The translations under genes were made by a program, and so were the position numbers. Source: Pteria penguin (lineage: Eukaryota; Mollusca; Bivalvia; Pterioida; Pteriidae). From it: a stretch of 64,000 nucleotides of DNA. How positions within the stretch are numbered: the stretch's first letter is position 1; every line of letters starts with the position of its first letter. The notes under the pieces are model-generated. The model was not told the DNA's origin. It saw only the letters and a list, made by a program, of their open reading frames with translations, and did not search any database. Shown here in pieces: positions 1 through 64,000 of the stretch. The DNA is taken from assembly GCA_035048485.1 (NCBI GenBank), contig CM068582.1, positions 37,343,596 to 37,407,595 on the forward strand. The letters are read 5' to 3'.

Positions 1-92
1 TCTTCGATAACCTTGTAATAATGAGACAGTGCATATTTTTTCATTGTTTATACTTGAAATATCATTCAAACTGCTTCTGTTACAAGTTGCTT

Positions 93-361
93 TAATTGAT
101 TGATTAATTGATTGATTATTGTTTTACGTCACTCCACGATTATTTCACGTACACGGTGACGCCTGATGCACTGCATACAAATTTAGACCTTTGCAACGGA
201 CCCACCCGAAGCAGTGAGGGATCTTTTACGTGCCACGCCTACCGTGACACGGGACCTCGGTTTCTACTGTCTCATCCGAAAGACAGAACATTGGCGGGAG
301 TCGAACCCAGAACCTCTCGGTCACGAGCCGAGCACCTTATCCACTTGGCCACACCGGCTTC
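93..361 (-). mobile_element. tRNA-derived SINE, family 1, near intact
   Basis: On the minus strand the head reads TGGCCAAGTGGATAAGG (A box, as in tRNA-Ser/Leu) and GGGTTCGACTCCC (B box). A body with GAGACAGTAGAAACCGAGGT and AAAGATCCCTCACTGCTTCG follows, ending in an AATCAATCAATTAATC-type tail. Same family at 56677-57082, 62391-62663 and 25240-25480. Both pol III boxes look functional in this copy. Confidence 0.88.
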
Positions 362-454
362 AATTTTCTTTAAATACAGGCATATTTTCATCTTGCCCTA
401 TTTAAGGAACACCTTTGAATGTGACGAAAATGTGAAGAATTTTACGATGAATAA

Positions 455-632
455 AACAAGCTGTTTTGGGAAACACTAATGCCCCGGCGGCACCAGTGTC
501 CAAAAAGCCATCGACCTTGGTGTCATTTTAAAGGGCTTCATATATGAAGTCTCTATCCCTAACGGTTCAAAAGTTATAGCTAAGGTTAAAGTTGACGACA
601 AACAAACAGACAGACAAACAGATAGGACAAAA
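455..632. repeat. Dispersed repeat A, copy 1
   Basis: Matches 22287-22480, including CATCGACCTTGGTGTCATT and ACGGTTCAAAAGTTATAGC. Followed by an ACAGACAGACAAACAG simple stretch. No coding content seen. Confidence 0.75.
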
Positions 633-816
633 ACAATATGCTCACGATCTATCGATTCGGGGACTTAAAAACACAGAACAACATCAACAAAACAAACAAC
701 ACCTCCCCCTAAAACCACGAAAATGATCAATAAACGAAGTATATTAGAGTTATCTTTCGCAAACTATGTAAATTCGGTATAAGCGAGTTTAGACTGCAGG
801 AAACTTCCGTTGTTTT

Positions 817-1420
817 TAGCTCAACTGAGCTGAAAGTTGAAGTGAGCATTTCTAATCAACTTTAACCGTCGTACGTCTGTCTGTCTGTCAATTTTAACAT
901 TTTCTACTAATTCTTTTGAACCGCTTGAAGGTTTTCGATGGAACTTGATATGCATGAAGTAGATGAAGGTCCTCTACCAAGTTTGTTTATTTCGTCCATA
1001 TCCGTCGGCAGGTGTCACCACCAGCTATAAATAGGTGTCAGAGTGTACCCCTCTTTGAAAATCTTCTTTTCCATAACCACTGTATGAATAATGAAACTAA
1101 TAGCATCTGAGTGACCTAGTAAGATGTATGTTTCAAGTTTGCTCATTTCGTTGAAATCAGATAAGTAATTTTTAACAAGTTTTTGACATCTTTTCGGACT
1201 TTAACATTTTTGATGCAAAACAGCATGGTTTCCATCAATGTTTTCCCTATGACTGATTTTTGATGTACTGAAATGCTTATTTTAGCCTGAATATAGTAAA
1301 GGAATGTTTCTGGAAGAATATTGACAAAATCATGATTTTTGGATTTTTCATGATTGCAAAAAATGGGTAGAGTGGAGGGTTTTTTTTACATTTTCAATTT
1401 ATTTCTAGAGCGACTCATTG
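817..1420 (+). repeat. Dispersed repeat B, partial copy
   Basis: Starts with the hairpin TAGCTCAACTGAGCTGAAAG and shares GAACCGCTTGAAGG, then ATGCATGAAGTAGATGAAGG and GATTTTTGGATTTTTCATG with 59773-60591. From general knowledge this kind of sequence is abundant in bivalve genomes. Confidence 0.75.
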
Positions 1421-1876
1421 GATTTTGATGAAACTTATTAGTAATAAAGTGCTAGAGGTCCCAGTTGTTTTTCTTCCGGGTCTGTGTATAGGTGGCGCCA
1501 CCATAATCAAAAGAATGCTAAAAAACATTTCATAAATATTTTCATGCATGATGTACTTATGTGATCGAGAATAGCGTGGGTTGTCTCTCCTTGAACATCT
1601 TCCGTTAAAACCCTTGCTGACTCGAAAGGGCAGATTACTCGTTGCTTCTCGAATCGAATTCTCGTTGCGTTATTGATAGATATCTTATTTTCACTGTTTT
1701 ATACAAACTTCATTCAGAAATATATAGTTACAAACATTGATTTTATAGCATGGAGTAGCCACACAATTCTGTTCACATCACTTTAAAGATCGAGGCATGA
1801 AATGAAGCTTTGGAAACATATTTTCATGAACTTTGGTTTGCTCCTCCCCTCCCCCCTCCCCAACACACACACTTTT

Positions 1877-1985
1877 GCAATCTGATTAAAACAGTATCTT
1901 TATTCCGCTTCTCTATTTGTCCCATTGCGGATCCGCAATAGGACAAATAGAGAAGCGGAATAAAGATATGGTTTTAAACAGATTT
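1877..1985. mobile_element. Short near-perfect palindrome related to the 63219-63650 foldback
   Basis: TATTCCGCTTCTCTATTTGT...ATAGGACAAATAGAGAAGCGG pairs about the centre GCGGATCCGC. Outer flanks TCTGATTAAAACAGTATC and GATATGGTTTTAAACAGA match the arms of the longer element. Looks like an internally deleted copy. Confidence 0.82.
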
Positions 1986-2844
1986 ACACCTTTGATTTGC
2001 TTCCTACGCCACAGTGCTTCTTCAGTGAAGTCAAACACTGATACATGTATTCATATATTTACAATGATATTTGTAATACCTGATTGAAAATTTGCATTAT
2101 TGCTTACAATAAAACTAAAATCATATTGATAGTTATCTCGAAGTGAAAACCACGAAGTGAACGCGTTTGGCTGGTGAACTCCACTTTTAGATTTTTTTTT
2201 TTTTACATTTTCGGGATTTTGCACGATCAAATAGACTTGCTGCATATTATTAAGTGTCCTCGATAAGATGTGCAGATCTATAGACTTGACAAGGACTGTA
2301 CGTCCCATGGATCAGACGGTGCATGGTCCGAAACCTTTAGACTTGTGGTCTAATCATAGACACTTAGTAGGGACATGAACTGGATAGTATGGAAGCCATT
2401 CAAAATATCACAAATCGTCACAGACCTTGGTCCTGATCCTATGGACTATGCAGCTTTATCGCTGAACGTGATTTGATCAGCAATGAATTTTGATACATTT
2501 TGTATGGTCAATACGATTTGTTATTCATCACTCATCCTCTTTATAACCATGATGCCAACACACATTGACCTTCATGTAACACTTGTAAATACGCAAAGGG
2601 GGGTGGTTGGGTGATGACTCTATCCTTATATGCATTCTTCCTCCCATCTCAAATGTCCTCCTTTTTCTCTCCTCTCATGCTTTTCGTCCTTTCCCGTATA
2701 CCATTTCCATCAATTCACCTTCTTATTGTTTATTTCACTCGCCCGTGAACGTTTTTAATATTTTGAACAAGTTTTTCAATATCAAAGTAAGTTTTGCAAA
2801 ATCATTCGTCTTTTGCCTTGTCCTAGATCTCACAGTAATTTATA

Positions 2845-3345
2845 AATTCAGCCCCACTGCTTGCGACTTTTCCTAGATCTTCAAGTAATGTATGAAGCAA
2901 GCCCCACTGCTTGCTACTTTTCCTAGATCCCTCAGTAATGTATGAAGTCGGTCCCACTACTTGTGCCTTCTCTTGGATCTCCCAGTAATGTACGAAGTCA
3001 GTCCCACTGCTTGCGCCTTTTTCTAGATCTACCAGTAATGTACTAGATTTCCCATTAATGTACGAAGTAAGTCCCACTGCGTGTACCTTCTTCTAGATCT
3101 CCAAGTAATGTACGAAGTCGGTCCCACTGCTTGCGCCTTTTTCTAGATCTACTAGTAATGTACTAGATTTCCCATTAATGTACGAAGTCAGTCCCACTGC
3201 TGGCGCCTTCTCCTAGATCTCCCAGTAATGTATAAAGTCAGCCCCACTACTCGCGCCTCTCCTAGATCTCCAAGTAATAATACTAATATACAAAGTCAGT
3301 CCCACTACTGCATGCGCCTCCTCCTAGATCTCCTAGCAATTTACA
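2845..3345. repeat. 50-bp tandem repeat, about 10 units
   Basis: Unit contains CCCACTGCTTGCGCCTTTTC, TAGATCTCCCAGTAATGTA and CGAAGTCAGT. Most periods are 50 bp; two are 70 bp because of an added ACTAGATTTCCCATTAATGT piece. No coding role seen; the antisense ORF here is a by-product. Confidence 0.88.
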
Positions 3346-3843
3346 AAGCCATAATAATAATAATAATAATTATTAGAAAAAGAGGGTATTAATTACCATC
3401 TGGGTTGTATTAAGAATCTAAACTGGACATTCCGGCTTTGAAAACCAGAACAAAGTCCAGATGCGCCCTAATTAATATTTCAGATACAGTACATTTTTTA
3501 TTTCAATATAAGAAAACATATCCGCATCAATGACACAGCAAATCATATCAGACACATGCCAACTGACAACGATGCTTGCTGGGATAGACAGTCACGAAGT
3601 GGTCAGATTAAATTATAATCTGATCACCAGAGTGGTCCATTACCATGCAAGGTATCCTTTGAGCAGATAACATTGTGTTGTTGCATATAGTATTGATAGG
3701 TAATGTTAAGTCAGAAGTATGTTTGTATTTTATGATAGGTATGGATGTATCAGAGACAGATTTCTGGGCTCACACGAAAAAATCTTTTTCATAGCCGCAA
3801 GACGTGTCACTATTTTGATGATAGGCCACAGTTTCCTACATGT

Positions 3844-4057
3844 ATGTTGCGTAAATTTGAATTTTGGTATAAACAGTTTGTTAATACGTAGTCTGAATTA
3901 TCCATGGGTTTGCAAAAATGCTTCTTGTGGGTAGAATCAAACCGTTTCCCATGTTGCGTAAATTCGAATTTTGGTATAAACCGTTTGTTAATACGCAGTC
4001 TGAATCATCCATGCGTTTGCAAAATTGCTTCTCGTGGGCAGAATCAAACGTGTGGAT
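3844..4057. repeat. Direct duplication of 107 bp
   Basis: ATGTTGCGTAAATTTGAATT at 3844 recurs at 3951, followed in both by GTATAAAC-GTTTGTTAATACG and the same downstream order. About 90 percent identical by eye. Confidence 0.8.
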
Positions 4058-4089
4058 GACTAAGACTACATATAAACAAACCAGATAAT

Positions 4090-4325
4090 ACGACACAAAT
4101 TGGGGAGAAAGGTGTGACGACAGATCAGGGGTGATTTTTTTTTTATTGCCGACTGTTTGCTTAATGTTCATATATGTTTGATATTTGCCCCATCTGAGAC
4201 TGATGCCGAAACGCGAAATGCCTAGAGTCTTGCCGATCATTCCATTTATCAAAATATCAAGTTTACATAAGGTAAGGAATTGCGGCCCTATCCTCAAAAT
4301 AGGGCCACGAATTGTCGCTACCTTT
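4090..4325 (+). repeat. Dispersed repeat E, copy 1
   Basis: Contains GACAGATCAGGGGTGA, GCCGACTGTTTGCTTAATGT, CATTCCATTTATCAAAATAT and GTAAGGAATTGCGGCCCTAT. The reverse complement is present at 33575-33830. Probably an old transposable element; no name recognised. Confidence 0.72.
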
Positions 4326-5235
4326 AACAGCAAAAGACTGAGAACACGAAGATCGTGAATTTAGTGTTTTATTTTATTTACAAGAGTATAGAGATAAAAA
4401 GTAATACAAGTGCTAAAACAGATATTCTAAATTATTTGTAATATGGTAGATATACATTTTAATTCGACGTATCGATGTAGTTGTTAGGTTGTTCAAGTTT
4501 TATATTCTTAAACTCAAAGGTTGATCTCAAAAACGTTCAGCCAGCAATATTTTCTTCTGCGTTGATTTTGATGAATCCTTTTAGATCAAATTCACGTAGG
4601 GATTCAATATTTCTGTCCATATTCCCAAATCTGTCGAACAAGTGTAGATATATCTAGTTTTAGTATAATAGACTGAGCCGAGTTGGGAGTTCAGCAAGAA
4701 TGGACGATCCGAATTTAACATTAAAGACTGAGTCGAGTTATGAGTTCATCTTGGTGGTGGGGAAGTGGATGAAGATTAGAATCTTGTCATAACTTTTTGC
4801 CAATGTCAGGGATACGTTTGATGACTAGAATACAAAGACCATAGTAAACGTGTGCTAAAACTGGTGAGGATTTTAACCATGCTTTGGTTCAATCTCTTCC
4901 AGAGAGAGCACTCAAGTTCGCGCACTTGAGAACGCCCTCTGGTAGATAATGGGTCGAATTGTGTCGCCGTCACGTGACCAGTGAAAAAATCTTTAAAGTA
5001 GCGTAAAATAACTACATCGTGTTTATTGGGAATAGTAAAACGGTTCTTAACAGTTAAACTGAATAAAAACTAAACTATATAAAGCAGGAAAACAAGATTG
5101 CAACCGATACTTTTATTGTTCAATTTTATCTGTGTATATATTACAAGTACAATAGGAATACATAATTTTATTTTTGTTATATCTATGAAAACTTAACAAA
5201 TACATATATAACATAGTTTGTACAAACACGACGAA

Positions 5236-5393
5236 CAGTGGCGGATTCAGGAGTTAAGAAAAAATGAACAGCTTCAAAACGGAAGAAAGAACTATAAATT
5301 ACGACACATTTAACAATGTCTTGCCAGTGCGACAAATTTAAGTTTGTAAAGGGGACCTGCCTCTTTACTAAAATCCGCCGCTATAGCACAGTG
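5236..5393. mobile_element. Possible hAT-type MITE, 158 bp
   Basis: CAGTGGCGGATTCAGG at the left; AAATCCGCCGCTATAGCACAG at the right, which inverts to a GGCGGATTT end. Partial terminal match only. Confidence 0.4.
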
Positions 5394-6508
5394 TAGACAT
5401 GTAATTAAATATAATGCAATTGGTCACATGATTATAATTACGTTTTCTTTGTACCGTGTAGTATTTAATGAAAATAATAATAATAAAGATTGATATTAAT
5501 GAATTAACATGTCTGAAAGCTCTTTTTATCAGCATGATCTTTGTGAATTATGAACATTAAAGAATAAAGATCAAATTCATATTGACCTTGTGTCTTCCAT
5601 GTTGGATTATAGATTAGGATATTAGCATAAATGATATCAATATTTCAACCAAGTACTGTATTCTGTAAACCAAACCAGTTCATTTTAACGTTCACATCTT
5701 TTCATTTTTCATATTTTATTCAGCGATTCTGGTACATGTCTACCAGCATCCAATTTTCAAAACTATTCTCTTACTAAATGTATCATTTATGTCATCCTAG
5801 TTCTTTAATTTTGTGTTCAAGTATAGAATAAAAGCGTTCTGTGGAATGTGATCGAGCAAATGGCCGAGTATTCAATTACGAATCAAAGACAGAATGATAA
5901 ATATAACAGTAGTCCGCAACTTGATATCAACAGTAGCAAAATGGGAGCACACGACACGGCTAACGACATGAAAAACCAATCTGCAAAAAGAGAAAAGATG
6001 AGAACTATGAAAATAGTCATAGAGAAAGATAGCGTTAAGCAGGTCTTACATTCCATGTGTAAAATCCAACCACCACACTATCTATCAAACTGATATATCA
6101 GTAAGAAATAAATTACATTTTTATGTTTTGACTTTAAATTGTCCATAACATAATATGAAGTTAACATCTTATCAATTTGAGGGGAGGACATATTCTTTAT
6201 ACCCCGATCACTCCCAGTATTCTCCTCCATTACCCCCCCCCCCCTCCCCCTTCCCCAGTATTTTCTCTGTCTACCTCCATAAACCCGGTATGTGCTTTCG
6301 TCCTCCCACACTCCTTCTCTATCTTCCTTTCGGCCTTTTCTCTCTCTCCCTCTTTTCTCCCCCTCGCATGTGCACGCCCCTAGTATTTGATACATAGTTT
6401 ACACCTTAGAATCATGTTCACAATATATTTTACTGAAACATCTTATCATAAAATATTGATAAACTTCCTATATTTATATATAACGCACAAAGCCAAAATG
6501 TTTCTTAC

Positions 6509-6842
6509 CAGGAAAATCCACAGATTCTATTTCCCGTTCGCCTTTCACCTTAACTAAAAGTGTTCCAAAAGTACTGTCATTGCTGTCTTGGCAACAAATT
6601 CTGACGTAATATGAGTCTACGACCACTGACCGGAAGTAAGAGTTTTTGGATGTTTCAATGAAAGGTGAGTGCGTGCCGTTGAGCATCATGAGGAAGTTAG
6701 TGGTTGTGGGGTAGGTGCTAGCCAAACTGCAGCACATGTTGTCCCCAGATGGGTCGTACACTTCGATATCAAATATATTTTTACCGTCCTGTGTATCCTC
6801 TCTCAATTCTAATCTTGATGGTAAATTATTAAAACGTGGCGG
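6509..6842 (-). CDS. Exon 25: cadherin-like repeat with extra cysteines; last exon in window
   Basis: 334 nt, phase 0 in and phase 1 out; acceptor TGTTTTAG, donor GTAAGA. Opens with PPRFNNLPSRLELRED, the inter-repeat start of a cadherin domain, followed by IFDIEVYDPSGD. Two CC pairs (NMCCSL and VRICCQD) are not typical of classical cadherins and suggest a disulphide-stabilised variant. The exon ends in phase 1, so more coding sequence must follow, but no next exon is visible down to position 1. Confidence 0.82.
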
Positions 6843-9800
6843 CTAAAACAATACAGAAGTAGGATTTTAACACGAAACATATTTGTTTTTAATTCGGTGA
6901 TATAGTCTTCCAGCAAATAGTAACAGTATAATATAAATATAGTATAATATAAATATAATGTCAATAAAGATCTATCAATCTTTCTAAATATAATACATTG
7001 ATAGAATTTATAGTTAAAAAGTTTTGAAATCCCCCCCACTTACCGATCACAGTACATTCGCACTTTCACTATTTATAATCTAGAAGTACTGTATATCCCT
7101 TACCGATCACAGTATATCTTCAGTATATCTTCACTTTCCCTGTATATAATCTAGACGCTTATGATACTTATTTTGGAATCAGTATCAGAAGCTTTTACTC
7201 TCTTTATGATTAAATATACATGTAATTCAAAATTTAGGAGGATTTTGATGTACGGTACTGAGTAATCACTCAGAACATTCAGAAGCTATGACCTTGAACT
7301 TTGACTGTTTGACGTAAAAAGAAATAGACATCCTCCTCTTTTTATATCTAAATGCACAACCTAACTAAGTTTTAATCTGAAATACGGTTAGTTACTACTT
7401 GAAAACCACTCTTCAAACTTAACCTTTGACATTCAAAAACAATAGATATCTTCATCTTGTTAAAACTAAGTATATATATAAATTAAGTCGAATATGAGAT
7501 ATAGTATTGCGTTGTTATTCACAAATTGATTCGCAAAACACAGATAGAATGGGAACCTTCAGTGCCTTCCGGCAATCTCCAAATCAGAGTTGTCGTTCCT
7601 TTACAATCCACACACGCCTTTGCCCAGGTCTCAGGTTTTACAAGATTCTTGTATGATCAGATTTGGCCTCTAAACGGTATGACTTGGTCTTTAGTGGCTT
7701 TATTAGTTAAGTTTAAAGTATTTATCATGCAAACCATGAATAGAATAGAGGAAATTCTGGCAATTTATGACCAAAACTACGTCCTTAAAGACAAACAAAG
7801 AGAATCTGTTAGAAGGTAAAGGTGATCTTCTTGTAAGTCTCCCTGTCGGCTATGGAAAAAAAACATTATTTTCCATCTACTGCCATTTTGTACGATGCAA
7901 GTCACATGATTTTTTATCATGTGACCAGGGATTACTTTCAGTAGTTGGCAGAGATAAAAGGGAGTGCAAGGACCGTAAATCTGTTTTGGAGATTGTACCG
8001 ATAGGAGACATACAAATAAGTTAACCATTATTAATATATATTGCAATAAAGAATCAATAAAATATCAGTACTACTAATGAAACAAAAGATCCTGTAATAA
8101 ATGTTTGCTTTTCTTACCGCGTTATATGTAGTGATGGTCAGAATAGTGTAAGCGTAGTTCTCACAGCCGTCCACTGCTGTCACGTTATACACGAATTCGC
8201 TTGTCTCGTTAGATTTAGGTAAAGTGTCAAATATTTTGACAGTGCCTGAAATGGAATTTATAGTTTTACACCGAAAGCATCTGTTTCTCCAACAATTGGC
8301 TTAATTATAACCTTTTCAATTCATCATATTCTATATTAACATATGAACAGCAATCTTCAAAACGGTCAGTTTATACAATCCTATGTATTAGGTTGACCAT
8401 GCTATTTAGTTCTGAGTGTATCATCTTCATTTTAAAACAAGCAAAACATTTTTTTCTAATTCCAAATATAGCCACCAATAACTTGATTCCTTTTCCTTTC
8501 TTTGTGAATGTGACGGTGGTACAATGGTAACAGACAATTGAAAATAAAATATTTTGTCTTCCAATTTATGGCAAGGTTACCATGATTTGATCAATCTCGT
8601 AATGTGAATTACATTGGCGGTTTTAGAGAGAGGGGGTGTCAACAATTTTCCAAAAAGCCATTTTCAACCCATTTTTAGGGCTGCAACGCCCTTTCCACAC
8701 CGAATAGTGCAAAACATTAGTTATGGGAGACTGCAACCCCCCTCCCCCTTTCAAAAATTTCTATATCCGCCAATGAAGTATGTCAGGTTAGTAAAAAATG
8801 CATAGAATGATAACCTCTTTATCACTTACTGATGTTAAACGTCGTTGGATAAGAACAAGAAACAAGCTGTATTAGACACAAAGATATAAATTCACAGAAT
8901 TTTAGATTTAACTTATTTACCATCAACATATACATGTATTGGTATATTTCAAATTTCTACATGACAAAAATCGAATGAAAGGTCCTAGATCCCCATTTTA
9001 AGATGTATTTATATTCAAATCTCTCTCCCTTTATGGTTACAATAAAAGTTTTAAAACATTTAAAAATTTACACTTATCTATAATTAATCTTGTACAAGTT
9101 TAAAATAATGATTTAAACTTTTGATTTAGCAATGTATCAATACAACAAAACTGAAAACATACTACAAGTATTTTATCGTTTAAAATCTTACCAAAATAGG
9201 GATCGACGTAGAAATATTGTTTTAATGGAGTATTTCCCATGGGCTCAAAAGTGTACGTTGCTGCTTCTGCATGATCAACACCAGCTGTAGAAAATGTCAT
9301 GACTGAAGCATTACGTTCCAAATGATCAGCGATGGATACGTTATATTCTGATTGTAGAAACTCCATTGGGGTGTCTGTAAAATAAGTAAGAATAATACAG
9401 ATACAGGGATAACTCCATTGGGATGTCTGTAAAATAAGTAAGAATAATACACAGATACAGGGATAACTCCATTGGGGTGTCTGTAAAATAAGTAAGAATA
9501 ATACAGATACAGGGATAACTCCATTGGGATGTCAGTAAAATAAGTAAGAATAATACACAGATACAGGGATAACTCCATTGGGGTGTCTGTAAGATAAGTA
9601 AGAATAGTACAGATGCAGGTATAACTCCATTGGGGTGTCTGTAAAATAAGTAAGAATAATACAGATACAGGGATAACTCCATTGGGGTGTCTGTAAAATA
9701 AGTAAGAATAATGCAGATACAGGGATAACTCCATTGGGATGTCTGTAAAATAAGTAAGAATAATACACAGATACAGGGATAACTCCATTGGGGTGTCTGT

Positions 9801-12800
9801 AAGATAAGTAATAATAGTACAGATGCAGGTATAACTCCATTGGGGTGTCTGTAAAATAAGTAAGAATAATACAGATACAGGGATAACTCCATTGGGGTGT
9901 CTGTAAAATAAGTAAGAATAATGCAGATACAGTGATAACTCCATTGGGGCGTCTGTAAAATAAGTAAGAATAATACAGATACAGGGATAACTCCATTGGG
10001 ATGTCAGTAAAATAAGTAAGAATAATACACAGATACAGGGATAACTCCATTGGGGTGTCTGTAAGATAAGTAAGAATAGTACAGATGCAGGTATAACTCC
10101 ATTGGGGTGTCTGTAAAATAAGTAAGAATAATACAGATACAGGGATAACTCCATTGGGGTGTCTGTAAAATAAGTAAGAATAATACACAGATACAGGGAT
10201 AACTCCATTGGGGTGTCTGTAAAATAAGTAAGAATAATACAGATACAGGGATAACTCCATTGGGATGTCTGTAAAATAAGTAAGAATAATACACAGATAC
10301 AGGGATAACTCCATTGGGGTGTCTGTAAGATAAGTAATAATAGTACAGATGCAGGTATAACTCCATTGGGGTGTCTGTAAAATAAGTAAGAATAATACAG
10401 ATACAGGGATAACTCCATTGGGGTGTCTGTAAAATAAGTAAGAATAATGCAGATACAGTGATAACTCCATTGGGGCGTCTGTAAAATAAGTAAGAATAAT
10501 ACAGATACAGGGATAACTCCATTGGGGCGTCTGTAAAATAAGTAAGAATAATGCAGATACAGTGATAACTCCATTGGGGCGTCTGTAAAATAAGTAAGAA
10601 TAATACAGACACAGGGATAACTCCATTGGGGCGTCTGTAAAATAAGTAAGAATAATACAGATACAGGGATATCTCCATTGGGGCGTCTGTAAAATAAGTA
10701 AGAATAATACAGACACAGGGATAACTCCATTGGGGCGTCTGTAAAATAAATAAGAATAATACAGACACAGGGATAACTCCATTGGGGTGTTTGTAAAATA
10801 AGTAAGAATAATACAGATACAGGGATAACTCCATTGGGGTGTCTGTAAAATAAGTAAGAATAATACAGATACAGTGATAACTCCATTTGGTGTCTGTAAA
10901 ATAAGTAAGAATACTGCAGATACAGGATAACTACATTGGGGTGTTTGTAAAATAAGTAAGAATAATACAGATACAGGGATAACTCCATTGGGTGTCTGTA
11001 AAATAAGTAAGAATAATGCAGATACAGGGATAACTCCATTGGGTGTCTGTAAAATAAGTAAGAATAATACACAGATACAGGGATAACTACATTGGGGTGT
11101 CTGTAAAATAAGTAAGAATAATACAGATACAGGGATAACTCCATTGGGTGTCTGTAAAATAAGTAAGAATAATGCAGATACAGGGATAACTCCATTGGGT
11201 GTCTGTAAAATAAGTAAGAATAATACAGATACAGGGATAACTCCATTGGGTGTCTGTAAAATAAGTAAGAATAATACACAGATACAGGGAAAACTCCATT
11301 GGGTGTCTGTAAAATAAGTAAGAATAATACAGATACAGGGATAACTCCATTGGGGTGTCTGTAAAATAAGTAAGAATAATACAGATACAGGGATAACTCC
11401 ATTGGGGTGTCTGTAAAATAAGTAAGAATAATACAGATACAGGGATAACTCCATTGGGTGTCTGTAAAATAAGTAAGAATAATACAGATACAGGGATAAT
11501 TCCATTGGGTGTTTGTAAAATAAGTAAGAATAATACAGATTCAGGGATAATTCGATTGGGTGTCTGTAAAATAAGTAAGAATAGTACAGATGCAGGGATA
11601 ACTCCATTGGGGTGTCTGTAAAATAAGTAAGAATAATACAGATACAGGGATAACTCCATTGGGGTGTCTGTAAAATAAGTAAGAATAATACAGATACAGG
11701 GATAACTCCATTGGGTGTCTGTAAGATAAGTAAGAATAATACAGATACAAGGATAACTCCATTGGGGTGTCTGTAAAATAAGTAAGAATAATACAGATAC
11801 AGGGATAACTCCATTGGGTGTCTGTAAAATAAGTAAGAATAATACAGATACAGTGATAACTCCATTGGGTGTCTGTAAAATAAGTAAGAATAATGCAGAT
11901 ACAGGGATAACTCCATTGGGTGTCTGTAAAATAAGTAAGAATAATACAGATACAGGGATAATTCCATTGGGTGTTTGTAAAATAAGTAAGAATAATACAG
12001 ATTCAGGGATAATTCCATTGGGTGTCTGTAAAATAAGTAAGAATAGTACAGATGCAGGGATAACTCCATTGGGGTGTCTGTAAAATAAGTAAGAATAATA
12101 CAGATACAGGGATAACTCCATTGGGGTGTCTGTAAAATAAGTAAGAATAATACAGATACAGGGATAACTCCATTGGGTGTCTGTAAGATAAGTAAGAATA
12201 ATACAGATACAAGGATAACTCCATTGGGGTGTCTGTAAAATAAGTAAGAATAATACAGATACAGGGATAACTCCATTGGGTGTCTGTAAAATAAGTAAGA
12301 ATAATACAGATACAGTGATAACTCCATTGGGTGTCTGTAAAATAAGTAAGAATAATGCAGATACATGATCACTCCATTGGGGTGTCTGTAAAATAAGTAA
12401 GAATAATACAGATACAGGGATAACTCCATTGGGGCGTCTGTAAAATAAGTAAGAATAATACAGATACAGGTTAACTCCATTGGGGTGTCTGTAAAATAAG
12501 TAAGAATAATACAGATACAGGGATAACTCCATTGGGTGTCTGTGAAATAAATAAGAATAATACAGATACAGGTTAACTCCATTGGGGTGTCTGTAAAAAA
12601 GTAAGAATAATACAGATACAGGGATAACTCCATTGGGTGTCTGTAAAATAAGTAAAAATAATAAAGATACAGGGATAACTCCATTGGGGTGTCTGTAAAA
12701 TAAGTAAGAATAATACAGATACATGGATAACTCCATTGGGGTGTCTGTAAAATAAGTAAGAATAATACAGACACAGGGATAACTCCATTGGGGTGTCTGT

Positions 12801-15800
12801 AAGATAAGTAAGAATAATACAGATACAGGGATAACTCCATTGGGTGTCTGTAAGATAAGTAAGAATAATACAAATACAGGGAAAATTCTATTTGGATGTC
12901 AGTAATATAAGTAAGAATAATACAGATATAGGGATAACTCCATTGGGTGTCTGTAAGATAAGTAAGAATAATACAAATACAGGGAAAATTCTATTTGGAT
13001 GTCTGTAATATAAGTAAGAATAATACAGGTACAGGGATAACTCCATTGGGGTCTTTGTCAAATTAAGAATAATACATACACGAGTATAACACCATTGGGG
13101 TGTCAGTAAAATTAGTAAGAATAATACAGACACAAGGATAACTCCATTGGGATGTCTGTAAAATAAGTAAGAATAATACAGATGCAGGGATAGCTCTATT
13201 GGGGTGTCTGTAATACAAGTAAGAATAATACAGACGCAGGAAGAGGTCCATTGGAGTGTCTATAACATGAGTAAAAATAATACAAATACAAGGAAAACTG
13301 TATTTGGGTGTCTATAAAAGAAGTAAGAATAATACAGACACGAGTATAACTCCATTGGGGTGTCTGTAAAATAAGTAAGAATAATACACAGATACAGGGA
13401 TAACTCCATTGGGGTGTCTGTAAAATAAGTAAGAATAATACAGATACAGGGATAACTCCATTGGGATGTCTGTAAAATAAGTAAGAATAATACACAGATA
13501 CAGGGATAACTCCATTGGGGTGTCTGTAAGATAAGTAATAATAGTACAGATGCAGGTATAACTCCATTGGGGTGTCTGTAAAATAAGTAAGAATAATACA
13601 GATACAGGGATAACTCCATTGGGGTGTCTGTAAAATAAGTAAGAATAATGCAGATACAGTGATAACTTCATTGGGGCGTCTGTAAAATAAGTAAGAATAA
13701 TACAGATACAGGGATAACTCCATTGGGGCGTCTGTAAAATAAGTAAGAATAATGCAGATACAGTGATAACTCCATTGGGGCGTCTGTAAAATAAGTAAGA
13801 ATAATACAGACACAGGGATAACTCCATTGGGGCGTCTGTAAAATAAGTAAGAATAATACAGATACAGGGATATCTCCATTGGGGCGTCTGTAAAATAAGT
13901 AAGAATAATACAGACACAGGGATAACTCCATTGGGGCGTCTGTAAAATAAGTAAGAATAATACAGACACAGGGATAACTCCATTGGGGCGTCTGTAAGAT
14001 AAGTAAGAATAATACAGATACAGGGATAACTCCATTGGGTGTCTGTAAGATAAGTAAGAATAATACAAATACAGGGAAAATTCTATTTGGATGTCAGTAA
14101 TATAAGTAAGAATAATACAGATATAGGGATAACTCCATTGGGTGTCTGTAAGATAAGTAAGAATAATACAAATACAGGGAAAATTCTATTTGGATGTCTG
14201 TAATATAAGTAAGAATAATACAGGTACAGGGATAACTCCATTGGGGTCTTTGTCAAATTAAGAATAATACATACACGAGTATAACACCATTGGGGTGTCA
14301 GTAAAATTAGTAAGAATAATACAGACACAAGGATAACTCCATTGGGATGTCTGTAAAATAAGTAAGAATAATACAGATGCAGGGATAGCTCTATTGGGGT
14401 GTCTGTAATACAAGTAAGAATAATACAGACGCAGGAAGAGGTCCATTGGAGTGTCTATAACATGAGTAAAAATAATACAAATACAAGGAAAACTGTATTT
14501 GGGTGTCTATAAAAGAAGTAAGAATAATACAGACACGAGTATAACTCCATTGGGGTGTCTGTAAAATAAGTAAGAATAATACACAGATACAGGGATAACT
14601 CCATTGGGGTGTCTGTAAAATAAGTAAGAATAATACAGATACAGGGATAACTCCATTGGGATGTCTGTAAAATAAGTAAGAATAATACACAGATACAGGG
14701 ATAACTCCATTGGGGTGTCTGTAAGATAAGTAATAATAGTACAGATGCAGGTATAACTCCATTGGGGTGTCTGTAAAATAAGTAAGAATAATACAGATAC
14801 AGGGATAACTCCATTGGGGTGTCTGTAAAATAAGTAAGAATAATGCAGATACAGTGATAACTTCATTGGGGCGTCTGTAAAATAAGTAAGAATAATACAG
14901 ATACAGGGATAACTCCATTGGGGCGTCTGTAAAATAAGTAAGAATAATGCAGATACAGTGATAACTCCATTGGGGCGTCTGTAAAATAAGTAAGAATAAT
15001 ACAGACACAGGGATAACTCCATTGGGGCGTCTGTAAAATAAGTAAGAATAATACAGATACAGGGATATCTCCATTGGGGCGTCTGTAAAATAAGTAAGAA
15101 TAATACAGACACAGGGATAACTCCATTGGGGCGTCTGTAAAATAAGTAAGAATAATACAGACACAGGGATAACTCCATTGGGGCGTCTGTAAAATAAGTA
15201 AGAATAATACAGACACAGGGATAACTCCATTGGGGTGTTTGTAAAATAAGTAAGAATAATACAGATACAGGGATAACTCCATTGGGGTGTCTGTAAAATA
15301 AGTAAGAATAATACAGATACAGTGATAACTCCATTGGGTGTCTGTAAAATAAGTAAGAATACTGCAGATACAGGATAACTACATTGGGGTGTCTGTAAAA
15401 TAAGTAAGAATAATACAGATACAGGGATAACTCCATTGGGTGTCTGTAAAATAAGTAAGAATAATGCAGATACAGGGATAACTCCATTGGGTGTCTGTAA
15501 AATAAGTAAGAATAATGCAGATACAGGGATAACTCCATTGGGTGTCTGTAAAATAAGTAAGAATAATACAGATACAGGGATAACTCCATTGGGTGTCTGT
15601 AAAATAAGTAAGAATAATACACAGATACAGGGATAACTCCATTGGGTGTCTGTAAAATAAGTAAGAATAATACAGATACAGGGATAACTCCATTGGGGTG
15701 TCTGTAAAATAAGTAAGAATAATACAGATACAGGGATAACTCCATTGGGGTGTCTGTTAAATAAGTAAGAATAATACAGATACAGGGATAACTCCATTGG

Positions 15801-18800
15801 GTGTCTGTAAAATAAGTAAGAATAATACAGATTCAGGGATAATTCCATTGGGTGTCTGTAAAATAAGTAAGAATAGTACAGATGCAGGGATAACTCCATT
15901 GGGGTGTCTGTAAAATAAGTAAGAATAATACAGATACAGGGATAACTCCATTGGGGTGTCTGTAACATAAGTAAGAATAATACAGATACAGTGATAACTC
16001 CATTGGGTGTCTGTAAAATAAGTAAGAATACTGCAGATACAGGATAACTACATTGGGGTGTCTGTAAAATAAGTAAGAATAATACAGATACAGGGATAAC
16101 TCCATTGGGTGTCTGTAAAATAAGTAAGAATAATGCAGATACAGGGATAACTCCATTGGGTGTCTGTAAAATAAGTAAGAATAATGCAGATACAGGGATA
16201 ACTCCATTGGGTGTCTGTAAAATAAGTAAGAATAATACACAGATACAGGGATAACTCCATTGGGTGTCTGTAAAATAAGTAAGAATAATACACAGATACA
16301 GGGATAACTCCATTGGGGTGTCTGTAAAATAAGTAAGAATAATACAGATACAGGGATAACTCCATTGGGGTGTCTGTAAAATAAGTAAGAATAATACAGA
16401 TACAGGGATCACTCCATTGGGGTGTCTGTTAAATAAGTAAGAATAATACAGATACAGGGATAACTCCATTGGGTGTCTGTAAAATAAGTAAGAATAATAC
16501 AGATTCAGGGATAATTCCATTGGGTGTCTGTAAAATAAGTAAGAATAGTACAGATGCAGGGATAACTCCATTGGGGTGTCTGTAAAATAAGTAAGAATAA
16601 TACAGATACAGGGATAACTCCATTGGGGTGTCTGTAAAATAAGTAAGAATAATACAGATACAGGGATAATTCCATTGGGTGTCTGTAAGATAAGTAAGAA
16701 TAATACAGATACAAGGATAACTCCATTGGGGTGTCTGTAAAATAAGTAAGAATAATACAGATACAGGGATAACTCCATTGGGTGTCTGTAAAATAAGTAA
16801 GAATAATACAGATACAGTGATAACTCCATTGGGTGTCTGTAAAATAAGTAAGAATAATGCAGATACAGGGATAACTCCATTGGGTGTCTGTAAAATAAGT
16901 AAGAATAATACAGATACAGGGATAATTCCATTGGGTGTTTGTAAAATAAGTAAGAATAATACAGATTCAGGGATAATTCCATTGGGTGTCTGTAAAATAA
17001 GTAAGAATAGTACAGATGCAGGGATAACTCCATTGGGGTGTCTGTAAAATAAGTAAGAATAATACAGATACAGGGATAACTCCATTGGGGTGTCTGTAAA
17101 ATAAGTAAGAATAATACAGATACAGGGATAACTCCATTGGGTGTCTGTAAGATAAGTAAGAATAATACAGATACAAGGATAACTCCATTGGGGTGTCTGT
17201 AAAATAAGTAAGAATAATACAGATACAGGGATAACTCCATTGGGTGTCTGTAAAATAAGTAAGAATAATACAGATACAGTGATAACTCCATTGGGTGTCT
17301 GTAAAATAAGTAAGAATAATGCAGATACATGATCACTCCATTGGGGTGTCTGTAAAATAAGTAAGAATAATACAGATACAGGGATAACTCCATTGGGGCG
17401 TCTGTAAAATAAGTAAGAATAATACAGATACAGGTTAACTCCATTGGGGTGTCTGTAAAATAAGTAAGAATAATACAGATACAGGGATAACTCCATTGGG
17501 TGTCTGTGAAATAAATAAGAATAATACAGATACAGGTTAACTCCATTGGGGTGTCTGTAAAAAAGTAAGAATAATACACATACAGGGATAACTCCATTGG
17601 GTGTCTGTAAAATAAGTAAAAATAATAAAGATACAGGGATAACTCCATTGGGGCGTCTGTAAAATAAGTAAGAATAATACAGACACAGGGATAACTCCAT
17701 TGGGGTGTTTGTAAAATAAGTAAGAATAATACAGATACAGGGATAACTCCATTGGGGTGTCTGTAAAATAAGTAAGAATAATACAGATACAGTGATAACT
17801 CCATTGGGTGTCTGTAAAATAAGTAAGAATACTGCAGATACAGGATAACTACATTGGGGTGTCTGTAAAATAAGTAAGAATAATACAGATACAGGGATAA
17901 CTCCATTGGGTGTCTGTAAAATAAGTAAGAATAATGCAGATACAGGGATAACTCCATTGGGTGTCTGTAAAATAAGTAAGAATAATGCAGATACAGGGAT
18001 AACTCCATTGGGTGTCTGTAAAATAAGTAAGAATAATACAGATACAGGGAGAACTCCATTGGGTGTCTGTAAAATAAGTAAGAATAATACACAGATACAG
18101 GGATAACTCCATTGGGTGTCTGTAAAATAAGTAAGAATAATACAGATACAGGGATAACTCCATTGGGGTGTCTGTAAAATAAGTAAGAATAATACAGATA
18201 CAGGGATAACTCCATTGGGGTGTCTGTTAAATAAGTAAGAATAATACAGATACAGGGATAACTCCATTGGGTGTCTGTAAAATAAGTAAGAATAATACAG
18301 ATTCAGGGATAATTCCATTGGGTGTCTGTAAAATAAGTAAGAATAGTACAGATGCAGGGATAACTCCATTGGGGTGTCTGTAAAATAAGTAAGAATAATA
18401 CAGATACAGGGATAACTCCATTGGGGTGTCTGTAAAATAAGTAAGAATAATACAGATACAGGGATAACTCCATTGGGTGTCTGTAAGATAAGTAAGAATA
18501 ATACAGATAGAAGGATAACTCCATTGGGGTGTCTGTAAAATAAGTAAGAATAATACAGATACAGGGATAACTCCATTGGGTGTCTGTAAAATAAGTAAGA
18601 ATAATACAGATACAGTGATAACTCCATTGGGTGTCTGTAAAATAAGTAAGAATAATGCAGATACAGGGATAACTCCATTGGGTGTCTGTAAAATAAGTAA
18701 GAATAATACAGATACAGGGATAATTCCATTGGGTGTTTGTAAAATAAGTAAGAATAATACAGATTCAGGGATAATTCCATTGGGTGTCTGTAAAATAAGT

Positions 18801-21800
18801 AAGAATAGTACAGATGCAGGGATAACTCCATTGGGGTGTCTGTAAAATAAGTAAGAATAATACAGATACAGGGATAACTCCATTGGGGTGTCTGTAAAAT
18901 AAGTAAGAATAATACAGATACAGGGATAACTCCATTGGGTGTCTGTAAGATAAGTAAGAATAATACAGATACAAGGATAACTCCATTGGGGTGTCTGTAA
19001 AATAAGTAAGAATAATACAGATACAGGGATAACTCCATTGGGTGTCTGTAAAATAAGTAAGAATAATACAGATACAGTGATAACTCCATTGGGTGTCTGT
19101 AAAATAAGTAAGAATAATGCAGATACATGATCACTCCATTGGGGTGTCTGTAAAATAAGTAAGAATAATACAGATACAGGGATAACTCCATTGGGGCGTC
19201 TGTAAAATAAGTAAGAATAATACAGATACAGGTTAACTCCATTGGGGTGTCTGTAAAATAAGTAAGAATAATACAGATACAGGGATAACTCCATTGGGTG
19301 TCTGTGAAATAAATAAGAATAATACAGATACAGGTTAACTCCATTGGGGTGTCTGTAAAAAAGTAAGAATAATACACATACAGGGATAACTCCATTGGGT
19401 GTCTGTAAAATAAGTAAAAATAATAAAGATACAGGGATAACTCCATTGGGGCGTCTGTAAAATAAGTAAGAATAATACAGACACAGGGATAACTCCATTG
19501 GGGTGTTTGTAAAATAAGTAAGAATAATACAGATACAGGGATAACTCCATTGGGGTGTCTGTAAAATAAGTAAGAATAATACAGATACAGTGATAACTCC
19601 ATTGGGTGTCTGTAAAATAAGTAAGAATACTGCAGATACAGGATAACTACATTGGGGTGTCTGTAAAATAAGTAAGAATAATACAGATACAGGGATAACT
19701 CCATTGGGTGTCTGTAAAATAAGTAAGAATAATGCAGATACAGGGATAACTCCATTGGGTGTCTGTAAAATAAGTAAGAATAATGCAGATACAGGGATAA
19801 CTCCATTGGGTGTCTGTAAAATAAGTAAGAATAATACAGATACAGGGATAACTCCATTGGGTGTCTGTAAAATAAGTAAGAATAATACACAGATACAGGG
19901 ATAACTCCATTGGGTGTCTGTAAAATAAGTAAGAATAATACAGATACAGGGATAATTCCATTGGGGTGTCTGTAAAATAAGTAAGAATAATACAGATACA
20001 GGGATAACTCCATTGGGGTGTCTGTTAAATAAGTAAGAATAATACAGATACAGGGATAACTCCATTGGGTGTCTGTAAAATAAGTAAGAATAATACAGAT
20101 TCAGGGATAATTCCATTGGGTGTCTGTAAAATAAGTAAGAATAGTACAGATGCAGGGATAACTCCATTGGGGTGTCTGTAAAATAAGTAAGAATAATACA
20201 GATACAGGGATAACTCCATTGGGGTGTCTGTAAAATAAGTAAGAATAATACAGATACAGGGATAACTCCATTGGGTGTCTGTAAGATAAGTAAGAATAAT
20301 ACAGATAGAAGGATAACTCCATTGGGGTGTCTGTAAAATAAGTAAGAATAATACAGATACAGGGATAACTCCATTGGGTGTCTGTAAAATAAGTAAGAAT
20401 AATACAGATACAGTGATAACTCCATTGGGTGTCTGTAAAATAAGTAAGAATAATGCAGATACAGGGATAACTCCATTGGGTGTCTGTAAAATAAGTAAGA
20501 ATAATACAGATACAGGGATAATTCCATTGGGTGTTTGTAAAATAAGTAAGAATAATACAGATTCAGGGATAATTCCATTGGGTGTCTGTAAAATAAGTAA
20601 GAATAGTACAGATGCAGGGATAACTCCATTGGGGTGTCTGTAAAATAAGTAAGAATAATACAGATACAGGGATAACTCCATTGGGGTGTCTGTAAAATAA
20701 GTAAGAATAATACAGATACAGGGATAACTCCATTGGGTGTCTGTAAGATAAGTAAGAATAATACAGATACAAGGATAACTCCATTGGGGTGTCTGTAAAA
20801 TAAGTAAGAATAATACAGATACAGGGATAACTCCATTGGGTGTCTGTAAAATAAGTAAGAATAATACAGATACAGTGATAACTCCATTGGGTGTCTGTAA
20901 AATAAGTAAGAATAATGCAGATACATGATCACTCCATTGGGTGTCTGTAAAATAAGTAAGAATAATACAGATACAGGGATAACTCCATTGGGGCGTCTGT
21001 AAAATAAGTAAGAATAATACAGATACAGGTTAACTCCATTGGGGTGTCTGTAAAATAAGTAAGAATAATACAGATACAGGGATAACTCCATTGGGTGTCT
21101 GTGAAATAAATAAGAATAATACAGATACAGGTTAACTCCATTGGGGTGTCTGTAAAAAAGTAAGAATAATACACATACAGGGATAACTCCATTGGGTGTC
21201 TGTAAAATAAGTAAAAATAATAAAGATACAGGGATAACTCCATTGGGGTGTCTGTAAAATAAGTAAGAATAATACAGATACATGGATAACTCCATTGGGG
21301 TGTCTGTAAAATAAGTAAGAATAATGCAGACACAGGGATAACTCCATTGGGTGTCTGTAAGATAAGTAAGAATAATACAGATACAGGGATAACTCCATTG
21401 GGTGTCTGTAAGATAAGTAAGAATAATACAAATACAGGGAAAATTCTATTTGGATGTCAGTAATATAAGTAAGAATAATACAGATATAGGGATAACTCCA
21501 TTGGGTGTCTGTAAGATAAGTAAGAATAATACAAATACAGGGAAAATTCTATTTGGATGTCTGTAATATAAGTAAGAATAATACAGGTACAGGGATAACT
21601 CCATTGGGGTCTTTGTCAAATTAAGAATAATACAGACACGAGTATAACTCCATTGGGGTGTCAGTAAAATTAGTAAGAATAATACAGACACAGGGATAAC
21701 TCCATTGGGATGTCTGTAAAATAAGTAAGAATAATACAGATGCAGGGATAGCTCTATTGGGGTGTCTGTAATACAAGTAAGAATAATACAGACGCAGGAA

Positions 21801-24800
21801 GAGGTCCATTGGAGTGTCTATAACATGAGTAAAAATAATACAAATACAAGGAAAACTGTATTTGGGTGTCTATAAAATAAGTAAGAATAATACAGACACG
21901 AGTATAACTCCATTGGGGTGTCTGTAAAATTAGTAAGAATAATACAGATACAGGGATAACTCCATTGGGGCGTCTGTAAAATAAGTAAGAATAATACAGA
22001 TACAGGGATAACTCCATTGGGGTGTCTGTAAAATGAGTAAGAATAATACAGATACAGGGATAACTCCATTGGGGTGTCTGTAAAGTAAGCAAGAATAATA
22101 ACTCCATTCGGGTGCCTATACAATAAGTAAGAGTTATACAGACACAGAGATAACTCCTTTGAAGTGTCTGTAAAATAAGTAAGAATAATACAGATTATAA
22201 AGGGACAACAGTATTTGGATGTCTGAAAATCTAGTATAATTTAGTTACAGGGATAGCTATATGTGGGTGCCTGTAAAATAAGTAAGAACAAGCTGTGTTT
22301 GTGAAACACTAATGTCCCGGCGGCACCAAACTCCAAAAAGTTATTTTTAGCGTGAATGTCAATGTCAAAAGATCATCGACCTTGGTGTCATTGGAAAGGG
22401 CTTCATTAGTTGAGTATGCATGTCAAATATGAAGTCTCTATCCATCACGGTTCAAAAGTTATAGCCAATGTTAATGTTCAGATACAGATACAGGGATAAC
22501 AGTATGTGGGTGACTGTAAAATAAGTATAATACAGGAACAGGGATATAGTATGTGGGTGTCTGTAAAATAAGTATAATACAGATACAGGAATAACAGTAT
22601 GTGGGTGACTGTAAACTATGTATAATACAGATACAGGGATAACAGTATGTGGGTGTCTGTAAAATAAGTATAATACAGATACAGGGATAACAGTATGTGG
22701 GTGTCTGTAAAATAAGTATAATACAGATACAGGGATAACAGTATGTGGGTGACTGTAAAATAAGTATAATACAGATACAGGGATAACAGTATGTGGGCGT
22801 CTGTAAAATAAGTATAATACAGATACAGGGATAACAGTATGTGGGTGACTGTAAAATAAGTATAATACAGATACAGGGATAACAGTATGTGGGTGTCTGT
22901 AAAATAAGTATAATACAGATACAGGGATAACAGTATGTGGGTGACTGTAAAATAAGTATAATACAGATACAGGGATAACAGTATGTGGGTGTCTGTAAAA
23001 TAAGTATGATACAGATACAGGGATAACAGTATGTGGGCGTCTGTAAAATAAGTATAATACAGATACAGGGATAACAGTATGTGGGTGTCTGTAAAATAAG
23101 TATAATACAGATACAGGGATAATAGTATGTGGGTGTCTGTAAAATAAGTATGATACAGATACAGGGATAACAGTATGTGGGCGTCTGTAAAATAAGTATA
23201 ATACAGATACAGGGATAACAGTATGTGGGTGTCTGTAAAATAAGTATGATACAGATACAGGGATAACAGCATGTGGGTGACTGTAAAATAAGTATAATAC
23301 AGATACAAGGATAACAGTATGTGGGTGACTGTAAAATAAGTATAATACAGATACAGGGATAACAGTATGTGGGCGTCTGTAAAATAAGTATAATACAGAT
23401 ACAGGGATAACAGTATGTGGGTGACTGTAAAATAAGTATGATACAGATACAGGGATAACAGTATGTGGGTGACTGTAAAATAAGTATAATACAGATACAG
23501 GGATAACAGTATGTGGGTGACTGTAAAATAAGTATAATACAGATACAGGGATAACAGTATGTGGGTGTCTGTAAAATAAGTATTATACAGATACAGGGAT
23601 AACAGTATGTGGGTGACTGTAAAATAAGTATTATACAGGTACAGGGATAACAGTATGTGGGTGACTGTAAAATAAGTATAATACAAATACAGGGATAACA
23701 GTGTGTGGGTGACTGTAAAATAAGTATTATACAGGTACAGGGATAACAGTATGTGGGTGACTGTAAAATAAGTATAATACAGATACAGGGATTTAGAAAT
23801 GAATCGGACATCTGAGGTCGTGATGCAGTTATAGATAGAAAAAATTGGACGCAAATTTGCATCATTTCCCGTAAGATGCATTTATTATCATTAAGCTAGA
23901 GTTTTAGTAGAGGCAGAAAACATACGATATGCCAGGTTTCAGCTAAAAAAAATGCATATTTCTTCTCGTATCTTAAAGCTAATAGTTAATATAAATGGGA
24001 TTTGATTACGTATATAGTAATATGTCCACTTTATCTTTAATTAAATGTTAAATGTTCTTTTTGTTTAGGGCAATTAATGACGGCTCTTTAATTGTCCAGC
24101 AATAAATATCAAAATAACTCTACAAATCTCATCACATTAAATGAATAAGAACATTACTAGGTACACCCGGAGATGTGTTATCTTGACATCGTGAACACTT
24201 AATAATGTTTTTTGCGTTGTTTATAAATATACATTATGTCTATAATGAATTTTATATGAGGAATCTGTACACTGAACAGCTTCCATACCTATGGTACCCG
24301 CAATCGATACGGAAATGGAAAAACCAGAGGTAGGACTATGTGTTAAGAAGGTAATAAATACATAATGCAATGTCCCTTAATTCAATCAATAATGACAAAG
24401 ACAAAATTTAGTGAATAAATCTAACACATACTTCTCGTAAAATAGTACTTGATAGCATAACTGCGGTTTGCCAAAACTGTAGCATCGTTATCCCAATTGG
24501 CTGTTATATAATTCTTTAATATCTTAGGACCATCCAAGTGTAACGTTGATTGGGGACAGAGCGTATCCTTGGTGGGGTCGCACTCCTCATATGATATCAT
24601 AGACCCTGAGTAACTGAACCTGAAATAAAACAATACAATATACTGAGCAAAAGTTAGAAGCAGTCCAACTCTGATGTGACCTGCATTTTTCACCTTATAG
24701 TAAAACTGCTGCATTGTTTCACATATTTCTGAATATTTCCCCTCGGTAAGGTGCTTGGTTCATGACGGGGAGGTCCTGGGTTCAAGTCATTTCCCTCGGT

Positions 24801-27800
24801 AAGGTGCTTGGTTCATGACGGGGAGGTCCTGGGTTCAAGTCATTTCCCTCGGTAAGGTGCTTGTTTCGTGACGGGTGGCCCTGGGTTCAAGTCATTTCCC
24901 TCGGTAAGGTGCTTGGTTCTGACTGGGAGGTCCTGGGTTCAAGTCATTTCCCTCGGTAAGGTGCTTGGTTCATGACGGGGAGGTCCTGAGTTCAAGTCAT
25001 TTCCCTCGGAAGGTGCTTGTTTCGCTTGTTTCGTGACGGGGAGGTCTTTGGTTCAAGTCATTTTCCTCGGTAAAGTGCTTGGTGCATGACGGGGAAATCT
25101 TGGGTTCAAGTCCTTTCCCTCGGTAAGGTGCTTGGTTCATGACGGGGAAATCTTGGGTTCAAGTCATTTCCCTAGGTAAGGTGCTTAGTTCAAGACGGGG
25201 AGGTCCTTGGTTCAAGTCATTTTTCTCGGTAAGGTGCCTGGTTCATGAGGGGGAGGTCCAGGGTTCATGAGGGGGAGGTCCTGGGTTCAAGTCCCGCCGG
25301 TGTTTCGTCGGAAGACACAGTAAAAACCAAGGTTCCGTGTCAAGGTAGGCACTATACACCACTCACTACTTCGGGTGGGTTGTATGTAAAAGTCTAGACC
25401 TCTGCTCATTACATCAGGCCGTCACCATGTGAATGCAATAATCGTGGTGGGAGGTAAATCGATTGTCAATCAAACAAAATAGAAAACCATACCATGGTTA
25501 TTCATTTAGTGAACAATATAACCAGTTCAGTGGTTTTGAATTGAACACGGAGCTGTATTACGTGATGTCTTTATGATTGAGTCATTTGTTTCTCCGGAGT
25601 TAGAAATACAAATGTAAAGTTATGAATACAAGCTATATACCATTATTATGATGTATACATTATGGAAGACACAAGATAATAAAGTAGTTTTTCTCCATTG
25701 AACTATTATACATGTATACACTACATGTACTACTTAAACTTTTAATATTACATACCATCCTATCATATCGAATGCCTTCACTGCTATCTTCTCGTCCGTT
25801 ATGGTCACGTTCAAGACTTGTGCGGTGTCTAAAGGACAGTGCAAATTTCATTACAAAGTGAGAGTTACCATGTATGACTGTAGGAAATATTAAAGTAATT
25901 CACTGAATGATAAATGATCAGGTTTACTGTACTTATTTACTTTTGAACAGATGATGATATGATGTTTATCGTTATATCTACATAAAGTTAATGTTACTGT
26001 TTGAAAATTGATGACAAAATGACAAATAACAAAATAAATATTAAAGATTGTCATACTGTGAACCACATATTTTGCGTAGCTTTATTTTCGCTAGTATCTT
26101 ACTCAGGATAAATATGTGAGAAGTCATAGACATGTTACATTCATTGATAAAATCGAGGGTAGCGAGCACTTTATTGATCAAATCTAGGGTAGTGAGGACT
26201 TTATTGATCAAATCTAGGGTAGTGAGGACTTATTGATCAAATCGAGGGTAGCAAGGACTTTGTTGATCAAATCCAGAGTCTATGACGGGCCTTGTTCAAA
26301 CGTTTTCAGAGGAGACAGGCCCTGATCCTCGTCCCCTCTGACTGTTAGTCGGGTCTCCTACTGATCAAGGATCTGAGCGATGTCGCCTTACATATTTTTG
26401 ATCGCAACATATTATTCTATAAACTTTTTGTGTGTGATAAAATTTTTATGACCTCGCTTCTTGAGAAACCTGTTGATCCTAGGCTTGTTCTCTATATGGA
26501 GGATTATTTATAAATTTTCAAATGTGTGTCCTTTGATTGTGCTGCTATTGTGGTGAGTGGGAAGGTGGGCGCCCGTAAACCGGTTAACCACACCAATTGA
26601 ACAACGTTTGTTACTTCAATTGACCGTCCTAAGTCGGTATCGTAACCACAGCACAATCGAATATTTTTGTCATGTCATTTTTTCTGTGTATATTCTACTA
26701 TTATCATTTTTGTGAGCATGTCCTTGGTGATTTTTGTCATACAGCTTTGTCAGATATCTTCAGTTTTCTCTTTTATTGATAAATCGAGGGTAGCAAGGAC
26801 TTTATTGATCAAATCGAGGGTAGCAAGGACTTTGCTGATTAAATCCAGAGTCTATGACGGGCCTTGTTCGAACCTTTTCAGAGGAGACAGGTCCTGATCC
26901 TCGTCCCCTCTGACTGTTAGTCGGGACTCCTATTGATCAAGGATCTGAGCAATGTCGCCTTACATATTTTTGATCGTAACATATTATTCTATAAACTTTT
27001 CGTGTGTGATAAAATTTTTATGACCTCGCTTCTTGAGAAAACTGTTGAGCCTCGTTCTCTATATGGAGGATTATTTATAAATTTTCAAATGTGTGTCCTT
27101 TGATTGTGCTGCTATTGTGGTGAGTGGGAAGGTGGGCGCCCGTAAACCGGTTAACCACACCAATTGAACGACGTTTGTTACTTCAATTGACCGTCCTAAG
27201 TCGGTATCGTAACCACAGCACAATCGAATATTTTTGTCATGTCATTTTATCTGTGTATATTCTACTATTATCATTTTTGTGAGCATTTCCTTGGTGATTT
27301 TTGTCATACAGCTTTGTCAGATATCTTCAGTTTTCTCTTTTATTGATAAATCGAGGGTAGCAAGGACTTTATTGATCCAATCGAGGGTAGCGAGGACTTT
27401 ATTCATCAAATTCAGGGTAGCAAAAACTTTATTGATCAAATCTAGGACAGGGAAGACTTTATTGATCAAATCTTGGGTAGCGAGGACTTTACTCTTTTTA
27501 TCAAATCCAAAGTATCGAGGACTTTACGGATAAAATCCACAGTAGCGAGGACTTAATTGATCATATCAAGGGGAGCGAGGACCTTACTTATCAAATCCAG
27601 GGTAGCGAGGACTTTATTGGTCAAATCCAGGGTAGCAAGGACTTTATTGATCAAATCCAGGGTAGCGAGGACTTTACTGATCAAATCCAGGGTAGCGAGC
27701 ACTTTATTGATCATATCAAGGGTAGCGAGGACTTTATTTTTGCATGGAGTCATAGTTGTGAATTTACGCGAAAACAATGTTCTCGCTAGTTAACAGTAAT

Positions 27801-30800
27801 TCACAGGTTTAATACTCTGTTAAAAGTTTGGTGTCTGTATACCTGCGACGAGAATAGTGTTGTATCCCACCATGACTGGCACTCCTTGGTCATTCTTCCG
27901 CCATATCATCATGTAGACAAAGCCTGTTTGTACGGGTTTGAATTCCCAGCCTGCTACCACACCACAGCAATCGACATAATACAACGTGTCATTCAGTAGA
28001 TACATCTGTTCTACAAACGCAATGCAAAATTTATATAATGATTCTCTTCAATCCATGTATTATACTACTGTGTACTATACATTATAGTCTGGTATAAAAC
28101 CTTCAGCAGTCACAAATAAACATGAGAATATAGTCACAAATTTATTATAAAGTGTTAATTTATTGCAGTAATGCAAATTATGCGAGGAAAAGATACAATG
28201 TTACTCTGGCACTCACAACAAAATTCTGCGGTGGAATTTCAAGGACTTATAGAAACTATGAGTAAGATCATATGATCTAGAGGAGTGTGCATTGCCTGTT
28301 TGACCAACCAAGCCCGTCATGAACTAAAAACATACAGGCAATACAACACTTCAGCGTGCACAAAATAAACAATAAAGAAAACATTGCTTTTAAACAAAAT
28401 AAGTGAATCACACAGAATTGGATATCACATACAACAACGAAACACAACATTCAGGATACATTAACATCATCAAACAATTTTGTTATTATCTCTATATCCA
28501 TTTGAGTATTATTGAAAAGACATTTTTGTCTAAATGCGCATCTTAAACATTGGGATCCTGTGATACCAGTTTAAAAATGAGTATCTCCCTCACTGAAGAC
28601 TGTTTACTTTATAGTTTGCTCTTTTCGTTGGTTCATTGTTCTAATATGTTTGCTCTACATAATTCAGTGCATTTTACACAGTGATGAACCACATTTATTG
28701 CAAACAATTAGCGTTGAAATAATTTATAATTGGATTGAGTAATAAAGACTTCATTGCAGTTGTGGCTAGTCAAACAGGAGATGATTACTCCACAAAAACA
28801 GAAATCTCGTGATGATTATACACATACAGTATCATTTTCTGTAGTATATATACTTATTTTAAAATACACCTTGATCTAGATTTTGACGTTTATGCTTATC
28901 CGGGCGTCCAAAGACGACGCATGGAGTCTTTGTTCATAAAAACTTTATCAATACCTTCTTCAAATCAAGCATAGTATTGAACAAAACGTGCTTATCAACT
29001 TACTGTCTAAGCCATCGGAAATCTTTGGATAAAGAGTTGGTGATTTGTACGATATACTTATGTTTTTACAGTCTGAAATACAAAACAAAATACTTATAGA
29101 TTCTCTTGTAAAGTGGGAATTTCGCATGATATTGTTATACTGGTACTGTAGCAGTTCCCGGACATTTTAAAATAGTTCCTGAACGCTTTGCTGGTTGGAG
29201 AAAATTTTGTTCTATTTTAAACTGATATTTTATGGATAAATAGATTTTCCTGGTAAAAATTTCATCTATATCTCCAATTTTTTTATGAGCACATTCTGTC
29301 CTGATTTTATAATCCATGCAGTGGAAAGGGGGATGGTGGACATAATCAAACGAACTAGAACCTGTTTTAAGGTTCGAATAATGCCACATTTTCACTACTA
29401 GTATTTTTATAATTACAGTAAAGTCGACAAAAACGGCCGAAAACGCGAATTGTAAAACGGCCTAAGGTATTTAATAAACATCACAAGTTTTAAATTTACA
29501 TACATGTACAAAGGTTCCGCCGAAACAAAATTTGTTTACAAAACAACCTGGGAACTGTTACTGGACCAGTACTGGCAAGTTTAGTAATTGTTCAATGTCA
29601 GTATATCAATAAACATTTCATACAGATGATATGAAAAGTGTTGGAAGATACGTTTCGTAAGTAGAATATTCACAGCAGATTAAAGCCAATGAAAATAACA
29701 AATGATAAATAACTGAAATATAACACACTAAAATCGAGATTGGCATGAGATATAGGTAAGCATGAGACTGAGCAATGCAGGCGAGAGAGGTGAACGATGA
29801 ACATAACTGAAGTCTCGATATGCACTTACAATTAAATATACAAGAAAACTCTATCTCTTCCCATATCCCTGTATAATTGCACTCAATAATTCCGTCGCTG
29901 TCGTCCGGGTCCAAAGTGAAACCAATATCACAGATGTACTCCACTTCCGAGGAATTAATGGTCCGGAAGATGGTTGTATCCCAATATTTCTCCCCTCGTT
30001 TAACATCTATCACTGGGTCCTCACAATCTGAACAGTAAACAAATACATGTTCAGAGAAGAGTATACCGGTACACTCGATATGGTGGATAAAAAGTTAGAA
30101 TGATAGTCTGAAACATCTCCGACAATGCAGTGTTTAGAATACATATTCCCTACTGGTTATACTTATAACGAATTATATGCATTTTCCGAAAATGCTGAAA
30201 GGGAAATATATATATATCGTTACGAACTATTTCAAAATGTTTATAGCTAGTTTAGTGCATTATAATTTAAAACTTAAGAATGTAATATATCTACATACCG
30301 ACCGGAACACACCAGAATGAAATGTTCGTCCAGCCTCCCGGCAAACAAAGTAAAGATGTATCATTATTAGATGGGTAATGTCCTAGGTGACACGTGTACT
30401 CTGTAGTATGGTTAAACGTTGTAATGGGTGCCAACTTATCTCCATTTAGTACATCATCAGGTTCTTCACAATCTATAACAGAAAATGTACAGTGAGAGGA
30501 AGAGCCAGATGAAAGAAGTCAAAAGCATGACTGTCTGATACGAATCAACTTTTCTAAAAAACGTGTCACTAAAATATATAATCTTTCGAACGATGCACAA
30601 CGTTTCGACATCACTTTCCTGGACTGTCGCCTGTGTCAAAAGTACAGTATTGTCATTCTGTTGGTATGATTCATTGGAAAAAAGTAATTACTATTAAAAA
30701 AGATCAAAATAGCTCTGTTCGCGCCACTCACTTTGTAAACCGAAAAATTTGGATTTTCACTTCTTTATCTTTAAAATAGTTTTACAAAATTAATATCAAT

Positions 30801-33800
30801 CGACAGATCTTGTTTAGTCGTAATTTTTTGTGTATGTTATATGTTTCTACGAAGAAACATTCGTATTTTATTGGGAAAATCATTTTAGAAAGGGCGTTTC
30901 CTATGTTAATTTTGACGTGACGTCGCCGATGTTTAACATTGAGTCTATGGGAAACTTGGCGACGTCACGTCAAAATTTAACATGGAAATCGCCCTATCTA
31001 AAATTGATTTTTTTTTCTATAAAATATGAACACTTCTTCATACAAACATATAGCATACACCAAAAATTACGACTAAACGGTTTCCAGAGTGAGTGGCGCG
31101 GACAGTAAATATATATTCGCGTTATAAGCGTAACATGTACTTATATGACTTTCCTATTGCATGTACTATGTACATCGTGTGTTTGTGTTAAAAACAAATT
31201 TGGAGAAGCAGATCGATGTAGTGAGGCATTTACCAAAAGGTAACATACTACAATATAACAAACTTTTCACATCTGTTCGGTGTAAATGCCTCATCAGCAC
31301 TACCGGTGAACCAAGCTGCTAATATCTATAATAGTTTCTTACCGTATGGTGGGCAATTGAAATCCGTCACAGACCAGAATCCTGTCAGTAAGCAAGTAAT
31401 GTTCTCTAATCCAGTATCTACATAACCATAATCACACGAGTAGGTAAGATTCTTCCAAAATGTGGTGGAACCATTTGTAACTGTCGCATGAAGGATGGGA
31501 TCGGGTTCGTGGCAGTCTAATCAAAAAGAAAAAGTAAGCACACAATGTGACTGATAAAGGTTGTACTCACATGATAGATAACAGGCGCGGATCCAGCCGG
31601 GTGGGAGGGGGGGGCACGTGCCCCCCGGCAGTGCCCGCCAAAGAGGGTACCATAGTCTATTTTAGGGCCTATTTTACTGCATTTCTGTCTAAAATTTCCA
31701 AAATTTCGCTGGCTCGATTCGCTCGCCAGTTATTTTCTCACATTTCTTTAAATTTACAGTTGAAAAAAAAATCGTTGACTCACTTCACTCACGATCAATT
31801 TCATGATAAATCTCCCCTGATCCCCGTTTATGATCCATATATAATATCTTCAAAAGAGAAGCGAAATATATGTGCAATCCAAATTAATATCCAGCACACA
31901 AATGTTTGGTCACTTGGCCTCAGGCGAGTAAAACCGTATGGCTACTAGTACATCGTGTAGCAAATGTTACAAATGTTTGAAGCTACGCGCTGTACAAGAT
32001 GGATTTTACTTATCCATACAATTTTACTCATATACGTCTTGTACATCGTGTAGCTTCATACAAATTTTTGAAACGCTTGTACTGAAGCTACGCGATGTAC
32101 AAGATGGATTTCACTTATAGCCATTTCTAGAATAGTTATTTTCACAACGTATTTTGTATCTCCAAAAGTCTCAAATACAGGAGCTTCCGTGGAGGGGGAC
32201 TTTGCGCTGAGTTTTACGCCTCCTGCAACTGAAAATCTGGATCCATGCCTGATAAAATTTCCGTGAATTAAAACAAAAGGGGCCTAATATGGCACACACG
32301 ATTTTGCAAGATTTTTGTCATATCTTCTCAGGGAAACCCTATCCCCACCTATGGGAGGGAGGGAGAGGTGAACATGATAATATTTGACCGAAAATATTAC
32401 GACAGTTTTCCGATTTCAGAGTTTTTGCGGAATATTTGAAGTCAAGAAAATGTTGATGAATAATGCAAAAAAAGAACGCCAGATTGCACCATTTTGCCTC
32501 ATTTTTGCAAAATTTTCTCGGGGGAGGCCCCCCGGACCCCCACCTATGGAAGGGGCGGACCCCTCCCATACCCTCCCTATTCGGCCCTTCGGGCCTCAAT
32601 TGTGAGGTGCCCCCCGGCACATGAAGTTCTGGATCCGCCCCTGGATAAATAAACTAAAACTTACCGTACGATAAATTCAAGTTAGTATCTCTTTCCATTA
32701 ACTTATATATAGGTGGGTTACATGATTTACCTACACCAAATGACAATAATGTATGTAACGGAAATGTCATCATTATACGAGTTAAAAGTATTATGACCAA
32801 TGAGTAGATTTTTTCATTGAATTCGCTCATCAACGCTTACCGACATTAAGAATCTGCGAAATACATCTGATTTATGATTTCAATAAGCATATAAGTATGT
32901 AATTAAAACATGCATGTACATGAGTCAGAATAGGCTCAATATGAAAGGCAGATAACAGTATAACTTGTTATATTGATTTGATGTGTGTTTTCTATCAGCA
33001 TATAAAACATTATGGAAACCTTATACTGACCGATTATTTTACACCAGAAGTCTGTATATGACCAATTGCCTGATGCTTCACACGTTATGATATTTGTGCC
33101 ACCTTCCTCTAGATATCCTATGTCACAGCTTAATGTCTGCGTGCTGAGGTAGGTTGTTGTACCATTGGTCACTTGTCCATTCTCAGGCTGGGGTGGTGCA
33201 AAGCAATCTAAATAAAATGAGTAATATCTTTTTCTTTGTGAGTAATTCATGATGGTTTTTACTTGAAAACCACATTCAGGAAAAATCAAGTGTGATGCAA
33301 ACACAGAAAAAGAACATTCGTTGTTTAAAACCTCTTAAGATCTAATAATCCGATATATGACATATAAAGCCGAAAATTTATTAAAAATTACTACCTATGA
33401 AAGATCAGGGGGGGGGGGGGGGGGGTTGTGGGCGGGTTTAATATTCATTGTAATTAAGTGGAAAATTGTGAAAAAAATACCAAGTACCTATCATTGATGA
33501 TTCGTACCATATACATGTAGTCTAGAAATCATTTCTTTATTTATGTATTTAATATTAATTTCACATTTTAGAGATTCATTAGCCGCAAGTAGTGGCCATA
33601 AATGAATGATAGGGCCACAATTCCTTACGTTGCGTAAACTTGCATTTTTGATAAACGGAATGGCCGGCACGATTCTACGCATTTTGGCATCAAATGGAGC
33701 AAATATCTAACATATATAAACATAAAGCAAACGATCGGCAACGTTAACTTACCCCCGATCTGTCGTCTGAAGGCTCTACACACATTTTTTCCCAACCTGT

Positions 33801-35208
33801 TTCAAATTTGCCGGTTTGCTAGAGATTCATATACGATGTATATCAAATGTGATATACATTAAATATTTAAAGTACTAGCTAAAATAGATCATACTGACAT
33901 AAATATATGCAATTATCATATACACATTAACTTTTTATTTGTAAATCTTTAAACATACGAAACATACGAGGAATTTTCTTCAAGCCTTTCATATACGTAG
34001 CAAGCCATTTTAATCTGAAATTAAAACTGATAAGTAATTGTAAGAATTTTCAGTTTCATTCTTTTCCATACCTACAATCTGACACCTGAATGTAGTGTCA
34101 TTCCATATGCCTTTATCCATGCAGTCGATGGTGTCCGGCTCTCCAATGACATAATATCCGATATCACAACTGTATGTTGCTGTTGCCTGGTACGTGGTCA
34201 GCGTGTAAGATACTTGACCATTGTCTGTTGTATTGGGATTGCCGCAGTCTGTAGTGAAATCAAAGCATGAAAGTTGACTTATGCACCATATAGCACGATC
34301 CAATGAATGTCATTTTTCCTTTTTTATCCTAATTACTAAAGCAGAGACGTGGCTTTCATTTTATATTTAGGCCTTGATTCTTGGACCTTCTCCCGAAACG
34401 AGATTTAGTCAACAAAACGAACAAGACTTGTAGGGGGGACAATAAACTTGTACTTTATCTCTATTAAGTTTGATAAAGTCCTATAGGTGGTTATTGAGAA
34501 GTTGAAATATGAATTGTTGACGGACGACGGACACCGTACGTCATACGATGACGTACGACGGACACTGCAATCCATAAGAAAACGGACGAAGGACACTGGA
34601 AGCCATACGATGACGGACGTCATAGGATGACGGAGAAAAGCCGAGACTTTTGTTTTGGTAACATAAAATAACAGACCCGTCAGAATAAAATTTATACTGT
34701 AGTGGGGGCTACAGCAAAGCCCAATTGTATATACATTATACATAGACAATTGGTAATAACGTCTTTATGGTATGATTGTAACTACGCACTGTCAAATCAA
34801 CGCTTCCGTTGGGCCTGAATCAAACCGTAAATTCTATATAACGGCAAATCATTATTATTAATATTGATTTTTCTTACAAAACTCTTACCATATATAATAC
34901 ACTGGAATGTTGTGCTTTCCCAGTTTCCTACGGGTCCACATGTGATGGTAGCTGGAGTTCCTTGTGAATAATAGCCTTTGTTGCAGCTGTATGTAGCTGT
35001 ACTCAGATAGGTAGTCGTTGTATATGAACGTACACCATTAGACGTCGTGCTAGGATCATAGCAATCTACAAGATAACTCCCAATACAGTAATATACACGA
35101 TTTAAAAACCACCTGTCTATCTACCATTTTTTTCTTATTCCTCAATACTATTTGTATACACAAACTCAACCAGTATTACGACTGTCTGTCAGGATATATA
35201 TATATATG

Positions 35209-35284
<76 letters not shown>

Positions 35285-38200
35285 TGTGTGTGTGTGTTTC
35301 AACAATCATATCATTTCACAATTTTATAAGAATTTTATAAGCCATTTTTTTTAAGTTTTCCTGATTTCTTGAAAAAAAAAATTAGTAATACTGGAGATCA
35401 GAAATTTATGAACAACTACATGTTGTATGCGTTACTACAATTTTAGGATGATAAGTTAGTCAAACTCTAACAGATTTATGTAACAATATAGTAACTTTTG
35501 CATGTGCACAATACAGTGGTGTATAAAATCGAGGGTAGCGAGGACTTTATTGATTAAATCTAGGGTAGTGAGGACTTATTGATCAAATCAAGGGTAGCAA
35601 GGACTTTGTTGACCACATCTAGAGTCTATTACGAGCCTTGTTCAAACCTTTTTAGGGGAGACATGGTCCCGATCCTCGTCCCTTCTGACTGTTAGTCGGG
35701 ACTCCTATTGATCAAGGATCTTAGCTCGCTTACAGATGGGCAGAGCACGGTTTACTCATGTTAATGTCGCCTTACATATTTTGATAGCAACATACATGTA
35801 TTATTCTAGAGATGTTTCGTGTGTAATTTAATCTTTATGACCTTTCTTGTTGATCCTCGTTCTCTATATGGAGGACTATTTATAAATGTTTTTAAAAATG
35901 TGTGTCCTTTGATTGTGCTACTTTTGTGTTGAGCGGGAATGTGGGCGCCCGTAAACCGGATAACCACACCAATTGAGTGACGTTTGTTACTTCAATTGAC
36001 CGTCCTACGTCGGTATGGTAACCGCACACAATCGAATATTTTTGTAATGTCGTTTTGCCGTGTATCTTCTACTATTATCATGTTTTGTGTGCATGTCCTT
36101 GGTGATTTGTGTCATACAGCTTTGTCAAACGTCTTCTGTTTTCTCTTGTAAAATGGGCACAAAAAGATGATTGTGTTTAAACCATGCAATGTTACGAAAC
36201 GAGAATTAATTATGAACGGATGGGAAATTTAACATCAAACTAAAATTGGTAAGTATTCATTATAAGTATTGAAAGTTTTACAGAATTTGCCTGAATATAA
36301 ACATCATTTCCACTAAATCATAGTACATTGCGAATCAAGAAGTCTTTGACGGGATAGAGGAGGCGGTATTGATATAGATATTTGTTATCTACTAAATCTG
36401 TCCTATCTTAGAATATCTTTGATTACTGAATAAATAACTTAGTTTGGGTGACCAATTATGTATGTAATTGCGTGGGGAAGAAGGGTCCTACCTAAGAGAT
36501 TCAACACAAGATCATATTTTCTACTTGTCAAATTCAAATAAATACATAGAAATGAAGTTCATATTAAAATTTATGATCAAATCAAATACTATTCCTGATT
36601 TTCAATTAGATCATAATATTCAATGAAACGTTCGTAAAACACAGAAATTGTTCCCACATTACGCTCATATGTCATTGTTACCATCTCAGTAGATTTGGGT
36701 TTTATTTCAATACCGTTAGTGAGGATGACGATCGTGCCCCTTATCGACAAAGGGCAGATAATTACTGAGAACCTGCTGCTAGGAAGGTGCTATGTGTATA
36801 CGTACCATAAATCTGGCAAGCGAATGTAGTGGCTGACCACGCCTCCGTCACTAAACATGTGATGGTGCTTGGCGTACCTATACTGTAGTAACCAATATTA
36901 CAGCTGTATGTGCGAGTGGTGTCGTAAGTTGTAGCTCCAGAAGACAGAGCACCATTGGTAACCGACGGCGGCGTATAACAATCTGAAATACCAATCACAA
37001 TAATGGGGTTTTTTTTAAATATTTCATATTGATGTGTTGCATTAGTTTTTTTAAACGGTTATTTTATTTTTGCAATCGGCCTCGGCCGATTGTATATTGC
37101 GATAGTAAATTCGTTTTGAGAGCGCATGTGCAAACTCCATTAGCGTGGCATGTTGGGTAATAATCTAGTACTAAGAAACAGTATTAACACATAATTCTGC
37201 CGTAGATATTGAGATTTCTAGAAACGAATCTTATAAAATGTTCATAATTTAAAAAAAAAAAGATTTGCTCACTACAAAAACCAACTTATTTCCGAATATT
37301 GACGAGAACATCCGAGAGACTTTCCTAAAAAGAAAAAAGGCGCGGCTAGTTTCCTAATAAGGAAAAAAATGAGGCGTGCCTTTAGAAATTTTAGCGGGAA
37401 AATTCACAACTGCTCATAAAAAGATGGTTTTAAAATCAAGTACATGTAATTCCTATTTACATAAAGCCATTTGGCTTTTTGACCAACAACTTGAAGATTT
37501 AAAGCTATTCCGATTGCAACCTAACTTTAAAAAAAAAAAAAAAGCTACGCTTGTTAGATCAACACAAAAATTTTGCGATATCTTCTACAAAACAAATGTG
37601 TTTTATTCGAAAATTCTTCATTTGCTGCTGCAATCAAATATTAATATGACAATGCCATTCTTCCTTATGTATAATTAAACAGCTTATTCCTTCTGTGGAT
37701 ATTGCAAAATATACCATAATGTAATAAGCATAATTCGTATTTATAATTAGATTCAAGAGATTATATTAATGATTTCAATGATTATGTACAATGCAAATAA
37801 TGGAAGAGATGGTACAAGTTTTGCTCCTACTTCGGCCTATTTTCAGTAGCACGTGTTTAACAAGAGCTGTTATTTAGTGTCCCAGTTTTACAATAGAAGA
37901 GGAGCTTTAAATATCAAACAAGATATTATCTGTTCTTGTTCTTCACAGGCCAGTCATGACAATGTCCTAAATATAATGTAAAGGCAATAAGAACGGATTC
38001 TTACTGCTAAGCTAATCACGTAGACTTCATGTGAAGTGTTGACTGTGTAGGAAATCACAATAGCCTTAAACATGGTCTTGCAGAAACGATTTAGATTCCA
38101 GTCATCATAAAAGGGCTCTACAAAGCAAACCAATACATAATCAAGAGACCTAAATAGGCCTATACCCCTCAACTCGGCACAATTTGCTCATTCCTAATCG

Positions 38201-41200
38201 AGAGACTGCTTAAAACAAAACTGCAGATACATATAATATCAAGATTGCTTAACGTGTTTTTGACAACTAATTGATACAATGAATAAATCAAGACAATAAC
38301 ACAAAATGTGTGAAAAAGTTTAAGTCAGGATTCTTTTTTTTTTTTTAATTTTTATTTAAATTACTTAATTAACATATTAGGTGCTACGAAACTGGAGGGG
38401 AAAATGTCTTAAGTGGGATTTGAACCTTTAGAAAATTTGGACATGAAAATTTTAAGTAACCCTTGAAATACGATTTTCAAATAAAAGCGGGCACGTGAAT
38501 ACTATATCAATATTGCTACTCTGTCTTCCTATATATAATAAATCAGGAAAATGACACTAAGTACGGAAAAGACTAAGCCAAATTGGCTTTTTTTTCTAAT
38601 ATAACCTATCAAGCGCTGTAAAACTCTTTAAAACCTGTTATGATGTGAAATGAACCAACCCCCCCCCCCCCCCCCCCAAAAAAAAACCCAATAAAGACAC
38701 CCAAAAAAAAAAAAAAAAAAAACCGAAAAAAAAAAGAAAAAAAAAAACCCCAACAAAACAGATATTTGCCTCCAGCGTTGTTTGAACCGCTACGCTTCAT
38801 ATGAAAGGCATTCTATTGAAAAGCCTATGACTACTGTATTAAGATTTTATTACAAGAGCTACTAGTATTTAATGTATTTTGAAAGAGCACGGATCAGTTA
38901 GGCATGTGAAGAGAGTTTTAGAAGTTTTTCATTATAAGACATGGTTTAAATGTAATATTGATGGAATTTTCACATACTTAAGACAATAAAGTAATGTAAT
39001 TCTGGCTCGAATGCATTCAGGGTACACTCTTTACTTTGATCACGTGGTATTCCATGATGTTGACTTTATTCTATTCCTACCGGAAGAGTACAGTTAATTT
39101 CAACACAATTTTCCGCACAATAATTCATTTTGATAGGGTGGTAGTGTTTGGGCTTTGACTGCTTTCCTTTTAACATGTTCCTTTTCCCGACTACAGTTAT
39201 CATCAAAGCGCTTTCTCTATGTCGGGAATGGAATTTATATCATATCCGACAGTGGTTAAATTTTGAAAACACTATCCAAGTGTCATGTTTTAATTTTTGA
39301 ATTTACTCGGGGATGGGGTGATAATTACAAAGCTTGAAACATGAAACAATTGTAAACACACACGCGTTTTGTTTGTTGATCTGCGATCGTCAAGACGACA
39401 AAGTTGATACCACAAGCGCAACATATTGAATTCTCCGTACTCATCTGGTATTATTTATTTCATTCACATACCGTCACTTGACACGCTGGCATTTACGATC
39501 GAAATCTTTTTGTGATTCTTTGTAGATTCTTCGAAGTGATGACTTTTCTTGTTGACAATGACTTTTCAAAAACTTGCGCACGGCTTCGTGATACTTTTGT
39601 ATGTTTCATCACACCACCACCCATTTACCTATAAGAAGTATTATGTTTATGGTTTCATTACACCACCACCTACTTACATATAAAGTACATAATATGTATG
39701 GTTTCACTACTATCAACATTGTACTCACCGATGAGCTGACAGGTGTATGTTGGAGTAGACCAGTTATCGTTGAAACCACACTGAATTGTACTCGATCCAG
39801 ATATGTATTTATAACCTAGGTTACAGCTGTAGGTAGCGGTGTCCTGATAGAGAGTGGTAGGAGCCGACACGGACGCATGTGACACCGCTGGTGGAGTACC
39901 ACAATCTGAAATAAGCAACCAGTTACTGAGAAAGTTCTATTTTTAATATGGCATTAAAGGCACTTAATTGGTAATTTCTGGTAACTCTATTTAAATTTGC
40001 TTCTGTACTATTTTTATCATATCTAATCATAACTTTACTATCGTAGATAAAACTGCGAGCACTACATGCAGGAAAAGGACGCAAAATCATCTTATTCTTT
40101 TTATTAATTTAAATTTTTATTATGAAAACTGAGACGGGAGATAGGAGTGAATTCGAAAGAATTAAAAGGTACTTACTTATAAGCACACAGGCAAACGAGG
40201 TGCTGGACCAGGTTGCCGAGGCACCACAATTAATGGTGGCCTGTCCACTGTTAGCTCTGTAACCATGGTTACAGGAATAGGTACGGTAAGTGCCGTAGGT
40301 GGTTGTATTGGAGGATATCTGAGCATTGCTTATTGTTGGAGGGGTGTAGCAATCTACAAATGACAATAAATCCACTATGATATGAATAACATATATAGCA
40401 ACATCTTGTCAATAAAATCATATCAATCTCTAATATGCAGCCTAGGTATATTCTAAAAAATCCGCTCTCTGATTGGCGGAAATCCTACGCATTCCATTTT
40501 AAATTATGTGATCACGACTTATTTTTTGGTAGCGGTGCCCGCTTAAAAACCCTTTTATTGATTGTAGGATAAGTATTCGTAACTTTTCGTTTAGTGGAGG
40601 GGACACAGATCCCACTTGTGGTCCCCTTTTGCTACTTCGGTGTATGTAAATATACCTAATACACAAATCAATGCGTACGATCTAGGAGAGCATTTGCAAA
40701 ATGTTAAAATACTCTGAAACATGTTGATTTTATCTTTATTGTGTGAACGTTGAAGTGAATATCCATTTTAGTAAAAGCTCGGTTATAATATCTTCTTTCT
40801 CGGTGATTTATCACAAGCTGAGCTCCGTAACAAAATTTGTAAAGTAGACCTCACTTCTTCGTGTACTTTTGAACTGAAATTTCACAATCAAGTAAATAGT
40901 CTTGCCTATCTGTGAAATTCATGAGCGGACAAAAAACGTCCAAGATAGATACGTCCAAGATAGATTCCTTGGCGATTGAGATATAATGCATTTGATTTGT
41001 CCGTGGACATGTCTTTTTTTTTTATCGAATTTCTTTTACGATTCTATAACAACGTTGTATATCTCTTGGCAAGCGAGTTTCTAATATGTGGAATAATTGA
41101 TAACAGTATTTCAGAATTTTCTCGGGTATTTACGATTTTTTCTCCATAACATTATACGAAATTTATCATGTTCGATTTTGTGTAAAAAAAACAACAGATT

Positions 41201-44200
41201 TTTAAGAGAGTTCACCACGCCATAAATACTTTGTCTACATTTCTTTGTGTCGCTTTTAACTAACAAAATCTAATGTTTCCTTTCATCGGAATTCATTAAT
41301 ACTCGTAACTGCTCGTCAAACACGTGTTCTAGTCATTACACACGTGACAGATGACTAACTTCATAACCACTGGATTATTTTAAACGATGTAACTTAGCTC
41401 TACATAAAGTAGATTTTTCGTTTAGCTTGAGTCTCAATTGTCCTGTTTTTAGAAAAAGTCAAACAAATTTTTCAGGAAGAGTAACTGGGTAACAGAAGAG
41501 GCGTCAAATTTATAACCTTATTTGTAGTGCATACAAGAATATATATTCAGAATGAAAATGACAGAAGAATCATTAATTTCGAAAATAAGAAAAACCCTTC
41601 ATAGACGAAACAAACGTACCACATTATATATATGTTTCTTCAGATTTTTTCTGTTTCAAAGAAACAAAGAAAAAGAAATTGAAATATTCTTTCGTTATGA
41701 TCAACTCATGCATATATTTCTGAGTTTTTATTAAAATTTATATATTCGAAAAACGAGACTCCACCCATGAGCCCCAAAATCAGGGACCAGACTCTCACTT
41801 TATAGCTATCGTGGACAACTTCAAGCCATGTTCTACATGTATTATGTTCCACCATCAGATTCATAATAAGCCTCACATAGTATAAATGTCTTCTTACCCA
41901 TGATAGTACAGGTATATGACGGTGTCACCCATTCGGCGCTTTGCTGACAGGTGATCGTAGCCGTTCCGGAATTCCAATATCCAGTATTACAGGAATAGGT
42001 TGCGGTAGCCGTGTATGTTGTTATTGGTGCCGATACAGAGGCATGAGATACCGAAGGTGGGGTACCACAATCTAATGTAAATATAAAAAGCTTACTACAA
42101 CATTGTCAATGATACATTTGAGTTCTTACTTTGTGCCGTGAGTGTTCTAAACTAGCTTAAAGCAAATTTCTAAGTAAATGTTTTAAGACATTATGTACAA
42201 GTAGACAATCTCCATGACATCATAAAAAATGAAAGTATCCGCACATTTTTTTTCAACAAAATCAATAAATGAGTAGATAAATAAATAAATGAACGAACGA
42301 ATAAATAAATAAATGAACAAACAGATAACAGACAGCTTCACATATCTGTTGATGTAGAGTGCCAAAACAACCCTCATCGAATACCGAGCATGTTTTGTAT
42401 AACACTTACCCACCAAGTACGTGATGGTCGCCGAATTTGATGCGTAGCCTGCGAAGAGAATGTAATTCCTGGAATAAGAGCTATGGCTGTACGATATAAA
42501 CTCCGTCCGGACATTATTTTTTATTCGTCCTGTTCTTATTGTAGAGGAATCCCACGAGATATAAAATCTTTTTTTCATTGTATAGTCCACTGTGACGCCA
42601 CTTTCTGTATAGGTAACCAAATTGGACCCAGATTGTGTCAGGCGGAAGTGCGTTTGTGATTGGTAATACCATAAGAAGATAAAGACATACATATTTGTTG
42701 TCGCACCATCGGAAGGGGAAATCGCAACATGGGCATCTAAGCCCTGAAGATCAAACACGATTTCCGTTCTGTCAAAGCCTGTTACGCCGTATGTAGATGC
42801 TTTAAGGTATGTATTTCCTGTCTGAGAAACCGCCGTGTCTTGAGCTGCAACAAATATGCTTTGGTATTTACAAAGATCACATCAATTTCTTCCGAATTTG
42901 TCTAAAATATTAAAATGTGACCTATTGAAAGGTATTTTGAGATAAATTTGAACGTTTTAAAAGTACACATACCCCTCTCTTTTTTACTTTGGACAATAGG
43001 CATGATACATTGTTAATATAGGTCATATGGATATCTTATTATTTTAATCTATTTTTCTAAAAATAAATTGAATGATTATAATGTTATAAGCAGACATTTC
43101 CGAACCCTCCTCCTCCCCGCTTCCTTGTTTTTGAAGTTGGTGATTTTAAACAAAGCACCATAATATATACTCCAAGTCATGTGACTTTTACATCCTTCAG
43201 CAGATCTTGTAATTAGAAAAGTATAAGCCGCCTTAGTTGTTGCTTAATTCAGAATCATACATATACCACAGGAACTTCAGTGATGCCGATGAATATTGTT
43301 GAAATTATTATTACCGTAGTAGCATGAGAAAGTTGATGATGCCCACGACCCACTGCTCGCACACGTTCGAGAAGGGTTAGACGTGCCTAAATAGCCGGTG
43401 TTACAGGAATAAGTTGCTGTACTAAGGTAGGTGGTGGTGGATGCCGAGACCTGCCCATTAGACACCCCTGGAGGTGTCCCACAATCTAGGTAATGTAAAC
43501 GAAATTGGCCGAGTATTAATATTGAGATAATGATGACGTGAGAAGATGATACGATAATTGTTAGCTAGTACTGTTTCATCATTACTTTTTCATCGATAGC
43601 CCAATCTTTGCACTACATGTGAGATATACGTGATACGTGAGTAGTGTTTAGCATTTATCAATATGAATTCTACACCCATAACCTACATCAGCATGCGAAA
43701 TAATAAGGAATCCACCAAAAAAAAAAAAAATAAATAAATAAAAAGGAAATAGACGAGTATTACATATATGAAGTATAATATTTTCTGTATTGTTAAGACG
43801 TGAAAATATTGTCGTCTATTTCACTTGATAAAGACCGAGCGGGTGAAAATTCGCGAAGAAGCTATGGTGTTATTTATTTATTTATTTATTTATCTATTTA
43901 TTTTTTTAATCTTTTGATTTATTTTCTGATTTGATTTCAATACTTTCCTTTGGAAGACAGATTTTTATTGAGATGATATTTTTTCACAAGCATTTAAAGA
44001 TAGAATTTCTCCCATAATCTATCTTTTCCAGTACATGCATGATAATAGTGTGTCACGAGCAGTATTGATAGACATAAATTATAAATTCATAACATATAAT
44101 TATACCTAGAAACAGAACATATTTATATACCGATTATCGGTTACAGACCAAGTGGAATAGCAATGATTCATCAATATTGATCAATAATGCAAACTTGCTA

Positions 44201-45987
44201 CATACCCTTTATATGACATGAGAATGAGAGACTTGACCAGGATCCCGAGCTCTGGCACGTGATGGTGTTGGTGCCCGAACTATAATATCCTGTATTGCAA
44301 TAATACGTGGCGGTACTTGTATAGGTGGTGGTTGGTGCGCTGTAATAACCATTACTGACACCAGATGGGCTACCACAATCTGTGAAGGAAGAATGAAAAG
44401 TATTCTTACTTTAACAGCTGACGATGACTCCGTCTATTCTTTACGCAGTCAATTGAACCAAACCTGTTTGTCCCATTTAACAACGTTTGGGAGTACACTG
44501 CAGCGTTGGTAATTATAGGTGTTAGATGATGAAAACGTTTTAAAAGAAATAGCAATACAATGAGGACTTCTCATAAAACAGTAAACACAAATCCGAAACG
44601 GAAATTATCCCTTATCCCACCGTCCCAGAAATAAAACCTCATTCTCTGTTTTCACAATCTTCGTTATTGGTTCAATTTACAATAGGATTCTAACCTTACA
44701 TCCAACAATCATAAATCCACCTTGTTTAAATATTCACACATTTATTAACACACCACGTTCGTGCAACCTTAACTTAAAAAAATTATGCTTGTACCCCGGC
44801 TTTCCTAGATATTTTCGTCCATTTCCCGTAAGCCTAGTTAAATTACCTTTGATAATACAAGTGTAGCCCAGGTTGCTCCAGCTTCCTGAACTTTGACAGG
44901 ATATAGTCCTTGTACCGGAACCGTAGTAGCCTGTTACGCATGTATAGGTGGTGGTTCCCCCGTAGTTTGTAGTCGTGGTGCTCTTGGTGGAATGTGACAA
45001 AGATGGTGCCGTTCCACAGTCTTAAACAGAAATCTTGGTCTGTTTGACAAATGATACTTCCTAAAACATTTCATTCAATTAACTGAAAATCTATTATTCT
45101 GGCCCATAAAAAATTATCTCATTTAATCAAGGCCGTTTGCGTATCCCATAAACATGGATACTTGAACAAAACATGTTATGTTATTACATCATGTTAAAAT
45201 TTACATCATATCATTTTAGTTTATTTTGCTAGTACTGTTTTCAGTTGAGCATCATACTTCGAATGGTACAGTAATATGATAATGTGCTCCATGAGCCGCT
45301 ACTGGTGCAGGAGATGGTGTTAGTCCCAGTGCCGTAGTATCCCGTATTGCAGGAATATGTAGTCACACCTCCATAGTTAGTAGTGGTCGTACTCTTGGAT
45401 CCATAAGAGATAGACTGCGGCGTACCACAATCTGTTCAATAAATTTGCACTCAAAAATGTAATACACCATTGTTTAAAACATTATCATATTAAATTTTCA
45501 TACTGAGTAATAGGGCCGTGGGGACTATAGGGCACACCTTGTCTAGACTTAGATCCCCCCACCACCTTATCAAGTGCTGATCAGGGACCTTAGCTGTTTG
45601 CTCGTTTTAAAATAGGCATGCACCAGATAGTCGTGTAAGAAAATCAAATAAGCAGATGTTTTAAATTAGACTGAACCATATTTTACCATGTTTTAATCAA
45701 ACTGTATGCTATCTTATCAGACTAGGAGTTCAAACTGAAATATAATAAAGCCTTTTACTACATTGTCTGCAGTAAACATACATAAAGGAGAAATGAAGAC
45801 AACATGGATTGCATTTTTCTTGCCCTGAAAGGTTGAACTGGACGTCTTGTTACCCACCCCCGACAAACTTTTCAAAAAGCAAGGAGTCGGGGAACAACAC
45901 AAATCTAAGTTTAACAACTGTTGTATAATTTATAATTTCTGAGACAGAGTTTGTCTATTCATAGATTTGCTATGCATGTCCATAAGG

Positions 45988-46048
<61 letters not shown>

Positions 46049-49000
46049 ATGTATGGGGGAGACCGATTTTATTTAATAATTGGGTGATATTTTTGTTTCA
46101 TATAAATTAGTCAGTACTTTTATCTTGACACTTAAAATTTGCTAACTATATAAATATTCATCCACTCTTCTTGTCATTATATAATTCTTACATCATTTCG
46201 AAATATGAAATGTAATCATTGTATGATCGGAGAAATAATAAATCACGGTTTCCTTTAATATGTTCTTTAATTCAAACCTATATGCTATTGGAAAATATCT
46301 TAACTAAAATTGATATATCCATGTATTACACGTTACCAGAGTAAGAGACTACTTGAAAGTAGTCTATATATATATGTCTACAATGATCAGCTTACAAGAA
46401 TGGTGTAATAAATTTGTAAGTCTCCTATTCATGTATACCTCTCTTCTTGAGAAACCTGTTGATCCTTGTTCTCTATAGACCATTCTATTGGGCAGTTATT
46501 CAATAGTTATCTGCCCTTTACCGATAGGTGCCGCGATCGTATTCGCCATTACGGTACTGAAAAAAAGTTATCGAGGTAGTAAAAATGACCAGAATAGTCT
46601 GTATTCCAGTTATAATCACTGTCAAAACCCCAAAAACAACTTAATAAAAAAAAAAAAAAAAAAAAACAAATGAAAAAAACCCAAAACAGTAGGTAGTATC
46701 AGCTGATGCAAGGACTTGTAAACTTGTTTAATCTTCCTTTACTGATGGTGGGAGACTATAGGCTGATGATAGCCATATTCAGTACCTTAATGGCGGATAG
46801 TCACGTGATCTAAAGATGGCCGCGTCCGTGTATAACGCAAAAGAATGGTCTGCCACTGCTTATCTAAGTTATTTTGGACAAGTTGATTTCGGTACTTGCG
46901 AATTCAATTTTCATAAAACTGCAGGTCATGTTTCAAAAGTTCATATACGAAATTTTTAAAAGGATTTTCCGAAACTTTCAATTCCAGGTTTTGCAAATAC
47001 GGATAGCCTGAATTTGGAAATAGTTAAGTAGATGATATTTCTCATCCCTGAATATAACAATTAATCTGCATACTGAAAGCAGAGACATATATACACATAT
47101 GTATATATGTCTGTGCTGAAAGTTAGTGATAATCTATCTGAGTAAAAGTTACGAAAAATCTTCGTTTGCAAAATGGTCTAGGTGTTGATATTGGTATTTG
47201 CCGAAACATAGTCTATATTTTGAAAGTAGTCTATGTCTATGATATGTATTTAATAAGTTTTATTATCATTTAATAATTATCTGAATAATCTGTAATACAT
47301 AAATACATCATTTATTACTGAATAAATAAATTAGCTTGGTGACCAACATTTTTGGTAAGGCCGGAGTAAGGTTCCTTTTCTTTTCCTGTTTTTTATATTT
47401 AAATTTTAAACTGAAATTTATAATGGACTATAAAAACAAACACGTTTATTCATTTTCAATCCTAGTCACCGATGAGACCATTCAATTAAACGTTAATAAA
47501 CACAAATATTGTTTTAACCAGGGACGTATATATCTAAATATATACGTCCCTGTTTTAACCGCTACGCTCATAGGTCATTTTTACTATCTCGATAGCAGAG
47601 ACATATATACACATGTGTATAATGTCTCTGCTCGATAGCTTTTTTCAGTACCGTAATGGCGGATACGACCGCGACACCTATCGGTAAAGGGCAGATAACT
47701 ATTGAGTAACTGCCCAATAGAATGGTCTATATGGAAGATTATTTATATATTTTTAACTGTGTGTCCTATGATTGTGTTGCTTTTGCGGTAAGTGGGAAGG
47801 TGGGCGCTCGTAAACCGGTTAACCACACAAATTGAATGACGTTTGTAACTTCCAATGACCGTCGTAAGTCGATATCGTAACCGCAGCACAATCGAATATT
47901 TTGTAATATCGTTTGTCCGTGTTTATTCTGCTATTGTCATGTTTTATGTGCATGTCCTTGGTGATTTTTGTCATAGAGCTTTGTCAGATGTCTTCAGTTT
48001 TCTCTTTAATACCTACTTTTGATTGTACACGAGTAGTACACAGTGCTCCACACGCCATTACTCTGACACGAGATGTAGTTAGTACCGGACGCAGTATAAC
48101 CCGTGTTACACGTGTAATACGTGTAGCCGCCATAGTTCGTGGTCGTGGTGCTTTTTGAGGCAGAGGACACAGATGGCGCTGTTCCACAATCTGCATTCAA
48201 GATAAATGATCTCTAAGTAATGCAGGGAATATTATGTTATATAAATCAAATTATTTTAACCATAATAATAATCATTACACACATTGTTTTAATGTCTATA
48301 AATGTATATATATAATTTATATTATATATTCATATATCATAATTTAAAGAGTGAACGATGATTTTTAGAAAGATATAACACTTATGTTTCATGGCAAGTG
48401 ATAGTAGGGGGTCCGTGTTGTTATTGTGAAGACATGAATGCATTTCAGTGATGTTAATTGTGACTAATTTAAATGATGTATGAAGAAAATAACGTTAACG
48501 GTAAAGGTATACTGCTGGTTGTCTATGTATAGCATAACGAGAACTTACTGGCTAATGTTTGTAATAATATACATTTACTGGAACAAAAACAAAACGATAT
48601 TAATTTCAAAATTTCAAAGTGATAACAAAATTCAATCATATTTAACAGAACGGAGTCTATACGGATAACAGACAAGAAAAAACCTATACGGACAACAGAC
48701 CGCAACCAATCTTATACGGACACCAGACAAGAAAAAACTTCACGGACAGAAGACTACATCCAAATATATAAGGACATCAAAACACAACCAAACATATACG
48801 AACAACAGATCACAACCAAAACTAAACAAACAACAGACAAGAATTTAACCTATACGAATAACAGAGCAGAATCAAGCATACTTATACGGACAACAGACAA
48901 GAACAAAGCGTATATGGACAACAAACCACAACCAAACCTATACGGACAACAGGCAGGAAAGCACTTATATGGACAACAGATCACAACGAAAGCTATACGG

Positions 49001-52000
49001 ACAACAGACCACAACAAAAGCTATACGGACATCAGACCACAAACAAACCAATACGGGCAACAGACCACAATCAAACATATACGACAACAGACCACAATCA
49101 AACATACAAAGATACCAAACCTATATGAAAAACAAAACCGTAAAGTATGAATCATTAGCAAACAGTAAGACGGGGACATTCATATGTGGTTAGAGGAAAC
49201 AGTGATTATCAGATAGAGGTAACATTTTCACTTTGATGATTAATGTACATTATATTATCAGGTCCTTCTGTTTTTGATAAATGTATATTATAATGAGATC
49301 TTTATTTTCATGATAAAAGTAAAATATATGTTTCATACATAGCAAAACTATATATAACATTTCAAAAAAGACATGATAGACAGAATGTGATGTGTTTGTT
49401 GACATTTATGTATTTATACCGTGCTCAATTATATTTGTTTCGTCTGTATGTAAAGGCATTCACGGCGGGTGTGGCTAGCCAAACAGGAGACGCTTTCTCC
49501 TCCCGGGCACCTGGTCTCACCTTTGAAATTTTAGGGATCCGTGAATGTCCACCGTCGTACATTGTTGTTAAAGCCATTGTCATGTGACACCAGTTTCTTT
49601 CGTATTTTATATTGCTATCTTACGACGAAATCTATGATTTCATATAAGTGTGCTTTAAAAAGGACTCAAACCCACTTTTAACACCCCTCCCTCAAGTTTT
49701 AAAGTTCACACACGTGTCCTCCCCCTTCCTTTTGTCTTACCCACTTGAAATGTAATGGTGTATGTACTTAAAGATCTTATTTTTCAAACTTGAACAATGT
49801 GTTTATTGGTACAATGTCATCGAATCTTTCAATAAATATAGGCTTTAGAGAGAGAAAGAGAGAATGAACTCTCCTGAACTTATTGATTATTAGGTCATGG
49901 GTTAAAGGCTACGTTCACAGTGGATATGCACTGAATATTCATCATAGTATCACAACACCGTGCACAGATGATACCTATATTTAAAGAGAGAATGAACCCT
50001 ACAGATCAAAGGCCAAATTCACAGTGAACAAGAACTGATTTACACTGTGGACTTCATGGAAAGAAAAAAATGTTGATCACATGATCACAAATCTTGTATA
50101 TATGATACACATTGGAAGAGGATGAACCCTATTGATTTCCAAGGTAAAAGGTCAAGGTCCAATGTTCAAAGATGATGTGTCGATACATAAGCAAATGATT
50201 TTATAAAACATATATACTTATAAATCGTGCCTTACATTTAATGATACATTAAATGCCCATTTCATTATAATTTATTTTTTTATGAAACAAGAAATCTGAT
50301 TGGCCGTTGAAAGCATATTATAGCTTCATAAATTGGTATGGTCAGTTGCTAGGAGCAACCAGGAATGCGGATACTTTCCTCCGCTCTTGTTACATTTTCA
50401 TTCGCAGTTTAAAAAAGAATCTAATGTTGATTATTCAAATTATTCTAGTCTTTAATTAGATTATAAGGATTAACTTGAACAATTTTGCAATTTATTGAGA
50501 TATAATACGGTTTGAGGCGGTGCACTTTTTTGCGCAATAGCCTTTCTGGGAGCTACAAAATTTTAATGTACTGAACATTGCTCAGCAATTGTATGAGATC
50601 ACTTTTCTTTCAGGTTTGTAGCTAACCTGCCGGAAGGGCTATTGCACATATACCAATTCTAAGACCTCAGTTATCCTGTAAAGGTCTAACATTGAGTATA
50701 CATATCTAAACTGACATTAATCGCATTTGTGCAGCATTATTATTACAAGGGATAATAGGTAGTAAGTTTTGACATTCATATGGTTATTAGTTAAATACAT
50801 TGTGACTCACTTCTGATGGTGCAGTAATAACTGAGAGTTTCCCATCTGTATGACCAAGAAGAATATATACATTGAATGGAGTTGTCACCAGTGCCATAGT
50901 ATCCCGTGTTACAGTAGTAATACGCGTAGCTGGTATAGGAAGTAGATGAGTAGCTCCTGTAGCCGTTACTGATAGTCGTGGGTGTACCACAGTTGGCTGT
51001 AAAATTAGACACATTTTGCTGTATTTAATTTATATTTTCATGACTTTTTATATATTGAAGTATTTGTCTGTCTTTTTAAATAGATGGAGAGACGAAGACC
51101 AACAATAAAACATGTAATTATATGACACTTCAATCTGTTTTATACAAGAAAACATACATAGAGAGAGAGGTAGAGATCTAGTCGTTATTGTCTCCCTCTT
51201 TTCGCGAAAGCGTGGGAACATTAAATCTCATTCGCCTGTCTGTCGGTCCGCCTGTCACAAAAACTTTTTCCTTGTTCGTAACTTTTAAACCGTAAGACGT
51301 AGGGCCTTCATATTCGGCATATCTGTCCCTAATTGCAATACCTGTCCGTTAGTACCAATATTTTTATCATGTGACCTTTTGACCGTGACCATTGACCTAC
51401 TTCAATGTAATTTTTACGGTAAGACGTAGGGCCTTCGTAATGTGTATCCCTAATTACAATACCTTTCCATTGGTACCGGATTTTTTATCATGCGATCTTG
51501 ACCCAGACCTTTGACCTACTTCAATGTAACTTTTAACCGTAAGATGTAGAGCCTTCATATTTGGTATATGTGTCTGTAAACATGCACAACCATGACAATA
51601 TGCCACAGATTACTGCACCCTTGCTGATATAACCCCGAAAGCAGGGGGTGGGGGGGGGGGTGGGGGGCACAGTTCTCTAAATTTGCTTGTGCATATTTTA
51701 GTGCTGATTCAAAGAGAAGTCTATTCCGCAAAGAAAGAACGTTGCACTGTAATATTTCCAACTTGGCGTTAACAAATGGTGGTCATTTTGATTTCCCATC
51801 AGAACAAAACGAAGAACATTTTATCATGGCCTTAGAAGGAGCATAATCTTTGGTTTGATATATGTAAATGATAAATTATTCTTTTGTTTTATGGTGACCG
51901 GTCAACCTGTTTTGTGAAACATTAAGACAACATTCAGCTTGGCCTTTTACGCGGGGATATGATATATATAAAAGCACAAGTAGGAAATATAACAACAACG

Positions 52001-52615
52001 TTCAAAAATGTCGGATCAACCGTGGGTATCTATTCTGTTCATGTAGTTTTTTTTATATTGTTTTGTCCTGAGGAAGGGGCAGATCGCCTCGAAAATTTGA
52101 CCATAATTTTTTTATTTTAGTGTCGTTTGTCGCTTTCTTGTGCTTATATATATATATATATATATACATGTGTGTGTGTGTGTGTGTGTTTAACAATCTC
52201 TCTCCTATTTTTGCTACCTACGTTACAACATTTCGTTTATATTTATTTATATTTGAATAAGCAATCTGTTATTTCAAACCTTTTTTTATCGATTGTTTGT
52301 AAAATAACGGCGACAGACTCAATTTTAGTAACTTTTCATTCTTTCTACCCATGTAAAATTCTACCTTATGATATAGTGATAATATACAAAAGAACGTTTA
52401 ATGATATCCTCCTATACCCGCGTGAATTTACATTCCAATGTACCCGAGTAAACGACAATATGAATAATGTATGGTACATATCTTCGCAAAATAACACAAA
52501 ACACTAAGTCAAAGGTCTTTTTTCCCTTACCATCAATTCGAACAATTGATACCACTAATAATCCCCAAAGTAGAAAATACTCCATGCCTTTGATAAAACA
52601 AGTCCTCGCTTTCAT
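6509..52615 (-). CDS. Large secreted or cell-surface protein: signal peptide, 16 CCP/sushi modules, FAMeT-like domain, cadherin-like repeats (3' end outside window)
   Basis: Gene model of 25 exons joined by hand. Exon lengths sum to 4,498 nt (1,499 codons plus one base) with no internal stop, and every junction has GT-AG ends and matching phase. Approximate residues: signal peptide 1-28; CCP1-6 29-379; Methyltransf_FA-like 380-524; CCP7-16 525-1118; linker to 1141; extracellular module with CCGVVAGWEF 1142-1284; cadherin-like 1285-1499 and onward. CCP modules bind proteins or glycans in complement and adhesion proteins, and cadherin repeats mediate adhesion, so an extracellular recognition or adhesion role is inferred; the ligand is unknown. 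Most exons are phase 1-1, the classic shuffling class. The last exon ends in phase 1 and I found no further exon to the left, so a transmembrane segment or C-terminus is not visible. I do not recognise a named orthologue. Exon coordinates follow as separate entries. Confidence 0.85.
7545..7690 (+). repeat. Sequence shared with 54624-54745
   Basis: AGTTGTCGTTCCTTTACAAT here versus AGTTGCCGTTCCTTTACAAT there, followed by GTTTTACAAGATTCTTGTA in both. A short dispersed repeat of about 115 bp, here adjoining the helicase relic. Confidence 0.75.
7720..7990 (+). pseudogene. Relic of a RecQ-like helicase (transposon-associated type), frameshifted
   Basis: One frame reads RIEEILAIYDQNYVLKDKQR, then after a shift near 7815 the next frame reads KGDLLVSLPVGYGKKTLFSIY. 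Together these resemble motifs 0 and I of RecQ-type helicases (x-Q-R-x-S/A then LPTGYGKS); Walker A is nearly kept. Helicases of this style are multiplied in many invertebrate genomes. Lies antisense in the intron between exons 24 and 25. No intact helicase core follows. Confidence 0.6.
8118..8245 (-). CDS. Exon 24: cadherin-like repeat, C-terminal part
   Basis: 128 nt, phase 1 in and phase 0 out; acceptor CCATTTCAG, donor GTAAGA. Continues the previous exon as FG-TVKIFDTLPK, then EFVYNVTAVDG and YAYTILTITTYN, the final strands of a cadherin repeat (y-x-l-x-V-x-A-x-D-g ... a-x-v-x-I-x-V-x-N). An unusual Cys follows the DG. Confidence 0.82.
8612..8775. mobile_element. Small MITE-like sequence with CATTGGCGG ends
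   Basis: 164 bp starting CATTGGCGG and ending CCGCCAATG, with an inner GACTGCAACCCCCC / GGGCTGCAACGCC-type pair. The element is short and its termini only nine bases long, so the call is tentative. In the intron between exons 23 and 24. Confidence 0.45.
9192..9374 (-). CDS. Exon 23: cadherin-like repeat, N-terminal part
   Basis: 183 nt, phase 1-1, donor GTAAGA. The acceptor TTATTTTACAG lies at 9375-9376, at the edge of the minisatellite. Using it, the junction reads Asn-TPMEFLQSEYNVSIADH, which fits the cadherin repeat start (N-x-P-x-F...Y-x-V-x-(I/V)). Later residues DHAEAATYTFEP and QYFYVDPYFG match the middle of a cadherin repeat (F-x-V/I-D...G). A second acceptor inside the exon (after TACAATCAG) would drop the TPMEF part and fits the family less well. 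The first 16 coding bases recur in every minisatellite unit. Confidence 0.8.
12795..15185. repeat. Higher-order repeat: tandem 1,195-bp duplication inside the minisatellite
   Basis: Variant units recur in the same order 1,195 bp apart: the degenerate blocks at 12888-13330 and 14083-14525, and the shortened unit containing TCAAATTAAG, are essentially identical. The match ends near 13990/15185, where a GTAAGATAAG unit is replaced by GTAAAATAAG. A third, slightly different copy of the degenerate block is at 21446-21900. Confidence 0.88.
16430..21245. repeat. Higher-order repeat: about 2.7 copies of a 1,798-bp block
   Basis: A marker variant GTCTGTTAAATAAG occurs at about 16430, 18228 and 20026, exactly 1,798 bp apart, and the intervening variant units keep the same order (for example TACATGATCACTCC and GTAAAAAAGTAAG). 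The third copy stops near 21245. A related block lies about 4,964 bp upstream at 11466-12660. This shows expansion by block duplication as well as by single units. Confidence 0.9.
22287..22480. repeat. Dispersed repeat A, copy 2, inserted between the two arrays
   Basis: Shares AACAAGCTGT, GAAACACTAATG, CCCCGGCGGCACCA-type and CATCGACCTTGGTGTCATT segments with 455-632. It interrupts minisatellite sequence directly (units resume within a few bases on each side), so it probably inserted into an already repetitive intron. Confidence 0.75.
22481..23795 (-). repeat. Second minisatellite, 48-bp unit, about 27 copies, related to the first
   Basis: Gene-sense unit contains CCTGTATCTGTATTATACTT, ATTTTACAG and ACACCCACATACTGTTAT. 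It shares the CTGTATCTGTATTAT and ATTTTACAGACACCC parts with the 52-bp array but has a 4-base shorter, altered end. Because 48 is a multiple of three, each frame repeats the same 16 residues. The common alternation GTGACTG/GTGTCTG (plus strand) gives ACAGTCACC or ACAGACACC after the acceptor-like AG. Confidence 0.95.
24432..24619 (-). CDS. Exon 22: extracellular module, third part
   Basis: 188 nt, phase 2 in and phase 1 out; acceptor TTATTTCAG, donor GTATGT. Continues the split Trp as FSYSGSMISYEECDP, with a second Cys in TLCPQS, and ends YAIKYYFTR. It is the exon just before the 15-kb minisatellite intron. The final split codon becomes Asn when joined to the acceptor at 9375. Confidence 0.75.
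24735..25290 (+). repeat. Tandem amplification of a SINE head carrying the pol III B box (about 10 units of 53 bp)
   Basis: Unit contains CCTCGGTAAGGTGCTTGG, TCATGACGGGGAGGTCCTG and GGGTTCAAGTCA. These align with the SINE family 1 head (GGATAAGGTGCTCGGCTCGT, then GGGTTCGACTCC). The last unit runs into a normal SINE body at 25291. Confidence 0.88.
25240..25480 (+). mobile_element. SINE family 1 body joined to the amplified heads
   Basis: After GGGTTCAAGTCCCGCC come TCGGAAGACACAGTAAAAAC, CCTCTGCTCATTACATCAGG and AATAATCGTGGTGGGAGG, matching the family body and tail. Lies in the intron between exons 21 and 22. Confidence 0.82.
25756..25828 (-). CDS. Exon 21: extracellular module, second part
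   Basis: 73 nt, enters in phase 1 and leaves in phase 2; acceptor CCTTTAG, donor GTATGT. Encodes DTAQVLNVTITDEKIAVKAF followed by DMIG and a Trp split across the junction. The phase change is matched exactly by the next exon, strong support for both. Confidence 0.75.
26268..26770 (+). repeat. Dispersed repeat D, copy 1
   Basis: Carries CCTGATCCTCGTCCCCTCTG, CTTCTTGAGAAACCTGTTG, GTAAACCGGTTAACCACACC and ends ATCTTCAGTTTTCTCTT. Same sequence at 26838-27340, 35622-36147 and, interrupted, 46441-48006. A small hydrophobic ORF near its end (starting MSCHFFCVYS) is partly kept among copies but is probably fortuitous. Could be the untranslated part of a retroelement; I cannot name it. Confidence 0.8.
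26838..27340 (+). repeat. Dispersed repeat D, copy 2 (tandem, 567 bp after copy 1)
   Basis: Near identical to copy 1 with the same order of motifs. The two copies and the RVARTLL-type 30-bp repeats between them form a direct duplication with a 567-bp period. Confidence 0.85.
27843..28010 (-). CDS. Exon 20: extracellular module, first part (CCGVVAGWEF motif)
   Basis: 168 nt, phase 1-1. The acceptor is TTTGTAG; the alternative AACAG five bases on would shift frame into a stop. Key residues: YYVDCCGVVAGWEF, then TGFVYMMIWR and MVGYNTILVA. I recall a similar Cys-Gly...Trp-Glu-Phe...Val-Trp-Arg pattern in extracellular proteins of molluscs and cnidarians, but know no formal name. It probably folds with the next two exons. 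Confidence 0.75.
28011..29003 (-). other. Intron without recognised elements
   Basis: About 1 kb between exons 19 and 20. Only a weak match to repeat F at 28751-28796 (GTTGTGGCTAGTCAAACAGG). Nothing else seen. Confidence 0.6.
29004..29072 (-). CDS. Exon 19: short linker exon
   Basis: 69 nt, phase 1-1, acceptor ATTTCAG, donor GTAAGT. Encodes about 23 residues starting DCKNISISYKSPTL. It keeps the DC start of the sushi exons but nothing more, and could be a remnant of a module or a spacer. Support is splice signals, phase and openness only. Confidence 0.65.
29830..30027 (-). CDS. Exon 18: CCP/sushi-like module 16, longest and most diverged
   Basis: Phase 1-1, 198 nt, acceptor TTCAG, donor GTAAGT. 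Motifs DCEDPVIDVKRGE, YICDIGFTLDPDD, IECNYTGIW and FSCIFN. Eight codons longer than module 15, with an acidic insertion after Cys2. Last recognisable sushi module. Confidence 0.82.
30299..30472 (-). CDS. Exon 17: CCP/sushi module 15
   Basis: Phase 1-1, 174 nt, acceptor TGTTATAG, donor GTATGT. Translated by hand without a stop. Motifs DCEEPDDVLNGDKL, YTCHLGHYPSN, LLCLPGGW and FWCVPV. Diverged but keeps four Cys and the Trp; NHT, NDT and NIS are possible glycosylation sites. Confidence 0.85.
30716..31104. mobile_element. Foldback/MITE, 389 bp, with long inverted arms
   Basis: TGTTCGCGCCACTCACTTTG pairs with the right end GAGTGAGTGGCGCGGACA; inside, TTTAGTCGTAATTTTTTGTG / AAAAATTACGACTAAAC and TTTTGACGTGACGTCGCC / GGCGACGTCACGTCAAAA pair around a short loop (about 30925-30955). 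The plus-strand ORF over it is not a gene. In the intron between exons 16 and 17. Confidence 0.85.
31343..31516 (-). CDS. Exon 16: CCP/sushi module 14
   Basis: Phase 1-1, 174 nt, acceptor TTGATTAG, donor GTAAGA. I translated it base by base: no stop. Motifs DCHEPDPILHATVT, YSCDYGYVDTG, ITCLLTGFW and FNCPPY. NGS and NLT are potential N-glycosylation sites. Confidence 0.88.
31581..32643. mobile_element. hAT-like non-autonomous element, about 1.06 kb
   Basis: Ends CAGGCGCGGATCCAG and (inverted) CTGGATCCGCCCCTG resemble hAT termini (CAGGGGCGG). Flanks GATAGATA and GATAAATA agree at seven of eight bases, compatible with an 8-bp duplication. Inside, CATCGTGTAGC and GCTACGCGATGTACAAGATGG pieces form repeated inverted units (31950-32110). 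No transposase seen. Confidence 0.6.
33031..33207 (-). CDS. Exon 15: CCP/sushi module 13
   Basis: Phase 1-1, 177 nt, acceptor TTTAG, donor GTCAGT, weaker than its neighbours. Motifs DCFAPPQPENGQVT, LSCDIGYLEEGG, ITCEASGNW and FWCKII. Four Cys plus Trp. Confidence 0.88.
33575..33830 (-). repeat. Dispersed repeat E, copy 2, inverted
   Basis: Reverse complement matches 4090-4325 over about 230 bp (GTAAGGAATTGTGGCCCTAT, GCCGATCGTTTGCTTTATGT). Lies in the intron between exons 14 and 15, next to an 18-base G run (33408-33425). Confidence 0.72.
34072..34248 (-). CDS. Exon 14: CCP/sushi module 12
   Basis: Phase 1-1, 177 nt, acceptor ACTACAG, donor GTATGG. Motifs DCGNPNTTDNGQVS, YSCDIGYYVIG, IDCMDKGIW and FRCQIV. 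From here on the modules are more acidic and more diverged than modules 1-6. Confidence 0.9.
34889..35065 (-). CDS. Exon 13: CCP/sushi module 11
   Basis: Phase 1-1, 177 nt, acceptor CTTGTAG, donor GTAAGA. Motifs DCYDPSTTSNGVRS, YSCNKGYYSQG, ITCGPVGNW and FQCIIY. Open in the phase-consistent frame although it lacks an internal ATG. Confidence 0.9.
35193..35300. repeat. (TA)n(TG)n compound microsatellite
   Basis: TATATG and TA units pass into about 38 TG units with two TATG interruptions. In the intron between exons 12 and 13; an ORF over it is not real. Confidence 0.97.
35622..36147 (+). repeat. Dispersed repeat D, copy 3
   Basis: Again preceded by 30-bp GGGTAGCGAGGACTTTATTG repeats (35521-35625), so the short repeat and repeat D move or expand as a unit. 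More diverged than copies 1 and 2. Located in the intron between exons 12 and 13. Confidence 0.82.
36806..36982 (-). CDS. Exon 12: CCP/sushi module 10
   Basis: Phase 1-1, 177 nt, acceptor TTTCAG, donor GTACGT. Motifs DCYTPPSVTNGALS, YSCNIGYYSIG, ITCLVTEAW and FACQIY. Four Cys plus Trp. Confidence 0.9.
36983..39728 (-). other. Intron between exons 11 and 12
   Basis: 2.7 kb. Holds a short palindrome at 37072-37091 (CAATCGGCCTCGGCCGATTG) and the homopolymer tract at 38659-38755. The ORFs at 37376-37678 and 37954-38172 have no supporting similarity. Confidence 0.6.
38659..38755. repeat. Homopolymer tract: C run then A-rich
   Basis: About 19 C followed by A runs broken by CCC, CCG and G. Low-complexity; the antisense ORF of F and G residues is an artefact. 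Confidence 0.95.
39729..39905 (-). CDS. Exon 11: CCP/sushi module 9
   Basis: Phase 1-1, 177 nt, acceptor TTTCAG, donor GTGAGT. Motifs DCGTPPAVSHASVS, YSCNLGYKYISG, IQCGFNDNW and YTCQLI. Four Cys plus Trp sushi pattern. Confidence 0.9.
40177..40353 (-). CDS. Exon 10: CCP/sushi module 8
   Basis: Phase 1-1, 177 nt, acceptor TTTGTAG, donor GTAAGT. Motifs DCYTPPTISNAQIS, YSCNHGYRANSG, INCGASATW and FACVLI. DCY replaces the DCG of earlier modules, as in modules 10 and 11. Confidence 0.9.
40354..41897 (-). other. Intron between exons 9 and 10
   Basis: 1.5 kb of AT-rich sequence without recognised repeats or exons. The small basic ORF at 41552-41734 on the plus strand is unsupported. Confidence 0.6.
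41898..42071 (-). CDS. Exon 9: CCP/sushi module 7
   Basis: Phase 1-1, 174 nt, acceptor TTACATTAG, donor GTAAGA. Motifs DCGTPPSVSHASVS, YSCNTGYWNSG, ITCQQSAEW and YTCTIM: four Cys plus Trp. Resembles module 9 at its start (SVSHASVSAP versus AVSHASVSAP). Confidence 0.9.
42250..42320. repeat. (AAAT)n-like simple repeat
   Basis: AAATAAATGAACGAACGAAT pattern immediately 3' of exon 8. The minus frame after exon 8 stays open through it only because of the repeat. Confidence 0.85.
42410..42844 (-). CDS. Exon 8: farnesoic acid O-methyltransferase-like (Methyltransf_FA) domain
   Basis: A single 435-nt phase 1-1 exon, acceptor TTGTTGCAG and donor GTAAGT, encoding 145 residues with no cysteines. Features that recall the FAMeT-like domain are FDLQGLDAHVAIS early, a central beta-rich stretch around LTQSGSNLVTYTESG, the RFYISWDSSTIRTGRI segment (family: aromatic-x-I-S-W then G) and a C-terminal LFAGYASNSATITY (family: v-x-G-(Y/F)). 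In animals this domain sits in extracellular proteins and is thought to be non-enzymatic and possibly ligand-binding. Its insertion between sushi modules by a symmetrical exon fits exon shuffling. Assignment is from motif memory and needs a profile search. Confidence 0.7.
43315..43485 (-). CDS. Exon 7: CCP/sushi module 6
   Basis: Phase 1-1, 171 nt, acceptor TTACCTAG, donor GTAATA. Motifs CGTPPGVSNGQVS, YSCNTGYLGTS, RTCASSGSW and FSCYY. Last sushi module before the FAMeT-like exon; one codon shorter than its neighbours. Confidence 0.9.
44206..44379 (-). CDS. Exon 6: CCP/sushi module 5
   Basis: Phase 1-1, 174 nt, acceptor CTTCACAG, donor GTATGT. Motifs CGSPSGVSNGYYS, YYCNTGYYSSG, ITCQSSGSW and FSCHIK. 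Sushi four-Cys plus Trp pattern. Confidence 0.9.
44847..45020 (-). CDS. Exon 5: CCP/sushi module 4
   Basis: Phase 1-1, 174 nt, acceptor TTTAAG, donor GTAATT. Motifs CGTAPSLSHS, KSTTTTNYGG, YTCVTGYYGSG, ISCQSSGSW and YTCIIK. Only 237 bp separate it from exon 4, in keeping with local duplication. Confidence 0.9.
45258..45431 (-). CDS. Exon 4: CCP/sushi module 3
   Basis: Phase 1-1, 174 nt, acceptor TTGAACAG and donor GTATGA. Motifs NCGTPQSIS, KSTTTTNYGG, YSCNTGYYGTG, ISCTSSGSW and YYCTIR give the four-Cys plus Trp sushi pattern. Closely resembles modules 2 and 4. Confidence 0.9.
45990..46044. repeat. (CT)n microsatellite
   Basis: About 27 CT units in the intron between exons 3 and 4. Confidence 0.97.
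46476..47729. mobile_element. 1.25-kb element with about 95-bp inverted termini, inserted at TA
   Basis: Left arm 46476-46570 (TAGACCATTCTATTGGGCAG...) and right arm 47633-47729 are reverse complements (...CTGCCCAATAGAATGGTCTA). It splits dispersed repeat D, whose uninterrupted copies read GTTCTCTATATGGAGG; here GTTCTCTA precedes and TATGGAAG follows, consistent with a TA target. No transposase seen. Three inner palindromes (47080-47118, 47521-47552, 47598-47638) add hairpins. A related arm fragment is at 36700-36765. Confidence 0.8.
47730..48006 (+). repeat. Dispersed repeat D, copy 4, 3' part
   Basis: Continues from 46441-46475 after the inserted element. Ends CTTCAGTTTTCTCTT only about 10 bp from the donor of exon 3 (48017). 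No 30-bp repeats follow it, unlike the other copies. Confidence 0.8.
48017..48190 (-). CDS. Exon 3: CCP/sushi module 2
   Basis: Phase 1-1, 174 nt, acceptor AATGCAG and donor GTAGGT. Four cysteines (NCGTAPS, YYTCNTGY, YISCQSNG, YYSCTIK) and Trp before Cys4. Contains the KSTTTTNYGG stretch shared with the next two modules, pointing to recent exon duplication. The 3' end of a dispersed repeat (47730-48006) lies about 10 bp from its donor. Confidence 0.9.
48653..49145. repeat. About 28-bp minisatellite, roughly 17 degenerate units
   Basis: Unit CTATACGGACAACAGACCAC plus AACCAAA, in the intron between exons 2 and 3. Plus-strand ORFs (48914-49193) arise from its near multiple-of-three structure and have no other support. 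Confidence 0.85.
49443..49590 (+). repeat. Dispersed repeat F, copy 1
   Basis: GGTGTGGCTAGCCAAACAGG, CTCCTCCCGGGCACCTGGTC and GTGAATGTCCACCGTCGTAC. Related to 53765-53880 (GGTGTGGCTACCCCAATCAG, GGGCGCCTGGTCTTACG) and weakly to 28751-28796. Family not named. Confidence 0.65.
50811..50996 (-). CDS. Exon 2: CCP/sushi module 1
   Basis: Phase 1-1, 186 nt, acceptor TTTTACAG and donor GTGAGT. Starts NCGTPTTISNGYRS and carries the second and third cysteines in YYYCNTGYYGTG and SIQC, then a Trp and the last Cys in LSYYCTIR. The four-cysteine spacing plus Trp is the sushi pattern. It is slightly longer than its neighbours between the third Cys and the end. Confidence 0.88.
51180..51560 (+). repeat. 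Dispersed repeat C, with internal duplication of about 115 bp
   Basis: CGTAAGACGTAGGGCCTTC recurs around 51293, 51420 and (as CGTAAGATGTAGAGCCTTC) 51537, each followed by CCCTAATT and CCATTGACCTACTTCAATG-type text. Related to 62781-63070 (CGTAAGAGATAGGGCTTT). In the intron between exons 1 and 2. Confidence 0.72.
52531..52615 (-). CDS. Exon 1: start codon and signal peptide
   Basis: Encodes 28 residues plus one base, ending in a GTAAGG donor. Two in-frame ATGs exist: 52615, and 52585 ten codons later. From the second, the peptide begins MEYFLLWGLLVVSIVRID, a typical signal peptide core; the first adds a basic 10-residue extension. Either start is possible; the second gives the more standard signal length. 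The split codon joins to Ala and then the first CCP (NCGTP). No UTR exon could be assigned. Confidence 0.75.
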
Positions 52616-53251
52616 TCACTAGGTGCTGTTACATTTTCCCCATAATCTGTGAAAATTCCGATGAAACACATACCAATTTCACATTAAATGTTCACAAATT
52701 AATCAGTACTGATTTGTTACAGTATCATTTGTGGAACATACTTTAATTATATGATTTAAATTGATTACACTTTGCAATTAAAATGATAGCCAGATAAATC
52801 TATTCATGTCATAGTTCACAGTATATACAATATATAACAATGAAAATCATTGGCGCAATAAGGCTATCTTACCCCCGCGGTGACGCTGACGCCTATCTTA
52901 GTAGTTTAAATGTAGTTATAATGTCCTTCTCGTTGTGAGGACAGAGATGTAAACGGTCGTTTAAGAGAACATGAAGGTTTTGAGATATTTCAAGAGTGCG
53001 CATATCTTTGATGTTTGTCCCGGATAGATATCTTGGTATTGATTACATACTAATTCATCAACTCGTGGTACATATTGATGTTTATTACGAAATAACATGT
53101 TTTTGGATATACATGAAATACCTGTATATATTACGACCGTATTGATTTTATAAGTATAAACTGAGCTATATCAACAACAATCATTTGCACTCTTGTTAAA
53201 AAATGAGTGAATGATTTTATGATAATGATTTACAAAAATTAGTATTTATTT

Positions 53252-53253
<2 letters not shown>

Positions 53254-53304
<51 letters not shown>

Positions 53305-53355
53305 TGTTATTATTAAATTGTTTTTATTCTTTATTATTATTATTATTATTATTTT
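53254..53355. repeat. (AAT)n followed by (ATT)n
   Basis: AAT repeats to 53302, then after a spacer ATT repeats (53330-53355), able to pair as an imperfect hairpin. Confidence 0.95.
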
Positions 53356-53665
53356 GGCTTTTGGTGTTAAATACTGATTAATAATACTAAACCCTTTACT
53401 TAATATCTCAATAAAGTGATCACTTTGTATGTATGCCAAACTTATGTCAGAACTTAGTTCAGTCTGTAGACCTTCACGCCAGAAACCTTTTCAATCTAGC
53501 ACAAGTCTAATTTGGAACATATCAATAACTGTATAAAGCGAATGTTTATACGTTACGGAGGGAAAAGATTGTTCGAATGGGATTCGGTATATATCCGTAC
53601 ATTGTAATTATTACGGTGTACATCGATCGTCTCTAGATACCGAACACTATCTTCCTAGACAGTGA

Positions 53666-53728
53666 CATCTTCACGAGTCAAGGGGAGAGAGAAGTTTACG
53701 TAGCGCATCCCCTTAACTCGTGAAGATG
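53666..53728. repeat. Hairpin with 20-bp arms between the two genes
   Basis: ATCTTCACGAGTCAAGGGGA at 53667 pairs with TCCCCTTAACTCGTGAAGAT ending 53727, loop about 22 bp. It may be a short foldback element; no promoter role can be shown. Confidence 0.7.
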
Positions 53729-53764
53729 ATACAGTTAAAGCATGAAAGATATACAGTAACTCTT

Positions 53765-53880
53765 TATGGGGTGTGGCTACCCCAATCAGAGACGTTTCTC
53801 GTCCTCGGGCGCCTGGTCTTACGTTTGATATCAGAGTTCATGAATGTGCATTGTTGTCATGAATGTCACTGTAACTATTG
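53765..53880 (+). repeat. Dispersed repeat F, copy 2, in the head-to-head intergenic region
   Basis: Shares GTGTGGCTA, GGGC-CCTGGTCT and TGTCATGAATGTCACTGTAA-type order with 49443-49590. Confidence 0.6.
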
Positions 53881-53913
53881 CATTTTAAAATAATCATAAA
53901 TATTCTTGGCATT

Positions 53914-54026
<113 letters not shown>

Positions 54027-54162
54027 AAAAACAACTCTACTAAGCAAGATAATACATTATAATATATTTCATTTATATTTTATACTTTCATACCCAATGT
54101 AATTGGTGTTAGCCTTTTAAGATCAAATGAACAAATCTGTACCCCCAAATTGAATTTAATGT

Positions 54163-54163
54163 A

Positions 54164-54219
<56 letters not shown>

Positions 54220-54222
54220 ATA
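54163..54222. repeat. (TAAA)n microsatellite
   Basis: About 15 perfect tetranucleotide units, 220 bp upstream of the OXA1L start. Confidence 0.97.
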
Positions 54223-54443
54223 CGGTACCCTAAATAAATATATCTGGGACTGGGTCATTTTTTGTCAATTTTCCTGAGAAGACCCCGGCATATAGATTTC
54301 TGCTTCCACCCTTTCGTCAACCCTCCCTACTTTACCTTAGACATGTTTTTTACTTTTTAAAACTCTTAGCACAGAAATAATGCGAATTTGTTAAAATGTA
54401 AATAGACACATTTCGAGTTGCCTACTGCGCTGCATAATCCAAC

Positions 54444-54542
54444 ATGGCGACCTTCTTGTACCGTGTTCGACCTCTGGATGAGGTTTCAAGAGTATTATTC
54501 ACTCCTAAAAGAAATTGGCACCCAATAACACAATTAACGAGA
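54444..54542 (+). CDS. OXA1L: OXA1L exon 1 (presequence)
   Basis: ATG in good context (CCAACATGGCG). 33 codons, rich in Arg/Lys, ending phase 0 at a GTGAGC donor. The frame stays open past the donor into a repeat shared with 7550-7690, so that extension is not counted as coding. Confidence 0.72.
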
Positions 54543-57500
54543 GTGAGCACACATTTATATTATTCTTTTCTAAATACTGTTACAAAATATTCGGTTTTAG
54601 TCGATGAAACTTCGGAGTCAGTTATGAAATTCAATCTCCAAAGCAGAGTTGCCGTTCCTTTACAATCCACATATACAGTAATACACCTCTGCCAACGTCT
54701 CACGTTTTACAAGATTCTTGTAAAATCAGATTTTTGCCTCTAGACGATCAGAAATCTTCTTATTAATGCCTATTTTCCACCTCAAATATTTACTTGTGAA
54801 CAAATTCGCCTTAAATGTCTCGATGTAACATATATAGACACGCTTCGTTTCAGTATTATACAATCGTTTTCCCAGTTCCGAATATTTTACAGTTCTGAAT
54901 AATTTAAAAAGTGTAACCCACTAATTATCTACAGACAGAGCGTATCATACAAAACTTTTTATTTCATAAAGACAATTCTTAAAAGTATTGAAAAATATAA
55001 GAATTTTCTTTGAAAGTGAAAAAGGGTCGCAAGATACAACACTTTGAATTTAGTTGGTATCGGCAAAATTGTTCATTCCGCCATTTTGCTACTTAAAATT
55101 AATATGTTCTTTTGATTTCCTAAAAGTAATACAATGGTAAATAATTCTGTGCCTTATCATAATAAAAAATAAGTTTCCGATTTTATATTTGACCATTTTT
55201 ATTACAATTTAGTGGCACAGCATTGCAATATCATGGGTCTGAATGTCTGTTGACATTTTTCTAGTTCTGAACAGCTGAAATTCATGTAAAGTAAACATGC
55301 ATTTTTTTTGTGGAATTTGAACCTTATTGTAATAAGGTCATCTTACAAATAAACACTGTAAGTTTTACAAAACCATTGTAGTCACAAATACGGCATATTT
55401 CTAACTTATTTTCCGATATAAACAAAAACAACATGTGATGACAAGCTAGAGCTACATTCGTCTGCTGTTATATAATGACGCTATGCGCAAGGCAGGTGCG
55501 TGTGGTCACATTTACCAAGAGAAAAGCTGTGAAATAGATATGATTATCTTGCCAGAGAAAAAAAGAAGGGGATTGTTAAATTGTGGCCTTAATTCTGCCT
55601 TGTCTAAAATAGAAAGGGTATATAAAAGGCCTCTGGGTAGAAGATATATAATTGCTGCTTTGTCTGTTCCTTGATTTCCAGTAATTTGATTTCTAGCATT
55701 CGGAACCCAATGCCGAGCAGAAACAATAACTGCTGTGAGAACATTGCTTTTGGCACTCCAGTGCATATGGGTGGAGATTATTCTTAAAAAAACCAGGGAA
55801 TACTCTGTTTCAATTGGCTAAGGACTTGATGATGACATGGATTGGAATGTGAGGACTCGAAAGGAGGATTTTGGAGGGAAAATACTGCTGCAATGACCGT
55901 GAGTGCTAGAAAATATATAATGCCCCCACTTGGTTCACCAAATTCAAAATGGCGACTGTCGTCCCTTCTTCTTTATTTATAATACTGAAACGAAGCGTGT
56001 GTATATAGATTTATATCGAGACATTTAAGGCGAATTTGTTCACAAGTATATATTTGAGGTGGGAAATAGACATTAAAAAGAAGATTTTAAACGTTATATA
56101 TATGTTTGGCTTGTAGAACTTCCTCTGACACGAGCCCCTGTGGTTCATGTGTGTTAATCATTATATATATCATTATCAGGTTATGTCTAGGTTAATGGGC
56201 CTACCGTGCGTATACTGATCTATATAGTATAGTCCGAAATATCAGATCTGAGCGTCCAACTCAGTTCTGAATTTCTCCCACAAAGAGAATGGAGAGGAAT
56301 AGAAATTTGAAGGAAAAACAAATTGAGAAACTTTGGCTTTAAAAAATTATTTTATTCACTGCTACTGGTCACGACGTGCTGCATTTATGTCTTTTTGTTT
56401 GCATCCAAATCATAATGCTTTTGTTTAGTGTTCTAGGATTAAATCTATTTGAGATTCTTGCAGGTGGCTGTTTTATTGTGCTGTCGTTTACTATTGCCAC
56501 TCGCCAGAGTCTTTTGTCAGTCCTTCTTTATGTTATAAATAAATTTACGCTGGGAGCTTATACCAGCAAAATGGATTTTACTTCATTGTTTCATGTTTTC
56601 TATTATCCACTTGATAAAGGGCATGTGCCTGAAATTTTGTGACATTTGAGTGTGGCTATATTTATTTAAGTACAGTAATTGATTATTGTTTTACATCACT
56701 CCACAATTATTTCACGTGTATGATGACGGCATCTGCCTGATACATTGCATACAAATTTAGACCTTTGCAACAGACCCGCCAGAAGCAGTGAGGGATCTTT
56801 TACGTGGCATGCCTACCATGACACGGGACCTTGGTTTTTACTGTCTCATTCGAAAGACAGAACACTGGCGCGCCCAGTGCGGTAGTTCTGTAACACAGAA
56901 CTCTTGCATTTACAGTTTTACTGTGCTGCTATTTTATATTGTAAATGTGGACAATAAAAATAGCAGCATAGTAAAACGGTGGGCTTGTGGGTTCTATGTT
57001 ATAGAACTACCAGGGCAGGAGTCGAACCCGGAACCTCTCAATGAGGAGTCGAGCACCTTATCCTCTAGGCCACACCAGCTTCGTAATGTCATAAGAGGCA
57101 AACTGTGAACATTAACTTAAACCCTAGAAAACTCCTGGGTGCCTCTAGAAATTTCAAGGGTCATGATATGGCTTGTGGCCTAGATTAGATACATCAGATT
57201 ACAGGAAACATGCAAGTGTCAGCAATACACTCCAGGTGTCATATATGAATGTGTACATTTCCAGTATTGTTCAGGTAAATTGTAATTTTTACACAAAATA
57301 CAGTGGCCTTATGTATGTAAATTTAGAAATTACAGGTACACTAAACTCAGTGATTTTATGCAAAGGTATCAGCTATTACAAGTAGATTAAGACTTGAACT
57401 CTCACTGTGTTTTGTATAATTTTCTCACTGCCTTTAATGTATTTTCCTCAAAACACCAAAATGCAAGGTGTACATGTAATATACAGAATTAAGCTCCACT

Positions 57501-59771
57501 GTTTTGGGGAATGTATCACTATATAATTCTTGGTATTTGAGATACTCCACTCAAGCATTTATAGAATCGTATAGAGGTTCATATTAGATATTAATGACTG
57601 AATGATAGCCAGCATGACTCAGACGCAGACAGCTTGATTTGGCAGTCCAGAGGTCATCTGGCAACTTTAGTGTTTTATGTTTGAGGGGGATCGAGGCCCA
57701 TTTTCATGGTAAATGTTGGCACATAAAAGACCTCTTGCTCCTTGGGCTGGGTTTATTGCATATTTACTGGAGGAAATTTCTGTGCAGTAGACAGATCCCA
57801 TCACAATACAAATGTTCAAGTGAAATCATCTTGATATAAGTAAATTACAAAAAGATGTACTGGGACATATGTATATGGCAACAACATAAATGAAATTCCA
57901 ATTCATAGACTTATTTTCCAATTATTTCTGAGTGTAAGAGTCTTTATGTTGGATAAACCATATTTTCCACAGATTTTCTGACTAACCGTTTTCTTTTGGT
58001 ACAATTTTTACCTATTTCTGTTTAAAGATGTCACATTAATAATATGACAAATAAGTTATACATGTACCAGTAACTTGGTTCTATGTTAAAAAACTAGAGT
58101 TAGGTGTGACCTGCCAAAATCTTGTCAGTTGACAGGTACATATATCGTGTCTAACAACTAAACTGAAAATGGACTAGAATGATTGGTTCTATATTGATTT
58201 TCTACAAAGTTTTATCATAAGTTACAAACATTGTCAAAATTGTGATATTAGATTTGAATTCTTCAGCACTTAGTACATACTATCGTTTATTCTGTTTTCA
58301 GAGGACTTTATCAAGATGTTATAGCCAAATTTTAAGTCATTCAAGATGCAAGCAGGACATGTGTCATAGCCAACTTAGGAGATGTCTCACCCATATTCAC
58401 AGATACAACAGCACAGTGGTAATACTCCTTCATATAGATCCTATAACAGGAGTTATCGCCTGGTGTCAGCCATTTTGAGGGTTAAAGTGTGAAGTTTTGT
58501 GCTTTAATCAACAAAAATACAGACTGAATTTCTTTAAAATCGTCTCTGAAAATATAAATCGCTTACAAATCAGTATATATTAAGGTGTGATTTTGGTGAA
58601 AAATTATGAAAACCTTTTCCACAGAAAGGTCTTAAAATTGGTAATACCAAGAGTAAAAATCTCAGTCATGGATCATATCATATTTATAATTAAAGATGGA
58701 CTGTCTTTAACAAATATCATTTTACTAAGAGAAAAATGTTGTAGTGCTATACATTCCATCAGTGTGTTTTCAAAATTTTTTCAAGGGTGCTTGTAGTGTA
58801 CTTTCTATTTGGGAATTTTTTGTCACTTTTGCATAATGCTTAAAGATCAATGTTTGGAAAAAACTTAGACAAATTTTGGAAAAAAGCAAAGAAATTTCCG
58901 TTGGGAAGGGTCCTAATAATGGATCTAATTTGAGGAAAAAAACCCTTTCTATGTTTAATGTTAACCTCAGATATTAAGTTTAAAATTTTTTAGGGATTCT
59001 AGATTTCCAGATTTTTTTGGATTTCCGGATTTTTAATACCCATTCCCAATCTTTCCGGAGTTTGATTTCTATTCCGGTTTTAGTACAATTCCTTATCGTT
59101 CAATTTAGGTAAATAGGCAGACTTTTGATATTCATCTCTGGTTTACCTGATGATGTTTGCTATCTGTATTTTCATTTGATGATAGCATATTAACATCAAA
59201 GTTTCTTTGACTCATATGGAGTATCGCAACTGCTGAGATCTGGCACAGTTTGCTTTCAGTCACCTACCAAATCCATTGGATGTGGGCACTTTTATGTGGG
59301 CAGTATACACGTACGTCATAATTATATAATCTCATAACAATTACAAAGTATGCAAGTAAGTTGACTTTATTGTAGTTGCGATATTCTGTATTGTCAAAGC
59401 AAGGTTGATTAAGCAGGTGGTGACTGTAAAAGTTTGACTGTCAAAATGAGTGTGATGAAATTTATATTGAATAATGCATAGCAAAACCATTATTTTTAAG
59501 TCTTTTGATATAGTCAAAAACACCAGTGAATATGCGGGAATCAATCTCAGAGCATCTTAATCTTTAAAGCTTCCGGGGGCCTTGGCGGCATCTGGACCCA
59601 CTGCCTATATTGGATACGTTAGTAATTTCAGGAATTTTTTAGAATAACCCACTAGCATCTCTAATTTTGAAACAAAGTGCTCACTATATTTGAATATGTA
59701 AAATGTACCATGTATAAGGTACACTTAAAATCAGTAATATATACCTATTAAAATATTTTAAAAATGCTTTA

Positions 59772-59819
<48 letters not shown>

Positions 59820-62211
59820 TGTCAGTCGTCTGCCTGTATACTTTTAACGTTTTCGACTTCGCTTTCAGAACCGCTTGAAGGATTTTAATGAAACTTGGTA
59901 TGCATAAAGTACTATAGGTCCTCTATCAAGTTTGTTCGTTTTATCCACAGGGCCCAAGCGCGTAAGAAGGGTGGGGGGTTCAGATTGTATAATACATGTA
60001 GGAGATCTCTTATTATACTATCAGAACCCCCCCCCCCCCTCCTTATGTGCTTGGCCTCTGTGATTTTGTCCAATTCTGCAGACATATTGCTCCACCATGC
60101 CTAAAAAAGGAATGTTTTTTGACAGAATTATGACAAAATTAAATTTTTGGATTTTTCATGAATTTTTTCGAGATTGCAAAAAAGGTAAAGTGGGAGGATA
60201 TTTTCTATGTGCAATGTTTTCTATGTTACACATTAGCAGTATATGCCCACTTGGGCCTCTTTTCTTTGAAAATGGCCAAATATCATAGAAATAACTAAAG
60301 TCTCCACCCTCCTCATACCAGGTACTTTATTGTTCGTTTTGTTAAGAAAAGTTCAATATATATGCAGAGGACCCTGGGATCATATCTGACCTGACCCTTT
60401 TTTCAATGGTTTAATGTCTTCAAAAACTTTGATATCCCCACCCTAATTCCAAAGAATAAACTTACACATTTTTCATTTCCTTCGTGTATATTCATTCCAT
60501 TGAAAGATCAAAGAAATTTATAGATGCCTTTCTCCTTTTCCCTTTTGGCAGTTAGATGTTCAGGTGAGTTATGTGGTCCATGGGCCTCTTACTTATGATT
60601 TTCTCCCAAACACCTGAACTGCACTGTATGTCTTACAAGAAGTTTAAGGTTTTGTGAAATACCAAAGGCACTTACATCCACCACTTACAATTGGTTGATG
60701 CAATTCTGTGAGTGTTTGTTATTTAAACTTTATTTATTTTACGATTGAGAAACAAGTTAACAACTTATATAAATCTTGCTTGGATCTTGGCATAAGGGTG
60801 TTGTTTTTGTGGGAGGAAACCGGAGTACCCAGAGAAAACCCACAAAGCCAGGTTGGTGACAGCCCAACCATCTCATGTACCACACCGGGAATCGAAACCT
60901 GGGTCGCATTGGTGAGAAGCAAGCGCTCTACCAACTGCGCTACCTGGCCCCCAGAGTGTTTGTTATGTACATACATGTATGTCCATTTGTGAACATTTAT
61001 ACATACTTAAAAAAAAAAGACGATGTTTTGCTTTTCAGTGCCTTTGTCTTCATTTGCCATATCTGTGTGTAATCAAAAGTGACTTTTACTTTTATTTTCT
61101 TATTTCTATAGAGAGTAGGTAGTTAAGTAGCTGTTTACCTTATTAACCTGATTATGATATGATACATGAGAAAAGAGTTCTTATTAAGGTCGGAAAATCA
61201 TCTTTATATGAATATTGTAAATTGGTTTCTTTATTGATTTCAGACATCTTCTGCAGCAACAAACCTAAACGTGAATTACATCCCCCCTCCACCAAAGGCT
61301 GATGTCACAGCACCAGAATTAATGGACATCACAGAAACTTTGAATGCATTAGGGGAACCCACTCTACAAAGTCTGGGCCTAGGAAGTTACTATCCAACAG
61401 GAATCATTCAGACAGTGCTAGAAGCCTTGCATGTACACTTCAATATACCTTGGGCTGGAGCTATTATGGCATGTAAGAAGTTTTACATATTAAAGCTACC
61501 GGTATCATATGTCAGCAAATCATTTCAGATCTTTAAAGTAATGTATGGTACAGGATTTTGGGATTCCTACTGAACTGACAGAGATTTTCCATCCTTTTGT
61601 AGGGGACTAAAATTTGACCCCATTCCAATTCCCAATCCAAACTGTATACTGAATTGACTGTAGGAAAATGTACTTAAGTAAGCATACCATTGGAGTAGCT
61701 TGTCCCCTGTATATGACATCTATCACCCTACATGTGTATTGTGATTTGATGTAAGTTGGTGATAATTGATGTCACCTCACTTTATTACACACGTATCACA
61801 TCTACCACCCTACACATGTCTTGTGATGTGACAGAATTTGGTGATAAATGTCACCTAACTTTGTTACAAATGTATAAAATCTACCACCCTATATGTGTCT
61901 TGTGATGTGACAGAAATTGATGATTAATGTCACCTTACTTTGTTACACATGTATAACATCTACCACCCTACATGTGTCTTGTGATGTGGCATAAATTGGT
62001 GTTACTTGATGTCACATCACTTTGTTACACATTATTAATGTGAGAATTACATTTCTTTTTCTTTCAGTGACAGTTGGAATAAGAGTATGCATGTTTCCAG
62101 TTTTTGTCAAGCAACAGAAAGTCAACCGTAAATTCATGAATTTTCTCCCAGTTATCACATTGTATAATGAAAAGATTAGAGAAGCTTCACTCAGATCAGA
62201 TACGATGGCAA
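54444..62211 (+). CDS. OXA1L: OXA1L, mitochondrial inner-membrane insertase (YidC/Oxa1 family), first four exons; 3' end outside window
   Basis: Four exons (33 codons, 39 codons, 229 nt, 144 nt) join in frame with GT-AG introns. Exons 1-2 give a basic, Arg-rich stretch (LYRVRPLDEVSRVLF, RTLSRCYSQILSHSRCK, QLRRCLTHIHRY) suited to a mitochondrial presequence. Exon 3 contains the family-typical LGEPTLQSLGLGSYYPTG and the lead-in to the first core transmembrane helix, with PWAGAIMA. Exon 4 finishes the helix and enters the matrix loop (VGIRVCMFPVFVKQQKVNRK), keeping the Arg that lines the hydrophilic groove in YidC/Oxa1 proteins. OXA1L inserts nuclear- and mitochondrially-encoded proteins into the inner membrane and binds mitoribosomes. 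The remaining helices and C-terminal tail must lie beyond 64000. It is divergent from, and 1.8 kb away from, the sushi/cadherin gene. Confidence 0.88.
54624..54745 (+). repeat. Second copy of the 7545-7690 repeat
   Basis: Same blocks as above, including TGCCTCTAGACGATCAG versus GGCCTCTAAACGGTATG. It lies at the very start of OXA1L intron 1 and extends the exon 1 reading frame artificially. Confidence 0.75.
54752..56087. mobile_element. Element with about 107-bp terminal inverted repeats in OXA1L intron 1
   Basis: 54752-54858 and 55979-56087 are reverse complements at about 90 percent (for example GTGAACAAATTCGCCTTAAA and ACACGCTTCGTTTCAGTATT). The 1.1 kb between has no recognisable transposase. 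The region just before the left arm (54624-54740) is shared with 7550-7690. Confidence 0.75.
56677..57082 (-). mobile_element. tRNA-derived SINE, family 1, interrupted by a MITE
   Basis: Same body as 93-361 (CAAATTTAGACCTTTGCAAC, GTGAGGGATCTTTTACGTG). The B-box part (GGAGTCGAACCCGGAACC in plus) is separated from the body by an inserted palindromic element at 56883-57009. Located in OXA1L intron 1. Confidence 0.85.
56883..57009. mobile_element. MITE-like palindromic insertion in a SINE
   Basis: 127 bp bounded by TAGTTCTGTAACACAGAACTC and the inverted GGGTTCTATGTTATAGAACTA, with a second inner inverted pair GTTTTACTGTGCTGCTATTTT / AAAATAGCAGCATAGTAAAAC. No coding capacity. The other SINE copies show the empty site. 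Confidence 0.8.
57083..58301 (+). other. OXA1L: Remainder of OXA1L intron 1
   Basis: About 1.2 kb with no repeat or exon recognised. Ends at the TTCTGTTTTCAG acceptor of exon 2. Confidence 0.6.
58302..58418 (+). CDS. OXA1L: OXA1L exon 2
   Basis: 39 codons between TTCTGTTTTCAG and GTAATA, phase 0-0. Basic and rich in Arg, His and Cys, continuing the presequence region. Poorly conserved in the family, so it rests on splice signals, phase and composition. Confidence 0.68.
58419..59772 (+). other. OXA1L: First part of OXA1L intron 2
   Basis: About 1.35 kb with no recognised repeat except short T-rich direct repeats near 59000-59060 (GATTTCCAGATTTTTTTGG, GATTTCCGGATTTTTAATA). Repeat B and the family 2 SINE follow. 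Confidence 0.55.
59773..60591 (+). repeat. Dispersed repeat B, long copy
   Basis: Starts TAGCTCACCTGAGCTGAAAG / CTCAAGTGAGC, an imperfect hairpin, and ends CAGGTGAGTTATGTGGTCCA then TGGGCCTCTTA. The 5' and 3' ends look like full element boundaries. In OXA1L intron 2. Confidence 0.78.
60723..60953 (-). mobile_element. tRNA-derived SINE, family 2, with perfect 13-bp target site duplication
   Basis: Minus strand: GGCCAGGTAGCGCAGTTGG (A box), TTTCGATTCCC (B box), then a body ending with GGGTTTTCTCTGGGTACTCC and GGTTTCCTCCCAC, and an AAATAAATAAA tail. Flanking GAGTGTTTGTTAT at 60710-60722 and 60954-60966 is a perfect duplication, so the insertion is young. In OXA1L intron 2. Confidence 0.9.
61244..61472 (+). 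CDS. OXA1L: OXA1L exon 3
   Basis: Acceptor TTGATTTCAG, donor GTAAGA, phase 0 in and phase 1 out. Encodes VNYIPPPPKADVTAPELMD, the LGEPTLQSLGLGSYYPTG motif and IQTVLEALHVHFNIPWAG, all strongly reminiscent of OXA1L just before the first core helix. Confidence 0.9.
61716..62031. repeat. OXA1L: Approximately 80-bp tandem repeat in OXA1L intron 3, four copies
   Basis: Unit contains CATCTACCACCCTACATGTG, CTTGTGATGTGACAGAAATT and CACTTTGTTACACATGTAT. It ends about 35 bp before the exon 4 acceptor. Confidence 0.82.
62068..62211 (+). CDS. OXA1L: OXA1L exon 4
   Basis: Acceptor TTTCTTTCAG, donor GTAAGT, phase 1-1. Completes the split codon to give LTVGIRVCMFPVFVKQQK, then MNFLPVITLYNEKIREASLR, which matches the first core helix and the following matrix loop of Oxa1/YidC. 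Confidence 0.9.
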
Positions 62212-62390
62212 GTAAGTAAAAACAGAACCCAATCATAGATTGTCTTAGAGATATGTATAAATCCTTTGTTTCTTTGAAAAAAGAATTAGAATTCAAATAA
62301 AATAACAAACTGATTTTAATAGGTATGTTATGTGACTTGAGCTATTCATTCTGAAAATATATTATTGATAACCCATTGATACTTAAAGGT

Positions 62391-62663
62391 TGAAGCTGGT
62401 GTGGCCCAGGGATGAGGTGCTCAGCTTGTGACCGAAAGATCCCAGGTTTGATTCTGTCTGTTGGCACACCAGTGTTCTGTCTTTTCAATGAGACAGTATA
62501 AATCGAGGTCCCGTTTCATAGTAGGTGGGGCACGTAAAAGATCCCTCACTGCTTGGGTGGATCCATTACAAAGGTCTAAATTTGTATGCAATGCATCAGA
62601 CAGATGCTGTTACCATATACAAGAAATAATCGTGGAGTGACGTAGAAAATAATCAATTAGTCA
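62391..62663 (+). mobile_element. tRNA-derived SINE, family 1, with perfect 12-bp target site duplication
   Basis: Head GTGTGGCCCAGGGATGAGG, then CCCAGGTTTGATTCTG, body and ATAATCAATTAGTCA tail as in 93-361. Flanked by ATACTTAAAGGT at 62379-62390 and again at 62664-62675. Lies 3' of the last visible OXA1L exon, inside that gene's next intron. Confidence 0.9.
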
Positions 62664-62780
62664 ATACTTAAAGGTGGTAACAACTGCATTTCAATCCAGT
62701 ATTTTTGTGATGTCTTTTTTATGTACATATTCTTTGCTTTGCATATTTGTCATTCATCTTAGTCAGTTGTCTTTTTCTAT

Positions 62781-63070
62781 GCCCCCAGAATCAAAGATTC
62801 GGGGGAATCTAGTTTTTGGCCTGTCCATCTGTCTGTCTGTCTGTTTGCTGCAGAAAACTAACATTGGTTATAACTTTTGAATCGTAAGAGATAGGGCTTT
62901 TATATTTTACATGCCTATTCCTTGTGACAAGACCTTTCCGTCAGCACAAAAATATTTTACTCAGTGACCTTGACTGACCTTTGACCTACATTTCTAAAAC
63001 TTAAACAATGGTAATAACATTCTAATCATAAGAGGTAGGGCTTTCATATTTTACATATGTACAGTTCGCA
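62781..63070 (+). repeat. Dispersed repeat C, second copy
   Basis: Starts with the hairpin CCCCCAGAATCAAAGATTCGG, then TCTGTCTGTCTGTCTG and CGTAAGAGATAGGGCTTT duplicated once. Common style of repeat in molluscs; no coding content. Confidence 0.7.
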
Positions 63071-63218
63071 CCCGTTATACTGCCACCTTTTGTATTCCCA
63101 TATCTTGGCGAGATAGCAGGTTTGGGGATATATCGAGGCAGACTTTTTATTATATGTCCTACTTTCGTAAACATGATTTTTTTTGTTTTAAATAAATAAT
63201 TTTAACTCTGGTGTTTCA

Positions 63219-63650
63219 GAATTTATCAATCAGAATGTTCCAATGCAATCTTGATGAAAACCATATCTTTTCTGCTTCTCTATTTGTCCCATTGTAGATA
63301 AAGATCTGGCAAAACCCTGTAAGAGGTCATGTTCTGGTGAATACTGATATGTTTCAGTCACTGAAACCATTATTTCCCATAGCCAATCAGTGACTCGGCT
63401 AGCCATGTGATAGGGACGCAATATGTAACAAACACTGTTACTACCATGTGGGTCATGCATGGTGTGGACGTTAATTTCATTCCTTGGAATTTGTAGCCGA
63501 TCCACTGATTGGTTGAAAATCAGAGTTCACCAGAACATGACCCCTTACAGAGTTTCGCCAGATCTTTATATGTAATGGGACAAATAGAGAAGTGGAATAA
63601 AGATATGGTTTTAATCAGATTGCATTGGAACATTTTGATTGATAAATTCC
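63219..63650. mobile_element. Foldback element, 432 bp, arms about 150 bp
   Basis: Left end GAATTTATCAATCAGAATGT pairs with right end ACATTTTGATTGATAAATTC; inner pairs include CTTCTCTATTTGTCCCATT / AATGGGACAAATAGAGAAG and GTCATGTTCTGGTGAA / TTCACCAGAACATGAC. A short relative occurs at 1877-1985. Confidence 0.85.
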
Positions 63651-64000
63651 GAATTTAGTCATGATGCATTATGAAAAGTTGCCTGGGATTGAATCTTGAG
63701 TCACAGCCTGACGTCATGAATGACATCTATACACAAGTAATTTTTACGATGAAATAATAGGAGAAAATACCATACTGTGGTAAATATATAAAAAGGAAGA
63801 CTTGTACACATTTACAGGATATACATAAATAAAAAAAAAAAATTAATAACCCTCCCCCCCCCCCCAAAAAAAACCACTTAACAGTATATAGAAACCCCTT
63901 AACCATAACACCATTGGTTTGATCCACAGGCTATTACTATAGTACATTTGTATTTCAAATGCTATCTGATTGATACAAGAATTAACATGTATTATTTCCA
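63651..64000 (+). other. OXA1L: Right edge, presumed OXA1L intron
   Basis: No exon or element recognised; contains an A run followed by a C run at 63829-63865. The next OXA1L exon must lie beyond the window. Confidence 0.5.

Follow-up and report, generated by a model that had tools for sequence, protein, structure and literature searches.

How does a cell find the right 3' splice site when hundreds of near-identical copies of that site precede it in the same intron? The question is raised by a minisatellite in the 64,000-nucleotide stretch of DNA analysed here (the window), whose units appear to be near-identical splice sites, in the hundreds, from which the true one would have to be chosen. 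Such an array allows 3' splice-site choice to be studied as a natural experiment: its acceptors hardly differ in sequence, which leaves position as the main variable, and each wrong choice is identifiable by its length and frame. A spliceosome working on a 'first come, first served' basis would take a distal unit, since transcription reaches the upstream AGs ahead of the true one, by as much as 14 kb, whereas exon definition would lead to the last. The explanation that we favor, and hold to be quite probable, is that the array was seeded at the junction, grew by recombination, is neutral, and is tolerated with the last acceptor in use.

Structure of the Array

Tandem Repeats Finder reported a single array at 9359-23792 with a 52-bp unit, 282 copies and 90% matches. 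It occupies 14.4 kb within a 15.06-kb intron, and its last 16 bases are exon. Wrap-around alignment resolved two blocks, A and B, which flank an insert and together contain 277 complete units (Table 1). A preliminary description of about 245 copies over 12.8 kb (9363..22260) had located the array but understated its size: the repeats resume past 22260 beyond the 192-bp insert, and block B had been missed. By blastn, the insert resembles five further pieces of the window (E <= 0.003, 73-89% identity).

In the consensus, the modal A unit of 52 bp comprises 36 nt of intron end followed by 16 nt of exon start; 132 of the 250 A units are 52 bp long and 81 are 51 bp long. The last unit of the array is the real junction. 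The acceptor AG is retained in 256 of the 277 units (229/250 in block A and 27/27 in block B); 85 of the 250 A units carry the 16 coding bases unchanged, while 76 more lack just one C. Exact matches on the gene (minus) strand numbered 203 for TTATTTTACAG, 85 for ACACCCCAATGGAGTT, 113 for CTGTATCTGTATTATTC, 62 for a 27-nt string of acceptor plus exon and 46 for the whole 52-mer; outside the array, none of these five strings was found on either strand of the window. Unit alignment and string counts thus bear out the earlier proposal of an array of junction units, each made of the acceptor and the exon start, although the statement that both parts recur in every unit was too strong. When the 36 modelled junctions (both ends of 18 exons) were compared with the window by blastn, only this acceptor proved to be multiplied, with 276 matches at E <= 0.001, itself included, against one each for the other 35.

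Table 1. Positions in the window of the array, its parts and the surrounding exons (a slash marks a splice junction).
Feature	Position	Strand	Details
Preceding exon	24432..24619	-	ends ...SYAIKYYFTR + first base of N; phase 1; donor CGAGAA/gtatgt
Host intron	9375..24431	-	15,057 nt, ~96% array
Block B	22482..23792	-	27 complete 48-bp units + one partial, diverged
Insert between blocks	22290..22481	.	~192 bp, dispersed repeat; blastn
Insert-related pieces	593-501, 507-456, 62853-62939, 51527-51563, 51279-51320		blastn
Block A	9359..22289	-	250 complete junction-type units + one partial; wrap-around alignment
Higher-order blocks, three copies of 35 units, 1.8 kb	15588..20980	-	pairs 99.8%, 98.2%, 98.2% identical
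Higher-order blocks, two copies of 23 units, 1195 bp	12313..14702	-	97% identical
TGA stop	9532..9534	-	in unit with ACTG for ACAG; crosses every in-frame upstream path
True acceptor	9375..9410	-	36-nt intron end = intronic part of last unit
True exon, 183 nt	9192..9374	-	phase-1 entry A/AC = N, after TTATTTTACAG; donor ATTTTG/gtaaga
Next exon	8118..8245	-	GTVKIFDTLP...TYNA
Following exon	6509..6842	-	begins PPRFNNLP

Host Gene and Identity of the Acceptor

The host gene lies on the minus strand and is built largely of Sushi (CCP) exons, which give way to a stretch that is conserved in Pinctada and then to cadherin-like repeats. All nine predicted exons between 30472 and 6509 merge into a single open reading frame, and a longer chain of 17 exons gives 974 residues without a stop. 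Pfam recognized Sushi domains along the chain, with eight stretches in its first eight Sushi exons and two in its last nine exons. A cadherin domain was absent from the Pfam matches at E <= 1; the cadherin-like reading comes from weak sequence matches in the PDB to CDH23 (E 0.0015) and to protocadherin gamma-B3 (E 0.0016), the latter pairing NTPMEFLQSEYNVSIADHL with DNPPVFTQDMYRVNVAENL, and from a match to CELSR1 whose E value of 2.8e-5 is summed over several weak stretches.

A protein search with residues 620-974 of the chain as query returned two Pinctada imbricata proteins, computer-predicted paralogs from one species, each with 56% identity over the full query. A profile search yielded no further homologs, and a third search returned only the same two Pinctada proteins. 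The exon downstream of the array encodes NTPMEFLQSEYNVSIADH..., and the exonic part of the unit is its first 16 nt. Across the junction, which splits the codon of the N in NTPMEF, the window reads NRSYAIKYYFTR-NTPMEF and the Pinctada proteins read NRSYAIKYYFTR-NTPLQF and NRSYAIKYYFTR-NTPMQF. The frame of the nine exons stays open through the acceptor TTTTACAG/ACACC. Because the nine-exon chain is continuous in frame and the same residues occur in both Pinctada proteins, this acceptor, judged from the sequence, is a real coding edge, as the preliminary description had called it. An internal acceptor after TACAATCAG, named there as the case that would overturn the call, is in frame by inspection but replaces NTPMEFLQSE with a single K; it was rejected because the N, T, P and F lost in this way are identical in the three aligned proteins.

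Elsewhere in the window, a segment at 42186-42881 (minus) resembles the Pfam family Methyltransf_FA (PF12248; E 8.2e-5, 22.8 bits, below the cut-off of 24.2), and the Pinctada homolog P0001 carries a Methyltransf_FA domain annotation.

Consequences for Acceptor Choice

At the true acceptor, 36 nt are free of AG, which lies within the range of the other 17 modelled sites (9 to >58 nt), and the pyrimidine content of 0.76 is among the higher values of the modelled acceptors (0.53-0.88). The consensus unit would function as a self-contained acceptor, and most copies may be complete acceptors because it has its own pyrimidine-rich tract and AG. Among the 256 AG-bearing acceptors, however, only that at 9374 yields an open in-frame exon. 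The 255 upstream AGs, if joined to the exon at 24432, all lead to a premature stop in the exon: 178 shift the frame, and 77 are in frame yet meet a stop. These 77 in-frame paths share one TGA, which has a chance probability of about 0.40, so the stops cannot be taken as evidence of selection or design, and selection for premature stops was discarded as unsupported.

Selection on the AG was rejected as well. AG sites differ from the consensus in 6.7% of the distinct unit rows, compared with 6.9% over all 52 sites; the AG thus changes as fast as the average site of the unit and is neither kept nor purged. The consensus unit is free of stops in all frames (shuffle probability 0.018 for dinucleotides, 0.025 for mononucleotides). 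This observation was set aside and nothing was drawn from it, because block A has 74 stop triplets on the coding strand in all frames together.

Three roles had been suggested for the array. A useful alternative 5' extension of the exon is not supported, as premature stops would follow from 255/255 of the other AG units, and a decoy array has no support either, the AG being neither preserved nor lost faster than other sites. Toleration appears to fit best. Splicing to an upstream AG would create a premature stop and probably lead to mRNA decay, so we regard the array as tolerated and not as used. Under exon definition the spliceosome would take the last acceptor, the only one to be followed by a short exon (183 nt) that has a good donor, and the rest would be neutral baggage.

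An alternative is that the units serve as alternative acceptors that are used, or that the array is a length-dependent brake, in which a share of upstream splicing feeds nonsense-mediated decay and tunes expression. Retention of the AG in 256/277 complete units, an intact acceptor part in block B and the premature stops expected from 255 of 256 AG units are in line with this idea, but the stops are explained by frame and by that one TGA, and the AG decays like the average site; we consider it unlikely. A brake that varies with array length, each upstream acceptor diverting a minor fraction of splicing into mRNA that bears a stop and decays, seems very unlikely; if true, the output of the gene would be set between individuals by the length of the array, which would change in steps of 23-35 units.

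Growth of the Array

Units within the array carry the same label as those 35 positions away in 30% of cases, whereas in 200 shuffles the best of 149 lags reached <=12%, and higher-order blocks of 35 and 23 units are present (Table 1). Mean identity to the true junction, taken over ten A units at a time, was 0.948-0.977 for 21 of the 25 blocks; lower means were found for the other four, at 13038-13507 (0.900), 14078-14542 (0.873), 21287-21749 (0.921) and the distal edge. The distal ten units are diverged (0.862), compared with 0.973 for the exon-proximal ten. The pattern suggests that blocks were duplicated recently by unequal exchange and that the distal edge is older. According to the favored explanation, the minisatellite would have grown by unequal exchange or slippage, lately in 23- and 35-unit blocks, to about 277 copies. 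Block duplications at 97-99.8% identity in one assembly suggest that array length may have changed recently.

Repeat blocks that are 1.8 kb long and 99.8% identical are difficult to assemble, and part of the large copy number could reflect a misassembled repeat. Against such an artifact, which we judge to be improbable, stand the 21 mismatches and 9-10 gap openings that set the third block copy apart and the position of the array inside a 76.7-Mb contig. The length of the array could still be off.

Origin of the Repeat Unit

The seed of the array would have been a short tandem duplication over the 3' splice site, covering 36 intronic and the first 16 coding bases. The exon bases of the unit are conserved coding sequence in Pinctada, which agrees with the seeding by junction duplication put forward in the preliminary description. 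As these bases encode residues common to clearly diverged homologs, they appear to predate the array, and the duplicated junction is most likely its source. A single-copy intron end resembling ATCCCTGTATCTGTATTATTCTTACTTATTTTACAG in a paralog or ortholog would represent the ancestor.

The consensus sequences of blocks A and B are identical at 32/32 aligned intronic bases apart from a 4-nt deletion in B, which was placed for best fit. The B consensus matches the exon bases at 10/16 positions; because 10/16 or better is expected by chance with a probability of about 0.005, the exonic part of B still seems to be related to the exon. The two consensus sequences thus differ at 6/16 exonic vs 0/32 aligned intronic positions (Fisher p 6.5e-4), an asymmetry that simple drift does not predict and that we count against the favored explanation. 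Variation within block A is similar at intronic and at exonic positions (permutation p 0.70). The exon parts of distal A units are intermediate between A and B (e.g., ACACCCAAATACAGTT), and in a star-like tree of distinct units, which is unrooted and has little support from 52 bp, B attaches via distal A units.

That the array came first, transposon-borne or as an ordinary intronic satellite, and that the unit at its end came to serve as acceptor and exon edge, appears highly improbable: block B does have an acceptor without exact exon bases and many other minisatellites lie within the window, but the 16 exon bases encode residues common to the two Pinctada proteins, the 210 kb of flanking sequence searched (10 kb to one side and 200 kb to the other, the window serving as positive control) held neither coding nor unit matches, and in a DNA search of the same genome with two unit copies all 26 matches listed, block A not being among them, lay inside block B of this array. 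That search covered 838 Mb in 49 contigs, skipped very common words and scored one of two first-look candidates. Exact unit strings had 0 matches in the viral and prokaryote collections, which speaks weakly for an animal origin of the sequence.

Comparison With Known Boundary Arrays

In amphioxus, tandem duplications at intron-exon boundaries are described as 'mirages', with cases in the globins BflGb6 and BflGb9 and in Adh3, TnC and PGBD5, and they reportedly leave splicing undisturbed (PMC3087553, PMC3902484). The array described here has the structural features of a mirage: its tandem units combine intronic with exonic sequence from a single boundary, and many of them keep the splice-signal AG. 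As far as those accounts describe them, the amphioxus mirages share with it a unit that covers intron end and exon start, many units with splice signals and, perhaps, concerted evolution, and BflGb6 is likewise a case at a 3' boundary. The sizes differ. BflGb6 is reported to have units of 150-160 bp, 6 in one haplotype and 3 in another (PMC3087553, PMC3902484), and Adh3 with units of 10-72 bp (PMC117041, as cited), compared with about 277 units of about 52 bp here. The edges may differ as well: units at the cluster boundary of BflGb6 are reported to escape homogenization (PMC3087553, PMC3902484), whereas the exon-proximal edge of the present array is as uniform as its middle. The host, to judge from its Pinctada homologs, is probably a pteriomorph bivalve and not amphioxus.

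Internal tandem repeats at exon-intron boundaries are also described for human segmental duplications, where boundary repeats account for 27 intron modifications in duplicated genes; the units average 30 bp x 4, the repeats are supported by transcripts, and new introns and alternative forms are reported (PMC2812944). These, too, are minisatellites at exon-intron boundaries, but, as reported, they differ from the present array in their small size, about 30-bp units x 4, and in their transcript support. The minisatellite of IFI6 (6-16) is said to be a small array. It supplies several splice donors, two downstream units being reported as used (Turri 1995, via PMC4526556); its units thus carry a splice site as described, as they do here, but a donor and not an acceptor.

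The preliminary description had called the array unusual. In kind, going by these reports, it was already known (amphioxus, PMC3087553, PMC3902484; human, PMC2812944), while its scale is unusually large. Among the titles and abstract openings covered by the literature searches, no splice-junction minisatellite of a mollusc was found. What is new is the scale and, probably, the phylum. The array also suggests that mirage-type arrays arise in another phylum besides that of amphioxus and can reach hundreds of copies.

Other Repeats in the Window

Rfam matches were limited to two tRNA-like ones, both distant from the array, at 286-358 and 57008-57079 (minus; 36 and 29.5 bits). The reading frames around the two are alike by eye, perhaps reflecting a tRNA-derived SINE. 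The next intron upstream of the array holds a 53-bp, 10-copy minisatellite (24735-25267) that touches no modelled exon; its unit contains GGTTCAAGTC, which resembles a tRNA-type B box. Four arrays of similar 30-bp units are found at 26143-26273, 26772-26845, 27339-27738 and 35526-35622, and a longer duplicated block is visible by eye near 26.3-26.8 and 26.8-27.3 kb.
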